Of a stretch of DNA of 64,000 nt, positions 1 to 64,000 are shown one piece after another. Made by a program: the position numbers and the translations under genes. A model generated the notes under the pieces. It did no database searches and was not told where the DNA came from. It was given only the letters and a program-made list of their open reading frames with translations. The stretch comes from Oscillibacter sp. 1-3 (GTDB taxonomy: Bacteria > Bacillota > Clostridia > Oscillospirales > Oscillospiraceae): positions 434,001 through 498,000 of the forward strand of contig NZ_KE159710.1 of the NCBI RefSeq assembly GCF_000403435.2, given 5' to 3'. Each line of letters starts with the position of its first letter. The stretch's first letter is position 1.

Positions 1-2
1 GA

Positions 3-131
3 ACGAGACAGCGTAGAAGGTCCTCAGGAGGCCGCAGGAGCCATTCCGGGGGCGGGATAGTATCCCGACACTCGGAGGATTCCGAAACGGCGCAGAGGGC
101 CGCAGAAGGCGAACAGGAAAAGGAGGCATGA
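3..131 (+). CDS. 3' end of an unidentified reading frame
   Basis: One frame is open from the window edge to a TGA at 129-131 and would encode about 42 residues, rich in Arg, Ser, Gly and Glu, ending in a charged tail. The stop lies just after the ribosome site of the next gene, so translational coupling is possible. There is too little to name a family, and it may not be a real gene. Confidence 0.2.
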   Translation, partial: TRQRRRSSGGRRSHSGGGIVSRHSEDSETAQRAAEGEQEKEA

Positions 132-135
132 TCAT

Positions 136-711
136 ATGGCATTACCAGCAGAGAAGGATCGGTACACATTCGCAGATGTTCTTGCATGGCCGGATAACGA
201 GCGGGCGGAGCTTATCAATGGGGAAGTCATCATGATGGCCCCGGCCCCGTCCAGGGGACACCAGAGAATCAGCTTTGAGATGTGCCGGCAATTTGGAAAC
301 TATCTGGAGGGGAAACGCTGTCAGGCTTATTCTGCCCCCTTTGATGTGCGTCTCTTTGAGAAAGACGGTGATACCCCGGAGGATGTGGACACGGTGGTGG
401 AGCCTGATATAACTATCGTGTGCGACCACTCCAAGCTGGATGATCGTGGGTGCAAGGGCGCCCCGGACATGGTAGTGGAGATTCTTTCCCCCTCCACACA
501 GCGCCATGACCGGCTTGTGAAGCTGGGCTTGTACCAGCGGGCCGGGGTGCGGGAGTACTGGATTGTGAGCCCGGAGGAACAGACGGTACAGGTGTTTTTG
601 AACAAGGACGGCTCTTTGCTTCCCCATGAGGTCTATGACCGGACAGGCGTGGCAAAGGTCAACGTCCTGGACGGCTGCTTTATCGAACTGAGCAAGGTAT
701 TTCCTGAGTAA
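136..711 (+). CDS. Uma2-family (DUF820) PD-(D/E)XK nuclease-like protein
   Basis: This 191-residue protein has the Uma2/DUF820 layout. An N-terminal segment reads AELINGEVIMM. The restriction-endonuclease-like core has Glu89-Pro-Asp91, then PDMVVEILSPST with Glu115, then Lys129 in the helix before the conserved REYWIVSP strand. These acidic residues and the lysine are the expected metal-binding and catalytic set. A ribosome site AGGAGG at 121-126 sits nine bases before the ATG. Members are abundant in cyanobacteria and scattered in Firmicutes, and their biological role is unsettled. The gene directly precedes a decayed integrase, so it probably arrived as cargo. Family assignment is firm; nuclease activity is inferred. 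Confidence 0.85.
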   Translation: MALPAEKDRYTFADVLAWPDNERAELINGEVIMMAPAPSRGHQRISFEMCRQFGNYLEGKRCQAYSAPFDVRLFEKDGDTPEDVDTVVEPDITIVCDHSKLDDRGCKGAPDMVVEILSPSTQRHDRLVKLGLYQRAGVREYWIVSPEEQTVQVFLNKDGSLLPHEVYDRTGVAKVNVLDGCFIELSKVFPE

Positions 712-729
712 ACAGGAAAGGAGCGGTGT

Positions 730-2199
730 ATGGTGAATATCAAGAGAATTGACGGCAAAACCGGCGTCAGCTACAAGATTACCGTCACCAGGGGCCGGGA
801 CAGCTCCGGGAAGCAGATACGCCATTATATGACTTGGACGCCCCGGCTGGCATGGGGGAAAAGCGTGCAGAGCGGGAGGCCCAGTAAGCCGCCATACAGT
901 TTGAGACGCAGATCGAGCAGGGGTTCCAGGCCGATGACCGGCAGAGCTTTGAGCAGTATGCCTGCTATGTGATCGACCTAAAGGAGCGCAACGGAATAAA
1001 GCATAACACGATCCGTTCCTATCGGGACATTCTGCGCAGGATCGTGCCCTCTATTGACAGTATGAAGCTGGGCGATATTCGCCCGCAGCATTTGAACAAG
1101 TTGTACAAGGCCCTGCAATCCCTGGATGAGCGATTGTCCGGGGCGAAGGCCGTCAGCAAGGAAACCCTCCTGGAGTGCATTAAAGGCTCAGGGATGACCC
1201 GTGAGGCGCTTTCAAAGGCGGCGGAGGTATCCCATACTACCGTGACACAGGCCTGCCGTGGTGCGGCTGTCAGTGTGGAGAAGGCGGCGTTGATCGCAAA
1301 GGCGCTTGGTGAACAGGTTGAAAACCTTTTTACCTTGACACATGTTCAGCGACCGTTTTCCAATAAGACCGTGCTGGAACACCACCGGTTCATACATGCG
1401 GTTTTAGACCAGGCGGAAAGGGAGATGCTGGTTCCATACAATGCCGCGGCGAGAGCCTCTCCTCCATCTGTGGAGCGGAAACCACCGGAGTATTTTCAGC
1501 CGGAGCAGATTGCCGCTATCCTGGAGGCTTTGGAGGAGGAGCCGGAGAAATGGCGCGTCATAACGCATCTCCTGATCGTCACAGGCTGCCGCCGCGGTGA
1601 GATCGCCGCGTTGAAGTGGCAGAAAGTCGACTTGGAGCGAGGGAGACTTGAGATCAGCGCAAACCTCTGATTCGAAAGAGCGGGGTATCTATGAGACCTC
1701 TACCAAAACCGGGAATGTTCGCTTTGTAAATATCCCGGTGGAGACGGTTGCGCTTCTAAAACGGTACAGAGCCTCGCAGGCAGAGCTGCAGCTTGCGAAC
1801 GGTGACTGCTGGCAGGATACCGGGTACTTGTTCACGCAGGATGACGGGCGCCCCATGAATCCCACCAGCATCACGGCATGGCTGAATAAGTTTTCCCGGC
1901 GGCGGGGGCTGCCCCATATTCACCCGCACAGCTTCCGGCACAGCGTCGCCAGTGTTCTGATTGTCTCTGGGGTCGATATTGTCACAGTCTCGAAACAGCT
2001 GGGACATGCCCAGGTATCCACGACCGGAGATGTTTATGCCCATGTGATCGAGGAGGCGAAGTCACAGGCAACAGAGTGTATTGCGGACGTTATGTTCCGC
2101 AGAAAAAAGCATAGGGAAAGGGCGGTCTCCGCTGCGAGAGGCTGCCCTTTTTTAGTGCTGTGCGCCAAGTGTGGATTCTTCAATTTTAATTTGTTCTAA
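730..2199 (+). pseudogene. Tyrosine integrase with inserted helix-turn-helix, broken
   Basis: Three pieces in changing frames make one tyrosine recombinase. The first (730 to about 840) is an arm-type DNA-binding start. A one-base loss near 838-845 changes frame, and an in-frame TAA lies at 885-887. The middle piece (about 890-1670) holds the core-binding domain and ends with GCRRGEIAALKW, the first catalytic Arg. A second shift near 1663-1675 leads to the last piece, with the HSFRH motif, LGHAQVSTT and the nucleophilic Tyr in GDVYAH. Within the core-binding domain, about 55 residues (around 1165-1340) form an XRE-like helix-turn-helix. With two shifts and a stop it cannot make active enzyme. 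It marks an old integration event. Confidence 0.85.
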
Positions 2200-2205
2200 A
2201 AGCTA

Positions 2206-2244
2206 GTAAAACCAGCCGATTCATCGAGAATCAGCGGGTTTTAC
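2206..2244. terminator. Hairpin downstream of the integrase relic
   Basis: Arms GTAAAACC (2206-2213) and GGTTTTAC (2237-2244) pair perfectly, with a second inner pairing of GATTC (2218-2222) and GAATC (2228-2232). No T-run follows, so it may be a processed transcript end or part of a recombination site rather than a classical terminator. Confidence 0.4.
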
Positions 2245-2373
2245 TGGACTAAGGCGGCAAAATCGATTTTTCTTTGAATCCCTTGCAGCACAACGATTCA
2301 GGAAGAAAGGCTGATGCCGGAGAGGGAAAAGCAATCACTTTGTTGTCTGCCGGTATTGACTTTTATCAGTCCT

Positions 2374-3282
2374 TTATGGATCTATTTCGCGTGCCTGATT
2401 GACTGTTTCAAACAGCTCCCTGCTTACAATCGCCGGGTGGTGCTCCTGTATCAAAAATCTCTCTAACTCACCCTGGTTCTTAACCTGTTTCCCAGAAAAC
2501 AAATCCGCTATAAAGGTTTTCTGGAGCAGAACATCCCCCACATATTTCTCGTTTCTCAACAGCTTGCTGATTGTCTCCCGGCTCCAATGGGGTTTCCCTG
2601 TTGGGGATGGAATCTTACTCTCATGCAGCCATTTTGAAATGGCTCCAAGACTACTTCCAGCAGCCCTCATCTCAAACATCTTCCGAACAATCTTAGCGTC
2701 AGGCTCATCAATCGCCAGCCTTCCATCATCTCCACGCTTATACCCAAAACACACAAATTCAGCATAGCCCGAGGTGCCCTTCTCAAAGCCTCTCTTGATT
2801 CCCCATTTGATATTTCGGCTCATGTCCTCGCTCTCAGCCTGGGCCAAGGCACAGTAAGCGGTCAGCAGGATTTGTATTCGCTGTTCGTTCAGCCACATAT
2901 CCTCCTGCTCAAAATAGACTTCTACACCCAAGCCACGCAGATCCTGCAGCAAACGCAGCATATCCAGCGTATTGCGCCCAAAGCGGCTAATAGACTTTGT
3001 CAGGATCAGGTCAATTCTCTTTTTGCGGCACTGTGCGATCATCCGGCGAAACTCTGGCCGTTCTTTTGTGCTTAAGCCAGTAGCTCTTTCTGCAAAAATG
3101 CCGGCACTTTCCCAATTGGGATTTGATGAAAGCAGCTGTGAATAGTGCCGCTCCTGCAATTCGATACTGCTGGTCTGCTCCTCCAACTCTGTACTGACCC
3201 GGCAGTAAGCAGCTACACGAAGATGACGCAGTTCCATTGGACGATGACTTTGCGCAGGAAGAATTTCAGTCACCTTTCGCAT
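2374..3282 (-). CDS. Serine recombinase (short large-serine-recombinase type)
   Basis: This 302-residue protein starts after a strong GCAGGAGG site. The N-terminal resolvase domain has AAYCRVSTELEEQ with the catalytic Ser at about residue 31, the ISRFGRN Arg motif and the long E-helix (LAQAESEDMSRNIKWGIKRG). A recombinase domain follows, with CFGYKRGDDG, IPSPTGKPHW and LLRNEKYVGDVLLQKT. It stops at REIDP, so the zinc-ribbon and coiled-coil C-terminus usual in 450-550-residue enzymes is missing. Short forms like this occur as the first member of tandem recombinase sets. It lies 32 bases downstream of another recombinase fragment in the same orientation. It is probably intact as a gene, but activity alone is uncertain. 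Confidence 0.8.
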   Translation of the reverse strand: MRKVTEILPAQSHRPMELRHLRVAAYCRVSTELEEQTSSIELQERHYSQLLSSNPNWESAGIFAERATGLSTKERPEFRRMIAQCRKKRIDLILTKSISRFGRNTLDMLRLLQDLRGLGVEVYFEQEDMWLNEQRIQILLTAYCALAQAESEDMSRNIKWGIKRGFEKGTSGYAEFVCFGYKRGDDGRLAIDEPDAKIVRKMFEMRAAGSSLGAISKWLHESKIPSPTGKPHWSRETISKLLRNEKYVGDVLLQKTFIADLFSGKQVKNQGELERFLIQEHHPAIVSRELFETVNQAREIDP

Positions 3283-3314
3283 TTACACGACCTCCTGCAG
3301 TTTTCTTCATTATA

Positions 3315-3809
3315 TCAAAGCGAGAGCTTCATGGCAATGTGATTTTGCGGTTCTTTGGAGCGGCTGAGTTTCTCCTGTTGTACCGCCATGAACATCTTAT
3401 CAGAAATAATGGCCTCATGGGAGCCGGTGTAGAGATACCGTTCCATGAGGCCATTGTTTTCGATCTGAACAGCGCCAGTGCTGAGCGTCTTCTGTAGCAG
3501 CACCCGTCCGGTGTATTTTTCATTAGAGAGCAGTTTGTCAATTGCCTCCCGATTCCATTTGGGCCTGCCGGTGGGGGAGGGAATGCCCTGCCTTTCCAGA
3601 CCCGCAGCAATTTTCCCAAGGCTGTCACCAGCAAGATACCGTTCAAATATCCAGGTCACCACCTTGGCTTCGTCCGGATTTATTTCCAGTTCTCCATCAG
3701 AATTGATCGTGTATCCGTAGCACTTGCGCTTTGCCATTTTGGAGCTGCCGTCCTGAAAGCCTTTTCGGAGACCGTTCTTAATTGCTTCACTTTTTTGTAT
3801 CATGTTCAT
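3315..3809 (-). pseudogene. Serine recombinase fragment lacking the catalytic domain
   Basis: This 164-residue frame begins inside the E-helix of a large serine recombinase (MIQKSEAIKNGLRKGF). It continues through a recombinase domain (KCYGYTINSDGELE, IPSPTGRPKWNRE, LLSNEKYTGRVLLQKT). The whole catalytic resolvase domain with its serine is absent, as is the C-terminal zinc ribbon. It reads toward the complete short recombinase at 2374-3282 and resembles it without being identical, so the two look like neighbours in a tandem recombinase cassette. The missing 5' end coincides with the palindromic stretch at 3838-4122, which suggests the deletion or insertion happened there. Confidence 0.75.
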
Positions 3810-3837
3810 GATAATTCTCCTTCTATAAATAAAAATA

Positions 3838-3857
3838 CCGCAGTGAAATCACTGCGG
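3838..3857 (-). terminator. Rho-independent terminator, minus strand
   Basis: The perfect 8-bp stem CCGCAGTG / CACTGCGG with an AAAT loop is followed on the minus strand by TATTTTTATTTAT. It lies just upstream of the recombinase fragment at 3315-3809, so it would stop transcripts arriving from the right. Confidence 0.65.
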
Positions 3858-3887
3858 CACAAAGGGTTTATGTGACTATACATAAAA

Positions 3888-4122
3888 GTTGACAGACTAC
3901 CCCCTTGGTGTAGCCTGTCAACTTATTATGTCTCTCGTTGGCAAAAAAGATGCACCGTCAAAGCCATTGCACTGCAACGGTTTCCGGCTTTTTGGAACGC
4001 CTTTCGCAAAACGACAGTCAGATTTCCTTAACCTGATTATAGCATGGCTCAAAGCCCCTGTAGGGGAGAAATTGAAAGCGGATAGAAACGCCTCGGACAT
4101 ATCCGAGACATTTCTATCCGCT
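3888..4122 (-). repeat. Palindrome-bounded noncoding segment with a promoter-like site
   Basis: About 235 bases between two strong palindromes. The left one pairs 3888-3900 with 3910-3922 (13 bp, one mismatch). The right one pairs AGCGGATAGAAA (4077-4088) with its complement (4111-4122), plus an inner CTCGGA/TCCGAG. The right palindrome begins directly after the stop codon of the phosphoesterase relic. In between, the minus strand carries TGC followed by TATAAT (4041-4036), an extended -10 pointing at the recombinase genes. I recognise no gene here. It looks like a leader or small mobile repeat, and copies elsewhere in the genome would decide. Confidence 0.45.
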
Positions 4123-4123
4123 C

Positions 4124-4908
4124 TCACTCTTTCGATCTGATGATCTGCTCGTACAGCAGAACATATTTTTCCCGTATGACCCGGTTTGTATGGTAGTGTC
4201 CAAAAAACTGGTATTTGAACCGGCAACGCTGGGCCACTTCCTCCAGGAAATCGGTCAGGGCATCGGCTCTGTAAAAACCGCCGCTCAGTTCGTCCTGCAC
4301 TGTGGTTGGGCAGCAGTGGCTGATGATGTAGTCCACCGCCCAGCCCGCTCTGTCCAGGTTGGCCCTGGCGGTCTGGTACTCCTCCTCGCTGGGCAGCTCC
4401 TCCTTCCACCAGGAGCGGTGGCCCACCCGGTACATCGCGCCCCTGGCGTCCAGCCTTCGGCATTTCTTCTTGAACAGCGGATCGTCCGGCTCCAGGATGC
4501 CGTCCTGGATGTCGTGGCTGCTGGCCCCACCCGGCTCGTCGCAAAGTCCGCTAAGCTCCGTTTCCGGCTTCGCCAAAAACTGCGCCCGCTCCCTTGCTCC
4601 TCGTCTTCGCGGCAAACCCGCTGCGCTGGGCTTTGCCGCGATTTTGATTCGCCATGCCAGTCCTCAATCGGGAACTCCGCCAGCATATCGAAGTTCTCAT
4701 GGTTGCAGGAAACGAACAAGGTGGTGAAGGGCTTCGCCTCCAGCCAGTCCAGCCGGTGGCGTTCCTCCGCGCTGCCGTCCCAGATACCGCCGAAGTCGCC
4801 GGCGATCATGACGCAGTCATCCTTGGTCAGTTCCGCCTGCTCATAGAAAATTTTCTTTTTGAACCGGGTAAGATCGCCGTGAGTATCACCTGTTATGAAA
4901 ATTGCCAT
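4124..4908 (-). pseudogene. Metallophosphoesterase interrupted by a foreign segment
   Basis: The first part (start 4908) reads MAIFITGDTHGD, then IAGDFGGIWDG and CNHENFDMLAEFP, the calcineurin-type metal motifs D-x-H, GD and GNH(E), although Gly of GNH is Cys here. The last part, in another frame, reads ASSHDIQDGILEPDDP to ISHCCPTT and FGHYHTNRVI, the C-terminal His motifs. The normal linking piece of about 30 residues is absent. In its place is a segment of about 115 bases (about 4535-4650) that shifts the frame. The start at 4908 is chosen because GGAGGA lies seven bases before it, inside an alternative upstream start at 4923. The product would be nonfunctional. Confidence 0.8.
4535..4650. 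repeat. Palindromic insert inside the phosphoesterase gene
   Basis: This stretch does not encode any part of the phosphoesterase and differs in character from both sides. It contains CGCGGCAAA and TTTGCCGCG as inverted arms around a short GC-rich centre (about 4608-4640). The flanking coding sequence resumes exactly at a conserved GGASSHD segment. It behaves like a small palindromic repeat or MITE-like element that replaced about 90 bases of the gene. The ends are approximate. Confidence 0.5.
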
Positions 4909-4931
4909 ACCATATTCCTCCATGCGCTATT

Positions 4932-5813
4932 TTAGCACAGTTTCCCATCGATCACAACCTCCGTGTCCCTGATCCTGACTTGGATAGTTTCGGCGTCCAC
5001 CACGGTGATTCGCTCCACGAACCTGCGGGTGAGAGTGTCATCGTACTCCGTAAAACACATGGGCTGCTGATCCAGCCATTCCTCCATCTCCCGCTGCCTG
5101 GAGGCTTGGGCAGCCCGCTGTTCCTCGTCCTGCTGGCAGGCCGCGATCTGGTCCAGGACCCTCTGCTTCTCAGTTGTCACTGCTTCGAGCTGGGCGTTCA
5201 GTTCCGGGCTGTTCATATTCTCCAGAATCTGATCCAGTACGACCGCCTGCTCTGCCGATAGAGCATCCAGTCTCTGCCGCAGTTCCAGAAGGCTCATGCC
5301 GCCGTCCTCGCCGCCGCTCCGGGCCAGCTCTGCCAGTTCCAGGACATCGGCCTTGACCTCCGCCCGAATGGCGCCGTACTCGTTCAGTGCGGTCACGATG
5401 GCCCGGTGGAGCCTGTCCTCGTCCAGCGTGGGGGAGCTGTGACAGTATTTCGTCCCAAACTCCAGCCGGGAGACGCACCGCCAGACGATCCGCTTCTTCC
5501 CATTTCTGGCCCAGGTGCATCGCTTATAAGGCGTTCCGCACTCCCCGCACACCAGCAGCTCGGACAGGGCATATCTGGCGGAGTATTTCCCCTGCTCGGT
5601 CTTGGCGGTTTTTTGCATCACCTTCCGTTTGCTGGCCCTGCGGGCCATCTCCTCCTTCACCCGGTAGTAGATATCCCTGGGGATGATGGCGGGGTGATGG
5701 TCCCTACTGTAGTACATGGGCAGTTCACCGTTGTTTTTCACCGTCTTTTTGTTCCCGATGGGGCCGGTGGTGTAGGCCTTTAGCTTAATGAAATTGGGTC
5801 TGGACCTGCACAT
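4932..5813 (-). pseudogene. Serine recombinase C-terminal half
   Basis: The frame holds 293 residues. From about residue 12 it matches the end of a large serine recombinase: AYTTGPIGNKKTVKNNGELP, the DHHPAII segment, then a zinc ribbon with Cys pairs (LLVCGECGTPYKRC and a later CVSR...KYC). A long coiled coil (about residues 165-245) and a C-terminal VERITV strand follow. The catalytic and most of the recombinase domain are missing, and the first dozen residues are unrelated, so the 5' end is lost. The stop lies about 20 bases before the phosphoesterase start on the same strand, suggesting a former operon. It is the third recombinase of the 2.4-5.8 kb cluster. Confidence 0.75.
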
Positions 5814-6039
5814 TTCCTGGCCTGCGCGTCCGGGACAGGCCGCAGAATATAGGACTTTGAGGGCGGCTGACTGACATGTAAAAAGTTTGCTTTCCCCACT
5901 TATTTTGGAATATTCTGTGCCGATGTTACTGATAGGAGAAGGTTAGGTTCACCGGGAATCACACACCTGCTTTCCGCCGGTCGGGCGGAAGAAAAATGGT
6001 CATTTTGATGGAATATTCCATAAGAAAGGTGGGAGTTCA
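5814..6039 (+). promoter_or_regulatory. Leader of the Dcd-fold/deaminase pair
   Basis: No gene is visible. TGGAATATTC occurs at 5906-5915 and again, as the full palindrome TGGAATATTCCA, at 6009-6020, immediately before the ribosome site AAAGGTGGGAG (6025-6035). A 7-bp hairpin, TTCCGCC / GGCGGAA, lies at 5972-5990. I found no convincing -35/-10 pair. The repeated motif could be an operator. A small RNA is possible but unsupported by sequence alone. Confidence 0.35.
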
Positions 6040-6954
6040 ATGTGCAAGGGGCAGTTAGGAAGACAAGATTATATTGATGAGCGCAACAGAGAGGGAGGAC
6101 TGAGAATCGAACCATTTAATGAACATATCGATCTGAAGCTGGCCTCTTACGACATTACGCCGACCATGATTGCCATGTCAGCCAAATGTGGGTTGCTGGA
6201 GACGGTATACCAGAAGAAGGACATGTCCCTCTATATCAAGGTGAGACCGGGGGATACTGTTCTGGTGGTCAGCAACGAGTTTATTTCCGTCCCACCGTAT
6301 ATGGCGGGCTATGTAGTCTCGCGGGTATCGAAGGTGGCGGACGGCTTTGGCCATGTCAGCACGAGCATCGACCCCAACTGGCAGGGCGCACTGCTCATCG
6401 CCCTCAGCAATCCCACCAATAAGCCGATTGAAATCTGCGTGGGCAGGGAGCGGGGCCCAAATGCAAGGGGCGATTCCTTGGCTACCATATCCTTTCACTA
6501 TCTGAACGAATCGCCCCCGGAAAGGACTTCGCCAGACCCAAACTTTACTGGTATGCGCCTGGATCTCCTGCAAAACAAACAGTATTCCGCACGTTCAGAC
6601 ATAAAAGCTGCGCTTTACGGATTTCTTCACTTCCGGCGCCGCAAATTTACAAAAGCCTTTTTCGAGTATATTAACGGTTTTTATAATATTTCACTGGAGA
6701 CCTGGTCGGAAGTCTCAAAGGCCTTTAACGGCCTTGCTCTGTCGGATTCCCAAAATCCCTTTGCCCAATATATCGTGAAGGAAACCTGGTGCACACGCGT
6801 GCTGAACTGGATGAAAAAGCACTGGAAGGCTTTACTTATCATAGCAGTTGTCCTTTTGCTCATGTCAGGGATCCTCCCCAAAGAATTCCAGGACTGGATA
6901 CTATCTTTTTTTAAGAATTTCACTGATATCAAAAACCAGCTCCCCACCCTATAG
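6040..6954 (+). CDS. Membrane-anchored dCTP deaminase/dUTPase-fold protein
   Basis: Residues about 20-160 of this 304-residue protein follow the Dcd/dUTPase pattern: SYDITP early, VRPGDTVLVVSNEFISVPPY, GYVVSRVS, SIDPNWQGALLIALSNPT, and a PIEICVGRE turn leading to ATISFHY. In true dCTP deaminases the segment after DPxWxG carries a catalytic Glu; here the aligned position is Ala121. The Arg usually found after the RSS motif is also not evident. The fold is probably kept for nucleotide binding without deamination. A single transmembrane segment lies at about 264-281 after a Lys-rich stretch, followed by a short tail. The gene ends 27 bases before the antiviral-type deaminase gene and is probably cotranscribed with it. 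Confidence 0.7.
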   Translation: MCKGQLGRQDYIDERNREGGLRIEPFNEHIDLKLASYDITPTMIAMSAKCGLLETVYQKKDMSLYIKVRPGDTVLVVSNEFISVPPYMAGYVVSRVSKVADGFGHVSTSIDPNWQGALLIALSNPTNKPIEICVGRERGPNARGDSLATISFHYLNESPPERTSPDPNFTGMRLDLLQNKQYSARSDIKAALYGFLHFRRRKFTKAFFEYINGFYNISLETWSEVSKAFNGLALSDSQNPFAQYIVKETWCTRVLNWMKKHWKALLIIAVVLLLMSGILPKEFQDWILSFFKNFTDIKNQLPTL

Positions 6955-6981
6955 GACTGGGCTTGATTATGGAGGTGTGCG

Positions 6982-9315
6982 ATGGGAATTGAGATCACCA
7001 ACCAGCGAAAATACATCGCTGAGCTGCTCAAACAGCACGAGGAGTTTATCCTCATTGGCCTGACCGGCCGGGTGGGCTCCGGTTGCTCTGAGGCATCGGA
7101 GATTTTCGGCTCGACCTACGAAGAGCTGGAGCTGCCCCACGAGTCGGTAGGCACTGACAGTCTGGACCCGGGCGTTGAGAGGGCAAAAGGGCTTGAGAGC
7201 GACGCCAGGAGGGACAGGCGCATCCTGCTGCGGTACGCCTGCCATCACTGGCTCCGCTTCGACGTGATTCAGGTGAGGACGGTGATCGTGTCTTTCCTAC
7301 TCAGCCGGATCGAACAGTTCTGCCAGGAGGTCGTAGAGGCGCGCCCGGACCTGGGCGGTAAAAAGCATCTGCCTGCAGATTTTCAAAAAGGCCTGATTGA
7401 GAGAACATCAAAGATACTGGAAACGTTTGCTAATCATGACTATTCCTTTTCTCAGGTGGCAGTACAGTCGGCTTTGGTAGAAAACTTGCTTTGGCAGTCC
7501 GGAGAGTCTGCCAAAGCAGAAAAGCTGAAACAGTACTGCCCGTTCTGGGATGAGCTTTCACCGCAGCTGACCGGCAATGACGCGCCCATAGAGATCCCCA
7601 ATCAGGTCATGAAAAATTTCGGAGAGCTGTTCAGGGTACTGTACAGTGTTGCGGACAGGCCGGAGCACTATCAAATCAGGACCCCGCTTTTGAAAGCGGT
7701 GGACGAACTTTTGGAAATATTGTCGGCTCAAATCGCCTTCAAGTGGTGGAAAAAGCATCTGGATAGCTATACCGACAAAAAAGCAGTGCAGGAAAAGCTG
7801 TCACAAATCGGGGACTTCCTGATGAAGCGGTCGATGTCCGGCGACGCCGACATTCCGATGTTTTATGAGTATATGCTGGTACACAACATCGTGCCGGCCC
7901 TGAGCAACGCGATACACGAGGTGATCGCCCAGCGCGATTCCTCCCTGTTTACGGAGCTGTTTCAAAAATACGGGAACAGCATCCGGCGCTACGGGGACGT
8001 GAGCTTTACGGGCGGGAAGGATATTCCGGCTGGACAGGCCGACCGCATCGGCGACAACGCCTTTGCCATCCCTCGGCGGATCAACCAGTTCATCAAATCC
8101 TTCCGCCACCCCTTCGACCGCTCCTACGCAAGGCCCACCCGCATTGTGATCGATTCCATCAAAAGCGTGCTGGAGTCCACCTACCTTCGGGAGAGGTATT
8201 CCGCCTTTTACCTGTTCGCCATCTCGGCGGACGACCGCGTACGGGAACAGAGACTTATCAATAGCCACAAAAAGAAGCTGAATATTCGAGACATCCGTAT
8301 CATCGACTGGAATGAGTTCTCCAACCACGGCGCGGAAATCTACAGGGACTATAACGATGAGGCCAAGCGGAAATTGCTGGACGAGGACGAGAAAGAATTT
8401 GCGAAGATCGTGGTCGGCGAGCAGGGCGGCGGCCATATCGTGGACAGTGTACGGAAAGAGGCCTACGAGAGCGGCTTGCAGCAGTTTGTTCTGCAGGACG
8501 TGGGGTCGGCCATTCAAAACGCGGATGTGTTCATTTCCAACAACCACAACTCGACGGCCAAGAATATGGAACTGCGCTGGGAAATCGTCCGCAGCGTGAG
8601 CCTGATTATGTACCCCGGTTTGCTCCTGCCTACCCCCATAGAGCGGTGCATGCAGACCGCCTTCGTCGCGAAAGCCAACTCCGGGTGTCTCTCCCGGCAG
8701 GTGGGGGCGGTGGTCACCGACGCAGAATACAACATCCTCTCCGTGGGGTGGAATGATGTTCCCGACTGCGACATCTCCTGTGCGCGGAAGAACCTGCTGG
8801 ATATCCAAAAAGAGCTGGATATACCCGCGTATTCAAAGTATGAACTTGAAAATAAAAACTTCCGCCGGCGGCTCGGCCAGATTTTCGACCAGAACCTGGG
8901 CGATGACCGGCAACGACTGGGAGAACTGCTGTGCGGCTTGCCATGGAGCTACTGCTTTAAGGACATCCACCGGGACGATCGGCAGCCCATGCGCTCCCGC
9001 GCTATGCACGGTGAGGAGAAGGCCCTGACGAAGGTGCCGGAACAGGTGCCAGGCGGCTGCCTGTTTACCACGTCAAGCCCTTGCGAGATGTGTTCCAAAA
9101 ATGCGAAAAACCACCACATCCAGAAAATTTACTATATCGAGCAGTATCCCGGCATCTCCGCAGAGCAGTATAGCGAGTCAGGCTATACCTGCAACCGGGC
9201 CCAGCATATCCTGTTTACCGGCGCGGTCGGGCGGGCATATATCCAGATGTATACCCCGATTATGCCCCATAAGGACGCTTTGAAGTTTATGGGCATTAAC
9301 TATAAATTGGACTGA
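6982..9315 (+). CDS. Anti-phage dCTP/dCMP deaminase-like protein (DCD/AvcD type)
   Basis: This 777-residue protein has an N-terminal P-loop NTPase/kinase-like module beginning GLTGRVGSGCS (26-36), where the Walker A lysine position is Cys35. A long helical middle follows. A C-terminal cytidine/deoxycytidylate deaminase domain starts near residue 550. The zinc and catalytic residues are visible: His676-Gly-Glu678 and Pro-Cys701-Glu-Met-Cys704. This order matches the AvcD/DCD defence proteins, which destroy dCTP on phage infection. Here the HAE motif is HGE, keeping the catalytic Glu. GGAGGTG lies just before the ATG, and a strong terminator follows at 9388-9423. Function in phage defence is inferred from family and from the accessory neighbourhood. 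Confidence 0.8.
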   Translation: MGIEITNQRKYIAELLKQHEEFILIGLTGRVGSGCSEASEIFGSTYEELELPHESVGTDSLDPGVERAKGLESDARRDRRILLRYACHHWLRFDVIQVRTVIVSFLLSRIEQFCQEVVEARPDLGGKKHLPADFQKGLIERTSKILETFANHDYSFSQVAVQSALVENLLWQSGESAKAEKLKQYCPFWDELSPQLTGNDAPIEIPNQVMKNFGELFRVLYSVADRPEHYQIRTPLLKAVDELLEILSAQIAFKWWKKHLDSYTDKKAVQEKLSQIGDFLMKRSMSGDADIPMFYEYMLVHNIVPALSNAIHEVIAQRDSSLFTELFQKYGNSIRRYGDVSFTGGKDIPAGQADRIGDNAFAIPRRINQFIKSFRHPFDRSYARPTRIVIDSIKSVLESTYLRERYSAFYLFAISADDRVREQRLINSHKKKLNIRDIRIIDWNEFSNHGAEIYRDYNDEAKRKLLDEDEKEFAKIVVGEQGGGHIVDSVRKEAYESGLQQFVLQDVGSAIQNADVFISNNHNSTAKNMELRWEIVRSVSLIMYPGLLLPTPIERCMQTAFVAKANSGCLSRQVGAVVTDAEYNILSVGWNDVPDCDISCARKNLLDIQKELDIPAYSKYELENKNFRRRLGQIFDQNLGDDRQRLGELLCGLPWSYCFKDIHRDDRQPMRSRAMHGEEKALTKVPEQVPGGCLFTTSSPCEMCSKNAKNHHIQKIYYIEQYPGISAEQYSESGYTCNRAQHILFTGAVGRAYIQMYTPIMPHKDALKFMGINYKLD

Positions 9316-9387
9316 TGAGAAAATCGCTATGACAATTAGGCATAGTGAGAAGCAGGGCCCGGGCAGTTTGCCTGGGTCCTATCTGTT

Positions 9388-9423
9388 CAGGCCCTTCCAC
9401 CTCTCGGAAGGGCCTGATTTTTT
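9388..9423 (+). terminator. Rho-independent terminator after the deaminase
   Basis: Arms CAGGCCCTTCC (9388-9398) and GGAAGGGCCTG (9406-9416) pair perfectly and are followed by ATTTTTT. It closes the two-gene transcript beginning at 6040. Confidence 0.85.
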
Positions 9424-9629
9424 AAAGATTGCCAAGCCAACCGAACACTTTTTTGAAAAATTTTTGTAGACGACATTTTGCGTTGTGTACGAAGCGTTCG
9501 GGCGGGGGTTGGACAGGTTTGGACACACTAAACCAGACCAGTGGGTAGGAGCCTGTTGGTCTAGTTGTGTTTATGGGCGGTTTGGCTAGGTAGTCAGTTT
9601 GGCAAGTTCTTGCTCCAAAAGCTCCCGAG

Positions 9630-10347
9630 CGGTGGCGTAGCCGAGAATTTTCCAGGACGGATTTGTGCAGAAGAAGCCGAAGGTGAAATGGCAGTGGGAC
9701 CCGAGCGCACAGAAGCGGCGGACCATCAGCAAACCGGCCTAGTGGCCGGACCGGTATGTTCACCATGCACTTATCCAAGCCCTGCAACCGACCTTTATAC
9801 GCGGGATAAACCGCATTGCTGCGGAAGCATCCGGGGCTGGGGGACCAAGCGGGGCAAGGAGGCCGTGGAACGGTGGATGGAGAAGGACCTAAAGGGAATA
9901 AAGTACGAGTTTTCGGGAGACGTGTATCACTTCTACAACAGCTTGAAGCCGGACATGGCCCGTATTCGCCAGCGCTTCAAGGACAGGCGGGTGCTGGACC
10001 TTATCTGGAGAATCGTCAAGGCCGGCGTTCTGATTGGGGCGTATCCATCACCGTGGTTTGCCAATACCGTCCTGCAACCTCTGGACCAGCTTATCCGGCA
10101 GAGCGGGCTATGCGCCCATTATGTACGGTATATGGACAACTTGACAGCCACCGGGCTGAAAAAACTCCGTTTCATCGTGGAGGAATGGCTGAACGGACAC
10201 GGCCTGCGGCTAAAGGGAGACTGGCAGATTTTCAAAACGGTGGGCAAGGTGCCGAAGAAGCCGCTGGAGCCTCCGCGAAACGGGTACGCGCAGCCAAAGG
10301 CGAAGATGCCGGACGCCATATGGTACATAGGTCAATGTCCTCGTTGA
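9630..10347 (+). pseudogene. Reverse transcriptase remnant
   Basis: Two frames join into part of an RNA-directed DNA polymerase of the kind found in gut Firmicutes mobile elements. The first reads FVQKKPKVKWQWDPSAQKRR, then hits a TAG near 9741 in what should be a KPRYWPDR-like segment, and continues HHALIQALQPTFIRG. A shift near 9800-9810 leads to GTKRGKEAVERW, DVYHFYNSLKP (palm motif) and LIGAYPSPWFANTVLQPLD. It ends with HYVRYMDNL, equivalent to the catalytic YxDD, where the second Asp is Asn. The frame then decays into GKVPKKPLEP. The N-terminus, the C-terminus and one catalytic Asp are lost, so it is inactive. Confidence 0.7.
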
Positions 10348-10494
10348 TTTTATCCCGTCCTCTACTGAAACTGGTTTCACATCTGCTCTAGGTATGCTAT
10401 TATGATACCATAAAGTCGAATTTTTGTAAACGAGCGTTTATTATTGCTCATGGCAACAGCAAACACGATTTACATATCAGCAGGAGGGGAAAGA

Positions 10495-11622
10495 TTGCCT
10501 TTGAAGTATTCAATATCAGATAGAACTCTGACTGTTACGCGATACCATTCTGGAGAAAAAGTAACCGATTTGTGTGCCGAACTAAATATCTCTAAAAGTA
10601 CGCTCTACAACTGGATCAAGCAATATAATATAACATCTGTAAAGACCAACAGTCCACCCATCACAGCAAGAACTGTGTATTTGCTGGAAAAGCGAATCAA
10701 AAAACTGGAATCAGAACTGGAAATATGGAAACGTTGCGGCTGTACGTTGGATTCACCACTGCATGAAAAGTTAGCTGCTATTGAAAAACTCGTTCCTGAG
10801 TTTGGTGTCCATGCACCATGCAGAGTACTCGGAGTTCTTCGCTCTACATATTATCATCATACTTTGCGCCGGCCAGAACAGACAGTGATTGAAAAAGAAG
10901 ATGAAGTATTTCGTCCCATTATTCAGAGGATATTTGAAGAGACGCAAGGCCGGATTGGAGCAAAAAAGATTCGGGCAATTATGATGGCCCAAGGATATAC
11001 AATCAGTCCAGAGCGGATTAGCCGGCTCATGAAGGAGACGGGGCTTGTATGTATATCCACCATGAAAGGTACTCACTGCAATTTTACGCCTAAAGGGATA
11101 TATCGACATAACAGGCTTAAGCAAGACTTCCACCAAGAGCACCCCAACAAGGTTTAGGTCAGTGATATTACCATGCTGTATGTGAATTATGAGCGATATT
11201 ACCTCTGTGTCATCATCGATCTATTTTCTCGAAAGGTCATCGCCCATCAAATTGATAACAACCAAGAAGCCCCAATTGTAGAAAAAGCGTTCCTGGATGC
11301 TTATCGCAGCCGGAACGTTCCATCTGGATTATTATTCCACAGTGACCAGGGCTCACAATATACCGCTTATAGTTTTCGAAAATTACTTCGGTCTCTCAAC
11401 GTCGCACAATCCTTTTCTGCTCCTGGTTGTCCATACGATAACGCTGTGGCCGAAGCGTTCTTCCGAACAATCAAAGCCGAGGAAGTTGCCCGTCGTCAAT
11501 ATAAAACTGAGGAGGAACTAAGGGATTCTGTTGCTGAGTACATTGATTTTTTCAACAACCGCAGACCGCATCAAAAGTTTGGTTACCGAACTCCAAGCCA
11601 AGTAGAAAGCGATTATTACTAG
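10495..11622 (+). pseudogene. IS3-family transposase with an in-frame amber codon
   Basis: One frame runs through a full IS3-like transposase apart from TAG at 11155-11157, where relatives have Trp (HPNKV-stop-VSDITM). It contains an N-terminal helix-turn-helix (LCAELNISKSTLYNWIKQY), a leucine-rich linker, an HTH_21 segment and the rve integrase domain. The DDE residues sit in VSDITM, LLFHSDQGSQYTA and NAVAEAFFRTIKAEE. orfA and orfB are fused without the usual -1 frameshift. The start is taken as TTG at 10495 because AGGAGGGG ends six bases before it. Base composition is lower in GC than around it. I cannot define the terminal inverted repeats. A Trp-to-amber change makes it inactive unless suppressed. 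Confidence 0.8.
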
Positions 11623-11637
11623 GCATAAAATCAGCGA

Positions 11638-11678
11638 GGGTATTTTGGACTTTCCAAAAAAGATTGTCCAAAATACCC
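11638..11678. repeat. 13-bp inverted repeat after the IS3 relic
   Basis: GGGTATTTTGGAC (11638-11650) pairs perfectly with GTCCAAAATACCC (11666-11678). It begins 15 bases after the transposase stop. It could be a transcription stop for the element or the mark of its right end; no T-run follows. Confidence 0.45.
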
Positions 11679-11787
11679 CCGCCAATTCAATTCGAACCCC
11701 CAGCCTTCTGGTCCGCAGCTTGTCTGGGAGATGGTGACAGCTCTTTTCAGCCTTGTTTGGCACTGTTTGTTTAGCTGATAGAGCGTC

Positions 11788-13035
11788 TTATCTACCATCC
11801 GCTCCGTTGGTTCCACAGGGATATTTCCTGTTCTGGGTCAGGTTCTGGGTCAGAGCTTTTCTAAAAGTATCATGTTCTGCCGGTATGTGTGCGGCCTTAA
11901 CTTTTTGCAGTAAGGAAGAAGACATTAATAAATCTGCACCAGTAAATGCCAATGCTTTTGCTGTGATGAGTCCCTGGGTATATGCATAGTCTGAATTTAC
12001 CTGCCTGGCAAATTCTCTTGTGTGAAGATCTGCGTGTGATGTGCCACATACATTAAAATAAGGATGGATAGCAGGACATATGTGGCTTACGTCGCCCATA
12101 TCGAGAGAAAAGGGCTGTGTCATTGCTGGGGCGATTTCAAAACAGTTTAGAGCGTGAAGATTTTTTGTGAAGCAGTCAGAAAGAATTTGATTTGTAACCA
12201 TTTCTTTATAAGGCGTTTCAAAATGTGAGATTTTTACAGTTGTCCCAGTTGAATCAGCCGAGTGTTTTGCGTAAGCTGCGACTTTTTCATGGAGTTCGTC
12301 TAGTTTAGCGCTTGTGGAAGCGCGCAGGTGGAAATCTCCGCAGGCATAATCTGGGATAAGATTAGCAACAGCGCCTCCCTGAGATATAATTCCATTGAGT
12401 TTTATGTCAGGCGGCAGTTGCCGCTGTAAGTTGATACACTCATGAAAAAAGAGAACAAGACCTTCCAGAGCGTTGCGTCCCTGTGATGGGTATTCGACCG
12501 CATGGGCCTCTTTTCCAAAAAACTCAAATCGCAGCGGTTCCAACGCAAGAGAACTCCCACTTTCGCAAAAGCAATCATATGGATGGGCTAGCATCGCCGC
12601 GTCAACATTCCGAAAAGCACCCTTTTTGACGAACTCTACCTTTGCACCGCTGCTTTCTTCCGCTGGACAGCCCAGTACTACCACACGACCGCCAGTTTTA
12701 TGAATCACTGATGTGAGCGCGATAGCGGCAACAGTGCTGACCGCGCCTAACAGATCGTGACCACACCCATGTCCAATATTTGGGAGGGCATCGTATTCAG
12801 CTAAGTAGGCGATTGTAGGTCCGGAGGATTTCCCAGCAAACACCGCCTTAAAAGCTGTATCGATTCCGGCAAAAGGGTATTCGATGTTAAAGTTATTTTG
12901 TGCCAGCAACTCCATATGGCATTTGGATGCGTAATATTCCTGACCGGATAATTCTGGATAATTGTGAATGGATTGAGCGAGTAGAATCATGTTCTCTTTG
13001 AGTTCATCTGCTCGTTTTGATATTTGGTTTTTCAT
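11788..13035 (-). CDS. M20-family amidohydrolase (AbgB-like)
   Basis: This 415-residue protein has the M20D plan: a HNYPELSGQEYYASK start typical of amidohydrolases acting on aminobenzoyl-glutamate or N-acyl amino acids, YDALPNIGHGCGHDLLG with metal-binding His/Asp, CPAEESSGAKVEF with the catalytic Glu pair, and a dimerisation domain after EAHAVEYPSQGRNALEG. The C-terminal metal His is in CGTSHADLHT. The last 25 residues (NLTQNRKYPCGTNGADGR) look unlike the family and may be read-through into neighbouring sequence. It is probably a cytoplasmic hydrolase of small amide substrates. The ribosome site is weak (AAAGTAGG). It stands alone between an IS relic and an orphan gene. Confidence 0.8.
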   Translation of the reverse strand: MKNQISKRADELKENMILLAQSIHNYPELSGQEYYASKCHMELLAQNNFNIEYPFAGIDTAFKAVFAGKSSGPTIAYLAEYDALPNIGHGCGHDLLGAVSTVAAIALTSVIHKTGGRVVVLGCPAEESSGAKVEFVKKGAFRNVDAAMLAHPYDCFCESGSSLALEPLRFEFFGKEAHAVEYPSQGRNALEGLVLFFHECINLQRQLPPDIKLNGIISQGGAVANLIPDYACGDFHLRASTSAKLDELHEKVAAYAKHSADSTGTTVKISHFETPYKEMVTNQILSDCFTKNLHALNCFEIAPAMTQPFSLDMGDVSHICPAIHPYFNVCGTSHADLHTREFARQVNSDYAYTQGLITAKALAFTGADLLMSSSLLQKVKAAHIPAEHDTFRKALTQNLTQNRKYPCGTNGADGR

Positions 13036-13101
13036 GGTTCGCGCCTACTTTCGTTGTTTTGGGGAACCGGTGGTGCTGCGCTTAAAAAAGGTTTTGTTGT
13101 T

Positions 13102-13851
13102 CTACTTCTTGGATTTTATAATTTCTTCAAAAATATTTAAAGTTTTATTATGAAGAACAGTACATAAAATCCATACACTCAATATGAAATTGAGAAAGAC
13201 AATGGTAATAGATTTAAATTCAAGGACAAGGTTTGTGCATATAAAACCAATTTGCATCAGGCGCATTATTGTTGAGTTCAAAATACTTTCCCTTGTGTCG
13301 GGCTCCTTATTGGTATGAGAAGTTTTGCTTCTTTTATCGATTTCTTTAACAATGAGATAGTTCCATACCACATACGAAATGTATATGCATAAATAAGAAT
13401 AAATAATGATTTTGATTATGTTTTGCCCTAGCTCAATGCTTGAGATTTCTGTTATTCCTGTTGAGCTTTTTTGCACCTCAATAAGGATGTATATTTGCCA
13501 AAAAAAGATAGCGAGGGTTATAATGTCTATCAATAATAATATGCTGTTGTAAAATGATTCAAAATATTTTGAGATGGAAGCGCAATTATTTATAATTTCT
13601 AGAAAGTTTAAAATAACAACAAGAATTAAAAAAACTAGTGATTGCCATGACTGTTTTCTAGCATACTCATTAAACAAACTATGATATAACAGATTTCCAA
13701 TAAATGTGGCATTCATAACAATAACAGCGAGGCATGCTGTTTGAAAAGCAGTTAAAACTAATGACGTATTTTTTGGTACTTTGTCCTGATCAGACTGTGT
13801 TGGTCTACTTTTTTCTTGCCTCCTTGCCCCATAATTATCAACACCTCCCAT
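13102..13851 (-). CDS. AT-rich orphan membrane protein
   Basis: The predicted 249 residues form about six hydrophobic segments (starting near residues 30, 68, 102, 145 and 195, with one near 215) separated by short charged loops. I recognise no family. The gene is far richer in A+T than its neighbours, which suggests recent acquisition. The annotated start at 13851 lacks a ribosome site. A strong GGGAGG lies just inside it and fits an ATG at about 13835 in another frame, and one extra A in a six-A run would join that start to this frame. So the true N-terminus may be MGQGGKKKSRP, with a homopolymer error or a real frameshift here. Confidence 0.55.
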   Translation of the reverse strand: MGGVDNYGARRQEKSRPTQSDQDKVPKNTSLVLTAFQTACLAVIVMNATFIGNLLYHSLFNEYARKQSWQSLVFLILVVILNFLEIINNCASISKYFESFYNSILLLIDIITLAIFFWQIYILIEVQKSSTGITEISSIELGQNIIKIIIYSYLCIYISYVVWNYLIVKEIDKRSKTSHTNKEPDTRESILNSTIMRLMQIGFICTNLVLEFKSITIVFLNFILSVWILCTVLHNKTLNIFEEIIKSKK

Positions 13852-14070
13852 ACAAATTTTATGATTAGATTATATGCCAAATATGAGGAGACTGTCAAAT
13901 ATTTCTGGTTTGCTATTTTGATTGAGAGAAATATTTTTTTAGATTTTGAAATTGGAAATAATAAAGATGTGCTTTATTGGCATATAAAAATGCATTTAGT
14001 CATGATATTCAAGATAAAGAAAGTGGAGGGCAGACTATAGCTGCACTCCACTTTCAAAAATCTGTTGAGG

Positions 14071-15312
14071 CTATTTTGGCGAAATGCTCTCGGCCATACG
14101 GATCATCACGTCCTTGTCCAACGGGGCCAGGAGGCGGAAGGTGATGCCGGTCTGCGGGTCTGTCCGGAGGAGGGTGTTCATCTGGGCCTCTGTTGTGGAG
14201 ATAGAGATCACCGTTTCACCGGCGGAGGCCGTTGAGGGTTCCGCGTTGGGATCAGTCCTCCAGTATTGGGCCTGAATACCCTTTATCGTTATCGTCTCTG
14301 GCGTTCCCGCAGGGGCAGCCTGGAGGCCTCTGGAGTAATACCACCTGAACTGGGTGCTGATGCGGGGCTGTCCATCAGCTTGGGTGGCTCTTTCCCACCG
14401 CTCGGTCACCATCTGGGGCGTGACCGTGGAATTACGCTTCAAAAAGCCATCCGGCATCCAACCCATTTGATACACTGGAAGTGCCTTTTCCTTGAGTTCC
14501 TTCACACTGCTGGCAATTTTCTCCAGGGTGGCCTGATCCAGATTGCTTTCAAGCCAGAAGAGATTCCCCACGCTGTCCTCCCAGACCAGATTTGCCATGT
14601 TATTGATCTGGTAGAAGTCTGCGGAGCGTCCCTGGACGGTGGCTGCCCACAGCAGGGCGGCAGTGTCCACCTCCACACCGTAGCCTGAGCCGCAGGGCTT
14701 TTCAGTGGGGCGGTAGCAGGTGAAGGACACCAGATACTTCCTGTCCTTCTCGTAGTTCCAGCCTACGGTAGAATTGGGTGTACTGATGGGGCTGACCCAG
14801 ACGCCGTTCAGCGCAAAGCCCTCGGGAAGCCAAGTGGGCTGGAATGCGGGGAGATCGGTGTACTGGGACACCTTGCTGGCCTTGGGCCAGTAGTAGTGGA
14901 TGCCGCCGTTTTTTAGCTCCCGCAGCCATTGGCGGCCAGGGACAGTCACCGCCTCGCTCCCCGCCTCATACTCCAGCGGCATCTGATTTGTCTGACCACC
15001 CAAAAGGATTGTTTTCGTGGCGGAGTCATACCCGATCTCCACCCCCAGCAGCTCGCTGACGGCCCGGATGGGCAGGTAGTTGGTCTTGCCGCCCTCGGCA
15101 TCGGTAAAGAGGATGGTACCGGGGACCATCTGCCCGTTGGCGGCGGTGATATCCTGCCCGGCGGTGATCTTCGTCTCCCCGTCCAGGGAGACGTTGGCGA
15201 AGTTATAGCTCACCTTTCCGCCGGCTGCCAGGGCGGTGGTCAGGCAGCTTACCGTCAAAAGTGTAACTGCAGCTCCGCTCAAAAACGAAACAATTTTTTT
15301 GCCGGTTTTCAT
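14071..15312 (-). CDS. Secreted stalk-domain (copper amine oxidase N-like) protein
   Basis: This 413-residue protein has a Sec signal peptide (MKTGKKIVSFLSGAAVTLL, cleavage near ALAAG). A copper-amine-oxidase-N/stalk domain at about 38-110 carries YLPIRAVSELLGVEIGYDSATKTILLGG. A long C-terminal region contains WLPEGFALNGVWVSP and MPDGFLKRN elements and probably a DUF4367-like repeat ending in LRLLAPLDKDVMIRMAESI-like sequence. GGGAAGGAA lies before the ATG. Such proteins are exported and probably cell-surface associated, but their role is unknown. A second secreted gene lies just upstream on the same strand (30-base gap), so the two may be cotranscribed. GC content is back to the chromosomal norm here. 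Confidence 0.75.
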   Translation of the reverse strand: MKTGKKIVSFLSGAAVTLLTVSCLTTALAAGGKVSYNFANVSLDGETKITAGQDITAANGQMVPGTILFTDAEGGKTNYLPIRAVSELLGVEIGYDSATKTILLGGQTNQMPLEYEAGSEAVTVPGRQWLRELKNGGIHYYWPKASKVSQYTDLPAFQPTWLPEGFALNGVWVSPISTPNSTVGWNYEKDRKYLVSFTCYRPTEKPCGSGYGVEVDTAALLWAATVQGRSADFYQINNMANLVWEDSVGNLFWLESNLDQATLEKIASSVKELKEKALPVYQMGWMPDGFLKRNSTVTPQMVTERWERATQADGQPRISTQFRWYYSRGLQAAPAGTPETITIKGIQAQYWRTDPNAEPSTASAGETVISISTTEAQMNTLLRTDPQTGITFRLLAPLDKDVMIRMAESISPK

Positions 15313-15342
15313 ACTGCCATTCCTTCCCGAACAAATGATTTG

Positions 15343-15852
15343 TTAATACTGATACGCATCAATTGTGAAATTCACGTTGTAGAGATCAGAGGGATAGACA
15401 CTCCAAGTAGCTTTAACCTCGCCCGTAAAATCAAACAACCCGTTCAGTGTAACCCTGTATGTCCTGTCAGTGTTCATAACACAATAAAAACTATCGCTGC
15501 TGTTGCCGACCCAAACATCCAGAGTCAAATCACCAGCACTTCTGTTGTCAAGGTCAAATGCCAGCGTATTCCCATATGCCTTTTTGCAGGTAGCATTGTC
15601 GCCAAACACCTCAGTTTTTGTCCAGGTTCGAGTGGGAACGAGATAATGTTTGCCTGCTCTGGCTGTATTGAGGGCCTCTGCCTCATCTACTTCATCCATT
15701 GAAATGGTAATTCCGTTGACGGTGACCGAATCGCCTGCCCTCAGACAGATAGCATTTTCCTTAGCGACCTCTTGGGGCTCAGCGGCAAAGCTGGGGACGG
15801 CCAGGGGCAGACTCATGACCAGCGTCAGCAGCAGGGCGTTCAGCTTCTTCAT
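15343..15852 (-). CDS. Small secreted protein of unknown function
   Basis: From the start at 15852 the protein has 169 residues, beginning with a textbook signal peptide (MKKLNALLLTLVMSLPLAV, cleavage after PSFA). An in-frame ATG at 15879 is possible, but it would place charged residues before the signal peptide, and the AGAGGAG site inside it better serves the later start, though at a long spacing. The mature part is mostly beta-rich with two Cys residues (about 103 and 138) that could form a disulfide, and no recognised domain. It precedes the stalk-domain gene on the same strand and may be exported with it. Confidence 0.6.
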   Translation of the reverse strand: MKKLNALLLTLVMSLPLAVPSFAAEPQEVAKENAICLRAGDSVTVNGITISMDEVDEAEALNTARAGKHYLVPTRTWTKTEVFGDNATCKKAYGNTLAFDLDNRSAGDLTLDVWVGNSSDSFYCVMNTDRTYRVTLNGLFDFTGEVKATWSVYPSDLYNVNFTIDAYQY

Positions 15853-16140
15853 CTTCTTTATTTTACAAACTCCTCTCATTTGTCATGTGGTTTTGGGTGT
15901 CGAGTTTTCTTCGCGGCGCTCCCGCTCTTCGGTGGAGCGCCTGTTTACTTCTGCATGGGACTTACCTCTTTCTCTTTTGTAGTCCGGGGCCTTGACTGCC
16001 CTCTAATATATTAAAGACAATCAAGCGCCCAAAGTGCAACATTGGAATTTTGCTTTTTTTGAAGAAATCTGATTTCTCCGGTTTGGTTCCATTGCTGCCC
16101 TCTATTACTGAAAGACACCTGCGGTTGAAAAGTGCAACAT

Positions 16141-16176
16141 AAAAAGCAAGGCCGGAGCTTTTTCTCCGGGCCTTGC
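16141..16176 (-). terminator. Terminator in the 15.9-16.4 kb gap
   Basis: Arms GCAAGGCCGGAG (16146-16157) and CTCCGGGCCTTGC (16164-16176) pair with one bulge. The minus strand then reads TTTTT. The rest of 15880-16260 shows no gene. Terminates leftward transcripts from the recombinase region. Confidence 0.65.
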
Positions 16177-16259
16177 CAAATATGATTTAATAGCTAATCT
16201 CATCAGAATATGCTTCTGCGCTTTCTACCAGATTTCCTCTGCTATCGTAATCAAGTAAA

Positions 16260-16390
16260 GATCAATCAATTACCCATTCCTTCCCTATCCTTTCCCCTAC
16301 CCCTCCCTTTGGGAAACAGGCGGCAGAACCGCCGGAAGGGAATGGAACTGAAAGAGACCGAATAGTAGCAGGGGTTATCAGGGCCGTTAT
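16260..16390 (-). repeat. Outer inverted repeat, left copy
   Basis: Read on the minus strand, this is a close relative (roughly 80-85 percent by eye) of 25168-25315 read on the plus strand. Shared landmarks in order are ATAACGGCCC, CCTGCTACTATT, TTCCATTCC, a CCGGCGG/CCGCC hairpin, GGGAGGGG, TAGGGGAAAG and AATGGGTAATT. The two copies face outward at the ends of a 9-kb segment. Confidence 0.8.
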
Positions 16391-16427
16391 TTGAACTACA
16401 CTGGACAAGGGCATAAAAAGAAATTGG

Positions 16428-16451
16428 TCTGACGGTATACCCACCGTCAGA
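16428..16451 (-). terminator. Terminator overlapping the recombinase stop
   Basis: TCTGACGG (16428-16435) pairs with CCGTCAGA (16444-16451), which includes the recombinase stop codon. The minus strand continues into TTTCTTTTT shortly after. Confidence 0.55.
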
Positions 16452-17958
16452 TTTTCCATTCAATTTGCAGCTTCTCGCTGGTGGCGCGAATAACGGTAAT
16501 CATCAAATCCACCACCTGCTGCTTGTCCTCAAAGCTGACATTCTCCCAATCATCCAGATAATTGGAAATCGTGTCAATCTGCTCCGGGGACACGGCCTCG
16601 GCGGTCAGCTTGGCAATCTCGCTGGCAAGGGCCTGACGGCGGCTGTCCAATTCCTCAATCTTGGCATTGGCATAGGAGATCAGCACCGGGGTCGCGCCCG
16701 TCAGCGTGTCCAGCAGCTTTTCAATCTCGCTCTCCACCTGGGCCAGCTCCATCTGCTTTGCCGTCAGTTTCGGGCTGGCGGCTCTTCTCTTTTTGCGGCC
16801 CGTCAGCGTCTTGTAGTCCTCCAGCTTCTTCACCATCTGCTGGTAAACTACCGCCTCTAAATCGCGGAGACGGATTGTACCGCAGCCGGAACAAAACTTG
16901 CTGTCAGCGTGTTTCGTACAGCGCAGATAGAGATACCCGCAGGAGTGGGCCGACATCAGAGCATAGCCACATTTGCCGCACTTGATTTTCCCCGCCATCC
17001 AGGTGTTGCGGGCTTTCCTGGCCGGTTGATAGGTCTGGTTCGCCATCATCTTCTTGCGAACTCTAAGCCACAAATCAGACGGGATAAAGCCCTCGCTGGG
17101 GGCCAGCACCAGCGTCTGGCCTTCCAAGTGCGTGTGCTTATTCTCGGTGCTGTCCTTGCTCCGGTAGTAGTAACATCCGTTTGTCCCTACGAAGTCGGCG
17201 GCATCGTTGTAGATGTTCGTCCCTTGGCTCTTGAAAAACTCGTAAATATCCAAGTCAGCCATGGTGTAAATGGGATTACGAAGCATGATGCTGATGGTCG
17301 CCCTGGAAAACGGTTTGCCGAAGTATGTCCGCATCCCCTGCTCGGTAAGCTGCCGGGTGATGTCGTGAAGCGACACCTGGGGGTCAATATACATCTCGTA
17401 CATCTTACGCACGAACGCCGCCTCGGTCGGCTCAATCACCAGCTTCTTTGTATGGATGCCGTCAATGATGATAGGCTCCGTCCGAAATCCATAAGGCGCA
17501 CGCCCGCCCATTTTGAAACCGCGCTGACACCGGGCATACCATGCGTCCTGCACCCGCTTCTGGATTGTCTCGCGCTCCAACTGTGCGAACACAATGCAGA
17601 TGTTCAGCATCGCCCGGCCCATCGGCGTGGACGTGTCGAACTTCTCTGTGGAAGAAATAAATTCCACGTTGTACTCCTGGAACAAAGCCATCATGTTTGC
17701 GAAGTCCAGAATGGAACGGCTGATGCGGTCGAGCTTGTAAACGACCACCCTGGCAATCAGCCCGCGCTTGATGTCCTCTACCAGCATTTGAAACTGGGGC
17801 CTGTCCGTATTCTTACCACTGTAACCCTTGTCTTGATACTCCTGGCAGCTTCCACCCCTCAACTCATATTTGCAAAACTCAATCTGACTTTCGATAGAGA
17901 TACTATCCTTTTTGTCAATGGACTGTCTTGCATAAATCGCGTCAATTCGGTTGTTCAT
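16447..17958 (-). CDS. Large serine recombinase (integrase type)
   Basis: This complete 503-residue enzyme starts with IDAIYARQSIDKKDS, carrying the catalytic Ser at about residue 13. Next come YKLDRISRSILDF, the PMGRAMLNICIVFAQLERE E-helix segment, and a recombinase domain with RAPYGFRTEP and MLRNPIYTMADLD. A zinc ribbon follows (IKCGKCGYAL, then CTKHADSKFCSGC), and a coiled coil at about 395-445. This is the TnpX/Tn4451-like architecture used to integrate and excise Firmicutes elements. A promoter with a palindrome over its -10 lies directly upstream, and a 60-residue ORF comes before that. It is the one intact recombinase that could move the 16-25 kb element. Confidence 0.9.
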   Translation of the reverse strand: MNNRIDAIYARQSIDKKDSISIESQIEFCKYELRGGSCQEYQDKGYSGKNTDRPQFQMLVEDIKRGLIARVVVYKLDRISRSILDFANMMALFQEYNVEFISSTEKFDTSTPMGRAMLNICIVFAQLERETIQKRVQDAWYARCQRGFKMGGRAPYGFRTEPIIIDGIHTKKLVIEPTEAAFVRKMYEMYIDPQVSLHDITRQLTEQGMRTYFGKPFSRATISIMLRNPIYTMADLDIYEFFKSQGTNIYNDAADFVGTNGCYYYRSKDSTENKHTHLEGQTLVLAPSEGFIPSDLWLRVRKKMMANQTYQPARKARNTWMAGKIKCGKCGYALMSAHSCGYLYLRCTKHADSKFCSGCGTIRLRDLEAVVYQQMVKKLEDYKTLTGRKKRRAASPKLTAKQMELAQVESEIEKLLDTLTGATPVLISYANAKIEELDSRRQALASEIAKLTAEAVSPEQIDTISNYLDDWENVSFEDKQQVVDLMITVIRATSEKLQIEWKI

Positions 17959-17987
17959 TTTGCGCTCCCTTTCTGAAAAGAAACGGA

Positions 17988-18031
17988 GCTGCTGACAGCT
18001 TCATTATACTGTCAGCAGCCCCGCAAATCAA
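17988..18031 (-). promoter_or_regulatory. Recombinase promoter within a palindrome
   Basis: On the minus strand TTGATT (18031-18026) and TATAAT (18008-18003) are separated by 17 bases. The -10 lies in the loop of a perfect 11-bp palindrome, GCTGCTGACAG (17988-17998) with CTGTCAGCAGC (18009-18019). A protein bound to the palindrome would cover the promoter, so this is a likely operator, although an RNA hairpin role is possible. Confidence 0.65.
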
Positions 18032-18047
18032 TCTCTATCTGAAAAAA

Positions 18048-18230
18048 TCACGAGGCAGGCGTTTCCCTCTGCTGGTACTTGCGGAACACTTCATAAAGCC
18101 GCTGCTCCAACTCCCGGCGCTTCGCCGCCTCCTGTTCCGGGGAGAGAATGGGCATGAGGTTTTCCAGCGGGATTTCTCGGCCCTGGAAATTGACAATCTC
18201 GGTCTGTTTCTTGTAGCTGATATGCTCCAT
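18048..18230 (-). CDS. Conserved 60-residue element protein
   Basis: The product begins MEHISYKKQTEIVNFQGREI and ends in a charged helix with EQEAAKRRELEQRLYEVFRKYQ. The ATG at 18230 is preferred over a TTG two codons earlier because AAGGAG lies seven bases before it. Similar small proteins accompany serine recombinases in gut Firmicutes elements, but I know no assigned function. It is separated from the recombinase by the palindromic promoter. The middle stretch, IPLENLMPILSPEQE, looks ordered. Confidence 0.6.
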   Translation of the reverse strand: MEHISYKKQTEIVNFQGREIPLENLMPILSPEQEAAKRRELEQRLYEVFRKYQQRETPAS

Positions 18231-18401
18231 AGGCAACTCCTTGTTTTCAAATTTTCAAACGGGCCTGTGATGTAGCTGCGGACATTTGTCCGGCGTTTGT
18301 CCGAAAAGTGGGCGCTATTTACTCCCACTCGTTTGATTCATTTATTTGTTTCTATTTGTTTGATTTGGGGGTAGTTTTCTATCTGCGGAAGGTCTTGTTT
18401 T

Positions 18402-18803
18402 CTAACTGTTCCGAAGGTCATTTTCTGCCCCCGTGATGGACAATCCTTTGTCCATCTGGGATGGGATAATTCTTTGTCCATCAGGCAGTTTCACATAAAT
18501 CAGATTGGGCAGGAACTGTCCCCGCCGCTTTCGCTCAATCAGCCCTGCCGCCGACAACTCGGCCAATGCGTTCTTGGCTGATGAAAGGCTCCTGTTCAGC
18601 GCCGCCGCAATTTTCTCCACGGGGAAAATGAGATAGACCCGCCCGGCCTCGTCCGTCCAGCCGTTAAGCTGGGAGAGGTGCGCCCTGTCCAGCAGGAGGG
18701 CGTAGGTCAGGGCGGCGGTATGGGACAATGGCATATCCATCAGGAATTGGGGGTAAGGGAAATAGGGCGGCAAATCGGTATCTACCGCCATGTAGTCAGT
18801 CAT
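18402..18803 (-). CDS. Replication-initiator (RepA-type) N-terminal winged-helix protein
   Basis: This 133-residue protein matches the N-terminal domain of RepA-like initiators of Firmicutes elements: YFPYPQFLMDMPLSHTAALTYALLLDRA, then YLIFPVEKIAAALNRSLSSAKNALAELSAAGLIERKRRG, a winged helix. It ends soon after, with QRIIPSQMDKGLSITG, so the rest of a full initiator is missing. Either it is a stand-alone DNA-binding protein, as often seen in conjugative elements, or a truncated initiator. AAGGAGG precedes the ATG. Its place beside the recombinase fits an element maintenance role, either copy control or transcriptional. Confidence 0.65.
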   Translation of the reverse strand: MTDYMAVDTDLPPYFPYPQFLMDMPLSHTAALTYALLLDRAHLSQLNGWTDEAGRVYLIFPVEKIAAALNRSLSSAKNALAELSAAGLIERKRRGQFLPNLIYVKLPDGQRIIPSQMDKGLSITGAENDLRNS

Positions 18804-18952
18804 GGTATTGGCCTCCTTAATGTGGGGCTGTCAGACCACCGCTGTGGGCCATTAGAGGCCCGTTTTCGGGGCTGGGAAGGAAATGTATCAGGCCCCCGTT
18901 GAGGGCGGTCTTGAAAGCCTTGATATGACTGTGTTTTCATCGGGTACTTTTT

Positions 18953-19321
18953 CTACACTCCTGCCCGGTTTTTCCTTGCCCATGCCCGCTTGCTGCGTTT
19001 GGTTCGTTCTGCGGCACAGGTGGAGCAGTAAAGGGTGTTATGCTTGGGCGGGGCAAATAGCCTCCCACATTCCCAACACCGCCGCCGTCCGACAGAGGGA
19101 GCCGGGAGCAGGGCGGCACACAGGCCAGCGTCCAGAGGGAGGACGGCGGTGCGGAACCATTTGCAGATCAGCGAGTAGGTGATGCTTTGAGGGCAGATAC
19201 ATTCCTCGCCGTTGTCCAGGAGCAGACAGTTTCCGCAATCATAGTTGCAGCACTCATGCACCAGCCTCCGAGCTGTGCGGTACTGCTGGTAGGTCATGTG
19301 GGGAATTTCGGATGCCGCCAT
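18953..19321 (-). CDS. Cysteine-rich VLP-domain protein
   Basis: This 122-residue protein begins with the Cys_rich_VLP pattern: YQQYRTARRLVHECCNYDCGNCLLLD, then EECICPQSITYSLICKWFRTAVLPLDAGLCAAL. A second zinc-ribbon-like part follows with CWECGRLF and LYCSTCAAERTKR and a basic tail. About twelve cysteines suggest two metal sites. The family is carried by conjugative and mobilisable elements of Firmicutes next to mobilisation genes; its function is unproven. GGGGGAG lies before the ATG. Upstream is the palindrome-dense stretch that may hold the transfer origin, but no relaxase gene follows in this window. Confidence 0.8.
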   Translation of the reverse strand: MAASEIPHMTYQQYRTARRLVHECCNYDCGNCLLLDNGEECICPQSITYSLICKWFRTAVLPLDAGLCAALLPAPSVGRRRCWECGRLFAPPKHNTLYCSTCAAERTKRSKRAWARKNRAGV

Positions 19322-19404
19322 TTCACACGCTCCCCCGATAAAATCCTAAAAACGCCAATTTGACATTTTTAACGTGAGTGCCGATCTGGCAGTAACGATA
19401 CCTG

Positions 19405-19647
19405 ACCCGCAGAAACGGAACAGACGCGAAGCGGGTGTTCCGTTTCTGCGGGTGCGCAAGGGGTTTGGGGAATACAATTCCCCATCGCGTCCGAAGGACG
19501 CAACGCCCCCGGCAGGGCGCACGACACCGGAACGGTGTATAAGTGCGCTGTTGGAAACAGACGGGGTTTCCAGCACAAAAAATAATGGTGTTCACCGTGA
19601 CCTCCTTAGCGTAGGAGGGACAAGCCGCCGAAGCAGCTTGTCCCTCC
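19405..19647. other. Palindrome-dense noncoding stretch, possible transfer origin
   Basis: Five perfect hairpins lie in 243 bases: 18-bp arms at 19405-19422 and 19436-19453; TGGGGAAT/ATTCCCCA at 19466-19484; GCGTCC-GAA-GGACGC at 19487-19501; ACACCG-GAA-CGGTGT at 19524-19538; and 12-bp arms at 19614-19625 and 19636-19647. No gene is supported between 19322 and 19708. The density and the adjacent GGGGTTTGGGGAAT stretch resemble origin-of-transfer leaders of Firmicutes elements. This is inference without a relaxase to match. Confidence 0.5.
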
Positions 19648-19708
19648 CGGTGATAGGGCGATTGCCCCTCACCTTGTAGCCATCATGCCGGGGTGATCGT
19701 TGGGTAGG

Positions 19709-20107
19709 TCAGCGGAAAAATTTGAAAAACTTGTTCCGCACACCCTCAATGCTGTCATGGACTGCGGCCTTGGAGCAGCCACACAGCCGCCCAATCTCCG
19801 CATAGGAAAGGTCATACAAAGCGTGGAGCAAAAACCGTTCCCGCTGGGTCTTGGTGCAGAGGGCCAGCACCGCCAGAATTTCGTCCAGCGTTTCCTGCTG
19901 GCAGACCAGTTCCTCCGGGGTGGCACAGTATGGCAGAACGCCCTGGGCGGCAATTATGTACTCGTCACATTCGCGTCCGTCCCAATGCCGCCGCTGTTCC
20001 CGGTCAAGGCTCCGTTCGGTACGCTTGGCCAGCTCCCAAAATTCCTCAAGAGTGGCGGCATCCTCATAGGTCATTTTGCGGCTGTATCTCTTGATGGTAA
20101 TTTCCAT
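19709..20107 (-). CDS. Small sigma-70-like factor of a mobile element
   Basis: Starting at 20107 after AGGAGG the protein has 132 residues. The first part, TYEDAATLEEFWELAKRTERSLDREQRRH, is a short region found in element-borne sigma-like proteins. The second half is a region-4 helix-turn-helix: LALCTKTQRERFLLHALYDLSYAEIGRLCGCSKAAVHDSIEG. Region 2 is reduced or absent. Such proteins occur in conjugative elements of gut Firmicutes and are thought to control element genes. A hairpin with a minus-strand T-run sits just upstream, so it is transcribed separately from the genes at 20.5 kb and beyond. It could instead be a plain DNA-binding regulator. Confidence 0.75.
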   Translation of the reverse strand: MEITIKRYSRKMTYEDAATLEEFWELAKRTERSLDREQRRHWDGRECDEYIIAAQGVLPYCATPEELVCQQETLDEILAVLALCTKTQRERFLLHALYDLSYAEIGRLCGCSKAAVHDSIEGVRNKFFKFFR

Positions 20108-20211
20108 CGTGTTATCCTCCTGTTCAGATTTGGGAAAATGCGAAATCTGAACAGGAAGGGCGGGCCGCGACACCGGGGCCGGATGGGACAGTCCCCTGAA
20201 AAAGCAAAAAT

Positions 20212-20238
20212 GCCCGAACAGCACAAGGCTGTTCGGGC
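20212..20238 (-). terminator. Terminator upstream of the sigma-like gene
   Basis: Perfect 11-bp arms GCCCGAACAGC (20212-20222) and GCTGTTCGGGC (20228-20238), followed on the minus strand by ATTTTTGCTTTTT. An imperfect TGTTCAGATTT / AAATCTGAACA pairing lies nearer the gene. The remaining part of 20108-20504 shows no convincing gene. Confidence 0.65.
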
Positions 20239-20388
20239 GTTGGGGGTGGCGATATGGGTAGACAAGAAACGACTATTTTCGCAAACCTGGGTAGGGGATG
20301 CCGCTGTGAAGATTAGGCTTTTTTTGACAAGTACCTATCTATTCGTAATCGCATGGCGACATCCTCCTGTTGCCGCCAAAACGCAAAA

Positions 20389-20422
20389 GAGCGGCGGCTC
20401 TGACTTCTCAAAGCCGCCGCTC
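20389..20422 (-). terminator. Terminator of the TetR-linked membrane operon
   Basis: GAGCGGCGGCT (20389-20399) pairs with AGCCGCCGCTC (20412-20422), with TTTTGCG after it on the minus strand. It closes the leftward three-gene operon ending at 20505. Confidence 0.65.
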
Positions 20423-20504
20423 CGGGCGTGATTATACTCCTGCTTGTACGACGGCTTTTTTTCTTTTGCCGTCGTGCGGCAAGTTATTTCAATATTCAGA
20501 AATG

Positions 20505-20723
20505 TTATTGTGAGCTTTCACTACTTTCACGTTGCTCCTGCTCCTGTTTTAACCGGGCTTTTGCATCCTCCACGGTTTCGCCGTCTCTGGTGAGATAGCG
20601 ATCAACAAAAGCGTCCTCCACTTTTGTATATCCTCCAACGACAGCTTCCTCAATCTTCTCAAATGTGTCTACCACTTTCTTGGCGATTTCCTCATTTGCC
20701 TTTACAAATTTAGACTGTGCCAT
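20505..20723 (-). CDS. Small charged helical protein
   Basis: The 72-residue product contains two repeats of a helical unit (KKVVDTFEKIEEAVVGGYTKVEDAFVDRYL), followed by a Glu-rich tail. It has no signal peptide or membrane span. The start overlaps the stop of the upstream membrane gene by 14 bases, so translation is probably coupled. It is the last gene of an operon divergent from a TetR regulator. Similar short proteins accompany TetR-linked membrane genes in gut Firmicutes elements. No function is known to me. Confidence 0.65.
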   Translation of the reverse strand: MAQSKFVKANEEIAKKVVDTFEKIEEAVVGGYTKVEDAFVDRYLTRDGETVEDAKARLKQEQEQRESSESSQ

Positions 20724-21402
20724 GTGTGTTCTTCCTTTCTTTGCCGCTTGTTAAAATTGTAAAAATCCCCAGCAGCAATATAAACAAGCATACTGATATT
20801 CCTGTTAGGCTGTTCATAAGGGCAATATCTTCATTGTCCATTGAACCGAATGATATGAGCATAGAGCGTTGTAGCGTCAGAAGTGATGCAGCTACTTCCG
20901 CATATCCGATTGTACGGATAACAACGAGTAACGGGACTGTATTTTTGCGCTGTTTTATGGCCCGTATGACTGCAACTGTGATTTTATAAAACGTGTACGT
21001 TGCAATCGTAATCATAACAATTTCGTGGTGTTTGACTGCGATGTTTTGGGAGAGGCTGATATAGACAATGCCACCCAAAATGAAACTCAAAAGAACCAGT
21101 AAACCACCGCATAGTTTCGCCACAAAATATTCTGTATCCTCAGAAGCCAAAGACTTGCGTTTCCACTCACATAGGACAGCAGAAAAACGCATGGAACTTA
21201 AAATCATGTAATATGCAAACATTGTTACGAACCACAGGGATTGATTGACTACGCCCAGAGCCCCATGGTAAATGGCATACATGATGTTGGCCAGCAGGCC
21301 CACAGCGGCAGAGAAAACTGCCCGGAACCGTTGTTCTTGAATAAACCGCCTTCCTAAGTTGGTCCTCTTGATTTTTTGGATGGCAGCTTGTTTTGCGTTC
21401 AT
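20710..21402 (-). CDS. Multi-pass membrane protein of a TetR-linked operon
   Basis: This 230-residue protein opens with a basic cytoplasmic segment (MNAKQAAIQKIKRTNLGRR), then about six hydrophobic helices beginning near residues 28, 53, 93, 127, 158 and 200. I see no catalytic motif and no known transporter signature. It overlaps the preceding gene by four bases (ATGA) and the next by 14, so all three are one operon. Divergent TetR control hints at a response to a small molecule or envelope stress, as with many small transport operons, but that is inference. Confidence 0.65.
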   Translation of the reverse strand: MNAKQAAIQKIKRTNLGRRFIQEQRFRAVFSAAVGLLANIMYAIYHGALGVVNQSLWFVTMFAYYMILSSMRFSAVLCEWKRKSLASEDTEYFVAKLCGGLLVLLSFILGGIVYISLSQNIAVKHHEIVMITIATYTFYKITVAVIRAIKQRKNTVPLLVVIRTIGYAEVAASLLTLQRSMLISFGSMDNEDIALMNSLTGISVCLFILLLGIFTILTSGKERKNTHGTV

Positions 21403-21770
21403 CCCTTCAAGCCCTTAGTCAAAGGAACCAGGCAGAGCAGGATAACAATACCAGCCAGCCCAATGATGATACCGACCACCATTTTGCCCCAGACCATGCA
21501 GAAGCACATACCAACCCCCAGCGCCAACGCGCCAATCACACCGACCACGGCTGCAAGAATTGTCTTTGCAGAAAAGTGGATGGGGGCCTTGTGCTCCATT
21601 TTCCGCCAGATCATTACCGTGACCAATCCCAGCAGAAGCCCTACACAGCCGAACACAATCCCCGGCTGGAACGCGCCCCACTCCGGGATGAGTGCCATGC
21701 ACATTCCCAGCGCAAACAGCACTCCGCTCACCGTTCCCATAAGCATCGCAACAAAACTACTTTTCTTCAT
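21399..21770 (-). CDS. Small four-helix membrane protein, first gene of the operon
   Basis: This 123-residue protein has four Gly-rich hydrophobic helices (about 5-25, 33-52, 68-90 and 95-118) with the short loop RKMEHKAPIHFSAK on one side. The pattern is typical of small integral membrane proteins found in TetR-linked operons of Firmicutes elements. No family with known activity is recognised. It lies nearest the divergent promoter region, and AAAGGAGGTAC precedes the ATG. Its stop overlaps the next start by four bases. Confidence 0.65.
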   Translation of the reverse strand: MKKSSFVAMLMGTVSGVLFALGMCMALIPEWGAFQPGIVFGCVGLLLGLVTVMIWRKMEHKAPIHFSAKTILAAVVGVIGALALGVGMCFCMVWGKMVVGIIIGLAGIVILLCLVPLTKGLKG

Positions 21771-21794
21771 TTGAGTACCTCCTTTAAGGCAACG

Positions 21795-21850
21795 GTTGAT
21801 TGTTTATTGCAAGAATAGTATAATGGAACCGAAAATCAAAAACAATCAAC
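21795..21850. promoter_or_regulatory. Divergent promoters with a TetR-type operator
   Basis: GTTGATTGTTT (21795-21805) and AAACAATCAAC (21840-21850) are a perfect 11-bp inverted pair. On the plus strand TTGATT (21796-21801) and TATAAT (21819-21824) are 17 bases apart and point to tetR. On the minus strand the other arm supplies an equivalent TTGATT for the membrane operon, with CATTAT about 18 bases on. Both -35 boxes therefore lie in the repeat arms, fitting repression of both directions by the TetR protein. Confidence 0.7.
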
Positions 21851-21886
21851 AATGTTTGCACAGATGTTGGATTAAAGGAGATTTCC

Positions 21887-22426
21887 ATGAATACAAAAAA
21901 TAATCGGCGTAAACGAGCCTCTATGCAGAAAATTGAACAGGTTTTAGTGGAGCTTCTGCAAACGAAAGAACTAAATCAAATCAGCGTGTCTGATATATGC
22001 AAAAGAGCTGGCCTAAACCGCAGTACCTTTTACGCAAACTATGTGGATATATACGGGCTAGCTGACGCAATACGGGAGAAGCTGGAGGCCCAGGTTGCGG
22101 AGCTATACAAGGATGAGGTTGAACAAGGATTTAACTCCAATAATTACTTGATATTATTCCAGCACATAGCACAAAACCAGATTTTTTATCGCACGTACTT
22201 TAAGCTGGGATATGATGAAAAATATAAGATTTTAGCTTATGACTACAATCTCGCAAAGAAACACCTTGATAACCGTTTTATTGAATACCACATGGAATTT
22301 TTTAAGAGCGGACTTACAAAAATTATTAAGCTGTGGCTACAAAACGGCTGCAAGGAAACTCCCGAAGAAATGTTTGAAATTGTAAAAAGCGAATACCGGG
22401 GACGGGAAGAAATTTTTGCGGAATAG
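21887..22426 (+). CDS. TetR/AcrR-family regulator
   Basis: This 179-residue protein has an N-terminal TetR helix-turn-helix at about 10-60: KIEQVLVELLQTKELNQISVSDICKRAGLNRSTFYANYVDI. An all-helical ligand-binding part follows, of the kind found in Firmicutes TetR_C variants (YRTYFKLGYDEKYKIL). The ribosome site AAAGGAG precedes the ATG. It is divergent from a three-gene membrane operon across a 116-base gap holding an inverted repeat, so it most likely represses that operon and itself. A strong hairpin at 22437-22468 ends the transcript. Confidence 0.85.
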   Translation: MNTKNNRRKRASMQKIEQVLVELLQTKELNQISVSDICKRAGLNRSTFYANYVDIYGLADAIREKLEAQVAELYKDEVEQGFNSNNYLILFQHIAQNQIFYRTYFKLGYDEKYKILAYDYNLAKKHLDNRFIEYHMEFFKSGLTKIIKLWLQNGCKETPEEMFEIVKSEYRGREEIFAE

Positions 22427-22436
22427 TTTACAAAAG

Positions 22437-22468
22437 GAACAGGGGACATACAGCGATGTCCCCTGTTC
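22437..22468 (+). terminator. Hairpin after tetR
   Basis: GAACAGGGGACAT (22437-22449) pairs perfectly with ATGTCCCCTGTTC (22456-22468). No long T-run follows, so it may act as a 3' stabiliser or a terminator. Confidence 0.5.
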
Positions 22469-22526
22469 ACAAGGAATAATTGTCAGCAGCTCCGCTTAAA
22501 TTTTTGTGGTCTTGTCCATATCAGTG

Positions 22527-22808
22527 ACCCGAAGAAACCGTACAGACGCGAAGCGGGTGTACGGTTTCTTCGGGTGTCACAAGAGGGCCGTAGGCCCTCT
22601 TGTGACAGCACAGTTTTACAGTTCAGCAGAAACCGGGGCAGGAGCACCGGGGTGTCGGCTTCCTGTCCCTAATTTTTTTGTGTCCATCTCTACGCATTTA
22701 GAACCTCGTTTTTGAGGGTGCAGGTCAAATCGTATTGTCCTCTGTGTGACCGCCGCTCAGAAGCCTTGGAAATAGGCAGCTGAATAGGTCCTAAATGCGT
22801 AGGCTGCT
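22527..22808 (+). repeat. Inner inverted repeat, left copy
   Basis: About 280 bases that reappear in reverse orientation at 24908-25166. The copy opens with an 18-bp perfect palindrome (22527-22544 with 22557-22574) whose loop is GACGCGAAGCGGG, then a 14-bp palindrome (GTCACAAGAGGGCC 22576-22589 with 22593-22606). Shared sequence continues through CAGCACAG, GGGCAGGAG, GTGTCGGC, TCCATCT, GAAGCCTTG, CTGAATAGG and CCTAAAT. Similarity is clear but imperfect, with local gaps. No gene is supported in 22427-22840. Confidence 0.8.
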
Positions 22809-22840
22809 TGTAGTAAATATCTTGGTAAACGGTTAATTTT

Positions 22841-24016
22841 TTATTTACATGCCCCAATAACATCTCTGATCTTTTGTGCGACCTCTGATAAACTTTTTGT
22901 ACTTTTCAAAAGTTTTTGATAAAACCGGCTTACGTCAGTGTCGCCCAAAATATAAAGAACCTGGCTATTACGCAGTGCAATTTCAAACAGAGTATCTTTT
23001 TGCTCATTTGTCCAGCTATCAATCTTTTGTAGTTTACTGATGACAGAATGCGTCCCCGCAAAGCTACTACTATTTTCCAATTCAATAATCAAGTCAGTCT
23101 TTTCCCGTTCTTCATGGCTACTGGCTCGATCTGCGGCTATGCGTTCTCTCTTACATTGGTAATGAAGTGCTTCTAGTGCTTCATTTGCCGCAGTGCGGTC
23201 GATGATGGCTTTCACCAGCGCATCTAATTCAGTTCCCTCCGAATAATCCGCCGGTGCAAAGTATTTAATTCGGCCATCACGCATCATTTTATAAACCTTT
23301 GCTTTATCTTTCGTTTCTCCGTTATAAACGCCGATAGAGTGTCCCCCGTATGTATTTACAAGTTTCATACACGGAATATCTGTGTCGCTGTCTCCAATGT
23401 AGACCATGTTGCGGAATGGAACACGAACATCCTCTGGAGAAAACGATTCATTTACCGCTGAATCGTTGATGCCTAAAACGCCTTTTTCGATTCGGAATAG
23501 GAACTGTGTTTTATTGGTGAAGTTCACCACCTGTGCCGGCCATATTGCAACACCATTTTCGTCATAGTAAAATGAGCTGGCATAAATCTGCTCAAATGCG
23601 CCTGCCTGAGCAACAGCGGTTCCCTCAATCATCTCTTTCAGCCCGGAAGAAATGATATAGTGTTCCACAATAACGTCCCTCTTTTTGCCATACGCCCGAA
23701 TCCGTTCAAACCACTCTTCCACACCAGGAAAGAGTTGAACCTTTGCACCGTATTCTGTAAGCTGCTGTTTTGTAAAAAGAACCTTGCCAGCCGATTTTTC
23801 CTTCATCATATACATATAAGCGAGATTTTGATCCATTGCGTTACTTGTTGCCAGTCCATTAGAGGCCGTCCAAAAATCTGCGACATCATACCCGACAGAT
23901 TGAATGAAACCTTGGGCCTGCATATCATCAGGAGACAGGGTCTTATCAAAATCATAGCATATTGCAACTACAGGTTGACCTTCCTTGTACTTTTTCTGGA
24001 ATTCTTCGTGTACCAT
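22841..24016 (-). CDS. HAD-superfamily phosphatase with a C-terminal extension
   Basis: This 391-residue protein carries the HAD motifs: CYDFDKTLSPDDMQ (nucleophile and acid Asp at about 22 and 24), a Thr/Ser strand at HYIISSGLKEMIEG, and the acidic motif YIGDSDTDIPCMKLV near 225-240. A conserved middle (FTNKTQFLFRIEKGVLGIND) and a helical C-terminus after about residue 290 lie outside the basic fold. This full-length type is found in many Firmicutes, and its substrate is unknown. AAAGGAGAT precedes the ATG. Base composition is more AT-rich than the flanking element. It lies between the inner inverted repeats and so appears to be a mobile cassette gene. Confidence 0.8.
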   Translation of the reverse strand: MVHEEFQKKYKEGQPVVAICYDFDKTLSPDDMQAQGFIQSVGYDVADFWTASNGLATSNAMDQNLAYMYMMKEKSAGKVLFTKQQLTEYGAKVQLFPGVEEWFERIRAYGKKRDVIVEHYIISSGLKEMIEGTAVAQAGAFEQIYASSFYYDENGVAIWPAQVVNFTNKTQFLFRIEKGVLGINDSAVNESFSPEDVRVPFRNMVYIGDSDTDIPCMKLVNTYGGHSIGVYNGETKDKAKVYKMMRDGRIKYFAPADYSEGTELDALVKAIIDRTAANEALEALHYQCKRERIAADRASSHEEREKTDLIIELENSSSFAGTHSVISKLQKIDSWTNEQKDTLFEIALRNSQVLYILGDTDVSRFYQKLLKSTKSLSEVAQKIRDVIGACK

Positions 24017-24130
24017 ACTCTCATCTCCTTTACTGAAAATGTTCTTTCATCGAAGGAATGAATTTTAATGGTTTTCAAATGCTCAAATTTTGCAGTCTAC
24101 AAACGCACTAATTTTCTAAAAGGTAATCAT

Positions 24131-24325
24131 CTATCTCCCAAAAGCTTGATTAAAGATGTTTAGCAGAACTGCAACATTTGCCGAACCAACAAGTTCCTCT
24201 GCTAACTTTTGTTGCTGATGTACAGGTAGCTTACGAACAGAAGTCATAGCCTGTATAACCTCTTGCTTCGCTTTATCATAGTCGTTTGTCGGTTCTACTC
24301 CAACTGTCACCCGATAACTATCCAT
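24131..24325 (-). CDS. 64-residue cassette protein of unknown function
   Basis: The start at 24325 is chosen because GGAGGTG lies eight bases before it; a longer frame from 24376 would bury that site. The product (MDSYRVTVGVEPTNDYDKAK then a helical KQEVIQAMTSVRKLPVHQQQKLAEELVG) has no signal peptide or recognised domain. It is upstream of the HAD gene on the same strand with a gap of about 115 bases. It shares the AT-rich composition and the inverted-repeat cassette, so the pair may function together. Confidence 0.5.
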   Translation of the reverse strand: MDSYRVTVGVEPTNDYDKAKQEVIQAMTSVRKLPVHQQQKLAEELVGSANVAVLLNIFNQAFGR

Positions 24326-24376
24326 ATCTATAACACCTCCATCACAATCACCACTATATCCAATGTCTGTTTGCAA

Positions 24377-24907
24377 CTTTTTTAGTTTTCCAGTTTATTA
24401 TACTATAAGTATATCATAATAGCATGCTCAAATCAATGTAAAAAGGGCTTTTTCGTTACACCTACTCGATTTTTGAAATTGATTTTTCAGGCTATAAGGG
24501 GCCCAATCAATACTGATGCCATTTTTATGTATCTCTACTATCACTTGGACACGTCATACGGTTTCTCACTTCCTGTTCACTAGGTGTTGCTTCCGTACTG
24601 TATAAGGGTTTGGGCCTATACCAACAAGCAAAACGGAAGCAGCACTCACAGAGGCATAAAAGATGTAGCGATGTATTTTTATCAGGCTACCCGAAAAGTC
24701 TGCACCAAGACGCCGGAACAGCGGGACAGAAAATTTATGGGCCAGGTGTAGAAAAAGTAGCACCCAGAGGTATTGAAAACACAGGCCTTTTTCGTGGGTG
24801 TCGGAGAGCGGCAAGGTGTTTATATCTGTTTTCTCGAAAATGGGGGTAACTCTTTCTACATAGCACTCTTGTCGACACCTCGGTTAATAGTCCCAAATCA
24901 GCCCATC
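24377..24907. other. Noncoding or decayed stretch in the cassette
   Basis: No gene is convincing. Frames of about 80 residues are open on both strands at 24566-24849, but neither has a clear ribosome site or a recognisable family, and the two overlap. The AT-rich part at 24400-24430 may hold the promoter of the 64-residue gene. Confidence 0.4.
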
Positions 24908-25166
24908 AGCCTATGATTTAGGGCCTATTCAGCGCCCTGTTTTCAAGGCTTCCATAGGGGCAATACAATTTTGCGCCTGTCAAAACGGGCCTCTAACGGC
25001 GTACAGATGGACGCAAAAAGCTAGGGCAGGAGGCCGACACTCCAGCACTCCTGCCCTGGCTTCTACTGAACTATAAGCTGTGCTGTCACACAAGAGGCCC
25101 TGCAGCCCTCTTGTGGCACCCGCAGAAACCGTACACCCGCTTCACGTCTGTACGGTTTCCGCGGGT
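24908..25166 (-). repeat. Inner inverted repeat, right copy
   Basis: Reverse-oriented relative of 22527-22808. It contains CACAAGAGG/CCTCTTGTG (25089-25097 with 25107-25115) and the long palindrome 25118-25135 with 25149-25166 (one mismatch in 18). The loop CCCGCTTCACGTC is the reverse complement of the other copy's loop with one change. It abuts the outer repeat at 25168. Confidence 0.8.
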
Positions 25167-25167
25167 C

Positions 25168-25315
25168 AGATAACGGCCCCGATAAGCCCTGCTACTATTT
25201 GACCTCTCTGCTTTCCGCTTCTGTTCCATTCCTTTCCGGCGGCTTTGCCGCCCATCCCCAAGGGAGGGGGTAGGGGAAAGTATAGGAAAGGAATGGGTAA
25301 TTAATAAATCTTTAA
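25168..25315 (+). repeat. Outer inverted repeat, right copy
   Basis: Plus-strand counterpart of 16260-16390, with the same ordered landmarks and a CCGGCGGCTTTGCCGCC hairpin. It lies directly downstream of the stop of the replication-initiator-like relic, so both copies may derive from the 3' region of such a gene. Confidence 0.8.
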
Positions 25316-25342
25316 TTGATTTTTCTTTATTTACTTATATCT

Positions 25343-25790
25343 TTATTTTATTGCATCGGATTTACCTACATAGGATTTTCCGACAACGGTTTTCCCGACG
25401 TAGGTTAATTCAACGCCGGGAAAGCTGACGGCACTTGCGGCTGTTCGTAGATGGTGTACTCCGCTCCCCGCAGCCGTCCCCGGCTGTCCCGCTCTCTCGC
25501 CCGCACGATATATCCGGCCCGCTCCAGCTCGTGGACGGCCTGACGGATGGCGTTGACCTGCTCCCGGTTGATGTAGGTCAGCCCTTGCACGGTGTAGTCC
25601 CATTCTTCCAGGAGTAACAACATTTGCGACAGCAGACCCTTTTAGCTTTCAGGGACAGGGATTTGTCCCGCAGATGGTAGTTTACCATGATTGTATAATC
25701 TGTATTTTTCTCTGGATGAAACATTAAACGAATGGTCTTCCCTCTGTGGATAACTTTCAGGTCTTGGATTGGGGTGTAAATTTTTTTGAG
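25343..25790 (-). pseudogene. Helix-turn-helix replication-initiator-like relic
   Basis: Three frames join into a protein of the helix-turn-helix/DUF6017 type carried by Firmicutes elements. The pieces are IYTPIQDLKVIHRGKTIRLM through NYHLRDKSLSLKAK, a shift near 25640, then GLLSQMLLLLEEWDYTVQGL, INREQVNAIRQAVHELERAGYIVRA and YTIYEQPQ. A second shift near 25425 leads to a tail with three VGK-containing repeats (TYVGKTVVGKSYVGKSDAIK). The winged helix is complete, but two frameshifts disable the gene. Its N-terminus abuts an IS630-type fragment, suggesting insertion or deletion there. Confidence 0.65.
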
Positions 25791-26240
25791 GCCGCAATTT
25801 CTTCCTCGCTGGCCTTCTTGGGGCGTTTGCTCCGGGGCATTACTTTGCGCCATCCGAGTCGGTGCAGCACAAAATAAATCCGTCCTGTGCTGATTGGATG
25901 ATCTACAGCACTTTGATATGCTTTTGCTATCTCGCTGCTCTCCACCAGCTCTCCGGCTTCAGCCCGGGCCCTGAAGGGGGCAAGAATGGTCGCTTCTTCT
26001 GCACTCATATTTCGGAGATTGCCTCAAGTCCATATTTTCGGTACTTTGTCACTAGCTGTGTCACATACGCTGCATGAAATCCTGTTGCTGCTGCTACCTC
26101 TTTCGCGTTTGCTCCTTTGGCACGCATCTCCAATGCTTTCAATTTGGCCTCGGTTCGTTTATTCTTATTTTCTTTGCGTCTTTGCTCGATTGCCTTAATT
26201 TCTTCCTCGCTATTTTATATCTGGAAGCCATTTTCATCAC
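25757..26240 (-). pseudogene. IS630-type transposase N-terminal fragment
   Basis: One frame reads EEEIKAIEQRRKENKNKRTEAKLKALEMRAKG-like sequence, then GANAKEVAAATGFHAAYVTQLV, a helix-turn-helix, and stops at ISEI. In another frame, MSAEEATILAPFRARAEAGELVES and GRIYFVLHRLGWRKVMPRSKRPKKASEEE continue as the second DNA-binding (winged-helix) part typical of IS630 transposases. The DDE domain is absent. A frameshift near 26005 and the missing catalytic part make it a relic. It runs into the initiator-like relic on the same strand. Confidence 0.6.
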
Positions 26241-26319
26241 CCAGATTTATTTTAGCAGCTTATCTTGCCAAATTAAATGCTTTTATCAAGGAATAGTATG
26301 AGAAGTTGATCTCATCCTT

Positions 26320-27060
26320 TTACGTGTCGATATATGCCGCCGCTGCGTAGCCCACGTAATCCCCGTAGTGGACCACATACCAGCCCTGCCACTCGCCGTA
26401 GATGGTGACGCTGGCCCCGTTTGGCATATTTGCTACGATGTTGCCCTTGGGAGAGGGATAGCTCCGCAGATTCAGCGTGCCGTAGCTCACCCGCACAGTG
26501 CCCCCCACCGGGGTCATGGGATAGATGAAGGGCAGGCCGAAAAACCGGGTCAGGGCCCGGGCCAGCTGCTGGGCGATGTCGTCCCAGTGTCCCTCCAGCC
26601 ATGTTGCGTCGGCGTAGTTGTCGTGGTAGCCGATCTCCACCAGTACCGCCGGGGCCTTTGACTGGCTCACCTCCCCCAGGGTGGTTGTCTCCCGCGTGGT
26701 GACCTTGTTGGGCAGCGGATAGATCTTCCGCAGTTCCTCGGCAATCAGCTCCGCCGCCCGCTGGCCTTTGGAGCTGCCAGGGTAATAAAAGGCGATGATG
26801 CCCCGCTCCTCGCCGTAGTGTCCCTCCGGCGCACCGTTGGAGTGCAGGGCCAGGTAGAAGTCGTAGGTCCCGGCGTTGGCCTCCCGGACGGAGGACCCGG
26901 CGGTCATATCCGGTCGGTTCCGCTTATATTGAATACCGTTGGAGAGCAGATAGGGCACAAGGGCATCCGCCAGCAGGTTCATGTTGTACTCCTCGGAGCC
27001 GCTGCCAGTGACGTATTGATTCCATTCTTGTGTACTTGGACTTAAATAAATGGTGGGCAT
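26320..27060 (-). CDS. N-acetylmuramoyl-L-alanine amidase with SH3 domain
   Basis: This 246-residue protein comprises an amidase-3-type domain (about 1-170) and a bacterial SH3 domain (about 180-246, GTLNLRSYPSPKGNIVANMPNG). Recognisable are EEYNMNLLADALVPYL, the metal motif FYLALHSNGAPEG, PAVLVEIGYHDNYADATWL with the catalytic Glu, and a final helix. The usual first DPGHGG metal segment is replaced by LSPSTQEWNQYVTG, a variant seen in Clostridia. There is no signal peptide. AAGGAGGAG precedes the ATG. The likely role is cell-wall peptide-side-chain cleavage. GC content rises to the chromosomal level here, marking the end of the accessory zone. Confidence 0.85.
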   Translation of the reverse strand: MPTIYLSPSTQEWNQYVTGSGSEEYNMNLLADALVPYLLSNGIQYKRNRPDMTAGSSVREANAGTYDFYLALHSNGAPEGHYGEERGIIAFYYPGSSKGQRAAELIAEELRKIYPLPNKVTTRETTTLGEVSQSKAPAVLVEIGYHDNYADATWLEGHWDDIAQQLARALTRFFGLPFIYPMTPVGGTVRVSYGTLNLRSYPSPKGNIVANMPNGASVTIYGEWQGWYVVHYGDYVGYAAAAYIDT

Positions 27061-27182
27061 GGTGGTCTCCTCCTTCTCACTTATTTATATGGCAATCAGC
27101 AGCGGAATGTGATATAGTGGATTGGGAACAACGCTCCCCATTTTTGACCTTAAATTCCTAATTCACAGAAGGGCTGATTGAT

Positions 27183-28412
27183 ATGAAGGCAGAGCGAACC
27201 TACCCCAGGTACACCGTTACCCCCAAAGCGGAAGCCGCCATTCTCCGGGGACACCCCTGGGTCTACGGCCAGGAGGTGCTGTCCGCGGAAGGCGAACCGG
27301 AGAACGGCGCCCTGGTGGACGTCCTCAGCAGAAAGGGGCGGTATCTGGGAACCGGCTTCCTGTCGGAGCGGTCCAAAATCCGGGTCCGCCTTCTCTCCCG
27401 CAACGCCAACGACCGCTTTGACGAGGCCTTTTGGCGGCGAAAGCTCCAATGGGCCTGGAAGTACCGCAAAACCGTGATGGAGCCCCAGGATCTGGACTGC
27501 TGCCGCATCATCTTCGGCGAGGCGGACGCCTTTCCGGGGCTGACGGTGGACAAGTTTCACGATCTCCTCTCTGTGCAGGTGCTGTCCATGGGAATGGAGC
27601 GGATCAAAGGAATGCTGCTGCCTATGCTGGCGGAAGTCCTCCGGCGGGACGGACAGACTATCCGGGGAATCTACGAGCGAAACGAAGTCTCCCTGCGGGA
27701 CAAGGAGGGCCTGCCCCAGCACAAGGGCTGGTTCCCCCTCCCCGGCGAGACGCCTCCCGCCTCTCCCCTGACGGAGATTACGGAAAACGGCATCCGCTAT
27801 CTGGTGGACGTGGAAAACGGGCAGAAGACCGGGTTTTTTCTGGACCAGAAGTACAATCGCCGGTGCGTGGGCCGGCTGGCGGCCGGAAAAACCGTGCTGG
27901 ACTGCTTCACCCACACCGGCTCCTTTGCCCTGAACGCCGCCCTGGGCGGAGCGAAGCACGTCACTGCTGTGGACGTGTCGGAGGGAGCGGTGGAGATGGC
28001 CCGGGCCAACGCCGCCCGCAACGGCCTGGAGGGCCGGATGGATTTCCTGGCGGCGGATGTGTTCGACCTGCTGCCCCGGCTGGAGAAGGAGCCGCCCCGG
28101 TACGACTTCATCATCCTGGACCCGCCGGCCTTTACCAAGTCTCGGAAAACCGTGACCAATGCCATGGCCGGGTACAAGGAAATCAACTACCGGGCCATGC
28201 AGCTCCTGCCCCGGGGCGGCTATCTTGCAACCTGCTCCTGTTCCCACTTTGCGGAGGAGAGCCGATTTCTGGCCATGCTCCAGGACGCCGCCCATGACGC
28301 AGGTGTCCAGCTGCGGCAGATCGAGGCCCGCCAGCAAAGCTGCGACCACCCCATTCTCTGGGGGGTGAAGGAGACGAATTATTTGAAATTCTATCTGTTT
28401 CAGGTAATATAG
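27183..28412 (+). CDS. rlmI: Class I SAM-dependent rRNA methyltransferase (RlmI-like)
   Basis: This 409-residue protein has an N-terminal PUA-like domain (residues about 5-80, PKAEAAILRGHPWVYGQEV and GALVDVLSRKGRYLGTGF). An EEHD-like middle follows (GIYERNEVSLRDKEGL), then a methyltransferase domain with VLDCFTHTGSFALNAALGGA (SAM motif I), AVDVSEGAVEMARANA, the catalytic DPPAFTKSRK motif and YLATCSCSHF. This is the RlmI/YccW pattern that makes 5-methylcytosine in 23S rRNA in E. coli; the exact target in this organism is inferred. It stands alone between an amidase and an export operon, and a bidirectional terminator follows. Confidence 0.85.
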   Translation: MKAERTYPRYTVTPKAEAAILRGHPWVYGQEVLSAEGEPENGALVDVLSRKGRYLGTGFLSERSKIRVRLLSRNANDRFDEAFWRRKLQWAWKYRKTVMEPQDLDCCRIIFGEADAFPGLTVDKFHDLLSVQVLSMGMERIKGMLLPMLAEVLRRDGQTIRGIYERNEVSLRDKEGLPQHKGWFPLPGETPPASPLTEITENGIRYLVDVENGQKTGFFLDQKYNRRCVGRLAAGKTVLDCFTHTGSFALNAALGGAKHVTAVDVSEGAVEMARANAARNGLEGRMDFLAADVFDLLPRLEKEPPRYDFIILDPPAFTKSRKTVTNAMAGYKEINYRAMQLLPRGGYLATCSCSHFAEESRFLAMLQDAAHDAGVQLRQIEARQQSCDHPILWGVKETNYLKFYLFQVI

Positions 28413-28518
28413 TATGAAAGTTTAGGGCCGCCCTTTTCAAAGGGCGGTGGGGTCTGGGGCAAAGCCCCAGCGGCTTCGGCAGAGCCCACGATTTCCTTAT
28501 AACGTATTAAAAACGCAA

Positions 28519-28553
28519 AAAAGAGCGTGTTTCCGCCGGAAACACGCTCTTTT
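28519..28553. terminator. Bidirectional terminator
   Basis: AAAAGAGCGTGTTTCC (28519-28534) pairs perfectly with 28538-28553 around a GCC loop. A-rich and T-rich flanks let it serve both the methyltransferase gene and the leftward SLH operon. Confidence 0.9.
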
Positions 28554-28567
28554 TGTTGGTGGAAATA

Positions 28568-30805
28568 TTATCTCCTGACCTCAATACACCGGACATAGCC
28601 GCCTTCAGTGTAGATGGTGCACTGCTCCGCATAGGCGTGAGCCTCCGCCAGGGTCACCCACATCTTCATGTCCCCGTTGTAGCAGTGGACATCGGAGGGA
28701 ACCCTGTAGGTCATGCCGCCCACGGTGACCAGATTTTCGCTGGTCCAGGCGGAGTTGGGCACGTTCTTTGTCTCGTCCAGCTTCTTGAGACTGGAGAAAC
28801 CGCTCGTTCCCCGCAGCGTCATGGCTACATAGTCGCCGCCGTTGATGTCATACGGTGAGGTAAAGGGGCCAACCCGCTGGCCGTTGCCGTACTCGACGCC
28901 CAGACGCTGAATCTCCTGCTCCCCAATCACTTTATTCGGATCATTCTTGTCATAGACCGGCTTTGTTGATACCTCCAGGAACACACGGCCATAGACCACC
29001 GTGCCGTTCACACCGGAATTCAGCACAATCAGATCCACCTTATTGGCGGAATTCACCCTGGCGTAGGCGATCCGGCCAGAGGGGATGATACCATCCGTGA
29101 GGTCGCTAAGGCTCACGGCCTCCACGCCGTCCACACCGTTCTGGAAGATCATCACATTATCCGCCAGCTTCCGTTGTCCCATGGTGCGCTCCGCCACGTC
29201 AAGATTGCCGCTGGCGTTGCCGCCGCTGAGACGGGAGAGGCTCAGATGTCCCCGATAGGTGGAGGAGACCCGGACCAGCTGGCCCTCCAGATCCTTTCCG
29301 TCCTCGCTTCCGCCGGTGAGGGTGATGCCGCAGAGCAGGTCCACCCGCCCGCCGGAGCGCACAATGCCGATGGCATTGCTGGTAACCACGGCGCCCTTGG
29401 CCTCCACGGCTCCGGCCACCTGATTGTCCTCCGTCAGCAGAAGTGTCAGCTGGTCGCCGGGCTTGAACTTGGAGATGCTCTCCCGAGCCGTTGTCAGCAC
29501 CGGGAAGGCGTGGCCCAGCACAGTGATCTCCTCAGGGGCGTCGGGACTGGGGGAGCAGCTCTCATAGAAGCCGCTGATGCGGATGTCGCACACCCGGATG
29601 GAGTTGGTGGCGGGAGCGTAAGTGGCCACATCGTACTTCCGGATGTCCCTGGCCAGGACCTCCGCGCCGTTCTTGTACAGCTTGTAGTTGGTACTGCCGC
29701 CGGTAAGGTCGGCGAACCCGGCGGTAGAGCCGTCGTTATAGACGATGACGGCGGAGCTGGCCGCGGAGCCGCCGCCCACGAAGATGTAGTCCGCGCCGCC
29801 GGCGGAGTTGAGGTACAGCGTCACGGTGCTGCCGGCGCTGACCCAGGAGAACACCTCGCTCCAGGGCTTCTCCTCGCCGTTGTAGTAGGTCTGGGTCTTG
29901 CCAGTGACAGTATAAGCGGCGCCGCTGACATCCACAATCTGGCTGGCCTTGGCGCTGGCCACTGTAATGGTCATCTGCACGCCCATGGCGTCCGGCACAA
30001 AGGTGATGACCCTGCCGCTCCCGTTCAGCACCAGAGTGCCCCGCAGGCCGTTCAGCGCCCCGTTGGACGCCTTGCCGGAGGCCATCTGATACACCGTGTC
30101 GCCGGAAGCAAGCTTCATGGCTGTCTCCAGCCCGTCAGGGCCCGTGGCGGAGGAGGTCACCAGCACCTGGTTCTCCAAAACGGTACCCTTGAGGGAGGAG
30201 AGATAACTGCCCTTCTCCTTCATATCGGCCCGAAGCAGGTTCAAAAACAGCTGTGCCGCCTGGCCCCGGGTGAGGGTGGCGTTTCCGTTGGTACCTACGC
30301 CGTCGGTGAGGCCCACGGTGGCCCCCACTGCCATGTAGCTGGCGGGCCACACGCCGCCGATGTCCTTGTCCTCATAGCCCAGCATCCGCAGAAGGATGGT
30401 CACGGCCTGTCCCACGGTGACGGTCCGCTCCGGATGAAACCTGCCGTCGGGATAGCCCGCGATGATGCCCTTCCGGGAGGCCATGTTGATGTAGGCCGAG
30501 GCCCAGTGGGAGGGTTTGGCGTCCGGGAAGATGGTGACGGTGTTGTAGAGCCCCAGCTCCTCCTCACCGTTCATGGCGTACACCGCCATCTTGCAGAACT
30601 GGGCCCGGTTCAGCGCCGCGCCGGGGCGGAACGTGTTGTCACTGTAGCCGTCCAGCACTCCCATGAGCCGCAGGGACTCCACGGCCATGATGGTGTTCCG
30701 GTCCGTCACGTCGGAGAAGCGGACCACGTCCGCCGCCCCCGCCGGCAGAACCAGCAGGGATGACGCCATGACCGCCGCCAGCAGAAAACTCAAAAATCTC
30801 TTCAT
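28568..30805 (-). CDS. SLH-domain surface protein
   Basis: This 745-residue protein begins with a signal peptide (MKRFLSFLLAAVMASSLLV, cleavage near PAGAA). Three SLH repeats cover about 30-200 (FSDVTDRNTIMAVESLRLMG, then FPDAKPSHWASAYINMASRKG and TVGQAVTILLRMLGYEDKD). The remaining 500 residues are beta-rich with repeated GRVITFVP-like and VNSANKVDLIVLN-like segments and no enzyme motif. SLH repeats bind wall polysaccharide, so this is a surface protein. AAGGAGGAA precedes the ATG, and the gene starts 11 bases after the MacB-like permease stop, so it is the last gene of the HlyD-ATPase-permease operon, which may export or assemble it. Confidence 0.85.
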   Translation of the reverse strand: MKRFLSFLLAAVMASSLLVLPAGAADVVRFSDVTDRNTIMAVESLRLMGVLDGYSDNTFRPGAALNRAQFCKMAVYAMNGEEELGLYNTVTIFPDAKPSHWASAYINMASRKGIIAGYPDGRFHPERTVTVGQAVTILLRMLGYEDKDIGGVWPASYMAVGATVGLTDGVGTNGNATLTRGQAAQLFLNLLRADMKEKGSYLSSLKGTVLENQVLVTSSATGPDGLETAMKLASGDTVYQMASGKASNGALNGLRGTLVLNGSGRVITFVPDAMGVQMTITVASAKASQIVDVSGAAYTVTGKTQTYYNGEEKPWSEVFSWVSAGSTVTLYLNSAGGADYIFVGGGSAASSAVIVYNDGSTAGFADLTGGSTNYKLYKNGAEVLARDIRKYDVATYAPATNSIRVCDIRISGFYESCSPSPDAPEEITVLGHAFPVLTTARESISKFKPGDQLTLLLTEDNQVAGAVEAKGAVVTSNAIGIVRSGGRVDLLCGITLTGGSEDGKDLEGQLVRVSSTYRGHLSLSRLSGGNASGNLDVAERTMGQRKLADNVMIFQNGVDGVEAVSLSDLTDGIIPSGRIAYARVNSANKVDLIVLNSGVNGTVVYGRVFLEVSTKPVYDKNDPNKVIGEQEIQRLGVEYGNGQRVGPFTSPYDINGGDYVAMTLRGTSGFSSLKKLDETKNVPNSAWTSENLVTVGGMTYRVPSDVHCYNGDMKMWVTLAEAHAYAEQCTIYTEGGYVRCIEVRR

Positions 30806-30816
30806 GTTCTTCCTCC

Positions 30817-32076
30817 TTATTCCGCCCTGAGGGCCTCCACAGGCTGGAGCTTGGCGGCCTTGGCCGCGGGATAGATGCCGAAGATCACGCCCAGGGCCAC
30901 CGACAGCGAGAAGGCGCTGAGGGTGATCCAGGCCGCCGGATAAATGGTCATCTGGAACAGCAGCTTTCCCGCCAGCAGGCTGCCGCCTGTGCCCAGCAGG
31001 ATGCCGATGACGCCGCCGATGCCGCAGAGCATGGCCGCCTCAATCAAAAACTGGGTGACAATGGAGCTGCGCTGGGCGCCGATGGCCCGGCGGATACCGA
31101 TCTCCCTCGTCCGCTCGGTGACGGTGACCAGCATGATATTCATGATGCCGATGCCGCCCACCAGCAGACTGATGGCGGCGATGCCGCCCAGTACCAGGGA
31201 GATCATGGCCATCTGCTCATTCATGGATTGCTGCCACTGGTTGTCGGAGTCCACCCAGAATCCGCCGGTGGACTCGTCCACCAGGCCCTTCAAAAAGCCC
31301 TGGATGCGGCTGGTGGCCTCCTGCACGGACTCGCCGTCCTTGGCCTTGACGATAAAACTCTCCATGGTCTCGCCCCCCATGACCCGGCGGGCGGTGTAGG
31401 GCAGGATAATGATGTTGTCGATAAAGCTGCCCTGGGCGTCGGCCCCGGTGAGACGGGGGGCATAGACGCCCACCACGTCAAAGCTCTGGCCGTTGAGCTG
31501 GAGCTTCTTTCCCACCGGGTCGGCGGAGCCGAAGAAGGTCTCCGCCGCCTGAGAACCCATGACGCACACCTGGTTATAGCGGCTTACGTCCAGCTCGGAA
31601 ATGTCCCGGCCCTTCATGACGGTCAGATTGTTGCAGATGCTGTACTGGTCGCTGCCGTAGTAGATGTCCGGCCTCCGCTGGCCGGTCTGGGTCTCCCAGT
31701 CCCACTGGAAGTTGTCAGAGTTCTTGGTGCCGTAGACCACAGTGGCGTTGCAGCCAGCCTGGGGCGTCACGCCCACTACGTACTTCGTAAGGCTCTTGCA
31801 GTAGTCGTACAGGTCCGGGAAGTAGTCCTTGCCCGCGCTAACCCAGTTGCCGTTGGCGTCCTCCACGTACATATAGCTGTAAATCTGCACATTGATCTTG
31901 TTGCTGCCCATGGCGGAGTACTGCTCCATGGTCTTGGCCGTGTAGCCGTTCATGGTGGCCACGATGGTCATGACGGCGGCGATGCCGATGATGACGCCCA
32001 GCATAGTGAGTATGGACCGGCCCTTTTTGCCCACGATGGACTTCCAGGCCATCTTGACCGCTTGGCGGATATTCAC
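30817..32076 (-). CDS. MacB-like ABC transporter permease
   Basis: This 419-residue protein has the MacB/FtsX plan: first helix at about 20-42 after a [17 protein letters not shown] start, a long extracytoplasmic MacB_PCD domain (about 45-280, with [19 protein letters not shown]), then three C-terminal helices with [21 protein letters not shown] coupling helix and [18 protein letters not shown]. It overlaps the ATPase gene by four bases. In Gram-positives such permeases act with an ATPase and an HlyD-like protein to export peptides or antibiotics or to sense envelope stress; the substrate here is unknown. Confidence 0.85.
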
Positions 32077-32774
32077 AGCCAGTCCACCTCCTGTTCCCTG
32101 TCCTCCACAATCTTGCCGTCCTGGAGCCGCACGCAGCGGCGGGCGGTGGCGGCGATGCCGTTGTCGTGGGTGATGAGGATGATGGTACTGCCCTCCTTGT
32201 TCAGCTGCTGGAGGAACTGCAGCACCTCCTGGCCCGTGCGGGAATCCAGGGCGCCGGTGGGCTCGTCGGCCATGATGATGGGGGGATGGGTGGCGATGGC
32301 CCGGGCGATGGCCACCCGCTGCTGCTGGCCGCCGGACATCTCCGTGGGCCTGTGTTTCACGCGGCCGGAGAGCCCCACCCGCTCCAGGGCCTCCATGGCC
32401 AGGTCATAGCGGTCGTCGGCGTTGATGCCCTGATAGATCAGGGGCAGCTCCACGTTCTCCAGCACCGTCAGGCTCTGGATCAGGTTGTACTGCTGGAAGA
32501 TGAAGCCGATCTCCTTGTTGCGGATCAGGCTCAGCTCCTTGTCCGTCAGCTCGCGGACGTCGGTGCCCTCCAGGTAGTAGTCCCCACGGGTGGGGATGTC
32601 CAGACAGCCCAGCACGTTCATCATGGTGGATTTACCGGAGCCGGACTGGCCCACAATGGCCACGAACTCCCCCGGGTCCACCGTCAGGGACACCCCGTCC
32701 AGGGCGCGGACCTCGCTCTCCAGGCCCTCGCCGTAGATCTTGTAGACGTCCCGCAATTCTACCAAATGTGCCAT
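32073..32774 (-). CDS. ABC transporter ATPase (MacB/LolD type)
   Basis: This 233-residue ATPase starts at 32774 ([17 protein letters not shown]), five bases after the stop of the adaptor gene; a longer frame further upstream merely overlaps that gene. Walker A is GQSGSGKST, the Q-loop FIFQQYNLI, the signature [15 protein letters not shown], Walker [14 protein letters not shown], and the H-loop LITHD. The ALDGVSLTV and [10 protein letters not shown] segments are typical of the MacB/LolD group. It overlaps the permease start by four bases. It energises the permease at 30817-32076. Confidence 0.9.
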
Positions 32775-32778
32775 GCGA

Positions 32779-34467
32779 TCACCAGCCGTACATGGACTGC
32801 ATCTGAGTAAAGACCTCAGTGCCCTCTTCCACGCCGGAGCGGATCTCCACGTTGTAGTTGTCGGAGATGCCGATCTCCACCGGCACAGCCCAGTAGCCCT
32901 CGGGAATCTGTTCGTCCACCATGACGTTCTCCACGGCATTGTCCGGCTTGCTGCCGGAGACGTAGACCACCTGCAGCGTCTCCCCCTCCTCTGTGGACAC
33001 AGTGCGCACGCACTGGAGGGGCAGGATCAGGCAGTTGTCGTTCTCGCTGGCGGTGAGGCTGTAATCCAGGTAGCTGTTGACCTGGATGGTGCCCTCGCTG
33101 TTGTCGGCGGAGATGGTGACGGGGTACGTGGCCACGCCGTTGTTGACGGTGGAGGACATACTGACCGTCTCCACTATGCCCATGGCGGGGTTGCCCCACT
33201 GGTTCAGATCCACCATCATGCCGGGCTTGATGTAGCTGATGTTCCGCTCGTCCACGTTGGCGGAGACGGTGATGGTGGAGGTGTCGGAGATGGTGACGAT
33301 GGTGGTGTTGGCGGCGATCTCTGCTCCGGGCTGGACGGTGAGGCCGATGACCATGCCGTCGATGGGGGCCACAGCCTTGCAGTTGGCCAGGTTCTTCTCG
33401 GCGGTCTCCAGCTCCTCCCGGGCGGTCTCCAGGTTCTGCTGAATGGTGAAGAGCTCACTCTCGCTCTCCTCGCCGTCGATGACCACCAGCACCTGTCCGG
33501 CGGAGACCTGGAGGTAGTCCACCAGACCGCTGGAGATCACAGTGCCGCTGACGGTGGAGTTGAGGTCGCCGGTGCGGTAGTACTCCAGCTTCCCCGGCTC
33601 ATAGGGGTAGACGGTCTCGCCGTTCACATTGACAGTGGCGGAGGCCGCCATCTCGGCGGTGAGGGCCCCCTCGTTGTCCAGGATAATCTCCGCAGAGAAG
33701 AGCTTGGAGCCCTCCGCGGTAATGCGGCTGACCATATGTACCGCCTCGATCCGGCCGGAGATGGTGCTCATCAATGCGGGGACGGACACGTCCACTGTCT
33801 GGCCGGCGTACAGCTCCCCGGCGTAGGCGTAGCTGTAATACTGAGTCAGGCGCAGGCGGGTGTCGTCCGCCAGCACCGCCACCTTCTGTCCCTTGGTGAT
33901 GGTGTCGCCGGGGTTTAACGTTACGGTCTCCAGCAGCTTTCCGGGGTAGAGCGCGGAGAGATTCAGACCCGCAATGTCCTTCTCCGCCTGATTCAGCTGC
34001 TTCTGGTAGCCCTCCAGATTGCTGCGGGCCTTCTGCACGGCGGTCTCCGCCGCCGGGCTGTCGATGGTGAAGAGGGGCGTTCCGGCAGTAACCATATCGC
34101 CCTCCGCCACCAGCACGTCCAGCACGGTGCCCGCGGTGGTGAGAGTGATGGTCTCGCTGCTCTTGGCCTTCGCCAGGCCGCTGCCGTCCACAATGGAGGT
34201 GATGGAGCCGTACTGCACCACGTCGGTGATAATCTCGCTCTCCCCCTCCTTTTTGCCGCCGAGGACCTTGTACAGGATTCCTCCGATGACGGCCAGCACC
34301 AGCAGAAGGATCACCAAACGGACAATCTTCCGCCGCTTCTTCCGGGGCATGGATTTCCACTTTTCTTTCAGCGGCACCTTGGCGGGCGCGTTCTCCGCCG
34401 CCGGAACAGCCGCCGTCTCCGTCCCCTGGGCCTGGGACAGCTCCTCGCGCTCTTTCACTTCTGCCAT
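32779..34467 (-). CDS. HlyD/RND-type adaptor of a MacB-like exporter
   Basis: Starting at 34467, where AAGGAG lies just ahead, the protein has 562 residues. A cytoplasmic Ala/Glu-rich N-terminus is followed by basic residues (RKKRRKIVR) and one transmembrane helix at about 50-68. Biotinyl-lipoyl-like halves (GTVLDVLVAEGDMVTAGTPLF and MVIGLTVQPGAEIAANT), a coiled coil (QNLETAREELETAEKNL) and beta-barrel parts come next. It ends in DNYNVEIRSGVEEGTEVF. It would link the ATPase/permease to the exterior. First gene of the operon, with an operator-promoter at 34497-34536. Confidence 0.85.
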   Translation of the reverse strand: MAEVKEREELSQAQGTETAAVPAAENAPAKVPLKEKWKSMPRKKRRKIVRLVILLLVLAVIGGILYKVLGGKKEGESEIITDVVQYGSITSIVDGSGLAKAKSSETITLTTAGTVLDVLVAEGDMVTAGTPLFTIDSPAAETAVQKARSNLEGYQKQLNQAEKDIAGLNLSALYPGKLLETVTLNPGDTITKGQKVAVLADDTRLRLTQYYSYAYAGELYAGQTVDVSVPALMSTISGRIEAVHMVSRITAEGSKLFSAEIILDNEGALTAEMAASATVNVNGETVYPYEPGKLEYYRTGDLNSTVSGTVISSGLVDYLQVSAGQVLVVIDGEESESELFTIQQNLETAREELETAEKNLANCKAVAPIDGMVIGLTVQPGAEIAANTTIVTISDTSTITVSANVDERNISYIKPGMMVDLNQWGNPAMGIVETVSMSSTVNNGVATYPVTISADNSEGTIQVNSYLDYSLTASENDNCLILPLQCVRTVSTEEGETLQVVYVSGSKPDNAVENVMVDEQIPEGYWAVPVEIGISDNYNVEIRSGVEEGTEVFTQMQSMYGW

Positions 34468-34496
34468 GTTTTTCTCCTTTTCCTTGGTCCTGTAAA

Positions 34497-34536
34497 CTGT
34501 ATTATCAATGATAGTACAGTCAGTCCCATAATGCAA
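34497..34536 (-). promoter_or_regulatory. Promoter and palindromic operator of the export operon
   Basis: On the minus strand TTGCAT (34536-34531) and TATCAT (34513-34508) are 17 bases apart. The -10 lies inside an 11-1-11 palindrome, CTGTATTATCA (34497-34507) and TGATAGTACAG (34509-34519), with one G/A variation. A dimeric repressor bound there would block transcription; no regulator gene lies nearby. Confidence 0.65.
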
Positions 34537-34665
34537 TAACAAAATGGTTACAAATTTATACATCTATTAAGACGCAGAATTGGCAAAAAAGTTTCCGAAA
34601 AAAGGAGAATAGGAAAAATTTTTTCAAATTTTCAAAAAAAGCGGCGCCTGCGCCTGATTCCGGTG

Positions 34666-34698
34666 AAAAAGCCCGGAGATCCGATGGATCTCCGGGCT
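34666..34698 (-). terminator. Terminator of pepD
   Basis: GCCCGGAGATCC (34671-34682) pairs with GGATCTCCGGGC (34686-34697) around GAT, and the minus strand continues TTTTTC. Confidence 0.85.
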
Positions 34699-34727
34699 CT
34701 CGCACTGCGCATATTCCCGGGCGCTCG

Positions 34728-36179
34728 TCACCTGCTGCGCTTCAAAAATTCGCACACCAGACGGTACACCCGCTCTGTGGAGGCCACGCCCAGCTTTTCC
34801 CGGGGGGAGTGGATCTCCCGCAGCTCCGGCCCCAGGGACACGGCGTCCAGGCCGGGGAGCTTCTCGATGAACAATCCGCACTCCAGGCCGCCATGGGTGG
34901 CCTCGATGACGGCGTCTTTGCCGGTGAGGTCCCGGTAGACCTCCATCAGCCGACGGCGCAGGGCGGAATCCCGCTGGTACTGCCAGCCGGGGTAGCTGGA
35001 GCGGACGGAGGATGTGCCTCCCCCTGCGGCTACGATGGCCCGGACCCGTTGGATCACCATCTCCTTCTGGGAGGCGATACAGGACCGGACGGAGACGGTG
35101 AAATGCAGGCCGTCCGTCTTCATCCCTATGATCCCCAGGTTCAAAGAGGTCTGCACCAGGCCGGGGAAATCCACATTCATGGCCTGAACTCCCTGTGGAA
35201 GCATCAGCAGTGTGGCGAGGATCCGCCGGGTGTCCTCCGGGGACAGCGCTCCATCCATCAGGCCGGGGATGCAGGTGAGTGTGATGCCGTCGTCCACTCC
35301 GGCGTACTCGTTTTTCAAAACGCCGTCAAACTCCCGGATGAAGGTCTCAAAGGTCTCCCTCTCCTCCGCGGGAACGGAGACGCCGGCCGTGGCATTGGGG
35401 CAGATCACGTTATCAAACTTGCCGCCCCGGATACCGGACAGCCGCAGGCCCGGCACACGCTCCATGGCGCTGTACAGCACCCGGCCCATGAGGTGGTTGG
35501 CAGAGGCCCGGCCCTTGTGAATCTCACCGCCGGAGTGTCCGCCCAACAGCCCCTCCAGAATGACGGTGTATCCGGCCTCGCCGCTCTCCCCCGCCTTCAG
35601 GGCGCCGGGAAGTACGCAGTCAATCCTTGCCCCACCGGCGCAGGAGACGGTGAAGACCCCCTCCTCCTCCGAGTCCAGGTTCAGCAGCTGGCGGCCTTTG
35701 AGGTCGGAGCAGTCCAGGGCAAACGCTCCGTCCATACCGGTCTCCTCGTCTACGGTGAACACCGCCTCCAGGGGCGGGTGGGGCATGGTCTTGTCCGCCA
35801 GAATCGCCAGGGCCATGGCCACGGCAATGCAGTTGTCCCCGCCCAGGGACGTCTCTTTCGCCCAGACATATTCCCCGTCAGTGGCAAGATCCAGGCCCTC
35901 CCGGGCCATGTCCTTGGGACAGTCCTCCGTCTTGGCGCAGACCATGTCCATATGGCCCTGGAGGATCACAGTATCCGCGTCCTCGTAGCCGGGGGTGCCG
36001 TCCTTCCATATCACCACGTTATTGAGCTCATCCTGCCGCCACTTGAGGCCCAGCTCCTTGGCAAAGCCCACGCACAGGTCGCTGATGATCTTCGTGTTGC
36101 CGCTGCCGTGGGGCACGGCGCACAGCTTTTCAAAGTACTCAAATACCGCCTTGGGTTCCAGATTGGATAAAACCGCCAT
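34728..36179 (-). CDS. pepD: Aminoacyl-histidine dipeptidase (M20 family, PepD)
   Basis: This 483-residue protein shows the PepD/M20C pattern: FEKLCAVPHGSGNTK, QGHMDMVCAK (first metal His and Asp), ETSLGGDNCIAVA (bridging Asp), VDEETGMDGA (catalytic Glu pair) and LNLDSEEEGVFTVSCAGG. The dimerisation region contains GGHSGGEIHKGRASANHLMGR, and the C-terminal metal site lies in ATHGGLECGLF. It hydrolyses Xaa-His and other dipeptides in the cytoplasm. CAGGAGG precedes the ATG. It lies downstream of the DUF3798-linked ABC genes with a hairpin between, so it may be expressed partly with them. Confidence 0.9.
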   Translation of the reverse strand: MAVLSNLEPKAVFEYFEKLCAVPHGSGNTKIISDLCVGFAKELGLKWRQDELNNVVIWKDGTPGYEDADTVILQGHMDMVCAKTEDCPKDMAREGLDLATDGEYVWAKETSLGGDNCIAVAMALAILADKTMPHPPLEAVFTVDEETGMDGAFALDCSDLKGRQLLNLDSEEEGVFTVSCAGGARIDCVLPGALKAGESGEAGYTVILEGLLGGHSGGEIHKGRASANHLMGRVLYSAMERVPGLRLSGIRGGKFDNVICPNATAGVSVPAEERETFETFIREFDGVLKNEYAGVDDGITLTCIPGLMDGALSPEDTRRILATLLMLPQGVQAMNVDFPGLVQTSLNLGIIGMKTDGLHFTVSVRSCIASQKEMVIQRVRAIVAAGGGTSSVRSSYPGWQYQRDSALRRRLMEVYRDLTGKDAVIEATHGGLECGLFIEKLPGLDAVSLGPELREIHSPREKLGVASTERVYRLVCEFLKRSR

Positions 36180-36197
36180 AAAAATCCTCCTGAAAGA

Positions 36198-36229
36198 CAG
36201 AGCCTGCCGAAACGGTCCGGCAGGCTCTG
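36198..36229 (-). terminator. Hairpin between the ABC operon and pepD
   Basis: CAGAGCCTGCCG (36198-36209) pairs with CGGCAGGCTCTG (36218-36229). Only a weak T-run (TCTTTC) follows on the minus strand, immediately before the pepD ribosome site, so read-through is plausible. Confidence 0.6.
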
Positions 36230-36296
36230 CAGATTTTGCCGTCTTCCAGTATCATACCACTTTTCAACGGACTTTTGCACGCTTTTCCCGGGAAAT

Positions 36297-36791
36297 TCAG
36301 ACGCCCAGGTCGCCTTCCAGGCCCATATCGTCCTCCAGGCCGAACTCGTCGCCCTCGCCGGGGAGATCCTCCTCGCCGGGCTCCTCCTCCACCATGGGAA
36401 CAAACTCAGAGAACCACGCGTCCTCCGGCAGGTCCGCCAGATAGGCGGGCAGATTGATAATGATGCCGTCCACGCCGTAGGGCAGCTGGATGGAGACTTC
36501 CTTAATATAGGGCTCGTCGCCCTTGTTCTCCGTGATCTCCAAAGTCATTTTGAAGCTCTGGCCGATCCAGGTGGCCATGCCGCGCTCCCGCTTGCCCAGC
36601 TTTGCGATCTGCTCGCCCTTGACGGTGACCACCACGCGCTCAAAGGCCCTGTACTCCTGGCCCTGATAATCCTCAATGGTCTTGTTGTCAAAGTAAAGGG
36701 TATGGCCGCGGCCAATGACCATCATCGTTGCGGCCACAGCGACGCAGACAGCCAGAGCGGCAAGGCGGATCAAAAGCGTTTTTCCTCTCAT
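36297..36791 (-). CDS. DUF6672-like membrane-anchored protein
   Basis: This 164-residue protein has one N-terminal membrane segment or uncleaved signal (LLIRLAALAVCVAVAATMMVI), an extracytoplasmic beta-rich domain with GHTLYFDNKTIEDYQGQEYRAFERV and IKEVSIQLPYGVDGIIINLPAYL, and a Glu/Gly-rich acidic tail (about 135-164). The pattern fits the DUF6672 proteins that accompany DUF3798 ABC systems. The start overlaps the permease stop by four bases (ATGA), so it belongs to the operon. The role is unknown; an accessory subunit of the importer is a reasonable guess. The acidic tail could bind cations. Confidence 0.65.
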   Translation of the reverse strand: MRGKTLLIRLAALAVCVAVAATMMVIGRGHTLYFDNKTIEDYQGQEYRAFERVVVTVKGEQIAKLGKRERGMATWIGQSFKMTLEITENKGDEPYIKEVSIQLPYGVDGIIINLPAYLADLPEDAWFSEFVPMVEEEPGEEDLPGEGDEFGLEDDMGLEGDLGV

Positions 36792-37906
36792 GTCTGGACG
36801 CCTCCCTCCCGCTGGGCCCGCGCCAGCAGCTCGCCGCCCTGGCTCCTGGCCCTGCGCTTCTTGATCTCATACATGATGAGGGCCAGCGTGATGACGCCGT
36901 AGGAGACGAACACACGGAAATACTCTCCGATCATGGCGTCGCCGGTGATGGCGACACCTGCCCTAGGCGCCACAATGAACATGGTGTGGAACAGGATAAC
37001 GCCCAAAAAGACATTTCCGATGGAGGCTTTCTCCACGCTGGCGCCGCCAACCAGCAGTGCGGCAATGCAGAACATACCGATCTGGGAGTGGGCGGTGTAG
37101 GTGGGGAAGTTGCCGATGTTCTGCAGGTAGATGATCTGGCCGAAGCCGGCAAAGACCGTGGAGATGATGATGGAGATAATCCGGGTGCGGTCCACATTGA
37201 TGCCGGCGGCCTGGGCCACCTCCATGTCCTGGCCCACGGCCCGCATATCCTGGCCCAGTTTCGTCCGGCGGAACCAGATGATGAACAGGCACAGCACGGC
37301 GATGATGACAAAGTTCAAAACTGGGATCTTCACGCCCTTGTAGAGGATGGCGAACTCATTGTCCAGGCACTGGCGCATATTGGCCAGGTTCACAGTGGTG
37401 CGGATGCCATAGCCTCTGGGCAGGCGGATGGAGGCGTGCATGATGGGGATGATGGAGCCCATAAAGTAGAGCACCAGCAGCTGGTAGAGGCCCGTGACGA
37501 AGTAGTTCATCATATAGCCCAGGATCATCTCACGGCCCTTGGCCATATTCATGAGCTTGCCGCACATGAGGCCCAGAAGGGCGGACAGGGGCACAGAGAG
37601 GATCATGGCCAGCACTACGCCGGGAATGCCCCAGATCTGCCAGTCGGTGACGAAGATCAGGGCCACCTGTCCCGCCATGGCGCCCAGGGTCATGCCAAAG
37701 TTCAGGCCCATGCCCGCCATGATGGGAATCAGCAGGCTGAGGATCAGGAAGATGTTCCGGCCCATGCGGGTGACGACCTCGTTGAGCAGATAGCTGGTAG
37801 AGAAGCCGGAGAGGGGGATGCAGACAGCGCAGATGATGATGAACATCAGGGGCACCAGGTTATTCTGCAGGAAGTCGAAACCGTTAAAATTCTTTTTTAT
37901 CTTCAT
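36788..37906 (-). CDS. ABC importer permease, second subunit (RbsC/BmpD superfamily)
   Basis: This 372-residue membrane protein has about nine to ten helices. It carries the branched-chain/ribose permease signature region GQDMRAVGQDMEVAQAAGINVDRTR and a later LLVGGASVEKASIGNVFLGV. The N-terminus KIKKNFNGFDFLQNNLVPL is cytoplasmic. It is a paralogue of the next gene, with which it overlaps by four bases, so the two form a heterodimeric channel. It works with the double ATPase at 38989-40596 and the lipoprotein at 40785-42044. Substrate unknown. Confidence 0.85.
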   Translation of the reverse strand: MKIKKNFNGFDFLQNNLVPLMFIIICAVCIPLSGFSTSYLLNEVVTRMGRNIFLILSLLIPIMAGMGLNFGMTLGAMAGQVALIFVTDWQIWGIPGVVLAMILSVPLSALLGLMCGKLMNMAKGREMILGYMMNYFVTGLYQLLVLYFMGSIIPIMHASIRLPRGYGIRTTVNLANMRQCLDNEFAILYKGVKIPVLNFVIIAVLCLFIIWFRRTKLGQDMRAVGQDMEVAQAAGINVDRTRIISIIISTVFAGFGQIIYLQNIGNFPTYTAHSQIGMFCIAALLVGGASVEKASIGNVFLGVILFHTMFIVAPRAGVAITGDAMIGEYFRVFVSYGVITLALIMYEIKKRRARSQGGELLARAQREGGVQT

Positions 37907-38973
37907 TTCGCTCCCTCCGTCTTTCTCGTCAGGGCATAGATCACCATGCCGTTGGAGACGATGATGCGGATGACCTCGCTCACGTCCGTATGGATCAGGG
38001 CAGTGATTACAGTGGGCGTCATTGTCACAAGCCCCTGGAAGAGGAGCGTACCGATGATGACGTTGGAGATGGACGCCTTATTCACCGACGCGCCGCCGAT
38101 GAGCACGGCCGCCACCGCCGGCATGGTCATATTCTGAGGGGCCGTATAGAGCTGCACAAAGCCAAAGCCCTGCTGATAGACCAGAACGCCCACAGCGCCC
38201 AGCCAGGTGGACAGGACCACCGACAGAATCCGAATCCGGTCCACATTGATGCCGGAGGCCCTGGCGAACGTGGGGTTGGAGCCCACGGCGGTCATGGCCG
38301 TGCCGGTCTTGGTGTGGAGGAAAGCCCACACGCCCAGGGCAAGCAGCGCGAAGAACAGGATGGACCCGGTGGGGATCACCAGATTGATCCCTATAGGGTT
38401 CAGGTCGATCTCCAGGAACTTGGAGAGAACGCCTGCGTAGAAGCTGTCCAGGGCGAACATATTCCTGAGGCCCACGCCGGTGTACGCCATGACGATGGAG
38501 GGGTTCTTGTAGGGGATCAGCAGCCACATGATGCACATGAAGGACACGGAGGAGAACCCCACGTAGGTGGCCACCATCATCTCGCCGCCCTTGATCCTGT
38601 TCAGCAGCGCGCCGTAGCCGCCGCCGAAGAGGATGGCGAAGGGGGTGGACACCACAATGGCCATCAGGAAGCTCATGGGCCCGGTGAAGCCCATCTCAAT
38701 GGCCAGCGTACCGCCCAAAAGGCCCGCCAGGACGCCCAGGGGCACGCCGAAGTTCAGTCCGCAGCCGGAGTGGATCATGGGCACCATGGCCAGCACCAGC
38801 ACGGCGTTCCAGCTGAAACGGTTGATGACGTTGGTGATCTGGGTGGACAGGTCGGACCCGGTGATGGGGGCCATGATGAACAAAAAGAGGAGGAAGCCGG
38901 CGATAATCAGCCGGGGATAGCCCATCTTTTTGAGCCAGTATTGCAATCCAATCGCAGATGCAGGTTGATGCAT
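37903..38973 (-). CDS. ABC importer permease, first subunit (RbsC/BmpD superfamily)
   Basis: This 356-residue membrane protein is similar to the downstream permease: about ten helices, MIHSGCGLNFGVPLGVLAGLLGG, a GTAMTAVGSNPTFARASGINVDRIR coupling region and VLIGGASVNKASISNVIIG. The C-terminus (ALTRKTEGAK) is short and basic. It starts 15 bases after the ATPase stop and ends overlapping the second permease. Such paired permeases serve importers of sugars, nucleosides or related small molecules. Confidence 0.85.
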   Translation of the reverse strand: MHQPASAIGLQYWLKKMGYPRLIIAGFLLFLFIMAPITGSDLSTQITNVINRFSWNAVLVLAMVPMIHSGCGLNFGVPLGVLAGLLGGTLAIEMGFTGPMSFLMAIVVSTPFAILFGGGYGALLNRIKGGEMMVATYVGFSSVSFMCIMWLLIPYKNPSIVMAYTGVGLRNMFALDSFYAGVLSKFLEIDLNPIGINLVIPTGSILFFALLALGVWAFLHTKTGTAMTAVGSNPTFARASGINVDRIRILSVVLSTWLGAVGVLVYQQGFGFVQLYTAPQNMTMPAVAAVLIGGASVNKASISNVIIGTLLFQGLVTMTPTVITALIHTDVSEVIRIIVSNGMVIYALTRKTEGAK

Positions 38974-38988
38974 ATCGTTCCCTCCTCC

Positions 38989-40596
38989 TTATATGACCTT
39001 GCTGACCATCAGCAAGCCGAATTCCTCCGAGGACGCCGCTGCGGGCAGGATGCCCGCCACCTGTCCGCCGGAGATAATGGCGATGCGGTCGCAGGTCTGC
39101 CGCAGCTCCTCCAGCTCTGAGGAGATCATGACCACGGTGACGCCGCTCTCCCGGTTGAACTGCTTCAAAGCGTCCAGCACCAGGGCCTTGGCGCCCACGT
39201 CGATGCCCCGGGTGGGCTCGGACACGAAGAGGAACTTGGGCTCCAGGGCAAAGGCCTTGGCCAGGCACACCTTCTGCTGATTGCCGCCGGAGAGCTCTCT
39301 GGCGTTCTGTTTGGAGCTGGTGCACTTGATCTGCAGCTGGTCAATGTATTTCTGCGTTACGGCGTGGATGGCCCTCTCGTCCCGCCACTTGATAGCGCCG
39401 CCAAGCAGCTTTTTCAAGAACTTGTCCTGGATCTGCATGGCGGAAAAAGCCACGTTCCACTCCAGCGTCTCGTCCAGCAGCAGTCCCACCTCCCGGCGGT
39501 CCTCCGACACGAAGGCCAGGGAGGCGTCCAAACATTTTCGGGGGCTGTTCAGGGGGATGGCCTGTCCGTCAAACTCCACGGTGCCGCCGGCCTCATAGAG
39601 GCCCATGACGCCGTTGGGAATGCCCAGCTTGCCCTGCCCGGCAAGACCCCCGATGCCCAAGATCTCGCCCTCACGCACATCCAGGGAGACATCGCGCACC
39701 GTTTCGCCGGGCATATCCACCCAGAGATGCTTGATGGACATGATAGTCCTGGCGCCTTCAGCCGCCTGATCCTTCACCTCCGCGGGGGCGGAGCCGCTCT
39801 GCACATCCCGGCCCACCATCCAGCGGGTGATGTCATCCACGCTGGTCTCACTGGTGGGCACGTCCCGGACCACATGACCGTCCCGCATGACCACCACTTT
39901 GTCGCACACCGCCAGGATCTCATGGAGGCGATGTGTGATGAAGATCACGGAGATCCCCTGGGCGGACATGCCGCGGATGGAGTCCAGCAGGGCCTCCGCC
40001 TCCTTCTCCGTCAGCACGGCGGTGGGCTCGTCCAGAATCAGCAGCTTGAGCTGGTCCTTGCTCAGCTCACGGGCGATCTCCGTGAACTGCTTGTGTCCCA
40101 CCGGCATACTGCTGATGACCATCTTGGCGTCAATCTCCACGCCCATCTTCTGGATAGCCGCCGCGGACCGGCGGTCCATCTCCTTGTAGTCCAGCGTGTT
40201 GAGCCGCTCGCCGAACACCTGGGAAATCACGTTGCGCTTCTGGGGCTCCCGGTTGAGCAGGATATTCTCAGTAGCCGTGAAGCCGGGAATGAGGGAAAAC
40301 TCCTGGTGGACCATGCCGATGCCCGCTTTCAGCGCGTCAAAGGGGGTGTTGAACACCACCTTTTCGCCGTTGATGAGGATGTCGCCCTCATAGCCGCCGG
40401 TCTCCCGGATCACATCCATGCCGAAGAGGATCTTCATCAGCGTGGACTTGCCCGCGCCGTTCTCGCCGCACAGGCCCAGGACCTCCCCCTCGCCCAGTGT
40501 GAAATTGATGTCGGTGAGGACCTGGTTGCCGAAGAAGTCCTTTTTGATGCTGCGCATCTCCAGCAGAGGAGCAGTTGAATTACCTATTGAAATCAC
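38989..40596 (-). CDS. ABC importer double ATPase (RbsA/MglA-like)
   Basis: This 535-residue protein is made of two ATPase halves. The first has GLCGENGAGKSTLMKIL (Walker A), ELSKDQLKLLILDEPTAVLTEKEA (Walker B) and ITHRLHEI. The second has a degenerate Walker A (GGLAGQGKLGIP), signature LSGGNQQKVCLAKAFA, and LFVSEPTRGIDVGAKA. That asymmetry is normal for the ribose/galactose group, in which the second site is weak. The start is GTG at 40596 after AAGGGG. It lies 188 bases downstream of the lipoprotein gene, with a strong hairpin between that may reduce its expression relative to the binding protein. Confidence 0.9.
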   Translation of the reverse strand: MISIGNSTAPLLEMRSIKKDFFGNQVLTDINFTLGEGEVLGLCGENGAGKSTLMKILFGMDVIRETGGYEGDILINGEKVVFNTPFDALKAGIGMVHQEFSLIPGFTATENILLNREPQKRNVISQVFGERLNTLDYKEMDRRSAAAIQKMGVEIDAKMVISSMPVGHKQFTEIARELSKDQLKLLILDEPTAVLTEKEAEALLDSIRGMSAQGISVIFITHRLHEILAVCDKVVVMRDGHVVRDVPTSETSVDDITRWMVGRDVQSGSAPAEVKDQAAEGARTIMSIKHLWVDMPGETVRDVSLDVREGEILGIGGLAGQGKLGIPNGVMGLYEAGGTVEFDGQAIPLNSPRKCLDASLAFVSEDRREVGLLLDETLEWNVAFSAMQIQDKFLKKLLGGAIKWRDERAIHAVTQKYIDQLQIKCTSSKQNARELSGGNQQKVCLAKAFALEPKFLFVSEPTRGIDVGAKALVLDALKQFNRESGVTVVMISSELEELRQTCDRIAIISGGQVAGILPAAASSEEFGLLMVSKVI

Positions 40597-40715
40597 ACCC
40601 CTTATCTGATATAAACCCTGTATTCACAACCGCAAACGCCGTCCGGGTCTTTTTCATCGCGGTTGCAGAGAACTCTCGTCCCTTTGCCATTTCCAGTTGT
40701 AAATACAGGTTGTAA

Positions 40716-40749
40716 GAAACAGGGGGAGGATGAACCTCCCCCCTGTTTC
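40716..40749 (-). terminator. Hairpin between binding protein and ATPase genes
   Basis: GAAACAGGGGGAGG (40716-40729) pairs with CCTCCCCCCTGTTTC (40735-40749) with one bulge. The minus strand follows with CTTACAACC, so it is more likely a partial terminator or mRNA stabiliser that keeps the binding protein in excess. Confidence 0.6.
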
Positions 40750-40784
40750 CATTGTCGATTCTCTACAAAAATCCAGTGCGCAGA

Positions 40785-42044
40785 TTACTTCACGGTGAAG
40801 TACTTCTCAGGCACCTCAACATCGGTGGCGCCCATGAACCTGCCGGGATTGCCCATGATATAGGTGTCCTGATAGATGAGGAACACGTTGTCCTCCTTAA
40901 CGCCGGTGTCGGCGTTGGTGTAGCCGGAGCCGTTCCAGGCGGCCTTGGGAGAGTACTCCTGCAGGGCGGCAGCCACGTCGTCCATGTTGGTGATCTCGCT
41001 CCTGCCCTCAATGACGTTGATGGCGTGCTGGGCAAGGCCTGCGGACAGGCAGTAACCATAGGAGTAAGCCCAGGTGCCGAAGCGGCCGTCGCCGCCGGCG
41101 TCCACAACGGCCTGCTCCACCTTGGCCAGAATGGCGTCAAAGTCGCCGGCCTCGGCAGTCAGGTCCAGATCGCCCAGAGCGTTGGGATAGCCCATCAGAG
41201 GAGAGGGCAGGTCGGCCTCGATGAAGTAGCCGCCCAGCTCCAGCAGCCGCTGCAGAAGGGGAGCGGTGTGGGCGTCGTTGGTGCAGAAGTAGGCGGAATT
41301 CTGGCCGTACTTCTGAATCCACTCGGGGGCCTTCTCCAGCACATAGGCCTGGGCGCCGGTGACGCCCACGTCGGTGGTGGGATCGGGAGCGGTCTCCGGG
41401 ACAAACTGCATGTCGAACTCGTTGCAGGCCTCCTGCATGACGGCCACACGGCGGCTCATGGTCTCATAGGACATGTGCCGGGGGAAGGAGATGTGGACGA
41501 AGGTGTCGCAGCCCAGCTCGTGGGCGGTGCGGATAATCAGATAGCCGCGGGAGACGAAGTCATTGTTGCACACCAGGTCGGCAGAGGCGCCCACCACGGG
41601 CAGGTCCTCATGGGCCTCGCCGGCGATGCACAGGATGTCGGGACGGCGCTCCTTGATCTGGGTGAATGCCTCGGCGGTGCCGGGGACGGACTGGTTGACG
41701 ATGATGGCCTTCATCAGAGGATCGTCGGACATGTTGACGATGGTCTGGATGGTGGTCTCCAGCTCCTCGGTGAAGTTGTCGGGGTAGGTGGCGAGCTTCA
41801 CCTTGTCCTCGCCGTACTTGGCCTGAATGGCCTCCGCGCCGCGCAGGTCGTCCTCGGACTGGGACACGGTGCCGGTGATGATGCCGATGTGCCAGTCCTC
41901 GGCGGGAGCGGCGTCGCCCTCATTGGGCTGGCCGGCGCTGTCCGCGTCCTGGGCAGGCGTGTTGGCGGGGGTGTCGCTGCCGCCGCATCCGGCGAGGGCA
42001 AGGACCATCACCAGCGCCAGCAGGATGCTGAGAAACTTCTTCAT
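40785..42044 (-). CDS. DUF3798 substrate-binding lipoprotein
   Basis: This 419-residue protein has a lipoprotein signal (MKKFLSILLALVMVLALAGC, lipobox LAGC) and a Gly/Asp/Pro linker, then a two-lobed periplasmic-binding fold: WHIGIITGTVSQSEDDLRGAEAIQAKYG, PLMKAIIVNQSVPGTAEAF, and later GQNSAYFCTNDAHTAPLLQRLLELGGYF. This matches DUF3798. It is the extracellular receptor of the importer encoded downstream (double ATPase, two permeases, DUF6672). Ligand unknown; a peptide, sugar or nucleoside cannot be told apart by sequence. GGAGG precedes the ATG. Confidence 0.85.
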   Translation of the reverse strand: MKKFLSILLALVMVLALAGCGGSDTPANTPAQDADSAGQPNEGDAAPAEDWHIGIITGTVSQSEDDLRGAEAIQAKYGEDKVKLATYPDNFTEELETTIQTIVNMSDDPLMKAIIVNQSVPGTAEAFTQIKERRPDILCIAGEAHEDLPVVGASADLVCNNDFVSRGYLIIRTAHELGCDTFVHISFPRHMSYETMSRRVAVMQEACNEFDMQFVPETAPDPTTDVGVTGAQAYVLEKAPEWIQKYGQNSAYFCTNDAHTAPLLQRLLELGGYFIEADLPSPLMGYPNALGDLDLTAEAGDFDAILAKVEQAVVDAGGDGRFGTWAYSYGYCLSAGLAQHAINVIEGRSEITNMDDVAAALQEYSPKAAWNGSGYTNADTGVKEDNVFLIYQDTYIMGNPGRFMGATDVEVPEKYFTVK

Positions 42045-42091
42045 TACAAACCTCCAAATTTTTTTGTGATCCCGGCGTATAGACCCTGCCT

Positions 42092-42113
42092 CATGGTTTG
42101 TTTACAAACCATG
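42092..42113. promoter_or_regulatory. 22-bp palindrome in the DUF3798 leader
   Basis: CATGGTTTG and CAAACCATG form a perfect 9-bp inverted pair around TTTA, lying between the predicted promoter and the start codon. It fits an operator just downstream of the transcript start, or a leader hairpin. Confidence 0.55.
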
Positions 42114-42143
42114 AAAAAGGCGTACGCCTTTTGAACCTTATTT

Positions 42144-42171
42144 AGTTTAACAAAAATTTCATATTTGTCAA
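42144..42171 (-). promoter_or_regulatory. Promoter of the DUF3798 importer
   Basis: On the minus strand TTGACA (42171-42166) is followed after 16 bases by TAAACT (42149-42144) in an AT-rich setting. It would start transcription near 42137, ahead of the palindrome at 42092-42113. Confidence 0.6.
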
Positions 42172-42553
42172 CCTCATTTTCCATATTTTCCGCAAATAAT
42201 CCAACAATCTCCCCTCCCGCCCCCTCAAACGGGGTGTGAGCTGGAAAATCGAAAGCCTTCTTCCTCCCCCTTTGCGTTGATGGGCTACTTTCAAGTTCAG
42301 ACTTCGTCAAAATGACAAAATCCGGCGGTCACTCGACGCGGATCACTGCCAGACAAACCGGAGGCTGTCATCCTTCCAGTATCCTTCTTCCTGCAATAAT
42401 TATAAGCGGTAAATACATAAAAATCAGATTGAGCTGCTGCCACAATCCCTTAATTTCAATATATTCCATCTGCTGTTTCTCCAATCTGTGATTTGCCGTT
42501 CTGGCTATATCGCCGGCGCTTAAGGACCGCTTGAAAAATGGCAAAACGCCGTC
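42172..42553. other. Gene-free stretch between divergent operons
   Basis: About 380 bases without a supported gene or RNA. A short minus-strand frame (42044-42310) runs out of the importer leader and lacks a ribosome site, so I do not call it. No riboswitch structure is recognised. Confidence 0.4.
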
Positions 42554-42582
42554 TTGCCAAGAGACGGTTATCCGCGTATAAT
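42554..42582 (+). promoter_or_regulatory. Promoter of fapA
   Basis: TTGCCA (42554-42559) and TATAAT (42577-42582) are 17 bases apart. Transcription would begin near 42590 and run into fapA, the CheX-like gene and cheY. Confidence 0.7.
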
Positions 42583-42623
42583 AGAAAACGCATATCTTTT
42601 TAGGAAACGGCGGTGGTACAGAA

Positions 42624-44372
42624 ATGTCATTGAAGGAAAAGATTACAAATATTTTGTTCGGCTCAAAACCGGAGGCGGAACCGATCGACGAGGCAGGCAC
42701 GGAGCGGGAAGCCGCCGCGGCGGAAACTGCCGCGGAGCCTGCAATGGGCGGCATCATTGACCCGGCCCGTCTGGAGCTTCCCCCGGAGCATCCCCTCCTC
42801 CGCCTGTATGATCTGCGCCGAAGAAAATCCGGCTTTCTGCCGGCTCCCCGCCTCTCCCTGGACGAGGACGGCGTCCTCCCCCAGGAGATGGTCCAGCGGG
42901 AGCTGGGGCGTCTACGCTCGTCCATGACCAGCGTGTGCAGTGCGCGGCTAAAGCAGATCAAGGACAGCGAGAAGCAGAACCGGTCCGGCAAAAAGAAGCC
43001 GGAGCAGGAACAGGAGCCGGATGCTCCTCTGACCCTGGATGCGCTGCCCTATTTCTTCCTCTCTGCGGATAAGCTCTACGCCTGGGTCATCGTATTTCCC
43101 CCCGTTGGAACGGGCCAGGAACTGAACCGCGAGCTGCTTCTGCGGACCATGCTGAGCCAGGATATCTCCTACGGCGTAGACGAGCGGCTGGTAGACCGGC
43201 TTTCCCATGATGAGGAGCGGTATTTTCACCTGTTCCTCATCGCCAGGGGAAAACCCGCCTTTGACGGGGAGAACGGCAACATTGTGGACTACTTCCCCCG
43301 GGTTATTGACCGGGTGCTGGAGGTGGACGAATACGGCCAGGTAGACTATACCAATTTGAACCTGATCCGCAACGTAAAGCTGGGGCAGGAGATCTGCCGC
43401 CTGATCCAGCCCACGGAGGGCGACCCCGGGCGAACCGTGCTGGATCAGGAGATTCCCGCCAAAAGCGGCAAGTCCGTGCCGCTTCCCAAAGGACGGAACA
43501 CCGAGATCAGCGAGGACGGACTCACCCTCGTCGCCTCCATGGCGGGGCACGTGGAATTCACCGGCCGCAGTTTTCAGGTCAAGCCGGTGCTGGACATTGC
43601 GGGCAATGTGGACTTCGCCACAGGCGACATCAACTTTTTAGGCGACATCAATATAGAGGGCGACGTGCTCAGCGGCTTTACCATCCGCGCCATGGGAAAC
43701 ATCCATGTGGGCGGCGTTGTCGAGGCTGGCAGCACAGTGGAGGCCGGCGGCGACCTCGTCGTGGTCCGCGGCATTCTGGGCGACGGAACCACGGTGGTCC
43801 GGTCGCACCGCAGCGTTTTCTCCAAGTACATCGAAAACGCCACCATCTACGCCCGTGAGAACCTGCAGACCGACTGCATCATCAACGGCAGCATCTACTG
43901 CGACGGAGAGGTCCTGGTGCGCTCCGGCCGGGGATGTATCATGGGCGGCCGGATCTGGGCGGCCAAAATGGTGAACGTCCAAACCGTGGGCTCCCAGTCA
44001 GAGGTCAGGACCTCCATCGCCCTGGGCGGACTGCCCTGCACAAACTTCGAGCGGGAGATCATCCTAAAGGAGTTGAAGGAGCTGGAGATGGAACTGGAAA
44101 AGCTGGAGTGCCAGCTGGACAGCCCCACCAAATCCAGCATCCTCGCCAAGACCCGGATGAAGCTCTCGGTGGCCGAGCTCAAGCTCAAGCAGCTGGAGGA
44201 GGATCTGGCCAATATTAAACTGACGATGAAAGAGACGGAGAGCGGACGGCTGGAATGCTCCATTGCCTACCCTGGGACGGAGATCAGCTTCGGAGACGAA
44301 GTTCTCCGCCTGCGCCAGGAGGCCCGGCAGTGTGTCGTCAAGATGGTTTGCGGCGAGATCGTGGTCATGTAG
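42624..44372 (+). CDS. FapA family (DUF342) polymer-forming protein
   Basis: This 582-residue protein has an acidic, low-complexity N-terminus with a KKKPEQEQEPD-type linker near 120-135. A FapA central region (VKLGQEICRLIQPTEGDPGRTVLDQEIPAK) and a right-handed beta-helix follow (GNVDFATGDINFLGDINIEGDVLSGFTIRA repeats, about 335-470). The C-terminal coiled coil is at about 480-545 (EREIILKELKELEMELEKLEC). FapA of Vibrio influences cell shape and flagellar regulation; Firmicutes homologues are less studied. The following genes encode CheX-like and CheY-like proteins, so it probably belongs to a signalling or motility-linked module, although no flagellar genes are seen here. Confidence 0.85.
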   Translation: MSLKEKITNILFGSKPEAEPIDEAGTEREAAAAETAAEPAMGGIIDPARLELPPEHPLLRLYDLRRRKSGFLPAPRLSLDEDGVLPQEMVQRELGRLRSSMTSVCSARLKQIKDSEKQNRSGKKKPEQEQEPDAPLTLDALPYFFLSADKLYAWVIVFPPVGTGQELNRELLLRTMLSQDISYGVDERLVDRLSHDEERYFHLFLIARGKPAFDGENGNIVDYFPRVIDRVLEVDEYGQVDYTNLNLIRNVKLGQEICRLIQPTEGDPGRTVLDQEIPAKSGKSVPLPKGRNTEISEDGLTLVASMAGHVEFTGRSFQVKPVLDIAGNVDFATGDINFLGDINIEGDVLSGFTIRAMGNIHVGGVVEAGSTVEAGGDLVVVRGILGDGTTVVRSHRSVFSKYIENATIYARENLQTDCIINGSIYCDGEVLVRSGRGCIMGGRIWAAKMVNVQTVGSQSEVRTSIALGGLPCTNFEREIILKELKELEMELEKLECQLDSPTKSSILAKTRMKLSVAELKLKQLEEDLANIKLTMKETESGRLECSIAYPGTEISFGDEVLRLRQEARQCVVKMVCGEIVVM

Positions 44373-44410
44373 CCGAAACACCACACAGACCGGAAAAGTG
44401 GAGGCGCCAT

Positions 44411-44839
44411 ATGAACGCCTTAGTGCCGCAGAAAGACCTGACGGAGATCCTCGACCGGATCATCCGGGAGATTACTCTCCTGGCGGCGGGTGTTCGGCTT
44501 TTCCCGGACACCGCGGAGCCGGAGAGCGAGAGCTATACGGTCTATATGGTTTTAGAAAAAGGGTTTCATGCGCCCCTTTCCCTGCGTACGGAGAACCCCC
44601 TGCTTATCCGCATGGCGCAATACATGATTCAGGCGGAGGACATCACGGGACAGGACCTGGAGGAAGTGGCTAAGGAGTACATCAACGTACTGTGCGGGCA
44701 TGTCGCCTCCCGGCTGTTTCAGCTGACCAAAATCCCGGCCCGGTTCAACGTTCCGGCCTTTCAATTGGAGCGCTATGCGCCGGAGGGACACCGGGACCAT
44801 ATTGTCCTCAATTACTCAAAAACGAGCACGCGCAGCTGA
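44411..44839 (+). CDS. CheX-like phosphatase protein, C-terminus possibly frameshifted
   Basis: From the ATG at 44411 (GTGGAGG ahead) 142 residues are encoded. The central helix TGQDLEEVAKEYINVLCGHVASRLF matches the CheX/CheC-type active helix, which has conserved Glu and Asn. An N-terminal TEILDRIIREITLLAAG helix and LSLRTENPLLIRM strand agree. The frame ends SKTSTRS. One extra A in the run at 44818-44822 would instead give SKNEHAQLIHHVPLENTPDSRT to 44883, a more natural ending. So either a one-base deletion, a sequencing error or slippage occurred. CheX dephosphorylates CheY, and a CheY-like gene follows 26-70 bases on. Confidence 0.7.
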   Translation: MNALVPQKDLTEILDRIIREITLLAAGVRLFPDTAEPESESYTVYMVLEKGFHAPLSLRTENPLLIRMAQYMIQAEDITGQDLEEVAKEYINVLCGHVASRLFQLTKIPARFNVPAFQLERYAPEGHRDHIVLNYSKTSTRS

Positions 44840-44908
44840 TCCACCACGTTCCCCTGGAGAACACGCCGGACAGCCGCACCTAAATTGACAGAAAAAGGAA
44901 GTGCAGTT

Positions 44909-45271
44909 ATGAAAAAGAAAGTCTTGGTAGTAGATGATTCCCGAATGATGGAGCTGCAGATCTGCAAGCTTTTGGAGGGATCTGCCTTTGAGATGGCGGC
45001 GTACTGCGAAAACGGCGAGGACGCTATCGCCCGCTATGAGGAGATTCAGCCTGACATCGTCACCATGGACATCATCATGCCCGGCATTGACGGTTTGGAG
45101 ACCGCGAAGATCATCCTGGAAGAACACCCTGACGCGCGGATCGTCATAATCTCCTCCCTGGCGTATGACGACACCATCAATGAGGCCCACGACATCGGGG
45201 CCAAGACGTTTCTCTATAAACCCCTCACCAAAGAAAACCTGATCCAGGCCCTGACCGAGGCCATGGCGTAA
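44909..45271 (+). CDS. CheY-like response regulator
   Basis: This single-domain 120-residue receiver begins KKKVLVVDDSRMMELQI, with the acidic pair Asp9-Asp10. The phospho-acceptor Asp lies in PDIVTMDIIMPGIDG (about residue 54), the Thr/Ser switch in RIVIISSLAYDD (Ser about 82-83), and the Lys in FLYKPLTKENL (about 104). There is no output domain. AAAGGAAG precedes the ATG; a longer upstream frame lacks such a site. It follows the CheX-like gene, its probable phosphatase, and ends in a strong hairpin. The cognate kinase is not in the window. Confidence 0.9.
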   Translation: MKKKVLVVDDSRMMELQICKLLEGSAFEMAAYCENGEDAIARYEEIQPDIVTMDIIMPGIDGLETAKIILEEHPDARIVIISSLAYDDTINEAHDIGAKTFLYKPLTKENLIQALTEAMA

Positions 45272-45322
45272 CGCGCCTTGAACGGATCTCCGCCTTCGCA
45301 TCCCCGCAGCCTTCCAGCGCCT

Positions 45323-45361
45323 GAGGAGCGGCCGTCATGCTTTGCATGACGGCCGCTCCTC
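45323..45361 (+). terminator. Terminator after cheY
   Basis: An 18-bp perfect stem (45323-45340 with 45344-45361) around TTT, followed by CTTTGC. It could also stop the converging DppA transcript. Confidence 0.75.
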
Positions 45362-45397
45362 CTTTGCTGCTCAGAATCCCCTGACGGAGATCCTCTG

Positions 45398-46201
45398 TCA
45401 GCCCATCATCAACTCACAGGCGATCTTCAGCTCTTTGACCGTCTTCGCCGTGTAGCGCACCACATCATCACCGATCAGCTCCACGCCGGGCAGCTGCCGG
45501 GCGGAGCGCACCGCCTGATGGGTGGGCAGGCACAGATCCAGCGCCATCGTCTCCGGCACCTGGGGAACCGGCGGCGCACCGGCTGCCAGCTGTCTGGCCA
45601 CCGCCTCCTCAATGGCCTTCTCCGCCGTCTTGGGGTGAATATTCCAGGTGGAATTTCCCTTACAGCGCTTCACCGCCACTGTGGTTAGGCCGGGGATCTC
45701 CTCCTCCGCCAGACGGCACATGGCCTCGTCGCCGCTGAGGAACAGGGACGGAACGCCCAGGGACGCCGCGTACAGGGAGTTCATGGTAAACTCGGAGGCC
45801 AGCTTTCCATTGATCTTCGCCCACCGGATTTGCTGATACTCGCTGGTGTGGGCCAGCGGACTGCCGTCGCTGCCTGCAGGGGCATGGTAGCCGATGTAGA
45901 TCACGCCGCTGAACGTGCCGTCCAGCCCCGCCATCATGGAGCCGGGGTGGCAGGCCCAGCCCCGCATCAGCTCAGCGCCCTCGGGCAGGTCCATATGCCG
46001 GATATTGCAGGCGCCGCCGTGCCCGTCCCGGACCACCGGCAGCGCGCCCGCCGCCAGCACCGCCCGGCAGGCCGCTGCCGTCTCCCGGGTCATCTGTTCG
46101 CAGGCCGCGTCGTAGCCTGCCTGACCCGCCTCGGTCTCCGACCAGAAGGTGACGTCGGTGATCCCCTCAATGTCAACGCTGATAAAATACCGTTTTTCCA
46201 T
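45398..46201 (-). CDS. dppA: D-aminopeptidase of the M55 family (DppA-like)
   Basis: This 267-residue protein starts KRYFISVDIEGITDV with the metal residues Asp10 and Glu12. VVRDGHGGACNI, GVIYIGYHAPAG and AHTSEY supply the remaining His and active-site residues of DppA, a zinc D-stereospecific aminopeptidase. FLSGDEAMC and the C-terminal LPTHQAVRSARQLPGVE are further family marks. B. subtilis DppA cuts D-Ala-D-Ala and similar substrates. It is the last gene of the leftward permease-P1 peptidase-DppA unit, 12 bases after the P1 stop, and fits a pathway that breaks down D-residue peptides. Confidence 0.9.
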   Translation of the reverse strand: MEKRYFISVDIEGITDVTFWSETEAGQAGYDAACEQMTRETAAACRAVLAAGALPVVRDGHGGACNIRHMDLPEGAELMRGWACHPGSMMAGLDGTFSGVIYIGYHAPAGSDGSPLAHTSEYQQIRWAKINGKLASEFTMNSLYAASLGVPSLFLSGDEAMCRLAEEEIPGLTTVAVKRCKGNSTWNIHPKTAEKAIEEAVARQLAAGAPPVPQVPETMALDLCLPTHQAVRSARQLPGVELIGDDVVRYTAKTVKELKIACELMMG

Positions 46202-46213
46202 TTCAGCCTCCCG

Positions 46214-47260
46214 TCAGTCCTTTTCGTATTTTTCCAAAAATTCCAGCAGGCCCATATACTTGTTCCCGCGGACGCCTACAGTGGTTTTTGCATGGTAGAG
46301 GGAGCTGATAATGGCCTCCTCCACCGCCTCCACTGTGGACTCAAACACCCAGTCGATGTTCTCGTCGTAGAACATCTTCATGTCCCAGACGTTCGTGCCG
46401 CTGTAATGGGGCTGGTTGTTGGCGGTGGTGAAGGCGACGGCGATGTCGCCGCTGCCGTTGCCGCAGTAGGAGCCCACCCGCCCCAGGGCGATCGCGGCCC
46501 GCTTGGCAAGCCGCTTGAGCTGCCGCTCGTTCAGCGGCGCGTCAGTGCCGATGATGATGATGACGGAGCCGCTGTCGCGGAACTCCCGGCCGCACTCCTC
46601 GTTGCACTTCCGGGTGTCGATGTGGCGGCCGCCGATCACCAGATTCCCGGCCGCGCCGAAGTTTGTCATGACCAGGGCGCCGGTGGTATAGAGCTTTCCG
46701 TCTGCCTCCAGCTGTCTGGAGGAGGAGCCGATGCCGCCCTTCAGGCCCAGGCACACCATGCCGGTGCCGCCGCCCACGGCCCCCTCCTCGAAGTCCTCCG
46801 CCGCGCGCTCTACGGCCTGGAGCACATGCTCCTCCGTGACATGGAGGCCCCGGATGTCGTTGAGCCGCCCGTCGTTGCACTCGGTAACCAGGCAGTTTAC
46901 CGTGCCGGTCTTCACGCCGATGTCCGGATTTTGGGCCAGCATATACTTCACCATGGCGGTGAGGGCAGTGCCGGTGCTGAGGGTGTTGGTCAGGATGATG
47001 GGCGATTCGATGGTGCCCAGCTCCTCGATCTGCACCAGGCCGGCGCTCTTGCCGAAGCCGTTGATGATGGCCGTACCGGCCATGACCTTCTCCTGAAAGA
47101 GGTTTCTCTCATGGGGGAGGACCGCCGTAACGCCGGTGTTGACTTCCCCGTGCTGGATGGTAACCTGTCCGACCTTCACGCCGGGCACGTCGGTAATCAG
47201 ATTCCGGGGCCCGCGCTTCCACCTGGAGTGGAGCTCCAGGCTGCCCTCAGGAATTCCCAT
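46214..47260 (-). CDS. P1-family N-terminal nucleophile peptidase (DmpA/BapA-like)
   Basis: This 348-residue protein matches P1 peptidases: NLITDVPGVKVGQVTI near the start, TNTLSTGTALTAMVKY, GTVNCLVTECNDGRLNDI, GGGTGMVCLGLKGGIGSSSR, and the self-cleavage segment RDSGSVIIIIGTDAPLNERQLKRLAKRA. The Ser after DSG would be the N-terminal nucleophile after processing. DmpA-type enzymes release D- or L-amino acids, and BapA-type enzymes release beta-amino acids; specificity cannot be decided here. AAGGAGGAC precedes the ATG. The gene sits between a permease and a D-aminopeptidase, suggesting uptake followed by hydrolysis of unusual peptides. Confidence 0.9.
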   Translation of the reverse strand: MGIPEGSLELHSRWKRGPRNLITDVPGVKVGQVTIQHGEVNTGVTAVLPHERNLFQEKVMAGTAIINGFGKSAGLVQIEELGTIESPIILTNTLSTGTALTAMVKYMLAQNPDIGVKTGTVNCLVTECNDGRLNDIRGLHVTEEHVLQAVERAAEDFEEGAVGGGTGMVCLGLKGGIGSSSRQLEADGKLYTTGALVMTNFGAAGNLVIGGRHIDTRKCNEECGREFRDSGSVIIIIGTDAPLNERQLKRLAKRAAIALGRVGSYCGNGSGDIAVAFTTANNQPHYSGTNVWDMKMFYDENIDWVFESTVEAVEEAIISSLYHAKTTVGVRGNKYMGLLEFLEKYEKD

Positions 47261-47366
47261 AGTCTGTCCTCCTTGTTTTTCAGCGAAATTCGTATTGGCT
47301 GGAAATACCCAGCGGCAGGATCACCGCCGGGCAGATCCGTCTGATGTGATTTAATGCCGTTCCAGA

Positions 47367-48755
47367 TTACTGCTGCGCCTTCTCCTTTTTCATCTTCGCG
47401 TCAAAGATAAAGTAGACCACTGCGCCCAGGGCGGGAACCACCAGACCAATGATGGAGGTGACGGGGTCCTCGATGAAGGTGTTAATCATGAGGCCCGCGA
47501 ACAGAACCACGCTGATGACAACCGTGACGGGATAGCCCCACGCCTTATAAGGCCGCTCCAGGTTGGGGAACTTCTTGCGGTAGATGATGACCGCAATCAC
47601 AACCAGGGTGTTGAACACCATGCCGGAGAACACCACCAGGGAGGTAAGCTGGTCCAGATTCCGCAGGAGAACCAGCACGATGCAGATGACGGCCTGCCAG
47701 ATCAGGGCATTGGTGGGAACCTGGTACTTTTTGGAAAGCTTCGCCTGGCTCTTGAAGAAATGCCCCTCCACGGCCATCGCGTAGTAGTAACGGGCAAAGG
47801 CGATAATCATGCCGTTGGCGGAGCCCAGCATGGCAATCAGCATGGCCGCCAGAACCAATCCGCCGCCCAGTCCGCCAAAGATGCGGTTGGCCACCTCGGT
47901 ACCCAGGTACAGGTTGCCCTCGCCGATCATAGAAACAATCTCCGCATGGGGAATGACGCGGTAAATGGCGAAGTTGAACAGGACGTAGAGGAGGGTGCAG
48001 GAGCCGATGCCGATAATCAGCGCGCCAGGGAGGTTCTTGCCGGGATTCTTGATCTCCTCGGCGACCGCGTTGGCGTTGGTCCAACCCTCATAGGCCCACA
48101 GGGTGGCGACTGTCGCAAAGGCAATCATGCCGATGATGCCGCCGATGCCGCCGTCGTAGCCGGCCGGAATCAGGCTCAGATCAGGGGTCTGACGGCCCAT
48201 AATCAGCGCGCCGATGACAATGATGGCAATGGGGACCAGCTTGGCCACCAGAGACACATTCTGCAAAAGCGCCCCCAGCTTGATGCCAAAGCAGTTATAG
48301 GCCGTCAAGGCGATAATCAGGACAATGGCAATAATTTTGATGGTCATCTCAGAGAACCCGAAATACCCCTGCAGCGCAGTGGGCAGGGCGATGGCCACTG
48401 CGGAGATGGAGCCCGCGCCGCTGAGCAGCCAGCTGGTAAAGCCGAACATATAGCCCACCACCGGATGATACGCCTTGTCAAGATACACCACCATGCCGCC
48501 CGCCGCCGGGTCGCAGGCCCCCAGCTCGGCAAAGCACAGACCGCCCAGGATGGACACCACGCCGCCAACGATCCAGCACAGCAGGGCCAGACCCATGCTC
48601 ATGTGGGTGCGCTCCAGAACGTAGGAGCCCAGATAGAAAATACCCGAGCCCACGACGATTCCGGCAATGATGCCAATGCCGCCAAAGAGGCCCATTTCAC
48701 GTTTCAGGCCAACCTGCTGTTCATTTTTCTTTTCCATAGTTTTCTCCTCTCTCAA
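47367..48755 (-). CDS. APC-family amino acid permease
   Basis: This 462-residue protein has 12 predicted helices and the APC start GLKREMGLFGGIGIIAGIVVGSGIF, with the conserved glycine-rich helix 1, ELGACDPAAGGMVVYLDKAYHP in the helix 2-3 region, and helix 6 WAYEGWTNANAVAEEIKNPGKNLPGAL. This is the pattern of L-type/serine-threonine exchanger-like APC carriers. AGAGGAG precedes the ATG. A sigma-54 promoter lies about 40 bases upstream, and peptide-degrading genes follow after 107 bases, so it probably imports or exchanges amino acids or short peptides handled by them. Confidence 0.9.
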   Translation of the reverse strand: MREEKTMEKKNEQQVGLKREMGLFGGIGIIAGIVVGSGIFYLGSYVLERTHMSMGLALLCWIVGGVVSILGGLCFAELGACDPAAGGMVVYLDKAYHPVVGYMFGFTSWLLSGAGSISAVAIALPTALQGYFGFSEMTIKIIAIVLIIALTAYNCFGIKLGALLQNVSLVAKLVPIAIIVIGALIMGRQTPDLSLIPAGYDGGIGGIIGMIAFATVATLWAYEGWTNANAVAEEIKNPGKNLPGALIIGIGSCTLLYVLFNFAIYRVIPHAEIVSMIGEGNLYLGTEVANRIFGGLGGGLVLAAMLIAMLGSANGMIIAFARYYYAMAVEGHFFKSQAKLSKKYQVPTNALIWQAVICIVLVLLRNLDQLTSLVVFSGMVFNTLVVIAVIIYRKKFPNLERPYKAWGYPVTVVISVVLFAGLMINTFIEDPVTSIIGLVVPALGAVVYFIFDAKMKKEKAQQ

Positions 48756-48793
48756 ATCTGTCTTCGGTTGGATTCCTCCTGCGGCTTTTTAAT

Positions 48794-48809
48794 TGCAAAA
48801 AACATGCCA
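48794..48809 (-). promoter_or_regulatory. Sigma-54 promoter of the permease operon
   Basis: On the minus strand TGGCAT, five bases, then TTGCA, with GG at -24 and GC at -12 correctly spaced. It differs from the consensus in one position (T for C). It lies about 80 bases from the repeats at 48891-48920, where a sigma-54 activator would bind. Confidence 0.8.
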
Positions 48810-48890
48810 ATTTTGCAAAGCCGTTGAAACCCTGTTTTTCTCCGTTGTTTCCCTCTAGTTGCCGTTTTATCTGGGGGTTATTCACCAAAT

Positions 48891-48920
48891 AATCTTATTT
48901 AATCTTGTTTTTATCCTATT
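48891..48920. promoter_or_regulatory. Activator site, three phased repeats (left)
   Basis: AATCTTATTT (48891), AATCTTGTTT (48901) and TATCCTATTA (48912) are direct repeats spaced 10 and 11 bases, one helical turn. A similar triple occurs in reverse at 50956-50986. Both lie at enhancer distance from a sigma-54 promoter. The repeats overlap the activator's own promoter, suggesting autoregulation. Confidence 0.65.
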
Positions 48921-48933
48921 ATTATGCTACACT
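48905..48933 (+). promoter_or_regulatory. Housekeeping promoter of the activator gene
   Basis: TTGTTT (48905-48910) and TACACT (48928-48933) are 17 bases apart. The first element lies inside the phased repeats, so the bound activator could repress its own gene. Confidence 0.5.
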
Positions 48934-48976
48934 GTTCAGGAACCAGCAACGCTTTTCCTATATGAGGTGAACAGAC

Positions 48977-50935
<1,959 letters not shown>

Positions 50936-50955
50936 CATGCCGCGAAATCAAGCAA

Positions 50956-50986
50956 AATAGGTTATTAAATAGGATAAAATAAGATT
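50956..50986. promoter_or_regulatory. Activator site, three phased repeats (right)
   Basis: On the minus strand AATCTTATT (50986-50978), TATCCTATT (50976-50968) and TAACCTATT (50964-50956) repeat with 10- and 12-base periods, as at 48891-48920. The cluster ends about 60 bases before the sigma-54 promoter at 51047. Confidence 0.65.
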
Positions 50987-51046
50987 ATCTGCCCGGTATC
51001 CGCCCGGAAATTCCCGGAGAATACAGGGCGGGCCGCCCTCCGCCTT

Positions 51047-51062
51047 TGGCACAATTCTTGCA
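51047..51062 (+). promoter_or_regulatory. Sigma-54 promoter of the D-aminoacylase operon
   Basis: TGGCAC (51047-51052), five bases, TTGCA (51058-51062): a full match to the -24/-12 consensus. Transcription should start near 51073, leaving a 48-base leader with GGGAGGA before the ATG at 51121. Confidence 0.9.
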
Positions 51063-51120
51063 TTATTGTATTGGATAACGCAGATAACACCGCGATAACG
51101 AGACGGGAGGAAAACATATT

Positions 51121-52701
51121 ATGTACGACCTGGTGATCCAAAATATCCGGGTGATCGACGGCTCCTCCGCCCCCTGGTTCCGGGGCTGGGTGGGCGTGAA
51201 GGACGGCGTCATCGCCGCCGTGGGGACCGGCAGGGCTCCCCGGGACGCCCGGGAGACGGTGGACGGAGAGGACCGGTATCTAACCCCCGGCTTCATCGAC
51301 ATCCACTCCCACAGCGACGTCAGCCTGCCGGCCTGCCCCACGGCGGAGAGCCGGATTCTCCAGGGCATCACCACGGAGATCGGCGGGGACTGCGGCATCT
51401 CTGCCGCCCCGGTGAGCCGGGACCCGGAGCGGAAAAAGCAGCTGCGGGACTATGTGGGAGACCTGGAGTACAGCTGGGAGAGCGTCGGGGATTATCTGGA
51501 TCTGCTGGAAGCCAGCGGGACCAGTGCCAACTTCGGCACCGCCGTGGGCCACGGCACCATCCGCGTGGCGGCCATGGGCTTTGACGCCCGCAAAGCGGAG
51601 CCGGCGGAGATGGAGGCCATGAAGGCCATGCTCCGGCAGTCGCTAAAGGAGGGCGCCTTCTGCCTCTCCAGCGGACTGATCTACCCCCCGGGGTGCTACG
51701 CCGGCACAGACGAGCTGGTGGAACTGTGCCGGGAGCTGACGCCCTACGGCGCGTTTTACGAGACCCATATGCGGGACGAGGGCGAGAGCGTAGTGGAGGC
51801 CGTGAAGGAGGCCCTGGAAATCTGTGAGCGCTCCGGTGCGCCGCTGCAGATCGCGCACCACAAGGTCGTGCGCAAGAGCGTCTGGCAGGTCCATTGCAAA
51901 ACCACCATCGCCCTGATCGACCAGGCCCGGCGCCGGGGACTGGACGTGAAGGTGGACCAGTATCCATACAGCGCCTCCGCCACCTCTCTGGACAGCAATG
52001 CCCCCCTCTGGGCCTTTGAGGGCGGCGTGGAGCGTCTGCTCTCCCGTCTCCAGGACCCGGAGACCCGGGCCCGTATCAACGCCGAGGCCAACGCCAGCCA
52101 CGAAGGCCGCTGGGGGGACATCTTCATCCCCTATGTGGCCACAGAGAAAAACCGGTGGACCGTGGGCAAGTCCATCCAGGAGATCGCCGAAATCCGGGGC
52201 GTGGACCCCGCCGACGCCTGCTTTGACCTCATTGTAGAGGAGCGGTGCCGGGTGGGCGAGGTCAACTACGGGATGTGCGAGGAGGACATCGAGTACATCA
52301 TGTCTCAGCCCTACACCATGATCGGCTCCGACGGCGAGGCCGCCTCCCTGGACCACAGCGGCCAGCCCCACCCCAGGTGGTACGGCACCTTCCCCCGTGT
52401 GATCGCAAAGTACTGCCGGGAGCGGAAGCTGTTCCCCCTGGAGACCGCCATTTTCAAGATGACGGGCCTGCCCGCCTGCCGCCTGGGCCTTCAAAACAGG
52501 GGCCTGATCCGGGAGGGGATGCAGGCGGATCTGGTGCTCTTCGACTTTGATGAGATCCAGGATACCCCTACCTATGAAAATCCCAAGCAGCCCTGCAGGG
52601 GCATCCGCCGCGTCTACGTCAACGGTGCGCTGACAGCCCTGGACGGTGTCCACACCGGAGCCAGAAACGGCCATATACTGAGGAAAGGAAGGAACGCATG
52701 A
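51121..52701 (+). CDS. N-acyl-D-amino-acid deacylase (D-aminoacylase)
   Basis: This 526-residue amidohydrolase has an N-terminal beta part (VIQNIRVIDGSSAPWF), GFIDIHSHSDVSL (metal HxH), the EIGGDCGISAAPV segment, YETHMRDEGESVVEAV, IAHHKVVRKSVWQ (metal His pair), VDQYPYSASATSL and MIGSDGEA (catalytic Asp). This is the full pattern of D-aminoacylase and related N-acyl-D-Glu/Asp deacylases; one metal-ligand Cys is expected in the GGDC segment. It frees D-amino acids from N-acylated forms in the cytoplasm. First gene of a sigma-54-driven pair. Confidence 0.9.
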   Translation: MYDLVIQNIRVIDGSSAPWFRGWVGVKDGVIAAVGTGRAPRDARETVDGEDRYLTPGFIDIHSHSDVSLPACPTAESRILQGITTEIGGDCGISAAPVSRDPERKKQLRDYVGDLEYSWESVGDYLDLLEASGTSANFGTAVGHGTIRVAAMGFDARKAEPAEMEAMKAMLRQSLKEGAFCLSSGLIYPPGCYAGTDELVELCRELTPYGAFYETHMRDEGESVVEAVKEALEICERSGAPLQIAHHKVVRKSVWQVHCKTTIALIDQARRRGLDVKVDQYPYSASATSLDSNAPLWAFEGGVERLLSRLQDPETRARINAEANASHEGRWGDIFIPYVATEKNRWTVGKSIQEIAEIRGVDPADACFDLIVEERCRVGEVNYGMCEEDIEYIMSQPYTMIGSDGEAASLDHSGQPHPRWYGTFPRVIAKYCRERKLFPLETAIFKMTGLPACRLGLQNRGLIREGMQADLVLFDFDEIQDTPTYENPKQPCRGIRRVYVNGALTALDGVHTGARNGHILRKGRNA

Positions 52702-53480
52702 TGAACGCCAAGGAACGCATTTTAGAGAAGATCAAAACCTTCCCCGGCCAGTCCGGCATCTACTACCAGAATCTGGAGACCGGCGAGACCTGGGGATATG
52801 GGGACAAGGACCCCTATCTTGCGGCCAGTATTGTGAAGCTGCCGCTGATGGCCGCCATCCTCCTGTGGAGATCCCGGGGAGAGACCAGCTTTGACGACAA
52901 GGTGACCATCCGGGAGGACCAGAAGATTCCCGGCTGCGGCGCGGTGCAGTTTCTCAACGGCGACGTGACGCTGACCGTAGGCGAGCTGTGCAGACTGATG
53001 ATCGTCATCAGCGACAGCTGCGCCACCAACGCCCTTTTCCGCCACTATGGAGCCGCGGCCATCCGGAAGGCGTTTTTGGAGCTGGGACTTGCCGGCACCC
53101 AGTTCAACCGGGAGTACTGGGACGAGGAGCGGGAAAAGCAGGGGATCAACAACTACTTCGTGCCCGAGGAGATGGGCCGGCTGCTGCGAAGAATGTATGA
53201 CCGCACCCTGGTGAACGCGGAGTCCTCGGAGTGGCTGGAGAACATTCTCCGCCAGCAGCAGATCAACCACAAGCTGGGCGGAAAGCTGCCCATGGACTTT
53301 CCCATGGCCCACAAGACCGGCGACGAGGAGGACAAGGCCCACGACGTGGGCATCGTCTTCACCAAGTCCCCCTTCATCGCCTGCTTTGCCTATGTGGGCC
53401 CCGATATGCAGGACTATGAGGATTTCATCCGCCGCGCCGCCCGGATGCTAGCGGACGAAAACGGCGGCGTGGAGATGTAG
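52698..53480 (+). CDS. Serine hydrolase of the beta-lactamase/PBP superfamily (cytoplasmic)
   Basis: This 260-residue protein has the class A-like motifs: AASIVKLPLMAAILL (SxxK, Ser44 and Lys47), VISDSCATNAL (SDN-equivalent SDS), and MAHKTGDEEDKAHDVGIV (KTG). It lacks a signal peptide, unlike secreted beta-lactamases. The ATG overlaps the deacylase stop (ATGA), so it is cotranslated with that gene. A cytoplasmic member with penicillin-recognising fold next to D-amino-acid enzymes suggests an amidase or peptidase on D-residue peptides rather than resistance. Resistance cannot be excluded by sequence alone. Confidence 0.85.
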   Translation: MMNAKERILEKIKTFPGQSGIYYQNLETGETWGYGDKDPYLAASIVKLPLMAAILLWRSRGETSFDDKVTIREDQKIPGCGAVQFLNGDVTLTVGELCRLMIVISDSCATNALFRHYGAAAIRKAFLELGLAGTQFNREYWDEEREKQGINNYFVPEEMGRLLRRMYDRTLVNAESSEWLENILRQQQINHKLGGKLPMDFPMAHKTGDEEDKAHDVGIVFTKSPFIACFAYVGPDMQDYEDFIRRAARMLADENGGVEM

Positions 53481-53510
53481 GAACCACTCCCGCGCCATCA
53501 TCTTCATCCT

Positions 53511-53546
53511 CCGGGCGTTCCCATGAGGGGAACGCCCGGTTTTTTT
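53511..53546 (+). terminator. Terminator of the D-aminoacylase operon
   Basis: CCGGGCGTTCCC (53511-53522) pairs with GGGAACGCCCGG (53528-53539), followed by seven T. Confidence 0.95.
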
Positions 53547-53622
53547 GTCTTCATGCCGGCCGGCGGCATAATCCGGACGGGCCTCTCATAGGATACAGCA
53601 TCACAACCGAGAGGTGGAAGAC

Positions 53623-54243
53623 ATGACAACTCAAATCCGGAACGAGGTGCTGCTGGAGGGCGTCGCCCTGGAGACGCCCTCCCTGTCCCACGAAAACCAC
53701 AGCACCCGCTTTTACCGCTTTCCGCTCCAGGTGCCCCGGCTGTCCGGTCAGGTGGACGTCCTGCCCGTTCTGCTGCCGGAGCCGCAGCTGGCCCAGGTGA
53801 AAGAGGGCGCGGACATCCGCATCCAGGGACAGCTGCGCTCTTTCAACAACCGCAGCGGCGTAGGCAGCCGCCTGGTGCTGACGGTATACGCCCAGCGCCT
53901 CTCCCCCGGCCTGGATGAGCCCTGCAACCAGATCCTTCTCTCCGGAACACTGTGCAAACCGCCGGTGTTTCGCCGCACACCCTTGGGCCGCAGCATCTGC
54001 GACCTCATGCTGGCCGTCCCCCGGAAATACGGCCGGGCGGACTACCTGCCGGTAATCGCCTGGGGCCAACTGGCGGTGCGGGCCGGGCGGCTCCAGGTGG
54101 GCGACTTCCTGGCCCTGGAGGGCCGGGTTCAGAGCCGTACATACCACAAGGTCACGGACCTAGGCACCGAGGAACGGGTGGCCTACGAGGTGTCTATGAT
54201 GCACCTGCTGGAGAATGCGCCGGCTGAGGAGCCGGAACTGTGA
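53623..54243 (+). CDS. SSB-like protein with two OB-type halves
   Basis: Starting at 53623 (GAGAGGTGG ahead; a GTG three codons earlier is less likely) 206 residues are made. The first half (NEVLLEGVALETPSLSHENH to LVLTVYAQRL) and the second (NQILLSGTLCKPPVFRRTPLGRSICDLMLAVPRKYGRADYLPVIAWG to VSMMHL) each resemble an OB fold of the SSB/PriB kind. The second half is closest to classical SSB. No acidic C-terminal tip is clear, although it ends PAEEPEL. It occurs in Oscillospiraceae as an additional SSB-type protein, probably binding single-stranded DNA. Confidence 0.7.
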   Translation: MTTQIRNEVLLEGVALETPSLSHENHSTRFYRFPLQVPRLSGQVDVLPVLLPEPQLAQVKEGADIRIQGQLRSFNNRSGVGSRLVLTVYAQRLSPGLDEPCNQILLSGTLCKPPVFRRTPLGRSICDLMLAVPRKYGRADYLPVIAWGQLAVRAGRLQVGDFLALEGRVQSRTYHKVTDLGTEERVAYEVSMMHLLENAPAEEPEL

Positions 54244-54278
54244 AAAAAATGGCGCCCGAGGATCTGTCTCCGGGCGCC
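54243..54278 (-). terminator. Terminator between SSB-like and NUDIX genes
   Basis: GGCGCCCG (54251-54258) and CGGGCGCC (54271-54278) pair, and the minus strand continues ATTTTTTTC. It ends the leftward selenium operon. Confidence 0.75.
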
Positions 54279-54284
54279 GTCTCT

Positions 54285-54803
54285 CTATTTTGTGGGAAAG
54301 CCGAAGGTATTCCGCATGGCGAATAGGAACCGCAGGAAGCCCTCGGGATACGGGATGAAGCTGCCGTCCGCCGCCATAGCCTCGGCCTCCGCCTCCGTCA
54401 CATAGCGGACCTCCGCCACCTCCTCCTTCTGCAATACCAGAGAGGAGAGGTTCAGGTCCTTTTGGATGATAAAAAAATCGTCAAATCCGCCGTCAAAGTT
54501 CACCGTCACCGACTGGCGCAGGTTCCCCAGGTCCAGCGGGTATCCCAGCTCCTCCAAAAACTCCCGCTCTGCCGCCTGACGGCTGGTCTCCCCGGCGTCC
54601 ACGCCGCCGCCCACGGACACGTCCCACCGGCCCGGCCAAACTCTTTTCTCCTCCGTCCTGCGCTGGATCAGCAGCCGTCCCCGGCTGTCAAAGGCGCAGA
54701 CATGGACCACCAGACGGTACTCCCCCGGCCCCTTGGGAGCGTGGCGTTCCGCCGTGCGGCCCAGGGGGATGCGGTTTTCATCATACAGATCTACCAGTTC
54801 CAT
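54285..54803 (-). CDS. NUDIX hydrolase (IPP-isomerase-like group)
   Basis: This 172-residue protein has the Nudix box GGGVDAGETSRQAAEREFLEELGY with the metal-binding Glu residues, preceded by VWPGRWDVSVG. The N-terminus ELVDLYDENRIPLGRTAERH matches the group annotated as isopentenyl-diphosphate isomerase-like or general Nudix enzymes. It lacks the Cys/Glu set of true IPP isomerase as far as I can see, so a nucleoside-diphosphate-type substrate is more likely. It starts 13 bases after the DUF6472 stop and is the end of that operon. Confidence 0.85.
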   Translation of the reverse strand: MELVDLYDENRIPLGRTAERHAPKGPGEYRLVVHVCAFDSRGRLLIQRRTEEKRVWPGRWDVSVGGGVDAGETSRQAAEREFLEELGYPLDLGNLRQSVTVNFDGGFDDFFIIQKDLNLSSLVLQKEEVAEVRYVTEAEAEAMAADGSFIPYPEGFLRFLFAMRNTFGFPTK

Positions 54804-54815
54804 AATACCTTCCTC

Positions 54816-54989
54816 TCACTGTCTGAAAGCGGTCTTGTAGTCGCCTCCGGGGCGGTAGAAGGGACAGGCGGTGCCGACCCCCTTCAAAAACCGCTCCATC
54901 TCATCCTCGTCCAGGTCCATGGTGCAGACGAAGGCCTCCAGCTCCTGGTCATAGTCATAACAGACACAGTCCTCACAGATGTTGGACAT
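54816..54989 (-). CDS. DUF6472 small cysteine protein
   Basis: The 57-residue product begins MSNICEDCVCYDYDQEL, continues FVCTMDLDEDEMERFL and ends CPFYRPGGDYKTAFRQ. Five cysteines in the pattern CxxCxC...C...C suggest a metal site. GGAGGG precedes the ATG. The pattern fits DUF6472, common in Oscillospiraceae, with no known role. It follows the DUF3343 gene by 17 bases and precedes the NUDIX gene. Confidence 0.75.
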   Translation of the reverse strand: MSNICEDCVCYDYDQELEAFVCTMDLDEDEMERFLKGVGTACPFYRPGGDYKTAFRQ

Positions 54990-55006
54990 ACGGCATCCCT
55001 CCTACA

Positions 55007-55243
55007 TCAGATCATGATAGCATAAATGCCGTCCGCATCCAAGTGTTTTTTCATCACCAGCTCCTCCAGTGCCTCCCGGGCCTCCGGCGGGGCCGCCCAG
55101 CACATGCCGCACCCGGCGGTGACAGCCCGGGGCGCCGGGATCAGCCGCCCGGGAAGCCCCTCCTCCCTGCATGCCCCCTCCATGGCCATGGCCCCGGCAG
55201 TGGTGCGGAAAGTCACCACACACCGCTCCGCCCGCTCCCTCAC
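55007..55243 (-). CDS. DUF3343 protein, possible selenium/sulfur carrier
   Basis: This 78-residue product starts at GTG 55243, overlapping the desulfurase stop by four bases (GTGA). It reads CVVTFRTTAGAMAMEGACREEGLPGRLIP then TAGCGMCWAA, typical of DUF3343, with a GCGxC pair that could carry sulfur or selenium. A C-terminal helix and the HLDADGIYAIM end fit the family. DUF3343 commonly neighbours YedF and a cysteine desulfurase, as here, suggesting a handover of selenium or sulfur; this role is inferred from context. Confidence 0.75.
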   Translation of the reverse strand: MRERAERCVVTFRTTAGAMAMEGACREEGLPGRLIPAPRAVTAGCGMCWAAPPEAREALEELVMKKHLDADGIYAIMI

Positions 55244-56385
55244 AGCCGCGCCTCCGCCGCCAGAACGCGGACGGCCTCCGCCGCGGCATCCGTCTCCTCC
55301 GCCGTATTGGCCCAGCCCCAGGAGAAGCGGACGGCTCCCCGCTCCGCGGTCCCCAGCGCCCGGTGAAACCGGGGGGCACAGTGGGCCCCAGGACGGGTGG
55401 CAATGCCGAACCGCTCCGCCAGCTCGTCGGAGACCTCCGAGGAATCCAGGTCGCCGATATTCAGCGTGACGATGGGGGCCCGTTCTTCGGCAGAGAAATC
55501 TCCGTACACCGTCACGCCGGGGAGACCGCGGACGGTCTCGTAAAACCGCCGGGCCAGGCCGCACTCATGGAGTCGGACCGCATCCCGGCCCGCCTGTTCC
55601 AGATACTCCAGGGCGGCCCCCAGCCCGGCGATCCCGTGGCTGTTGAGGGTCCCCGCCTCCAAGCGGGTGGGCCACTCCTCCGGCTGGCTCTCCAGAAAGC
55701 TCTGGACGCCAGTGCCCCCCGTCAGGCAGGGACGGACATCCACTCCCTCCCTGACGCACAGTCCCCCGGTTCCCTGGGGGCCCAGCAGGCTCTTGTGGCC
55801 AGTGAAGCACACCACGTCGGCGCCCTGCGCCTCCATGTCAATGGGAAACGTCCCCGCCGTCTGGGAGGCGTCCAGGATGAACAGCAGCCCGTGCTCCCGA
55901 GCAAACGCCCCGATACGGTCCAGATCCGTCATGTCCCCCGTCAGGTTGGAGGCATGGGTGCAGACCACCGCCTTCGTGTTGGTTCGCAGAAGCCCCTCCA
56001 GCCTGTCGTATTCCAGGCGCCCCCGCAGATCCGCCGGCAGAAAATCCAGACCCATCCCCCGCTCCCGCAGGCGGTACAGGGGACGGAGGACGGAGTTGTG
56101 CTCCCAGTCCGTGGAGATCACGTGGTCCTCCGGCCTCAGCAGCCCGCCGATGGCGATATTCAGCGCGGCGGTGGAGTTGGGCGTAAAGGCCGTATGGTCC
56201 GCCCGGGAACAGCCGAACCACTCCGCCAGCTTCTGCCGCACGCCGAACACCATACGGGCGGCGGAGAGAGCGTCCTCATGGACGCCCCGGCCGCTGTTGC
56301 CGTAAGACTGCATAGCCGCCGTCACCGCCTCCGCCACGCCGGGGGGCTTGGGGCGGGTGGTGGCGGCGTTGTCTAAATAGATCAC
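55240..56385 (-). CDS. Cysteine desulfurase/selenocysteine lyase-type aminotransferase V
   Basis: This 381-residue PLP enzyme has YLDNAATTRPKPPGVAEAV, STDWEHNSVLRPLYRL, TDLDRIGAFAREHGLLFILDASQTAG, CFTGHKSLLGPQGTGGL (PLP lysine) and GAHCAPRFHRALGT with the catalytic Cys. It belongs to the group linked to selenium metabolism (annotated cysteine desulfurase family). It removes sulfur or selenium from cysteine or selenocysteine. The start overlaps the YedF stop by four bases, and DUF3343 follows with a four-base overlap, so the three are made together. It would feed the YedF protein. Confidence 0.9.
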   Translation of the reverse strand: MIYLDNAATTRPKPPGVAEAVTAAMQSYGNSGRGVHEDALSAARMVFGVRQKLAEWFGCSRADHTAFTPNSTAALNIAIGGLLRPEDHVISTDWEHNSVLRPLYRLRERGMGLDFLPADLRGRLEYDRLEGLLRTNTKAVVCTHASNLTGDMTDLDRIGAFAREHGLLFILDASQTAGTFPIDMEAQGADVVCFTGHKSLLGPQGTGGLCVREGVDVRPCLTGGTGVQSFLESQPEEWPTRLEAGTLNSHGIAGLGAALEYLEQAGRDAVRLHECGLARRFYETVRGLPGVTVYGDFSAEERAPIVTLNIGDLDSSEVSDELAERFGIATRPGAHCAPRFHRALGTAERGAVRFSWGWANTAEETDAAAEAVRVLAAEARL

Positions 56386-56996
56386 GGCTTAATCACCCTG
56401 GCCGCCCCCGCCAGTTTCTCTACAATGGCATACATATTGGTGGCGGAGCCCACCGCCAATCTTTCCGTCAGGCCGTAGAAGTTCAGGCAGGTGCCGCAGG
56501 TGAGGATCTCCACCCCCTGGGACTCCAAATTTTTCAGGTCCTCCAGAGACTCGGAGCCCTCCACCGTCAGCTTCGCGCCGCCGTTGTAGAAGAGCATGGT
56601 CTCCGGCAGACGGGGCAGCTGGGTGACGGCGAAGAGAAAGCCCTTCATCAGCGTCCTGCCCAAGTCCTCGCTGCCCCGGCCCATAACGTCGGTGTCCACC
56701 GCCACCAGCAGCCCCCCGCCTGCCGGGACGCAGACCAGCTCCGGCTCCTCCAGCGGGGCCTCGCCCACCGGGGCGGCCACCTCCATGGAGACCACGTATT
56801 CCCGCTCCCCCGTCTTCTCCCAGCAGGCCGTCAGGTTGTGACCCGCGGCCATCCGCGTCAGGTTCTGTACGGCAATCTCGTTGTCCACATGGACCTCCAG
56901 CGTTCCGGGCTGACGCATCTCCCTCAATGCCCTGGCGGCCTTCACCACCGGAATGGGGCACTGCTCTCCCACTGCGTTTACCACAACTGCGCGCAT
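56382..56996 (-). CDS. yedF: YedF-type selenium metabolism protein
   Basis: Starting at 56996 after GAGGAGGAG, the protein has 204 residues. The N-terminal TusA-like domain (residues 1-70) carries GEQCPIPVVKAARALREM with the conserved Cys-Pro. The C-terminal DsrE-like domain (about 95-204) carries DTDVMGRGSEDLGRTLMKGF and LTCGTCLNFYGL. This is the arrangement of the selenium metabolism protein YedF, which probably passes selenium or sulfur between carriers. First gene of the operon with a desulfurase, DUF3343, DUF6472 and NUDIX. No selD or selA is in the window. Confidence 0.9.
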   Translation of the reverse strand: MRAVVVNAVGEQCPIPVVKAARALREMRQPGTLEVHVDNEIAVQNLTRMAAGHNLTACWEKTGEREYVVSMEVAAPVGEAPLEEPELVCVPAGGGLLVAVDTDVMGRGSEDLGRTLMKGFLFAVTQLPRLPETMLFYNGGAKLTVEGSESLEDLKNLESQGVEILTCGTCLNFYGLTERLAVGSATNMYAIVEKLAGAARVIKP

Positions 56997-57149
56997 AACC
57001 GTCTCCTCCTCATGTTGTTTTTCGTCCATTGTACCGCGGGGAAATCAAAATTACAAGGGTTGTTTTCTCAAAAGCATCACGGGGAACAATGGGTGTCCCC
57101 TGTCGGTTAATCGATTTCCAAGGGGGATTTTGTTTTTTTACAAAAATTC

Positions 57150-57178
57150 TTGACAGCGATTCTTTCAGGCGGTATATT
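57150..57178 (+). promoter_or_regulatory. Promoter of pfkA
   Basis: TTGACA (57150-57155) and TATATT (57173-57178) are 17 bases apart, near consensus. Transcription would start near 57186, giving a leader of about 120 bases. The stretch 56997-57149 shows no gene. Confidence 0.85.
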
Positions 57179-57306
57179 CGAATACAGAGGAATTGGGCGC
57201 TCCCGCTCTCCTGCTGCCACAGGAGCGATCCCACATCATTCAAGACCGCATTTCAAGGCTGCGGGGTTGTACCGAATATGCGACCAAATAACGGGAGGTT
57301 TATCTT

Positions 57307-58317
57307 ATGGAGAAACATGTCAAACGAATCGGCGTTCTCACCAGCGGCGGCGACGCTCCCGGCATGAACGCGGCAGTGCGGGCCGTAGTGCGGGCCGCCA
57401 CCAACCGCGGCATCGGCTGCGTGGGCATCCGCCGGGGCTGGAACGGCCTCATCAACAGCGATTTTGTGCAGATGAACGCCTCCAGCGTCAGCCACATCAT
57501 TAATAAGGGCGGCACCATTCTGTACACCGCCCGGAGCCTGGAATTCATGGACGAGGCCGGCCGGGCCAAGGCCCTGGCCACCTGCCGCCTGCTGGGGCTG
57601 GACGGCATTGTGGCCATCGGCGGCGACGGCACCTTCCGGGGCGCCCTGGCCCTCTCCCGCCAGGCGGCGGATGCGGGCATGTCCCTGCGGGTGGTGGGCA
57701 TTCCCGCCACCATTGACAACGACATCGGCTGCTCCCACTACACCATCGGCTTCGACACCGCCTGCAACACCGCCGTCGAGTGCGTCGACAAGCTGCGGGA
57801 CACCATGCAGTCCCATGAGCGCTGCTCCGTGGTGGAGGTCATGGGCCGCCACGCCGGGTATCTGGCGCTGTATGTGGGCATCGCCGTAGGCGCCACCGCC
57901 GTGCTGATTCCCGAGCGGGAGGTGGACTTCGAGCGGGACATCGCGGAAAAGATCCGCCGGGCCCGCCTGGCGGGGACCACCCACTACATGGTGGTGGTGG
58001 CCGAGGGCGCCGGCAGCGCCATGGAGATCAGCGGCCGCATCCACCAGGAGCTGGGCATCGACCCCCGGGTGACGGTGCTGGGCCACATCCAGCGGGGCGG
58101 CTCCCCCAGCGCCCGGGACCGGGAGACCGCCAGCCGCATGGGCTATGAGGCGGTAAAGGTTCTGGCCGAGGGCGAGGGCAACCAGATCATCGGCATCCAG
58201 AACGGCTCTATCAAAGACATTGACATGGAGACAGCCCTGGCGATGACCAAAAATTTCCAGATGGATCGTTACCAGATCCTGGAGGCCCTGACCAACAGCC
58301 AGGGCGGGGATTTTTGA
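57307..58317 (+). CDS. pfkA: ATP-dependent 6-phosphofructokinase
   Basis: This 336-residue protein has VLTSGGDAPGMNAAVRAVVRAA, VAIGGDGTFRGALALSRQ (ATP site), IPATIDNDIGCSHYTIGFDTA (catalytic Asp; the residue after Pro is Ala rather than the Lys of pyrophosphate enzymes, so ATP is the likely donor), VEVMGRHAGYLALYVGIA and VLGHIQRGGSPSARDRETA. It converts fructose 6-phosphate to the 1,6-bisphosphate in glycolysis. GGGAGG precedes the ATG. It is monocistronic, with a strong promoter and terminator. Confidence 0.95.
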   Translation: MEKHVKRIGVLTSGGDAPGMNAAVRAVVRAATNRGIGCVGIRRGWNGLINSDFVQMNASSVSHIINKGGTILYTARSLEFMDEAGRAKALATCRLLGLDGIVAIGGDGTFRGALALSRQAADAGMSLRVVGIPATIDNDIGCSHYTIGFDTACNTAVECVDKLRDTMQSHERCSVVEVMGRHAGYLALYVGIAVGATAVLIPEREVDFERDIAEKIRRARLAGTTHYMVVVAEGAGSAMEISGRIHQELGIDPRVTVLGHIQRGGSPSARDRETASRMGYEAVKVLAEGEGNQIIGIQNGSIKDIDMETALAMTKNFQMDRYQILEALTNSQGGDF

Positions 58318-58340
58318 TTTGCGCATATACAATATACTGA

Positions 58341-58371
58341 GCCGCCCCGGTGCGAAACGCACCGGGGCGGC
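58341..58371. terminator. Terminator between pfkA and trkH
   Basis: GCCGCCCCGGTGCG (58341-58354) pairs with CGCACCGGGGCGGC (58358-58371) around AAA; CTTTAT follows on the plus strand. It serves the converging genes. Confidence 0.85.
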
Positions 58372-58406
58372 CTTTATGCGTCTATGCGTTTGCGAAAACC
58401 AGCCTC

Positions 58407-59876
58407 TCAGTCCAGCCGGGAGGAGCGGCGGATGTTCATCCGCCGTTTCCAGTTGGAGGGCGCGAACAGCAGCAGCATGGGGAATATCTCCAGCCGCCCC
58501 ACCAGCATGTCAAAGGACAGCAGCAGCTTGGACGCCGGCGAAAAGGCGGAGAAATTGCCCAGGGGGCCCACCATCTCCAGCCCCGGGCCAATGTTGTTGA
58601 TGCAGGCCGTCAGAGCCGTGAAGGTGGTCACCAATCCCTTCTGCTCCAGGGACAGCAGCAAAAAAGAGGCCACGAACACCGCCATATACACCGTAAAATA
58701 GATATGCGCCCCCCGCAGCGTCCTCTCCGACACGGGCTTGCCCTCCAGCCGGGTGGTGGCCACGGCGTTGGGGTGCAGCATCCGCTTCATCTCACTGACG
58801 GACGCTTTCAGGAGAATCAGGATGCGGGAGATCTTGATGCCGCCTCCGGTGGACCCGGCGCAGGCCCCCACAAACATCAGCGTCACCAGGATGGACTTGG
58901 AGAAGGTAGGCCAGAGGTCAAAGTCCACCGTACCGTAGCCCGTGGTGGTAATGATGGAGGAGACCTGGAAAAAAGCGTGGCGCAGACTGATCCACACACT
59001 GCCGTACATATGACAGATGTCCGCCGTGATCGCCGCTACAGCGGCGGCCACCACCAGCAGATAGGTCCGCAGCTCCTCGGAGCGGAATACCTCCCGGAAA
59101 CGCCGGATCAGCAGGAAGTAATAGAGATTGAAGTTCACACCGAAGAGCAGCATGAATACGCCGATCACCACGTCAAAATAGGGGCTCTGGTAGGCACCCA
59201 CGCTGAGATCCCGGCAGCTGAATCCGCCGGTGCCGGCAGTGCCGAAGGCGTGGACGCAGGCGTCAAACAGCGGCATTCCCCCCGCCAGCAGGAGGAGCGT
59301 CTCCAGCGCGGTCATAGCCAGATAGATGCCGTAGAGGATCTTGGCGGTATCCCCCAGGCGGCTCACCAGCTTGCCCACCGTGGGCCCCGGCACCTCCGCC
59401 CGCATCAGGTGCATCCCGTGGCCGTCGGTCATAGGCAGCACGGCCATGACAAACACCAGCACGCCCATGCCCCCCACCCAGTGGGTAAAGCTGCGCCAGA
59501 ACAGACAGCTCCGCCGCAGGGGCTCCACCGCCGTCAGGATGGTGGAGCCGGTGGTGGTAAAGCCGGATACGGTCTCAAAAAAGGCGTCGATCAAATTGGG
59601 GATGTCCCCGGAGAGTACAAAGGGCAGCGCGCCGAAGAGGGACATGAAGATCCACGCCAGGGCCACCACCGCCAGACCGTCCCGGGCGTACAGGGACATC
59701 TGCCGGGGCTTTTTGCCGCCCAGCAGGAGCCCGACCGCCGCCAGCAGCAGCATGGGGATCAAAAAAGGCAGCGGCGATTCCCGATAGATCCCCGCCGTCA
59801 GCAGAGGCAAAACCATCAGCACCGCCTCCACCAGCAGAATCCTGCCAATGACATACCCGATCATACGATAGTTCAT
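58407..59876 (-). CDS. trkH: TrkH-family potassium channel subunit
   Basis: This 489-residue protein has about ten helices and four selectivity-filter repeats: GFTTTGSTILTAV, FGTAGTGGFSCRD, SIITTTGYGTVDFD and GACAGSTGGGIKISRI. It moves potassium (or sodium) across the membrane with the TrkA gating ring. It starts ten bases after the trkA stop, with AGGGCGG as ribosome site, so the two genes are one operon. Terminal helices end NIRRSSRLD, basic and cytoplasmic. Confidence 0.95.
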   Translation of the reverse strand: MNYRMIGYVIGRILLVEAVLMVLPLLTAGIYRESPLPFLIPMLLLAAVGLLLGGKKPRQMSLYARDGLAVVALAWIFMSLFGALPFVLSGDIPNLIDAFFETVSGFTTTGSTILTAVEPLRRSCLFWRSFTHWVGGMGVLVFVMAVLPMTDGHGMHLMRAEVPGPTVGKLVSRLGDTAKILYGIYLAMTALETLLLLAGGMPLFDACVHAFGTAGTGGFSCRDLSVGAYQSPYFDVVIGVFMLLFGVNFNLYYFLLIRRFREVFRSEELRTYLLVVAAAVAAITADICHMYGSVWISLRHAFFQVSSIITTTGYGTVDFDLWPTFSKSILVTLMFVGACAGSTGGGIKISRILILLKASVSEMKRMLHPNAVATTRLEGKPVSERTLRGAHIYFTVYMAVFVASFLLLSLEQKGLVTTFTALTACINNIGPGLEMVGPLGNFSAFSPASKLLLSFDMLVGRLEIFPMLLLFAPSNWKRRMNIRRSSRLD

Positions 59877-59886
59877 ACAGCCGCCC

Positions 59887-61248
59887 TCACTGGAAGATGT
59901 CCCCGATTTTTTGCAGGGAGGTCCGGGTGGTCACGACGATCACATCGTCAAAGGGGTGCAACACGTCGCCGCCGGAGGGGATGACAATCTTTCCGCTCTG
60001 CCGGACGATGCCCGCCAGCAGAATGCCGCTCTTGAGCTGCAGGTCCTTCAGCGGAATTCCCGCGAAGGGGGGATTGGGGCCCACGCCGAACTCCAGGGCC
60101 TCCACCGCCCCGTCCACCAGGCGGTGGAGGGTCTTGATGTGGTCGCCGGCGGCGCTCTGCATGGCCCGGACATACTGGACGATCAGCTCCGTGGTGACGG
60201 AGGCGGCGGAGACCACGCTGTCGATCATGTGTTCGCCGGACACCAGGTCCACCAGGGACTTGCGATTGATCTTGGCCACCACCTTGCAATTCTCCGCCTG
60301 CTTGGAGGCGCTCATGGCCATGAGGATATTGGCCTCGTCGATGCCCGTGATGGCCACAAAGGCGTCGGTCTGGTCGATGCCCTCCTCCCGCAAAAGCTCC
60401 GTGTCCGTGCCGTCGCCCACGATGACCAGGGCCTTGGGCAGCCGCTCGCCCATGCTGACGCAGCGGCTCTCACTCTGGTCGATGATCTTCACGTCCATGC
60501 CCATATCCAGCAGGTCCGAAGCCAGGTAGTAGCAGATCTTGCTGGCCCCCACGATCATCACCGTGGACGCCCGGTTCCGAAACACCCCCAGGTGCCGGAA
60601 GAACTGAGCCAGCTGGTCCGAGGAGGAGGTGAGGTAGATCTTGTCCCCGCTCTGGAGGACGAAATCGCCGGAGGGGATGATGGTCTCCCCTTTCCGGCTG
60701 ACAGCACAGATCAGCACCCGGACCCGCAGGCTCTTATAGAGGTTCAGCAGCTGGACGCCGCTCAGGGCGGAGTTCTCCGGCACCCGGTACTCCACCAGCT
60801 CCAGCCGGCCCTTGGAGAAGGTCTCCACCTTCATGGCCGCCGGGAAGCGAAGCACGCGGGCGATCTCCCGGGCGGCGGCCCGCTCCGGATTGATGGACAT
60901 GGAGAGCCCCAGCTCCTCCCGCATGAAGCGCAGCTGCTTCTCATACTCCGGGTTGCGGATGCGGGCGATGGTGTGGGGAACCCCCATCTTCTTGGCCACA
61001 AGGCAGGCCAGGATATTGATCTCATCGCTGGAGGTGGTGGCGATCAGCAGATCCGCCCTGTCGCCTCCCGCCTCCAGCTGCACCTCGTAGCTGGCTCCGT
61101 TGCCACAGACGCCCATGACGTCGTAAATGTTGATGACGTTCTCGATCAGCTGGGCGGCCTCGTCGATGATGGTGACCTGGTTCTCCCCGGAGAGCTGTCT
61201 TGTCAGCTCCAAACCCACCTTGCCGGCGCCCACAACAATAATCCTCAT
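59887..61248 (-). CDS. trkA: TrkA potassium gating subunit (two RCK units)
   Basis: Starting at 61248, where TTGGAGG lies just ahead, the protein has 453 residues. RCK unit one has VVGAGKVGLELTRQLSGENQVTIIDE and the TSSDEINILACLVAKKMG strand. Its TrkA_C domain (about 140-220) contains LVEYRVPENSALSGVQLL and LQSGDKIYLT. Unit two has VGASKICYYLASDLLDMGMDVKIID and a second C domain ending VIVVTTRTSLQKIGDIF. It binds NAD(H) or nucleotides and gates TrkH, encoded next. Confidence 0.95.
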   Translation of the reverse strand: MRIIVVGAGKVGLELTRQLSGENQVTIIDEAAQLIENVINIYDVMGVCGNGASYEVQLEAGGDRADLLIATTSSDEINILACLVAKKMGVPHTIARIRNPEYEKQLRFMREELGLSMSINPERAAAREIARVLRFPAAMKVETFSKGRLELVEYRVPENSALSGVQLLNLYKSLRVRVLICAVSRKGETIIPSGDFVLQSGDKIYLTSSSDQLAQFFRHLGVFRNRASTVMIVGASKICYYLASDLLDMGMDVKIIDQSESRCVSMGERLPKALVIVGDGTDTELLREEGIDQTDAFVAITGIDEANILMAMSASKQAENCKVVAKINRKSLVDLVSGEHMIDSVVSAASVTTELIVQYVRAMQSAAGDHIKTLHRLVDGAVEALEFGVGPNPPFAGIPLKDLQLKSGILLAGIVRQSGKIVIPSGGDVLHPFDDVIVVTTRTSLQKIGDIFQ

Positions 61249-61420
61249 GCCGTCCTCCAAAGGCGCCGCGCCTGTCCGGCGCGGCCTGTAAAATAATCCA
61301 TATCCTCAGCGGCAGATCCAAACGCCTCCGCCGCTGGAAGCTATTATAGAGCATTCCAGCGAAAAAGGGAATACTTCTGGAAAATCTTTTCTCCCGGCCC
61401 AATCCCTGTTTGAATAATGC

Positions 61421-62377
61421 CTAAAACAGCCCCGCAGGAATACGGATGTCCTCCCGGGGTACCTTCTCCCAGGAAAAATCCGCCAGCAGCGCCTCCGCCG
61501 TCCGGGGCTCCGCCGAGGGGTTGAACCCCGCCAGATACGCCAGCTTTCCCAGCACCTCCGCCGCCGCACGGCCCCGGAGACTGTCCAGCCCCGCGTCCGC
61601 GTCCCGCTTGCTCAGCCGCCGGCCGTCCGGGGACAGCAGCAGCGGAAAGTGGACAAAGGCCGGCGCCGGCAGGCCCAGCAGCCGGTACAGCAGCAGCTGA
61701 CGTGGTGTGGAGGACAGCAGGTCCGCCCCCCGCACCACCTCCGTGACGCCCATGGCGGCGTCGTCCACCACCACCGCCAGTTGATAGGCGAACATCCCGT
61801 CGGACCGGCGCAGGAGAAAGTCCCCGCAGTCCCGGGCCAGATTCTCCCGGTACAGGCCCATATGTCCGTCGGCAAAGGCGATCTCCTCCTCCGGCGCCCG
61901 CAGCCGCAGGGCCGGGGAGCGTGATTTGGCCCGCTCCGCTGCCTCCGCCGCCGACAAACGGCGGCAGGTCCCGGCGTAGACCACCTGTCCGTCCTCCCGG
62001 TGCGGGGCACTGGCGGCGTGGAGCTCCGCCCGGGTGCAAAAACATGGGTACACCAGTCCCAAATCCGTCAGCCGCTCCAGGGCGGCCTGATACAGCGCCG
62101 TCCGCTCGCTCTGGTAATAGGGACCGTCCGATCCGCCGGCGCCGGGCCCCTCGTCCCAGTCAAGGCCCAGCCAGCGAAGGTCCTCCTCCATTCGGGCGGC
62201 ATACCGCCGGGGACAGCGGGCGGTATCCAGATCCTCCACACGCAGAATCACCTTTCCGCCCCGCTGCCGGACGCTGAGCCAGGCCAGCAGGCAGCAGAGG
62301 ATGTTACCCAGATGAATCCGCCCGCTGGGCGAGGGGGCGAACCGTCCCCTGGGAATGTCTCTACGCTCCATGGGCAT
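61421..62377 (-). CDS. gluQ: Glutamyl-Q tRNA(Asp) synthetase-like (GluQ)
   Basis: From the start at 62377 (GGGAGGG ahead) 318 residues are encoded. FAPSPSGRIHLGN (HIGH box), RVEDLDTARC, GPYYQSERTALYQAALERL, YPCFCTRAEL and LSKRDADAGLDSL (KMSKS box) identify the truncated glutamyl-tRNA-synthetase-like enzyme that attaches glutamate to queuosine in tRNA(Asp). The anticodon-binding domain of GluRS is absent, as expected. A hairpin region and trkA lie downstream. It is alone in its transcript. Confidence 0.9.
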   Translation of the reverse strand: MPMERRDIPRGRFAPSPSGRIHLGNILCCLLAWLSVRQRGGKVILRVEDLDTARCPRRYAARMEEDLRWLGLDWDEGPGAGGSDGPYYQSERTALYQAALERLTDLGLVYPCFCTRAELHAASAPHREDGQVVYAGTCRRLSAAEAAERAKSRSPALRLRAPEEEIAFADGHMGLYRENLARDCGDFLLRRSDGMFAYQLAVVVDDAAMGVTEVVRGADLLSSTPRQLLLYRLLGLPAPAFVHFPLLLSPDGRRLSKRDADAGLDSLRGRAAAEVLGKLAYLAGFNPSAEPRTAEALLADFSWEKVPREDIRIPAGLF

Positions 62378-62428
62378 CCGCCCTCCCTTCATTGGGGGTA
62401 TTATAGCACACGCCGGCGGAATTGCAAA

Positions 62429-62460
62429 GACCCGCCGCCGGAATCAACCGGCGGCGGGTC
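62429..62460. terminator. Terminator near the small ORF
   Basis: GACCCGCCGCCGG (62429-62441) pairs with CCGGCGGCGGGTC (62448-62460). On the minus strand TTTGC follows, ending the transcript from 62644. Confidence 0.75.
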
Positions 62461-62470
62461 TCTTCGGTTT

Positions 62471-62644
62471 TCACTGCATCAGCCGGTCCACGCAGGAGCG
62501 CATCTCCGCCTTGGAGGTCGCGGCGCGGGCGGCGTCAATCACGGCCTGACGCTCCGCCTCCGGCAGGGCGGCAAAGCGCTCCATGGCCTCGGGGCGCTGG
62601 GAAAAGGCCATGCTGAGGCCCTGGGGGAGTTCCTGTTGATCCAT
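62471..62644 (-). CDS. 57-residue conserved small protein
   Basis: The ATG at 62644 follows GAGAGGTG. The product is helical: MDQQELPQGLSMAFSQRPEA, then MERFAALPEAERQAVIDAARA and SKAEMRSCVDRLMQ. A longer frame on the same strand would overlap the stalk-protein gene without a ribosome site. Similar proteins seem common in Oscillospiraceae; no role is known. It starts about 40 bases after the stop of the upstream secreted protein. Confidence 0.6.
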   Translation of the reverse strand: MDQQELPQGLSMAFSQRPEAMERFAALPEAERQAVIDAARAATSKAEMRSCVDRLMQ

Positions 62645-62685
62645 CACATTCACCTCTCCCCCAGTATGCGCCGGGACGGCGGCGG

Positions 62686-63672
62686 TTATTCGCTGCAGAA
62701 GTAAAGGTCCAGCAGCAGGCTCAGGTCGCTGGCAGCCAGATACGTGACGCCCTCCTCCGTGACGCAGGGGGCAAGCAGCTCCCACTCCCCGTCCTCAGCA
62801 TTGGGACGCTTGGCGGCCCCGGCGCCGGGCAGAACGGAGAAAATCACCTTGTCCCCCTCCTTCACTGTGGCGCCCTGGCCGCTGACCCAGGAGACCTCAT
62901 AGTTCACGGCCTCCGCCACCGCCCGAAGAGGCAGCAGGCCCGGGCCGGACAGCTTGGCGTTCACGGACAGCTTCTCACCGTTCACCGTCACCTCGCCCTT
63001 GCCGTTCAGGGTATACCAGCCCCGGTAAGCATAGGGAAACAAAAGCACTTTCTCCGCATTCCCGTCCTTGTCCTTCCAGACCAGGATCTGGGAGCCGGGA
63101 ACCAGGCTGTCCACATTCACCATCTGCCTGGTCAGCCAGGGAGTGACCTGAGCGGAGACCGGAATTGTCAGAGTCTCTCCGCCGGCCACCGGCAAATTCA
63201 CCTCGGTGCGTTCCGGAGCAGGGTAAATGGCAATGGTAACAGTCTGATCTGTGCCGACAATTTCATAATACTCCGGCACCTTGTAATCCGCCGGGACATT
63301 GCCCACCACGATCAAAGCGGAGGTCTGGGGCGGCAGGCTCATGGTCATGGCGTTCCCCACCCAGGCGTAGAGTGTGTCGCCGTCTTTAACCTTGGTCATA
63401 TCCATGGGCAGTCCGGTGACGGCGTCCACGCAGGGCACGCCCTCCGGCAGATGGACAACGACCTCTCTGTGGAGGGCGGTTTCGTCGTCAGTCTGCAGCA
63501 GCAGGGAACCGCTCTCCAGCCGGGTGACCTTGCCCCAGACCCGGACGGGAGCGAGGCTGGCGGCCTCCGGCGCGGGGGAGATCAGCAGATCGTCCTCCGC
63601 CGCCAGGGCGGGTAGGGACAGCACCAGGGCAGCGCACAGCGCCAGGGAGAAAATTTTTACAAAACGCTTCAT
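62686..63672 (-). CDS. Secreted stalk-domain-type protein
   Basis: Starting at 63672 (AGGAAAGGAAG ahead) the protein has 328 residues with a signal peptide (MKRFVKIFSLALCAALVLS, cleavage near ALAAE). A beta-rich part follows with GKVTRLESGSLLLQTDD and LPEGVPCVDAVTGLPMDM. The C-terminal copper-amine-oxidase-N-like unit has NGEKLSVNAKLSGPGLLPLRAVAEAVNYEVSWVSGQGATV. It probably sits outside the cell; function unknown. Such proteins are numerous in this group, as also seen at 14071-15312. Confidence 0.75.
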   Translation of the reverse strand: MKRFVKIFSLALCAALVLSLPALAAEDDLLISPAPEAASLAPVRVWGKVTRLESGSLLLQTDDETALHREVVVHLPEGVPCVDAVTGLPMDMTKVKDGDTLYAWVGNAMTMSLPPQTSALIVVGNVPADYKVPEYYEIVGTDQTVTIAIYPAPERTEVNLPVAGGETLTIPVSAQVTPWLTRQMVNVDSLVPGSQILVWKDKDGNAEKVLLFPYAYRGWYTLNGKGEVTVNGEKLSVNAKLSGPGLLPLRAVAEAVNYEVSWVSGQGATVKEGDKVIFSVLPGAGAAKRPNAEDGEWELLAPCVTEEGVTYLAASDLSLLLDLYFCSE

Positions 63673-63767
63673 ATGGCTCTTCCTTTCCTGTTCAGTTGTA
63701 TGGTCAGACGGAGGGCAGCGCAAAAAAGTTCCCGCGAATCAAAATATTATGCGAAAATTTTTTGAGT

Positions 63768-64000
63768 TCACAGAGAATCCTCCATCACATCCAGCCCGCC
63801 CAGGTCCATACCCATCCGCAGGCCCAGGAGGAAGCGGCAGTCCCCGTCCACCTCCTCCTGGACAATCTGAGCTTCCAGGAGGTCCACAGTACTGAGCAAC
63901 TCGGGGGTTAAGCCGGCGGGCATAGCGGAAGGCGGCATAATGTTTCTCGAACTCCCGGCACAGCGTCACCTCCGGGCGGTGGTGGATATAGTCCCGTCGC
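63768..64000 (-). CDS. Partial gene at the right edge, possibly frameshifted
   Basis: Entering from the right edge, one frame reads RRDYIHHRPEVTLCREF, then EKHYAAFRYA. After a likely one-base change near 63918 in a C-rich run, the neighbouring frame continues GLTPELLSTVDLLEAQ, then a VDGDCRFLLGLRMG segment to a TGA at 63768-63770. The composition of the joined protein is natural, while each frame alone turns into Gly/Pro-rich sequence. No family is recognised. The 5' end lies outside the window. Confidence 0.35.

What the first reader, a model, noticed from the sequence alone, without database searches (positions are those of the whole stretch)
6040..9315. Two-gene module: membrane-anchored Dcd-fold protein plus DCD/AvcD-type antiviral deaminase
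A 777-residue protein with P-loop and deaminase domains like known dCTP-depleting phage defence enzymes is preceded by a 304-residue protein with a Dcd/dUTPase fold and a C-terminal transmembrane helix. I do not know a described system combining these two. The Dcd-fold partner could sense or bind deoxynucleotides and restrain or localise the deaminase at the membrane. Gene spacing and a single strong terminator indicate one unit.
Basis: partly seen in the sequence, partly recalled or inferred. Interest (0 to 1): 0.82.

Follow-up and report, generated by a model that had tools for sequence, protein, structure and literature searches.

The report
Membrane pseudo-deaminase paired with antiviral deaminase
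Two neighbouring bacterial genes encode a seemingly dead, membrane-anchored relative of a DNA-building-block enzyme and an enzyme of a family that fights viruses by destroying one of those building blocks; relatives elsewhere keep the dead protein but have other genes beside it, which suggests that it is a sensor that controls different antiviral weapons.

Summary
In detail: orfA (304 aa, Dcd-fold domain plus C-terminal TM helix) and orfB (777 aa, AvcD-type dCTP deaminase) lie 27 nt apart. OrfA is probably not an active dCTP deaminase: all 14 TM-bearing Dcd-fold proteins compared, orfA included, lack the Dcd catalytic Glu, while 66 of 68 Dcd hits without TM keep it. The pairing recurs: an intact AvcD / pseudo-Dcd-2TM / dUTPase operon in another family of the class (G919), and a pair with truncated AvcD in G142. 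Other clade members adjoin SIR2 and dUTPase (Peribacillus), a 2TM protein and dUTPase (G1134) or dUTPase alone (Priestia). Window and nearest relative are 93.5% identical except for two blocks of about 70%, one in orfA's linker, one in orfB's helical insert, as expected of proteins that touch. Best reading: a membrane pseudo-Dcd senses a deoxynucleotide and controls an exchangeable effector, here AvcD. No function was tested; the AlphaFold model of orfA failed; ligand and direction of control are inferred. Seven searches of an open-licence paper library showed no description. New variant of a known kind, possibly a new modular family.

The parts
6040..6954 (+). orfA: 304-aa membrane-anchored pseudo-dCTP-deaminase (pseudo-Dcd-TM)
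   Evidence: ORF; Pfam DCD E 4.4e-8; profile-profile match of its 7-member alignment to 8 genuine Dcds, probability 98.2, E 4.7e-14; dN/dS 0.345
6070..6507 (+). Dcd-fold domain of orfA (about residues 11-156); positions of E. coli Dcd S111, R115, E138 read V, A, A; D128 kept
   Evidence: dN/dS 0.14 for residues 1-156
6412..6771 (+). variable linker block of orfA (about residues 125-244)
   Evidence: 71.1% DNA identity to L007 against 93.5% outside the two blocks; dS 0.88 for residues 157-255 against 0.21 for residues 1-156
6823..6879 (+). predicted TM helix of orfA (residues 262-280), Lys/Trp-rich on its N-terminal side (cytoplasmic Dcd domain inferred)
   Evidence: hydropathy scan; topology is inference from the positive-inside rule
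6982..9315 (+). orfB: 777-aa AvcD-type anti-phage dCTP deaminase
   Evidence: PADLOC dCTPase 9.5e-89; NF041025 4.6e-77, below cut-off; dN/dS 0.239
7057..7089 (+). variant Walker A / P-loop of orfB (GLTGRVGSGCS, residues 26-36)
   Evidence: G26, L27, T28, G29, G32, S33, G34 invariant in 14 AvcDs; residues 1-110 dN/dS 0.03
7372..7851 (+). variable helical insert of orfB (about residues 131-290)
   Evidence: 67.3% DNA identity to L007, dS 0.91 for residues 111-300; helices in the AlphaFold2 model, mean pLDDT 66.4 over the whole model
8638..9138 (+). zinc-dependent dCMP/cytidine deaminase domain of orfB (residues 553-719)
   Evidence: PF00383 E 1.6e-9; Foldseek top hits are dCMP deaminases, best E 3.4e-3
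9007..9093 (+). zinc ligands and catalytic Glu of orfB: H676, E678, C701, C704 (HxE...PCxxC)
   Evidence: invariant in 14 AvcDs; role recalled from the deaminase family
9387..9417 (+). intrinsic-terminator-like hairpin behind orfB
   Evidence: 12-pair stem with T-run; number of such sites in the region not above shuffles

Best explanation
The pair is a nucleotide-depletion defence unit. OrfB is the effector: it deaminates dCTP/dCMP and starves an infecting phage. OrfA is a catalytically dead Dcd, presumably a trimer like its enzyme relatives, tethered to the inner face of the membrane, that has kept a deoxynucleotide pocket and uses it as a sensor. In the resting cell it holds orfB inactive at the membrane through its linker, which contacts the helical insert of orfB. 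When infection shifts the level of its ligand (most likely dUTP, with dCTP or dTTP as alternatives), it changes conformation and releases or activates orfB. In relatives the same sensor controls other effectors (SIR2 NADase-like, a 2TM protein), and a dUTPase beside it sets the threshold or resets the signal. Shown by sequence: loss of the catalytic residues, TM helix, intact deaminase motif, recurring linkage, changing neighbours, matched variable blocks. Inferred: trimer, ligand, contact, inhibition, trigger, phage defence.
For: 14 of 14 TM-bearing Dcd-fold proteins compared, window included, lack the residues matching E. coli Dcd S111, R115 and E138 (R115 is Lys in three distant ones); 5 of 5 genuine Dcds keep all three. 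Over the 84 loci fetched, 9 of 9 hits with a C-terminal TM lack the Glu, 66 of 68 Dcd hits without TM keep it (one exception a 97-aa fragment), and 7 are dUTPases. OrfA and 8 relatives form a group apart from genuine Dcds (100/99); 6 of the 9 carry the full motif GxGHxSTxxDPxWxG. Of the 9, 4 adjoin AvcD (window, L007, G142, G919) and 4 adjoin a dUTPase (G919, G1134, Priestia, Peribacillus); Peribacillus also has a SIR2 gene (PADLOC PDC-S25 E 3.2e-159, ThsA-like) just upstream. A constant gene with changing neighbours points to sensor plus effector. The 4 partnered AvcDs form one group among 24 AvcDs (93/96; window-L007-G919 100/99). G919 has the intact operon AvcD 755 aa / pseudo-Dcd-2TM 396 aa (11-nt overlap) / Dut 146 aa. 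Window against L007: two blocks at 71.1% and 67.3%, 95.3% between them, 93.5% elsewhere, with raised dS (0.88, 0.91; elsewhere in the genes 0.03-0.21): matched allele replacement.
Against: No experiment. The AlphaFold model of orfA failed, so the fold rests on sequence profiles and no complex was modelled. Window and L007 share both flanks and count as one lineage, so AvcD pairing has 3 independent cases in 8 lineages. Within the orfA clade the branching is unresolved and the four AvcD-partnered members are not shown to be one group; the G142 AvcD is a flagged long branch and the 93/96 support is below the starred level. The AvcD in G142 lacks its N-terminal P-loop part. G082 and G033 have neither AvcD nor dUTPase in 9.3 and 4.8 kb, and Priestia has no clear effector. 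The window unit has no dUTPase (the host has one elsewhere). None of the other AvcD loci examined has such a partner. In the AvcID system overexpressed Dut did not change defence (PMC10511110, passages), so dUTP is not needed for AvcD defence as such. Isolated 60-nt windows outside the blocks fall to 80-83% (5514, 9354, 9474). The blocks could reflect two unrelated recombinations or phage-driven selection.
Confidence: 0.5

Rival explanations
1. OrfB is the signal maker and orfA the executioner: AvcD turns dCTP into dUTP, dUTP binds the pseudo-Dcd trimer, and its TM helices then disrupt the membrane. The dUTPase in relatives is the off-switch.
For: dUTP is the one molecule that links AvcD (product), dUTPase (substrate) and a Dcd pocket (ligand class); 7 of the 9 clade members carry two C-terminal TM helices by hydropathy, which would suit a pore; pseudo-Dcd-TM stands without a recognised effector in Priestia, G082 and G033.
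Against: OrfA itself has a single TM helix; in Peribacillus a SIR2 gene, normally an effector, stands beside it; the genes beside it vary while it is constant, as expected of a sensor; overexpressed Dut did not weaken AvcID defence (PMC10511110, passages), though that system has no pseudo-Dcd reported in the passages seen.
Confidence: 0.27
2. OrfA is a plain protein antitoxin that masks orfB, replacing the RNA antitoxin AvcI, and is freed by proteolysis or host shut-off rather than by a nucleotide.
For: In AvcID an RNA antitoxin inhibits AvcD (PMC10511110, passages); here only 27 nt separate orfA from orfB; matched variable blocks look like antitoxin/toxin specificity.
Against: The pocket motif (6 of 9 in full) and C-terminal TM helices (9 of 9) are kept in the clade, which a mere mask does not need; neighbours other than AvcD occur.
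Confidence: 0.13
3. OrfA is an active dCTP deaminase or dUTPase that supports orfB metabolically.
For: Sequence match to the Dcd/dUTPase superfamily.
Against: The S111, R115 and E138 equivalents are V, A, A; the dUTPase profile is matched at positions 23-93 of 129 only, 21.9 bits against a cut-off of 22.
Confidence: 0.03
4. The two genes are unrelated cargo of a mobile element that happen to be neighbours.
For: The surroundings are recombinase, integrase and transposase remnants; the nearest relative shares its flanks with the window.
Against: Independent pairing in G919 and G142 in the opposite order with overlapping genes; one group of partnered AvcDs in the tree; matched variable blocks.
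Confidence: 0.07

Closest known systems
AvcD / anti-phage dCTP deaminase (AvcID type III toxin-antitoxin; PADLOC dCTPase; NF041025)
   Same: orfB has the same domain order (variant P-loop part, then zinc deaminase) and the motif residues invariant in 14 aligned AvcDs; the family deaminates dCTP and dCMP, and phage infection activates it (PMC10511110, passages).
   Different: A protein-coding pseudo-Dcd-TM gene precedes orfB at 27 nt; the helical insert of orfB is longer than in the stand-alone AvcDs aligned; orfB scores under the NCBIfam cut-off. 0 of 24 other viral-contig loci matching AvcD (17 of them with at least 1 kb on both sides), 0 of the 5 plasmid loci opened (of 52 matching records) and 0 of the 6 genome loci opened have a Dcd-like neighbour in the fetched flanks.
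Dcd (dCTP deaminase) and Dut (dUTPase)
   Same: orfA has the same fold by profile comparison; the family forms trimers and Dcd responds to dTTP through an allosteric loop (PMC4827122, passages).
   Different: orfA lacks the three catalytic residues checked and adds a linker and a TM helix.
Clover (CloA dGTPase + CloB)
   Same: Logic: a dNTP-depleting effector whose activity is set by nucleotide signals, dTTP activating and p3diT inhibiting (PMC12265719, abstract and passages).
   Different: Unrelated proteins: CloA is a deoxynucleoside triphosphohydrolase and CloB makes a dinucleotide; no membrane pseudo-Dcd in the passages seen.
ThsA-like SIR2 effector PDC-S25 (PADLOC candidate)
   Same: Stands directly upstream of the orfA relative in Peribacillus.
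   Different: Not among the genes scanned in the window; its pairing with a pseudo-Dcd-TM was seen here in one plasmid only.

Membership tests
AvcD-type anti-phage dCTP deaminase (orfB) | zinc deaminase motif HxE...PCxxC | tested here: met
   H676, E678, P700, C701, C704 invariant in 14 aligned AvcDs; PF00383 E 1.6e-9
AvcD-type anti-phage dCTP deaminase (orfB) | N-terminal P-loop part | tested here: met
   GLTGRVGSGCS, family-typical variant
AvcD-type anti-phage dCTP deaminase (orfB) | PADLOC dCTPase profile | tested here: met
   E 9.5e-89, 296.9 bits
AvcD-type anti-phage dCTP deaminase (orfB) | NCBIfam NF041025 equivalog cut-off (400 bits) | tested here: not met
   259.7 bits: related, but not an equivalog by that rule
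AvcID toxin-antitoxin system | AvcI RNA antitoxin encoded with AvcD | tested here: inconclusive
   No Rfam match in window 1-16000, but I did not check that Rfam holds an AvcI model; only 27 nt lie between orfA and orfB
AvcID / dCTP deaminase defence | protects against phage, depletes dCTP | not testable with these tools
   no wet-lab data
dCTP deaminase enzyme (Dcd, TIGR02274) for orfA | Dcd fold | tested here: met
   By sequence only: PF22769 E 4.4e-8; profile-profile E 4.7e-14. Structure model failed
dCTP deaminase enzyme (Dcd, TIGR02274) for orfA | catalytic residues S111, R115, E138 (E. coli numbering; role recalled) | tested here: not met
   V, A, A in orfA
dCTP deaminase enzyme (Dcd, TIGR02274) for orfA | NCBIfam TIGR02274 cut-off (92.8 bits) | tested here: not met
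   37.8 bits
dUTPase (Dut, PF00692) for orfA | full dUTPase profile including the C-terminal motif | tested here: not met
   positions 23-93 of 129 only, 21.9 bits, cut-off 22
Clover | CloA dGTPase and CloB | tested here: not met
   Pfam and PADLOC scans of orfA and orfB at E up to 1 show no dGTPase or nucleotidyltransferase match

The most novel reading that the evidence does not exclude
A modular nucleotide-surveillance defence family exists that has not been described: a membrane-anchored, catalytically dead dCTP deaminase, often with a dUTPase, serves as a common dUTP/dNTP sensor for exchangeable effectors (AvcD deaminase, SIR2 NADase, a 2TM protein). The window pair is its AvcD-armed, dUTPase-less form.
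Probability: 0.45. Interest if true: 0.85.

Novelty: new variant of a known kind. Interest (0 to 1): 0.68.

Why it matters
The AvcID system is triggered by loss of an RNA antitoxin (PMC10511110, passages). A protein sensor built from a dead dNTP enzyme and anchored in the membrane would be a second way to arm the same kind of effector, and would show that bacteria watch deoxynucleotide pools directly, as Clover does for dTTP (PMC12265719). The change of neighbours around one sensor gives a searchable handle (Dcd fold without the S/R/E triad, with C-terminal TM, near Dut) for finding more systems. The G919 three-gene operon, the window pair and the two matched variable blocks make direct tests possible.

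Tried and rejected
Fold of orfA: AlphaFold2 with the one near homologue I could use (L007) gave pLDDT 34.1; no fold search was run on it. Fold of orfB: pLDDT 66.4, Foldseek best hit a dCMP deaminase at E 3.4e-3, none at or under 1e-3: it adds little to the sequence result.

Searches that gave nothing: viral contigs with the Priestia protein and with alignments A3, A4 and A8 found no relative; tblastn with three A relatives found only the same two plasmids and, in phages, no match for the G919 protein; orfA itself hit 5 haloarchaeal phage records, annotated dCTP deaminase. The PADLOC family search in the order matched 292 of 295 genomes because ordinary dCMP deaminases match; only 3 (G000, G142, G595) scored like AvcD, and G595, whose match contains stops, has no Dcd-like neighbour in 12 kb.

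Rows set aside: of the 84 loci fetched are Dcd hits without C-terminal TM (66 with the Glu; L182, a 97-aa piece, and L200 without it) and 7 are dUTPases. Three of those dUTPases (L079, L086, L103) have a weak hydrophobic stretch inside the fold and were not counted as TM proteins. Searches had further matches without a locus (22 and 6 rows); these were not examined. In the AvcD survey 7 of 24 viral loci have less than 1 kb on one side, 4 of them none upstream.

A flaw of mine: the scan for orfB relatives was ineffective (it missed the AvcD of G142 that one search had found); the neighbourhoods were rescanned.

Considered and rejected: orfA as active enzyme; AvcI-like RNA in Rfam (no match; whether Rfam holds AvcI was not checked); palindrome TGGAATATTCCA upstream of orfA as a conserved operator (L007 has changed copies).
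Full report
What is there. OrfA (6040-6954) and orfB (6982-9315) are co-directional, 27 nt apart, each with a Shine-Dalgarno-like stretch, and a 12-pair terminator-like hairpin follows at 9387-9417. OrfA matches Pfam DCD over residues 11-136 (E 4.4e-8) and has a hydrophobic helix at 262-280; orfB matches the PADLOC dCTPase profile (E 9.5e-89) and, below its cut-off, NCBIfam anti-phage dCTP deaminase. Around them lie pieces of mobile genes: phage-integrase-family pieces, serine-recombinase-family pieces and a transposase. Window 1-14951 is 100% identical to an IMG/VR contig, as far as the DNA held for that locus reaches.

OrfA is a pseudoenzyme. The same three positions have changed in all 14 TM-bearing Dcd-fold proteins compared (12, two more; R115 is Lys in L117, L118 and L119) and are kept in 5 of 5 genuine Dcds. 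As a wider check, the best profile hit in each of the 84 loci fetched was classified: 9 of 9 with a C-terminal TM lack the Glu; 66 of 68 Dcd hits without TM have it; 7 are dUTPases. That these residues are catalytic in E. coli Dcd is recalled, not taken from a call. Profile-profile comparison of 7 relatives with 8 genuine Dcds gives probability 98.2 and E 4.7e-14 over 140 columns. The AlphaFold model with two sequences failed (pLDDT 34.1), so the fold rests on sequence.

OrfB is a divergent AvcD. H676, E678, C701 and C704 and the P-loop glycines are invariant in 14 aligned AvcDs. It shares with the G919 AvcD features absent from the stand-alone AvcDs, such as HGEEKAL instead of HAEENAF. The model of orfB (pLDDT 66.4) shows a P-loop part, a helical stretch at about 98-375 and the deaminase part; Foldseek finds dCMP deaminases first, at E 3.4e-3.

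Who else has it. Searching orfA or its profile gave, besides the window, L007 (Oscillospiraceae MAG, orfA 80% identical by tblastn, same two genes), G142, G919, G1134, G082 and G033 among genomes, and two Bacillaceae plasmids, Priestia and Peribacillus. These nine form one group apart from genuine Dcds (100/99; the tree is rooted at its midpoint, five more distant TM-bearing proteins fall on the Dcd side, and one of these, L116, is a flagged long branch). Their neighbours: window and L007, pseudo-Dcd-TM then AvcD; G142, AvcD (lacking its N-terminal part) then pseudo-Dcd-2TM, overlapping; G919, AvcD (755 aa) then pseudo-Dcd-2TM (11-nt overlap) then dUTPase; G1134, a 293-aa 2TM protein with no Pfam match above cut-off and no PADLOC match, then pseudo-Dcd-2TM then dUTPase; Peribacillus, SIR2 (PDC-S25, ThsA-like) then pseudo-Dcd-2TM then dUTPase; Priestia, pseudo-Dcd-2TM then dUTPase, with a BnzB-like gene and a type I restriction subunit nearby; G082 and G033, neither AvcD nor dUTPase in the 9.3 and 4.8 kb held. 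So AvcD adjoins in 4 of 9 and dUTPase in 4 of 9. The window and L007 share flanks on both sides and count once, leaving 3 independent AvcD pairings in 8 lineages.

How rare. orfA matched 6 of 149 relatives, own genome included, at E 1e-3, three of them other clade members (G142, G082, G033). The profile matched 51 of 245 genomes of the order, 36 of 398 of the phylum draw and 28 of 391 of the class draw (E 1e-6 in the last), mostly ordinary Dcd or dUTPase where loci were examined; among 87 genomes of the family of G142 one further weak match was found, E 2.5e-4 in a 178-codon frame. From the AvcD side, none of 24 other viral-contig loci matching AvcD (17 with at least 1 kb on both sides), 5 plasmid loci opened of 52 matching records, and 6 genome loci opened from the phylum search has a Dcd-like neighbour in the fetched flanks, nor have 8 further viral matches (one of them the contig of L170). 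Stand-alone AvcD is therefore the rule in what I examined; the four partnered AvcDs form one group in the tree (93/96, with G142 a flagged long branch; window-L007-G919 100/99). Within the orfA clade itself the order of branching is unresolved.

Matched variable blocks. Window and L007 are 93.5% identical over the 5.1 kb compared, outside two blocks: orfA residues about 125-244 (71.1%) and orfB residues about 131-290 (67.3%). The 600 nt between them (TM helix, gap, P-loop part) are 95.3% identical. Single 60-nt windows elsewhere drop to 80-83% (starting at 5514, 9354 and 9474), none below. dS is 0.88 and 0.91 in the two variable parts, against 0.21 in orfA 1-156, 0.03 in its last 49 codons and 0.14-0.20 in the rest of orfB; dN/dS inside them is 0.38 and 0.32. 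So alleles seem to have been replaced in both genes, not merely mutated. The simplest reason is that the two segments contact each other and must match, but chance recombination is not excluded.

Mechanism. A constant pseudo-Dcd with changing neighbours reads as a sensor with exchangeable effectors. AvcD makes dUTP from dCTP (PMC10511110, passages), dUTPase consumes dUTP, and the Dcd fold binds such nucleotides, with Dcd enzymes also responding to dTTP through an allosteric loop in a trimer (PMC4827122, passages). I therefore place a dNTP, most likely dUTP, as the ligand, and propose that orfA restrains orfB at the membrane and releases it when the pool shifts. The main rival turns the direction round: AvcD makes dUTP and orfA is the membrane effector. 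A published result that speaks against a general role of dUTP is that overexpressed Dut did not change AvcID defence (PMC10511110, passages); it was obtained with AvcID, and the passages seen mention no pseudo-Dcd. The evidence favours the sensor reading modestly.

Novelty. Paper searches for AvcD, dCTP deaminase with pseudoenzyme or transmembrane terms, Dcd-like sensors, nucleotide depletion, dUTPase with SIR2, dUTPase-superfamily pseudoenzymes and AvcD partners (listings) showed no description of this pairing; I saw passages of five papers (the last gave nothing). The library holds open-licence papers only, and two papers I wanted are not held. DefensePredictor lists a dUTPase domain among predicted, unvalidated defence domains (PMC13092281, passages); whether those systems include a pseudo-Dcd-TM I could not see. 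Clover (PMC12265719, abstract and passages) is the nearest logic: a dNTP-depleting effector under nucleotide control, from unrelated proteins.

Verdict. Function, ligand and contact are untested.

Noticed in passing
L116 (G432:C40) 410-4753: A more distant Dcd-fold protein with two C-terminal TM helices (no catalytic Glu) lies between an adenylosuccinate-synthetase-like gene and a deoxynucleoside kinase gene, with an RNase H-like gene upstream: a nucleotide-centred operon.
   Followed up: partly
L118 (G393:C13) 3547-6389 and L120 (G256:C134) 5682-8643: In two genomes a Dcd-fold protein with one TM helix and no catalytic Glu is followed by the same two genes, an FAD oxidoreductase-like gene and a methylpurine-DNA glycosylase.
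   Followed up: partly
L117 (G187:C29) 3531-6476 and L119 (G261:C135) 5846-8603: In two genomes a Dcd-fold TM protein without catalytic Glu lies between a small 2TM gene plus a radical-SAM-like gene and a DUF2284-like gene (Pfam run on L117 only).
   Followed up: partly
L205 (G1134:C1) 6186-7067: 293-aa protein with two N-terminal TM helices, no Pfam match above cut-off and no PADLOC match, directly upstream of a pseudo-Dcd-2TM / dUTPase pair: candidate new effector.
   Followed up: partly
L200 (G1148:C1) 1486-2085: A 199-aa Dcd-like protein without TM whose residue at the catalytic Glu position aligns as Gly: a possible soluble pseudo-Dcd, or a misalignment.
   Followed up: no
window 5900-6026: Inverted copies of TTATTTTGGAATATTC / GAATATTCCATAAGAA flank 95 nt just upstream of orfA; TGGAATATTC has 4 matches in the window (0.08 expected), two of them the two strands of one palindrome. 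The nearest relative has changed copies.
   Followed up: partly
L043 (Geminocystis plasmid pGM01) 2362-5884: An AvcD gene next to a divergent dGTPase gene: two dNTP-depleting enzymes side by side. This AvcD has W in place of the first Cys of PCxxC.
   Followed up: no
L054 (G531:C18) 3262-9043: AvcD-like gene between DitA-like and PDC-S25 SIR2 genes in one stretch, a small defence island.
   Followed up: no
window 136-11622: Uma2-like nuclease, split tyrosine integrase, several serine recombinase pieces on the minus strand and a transposase surround the pair.
   Followed up: no
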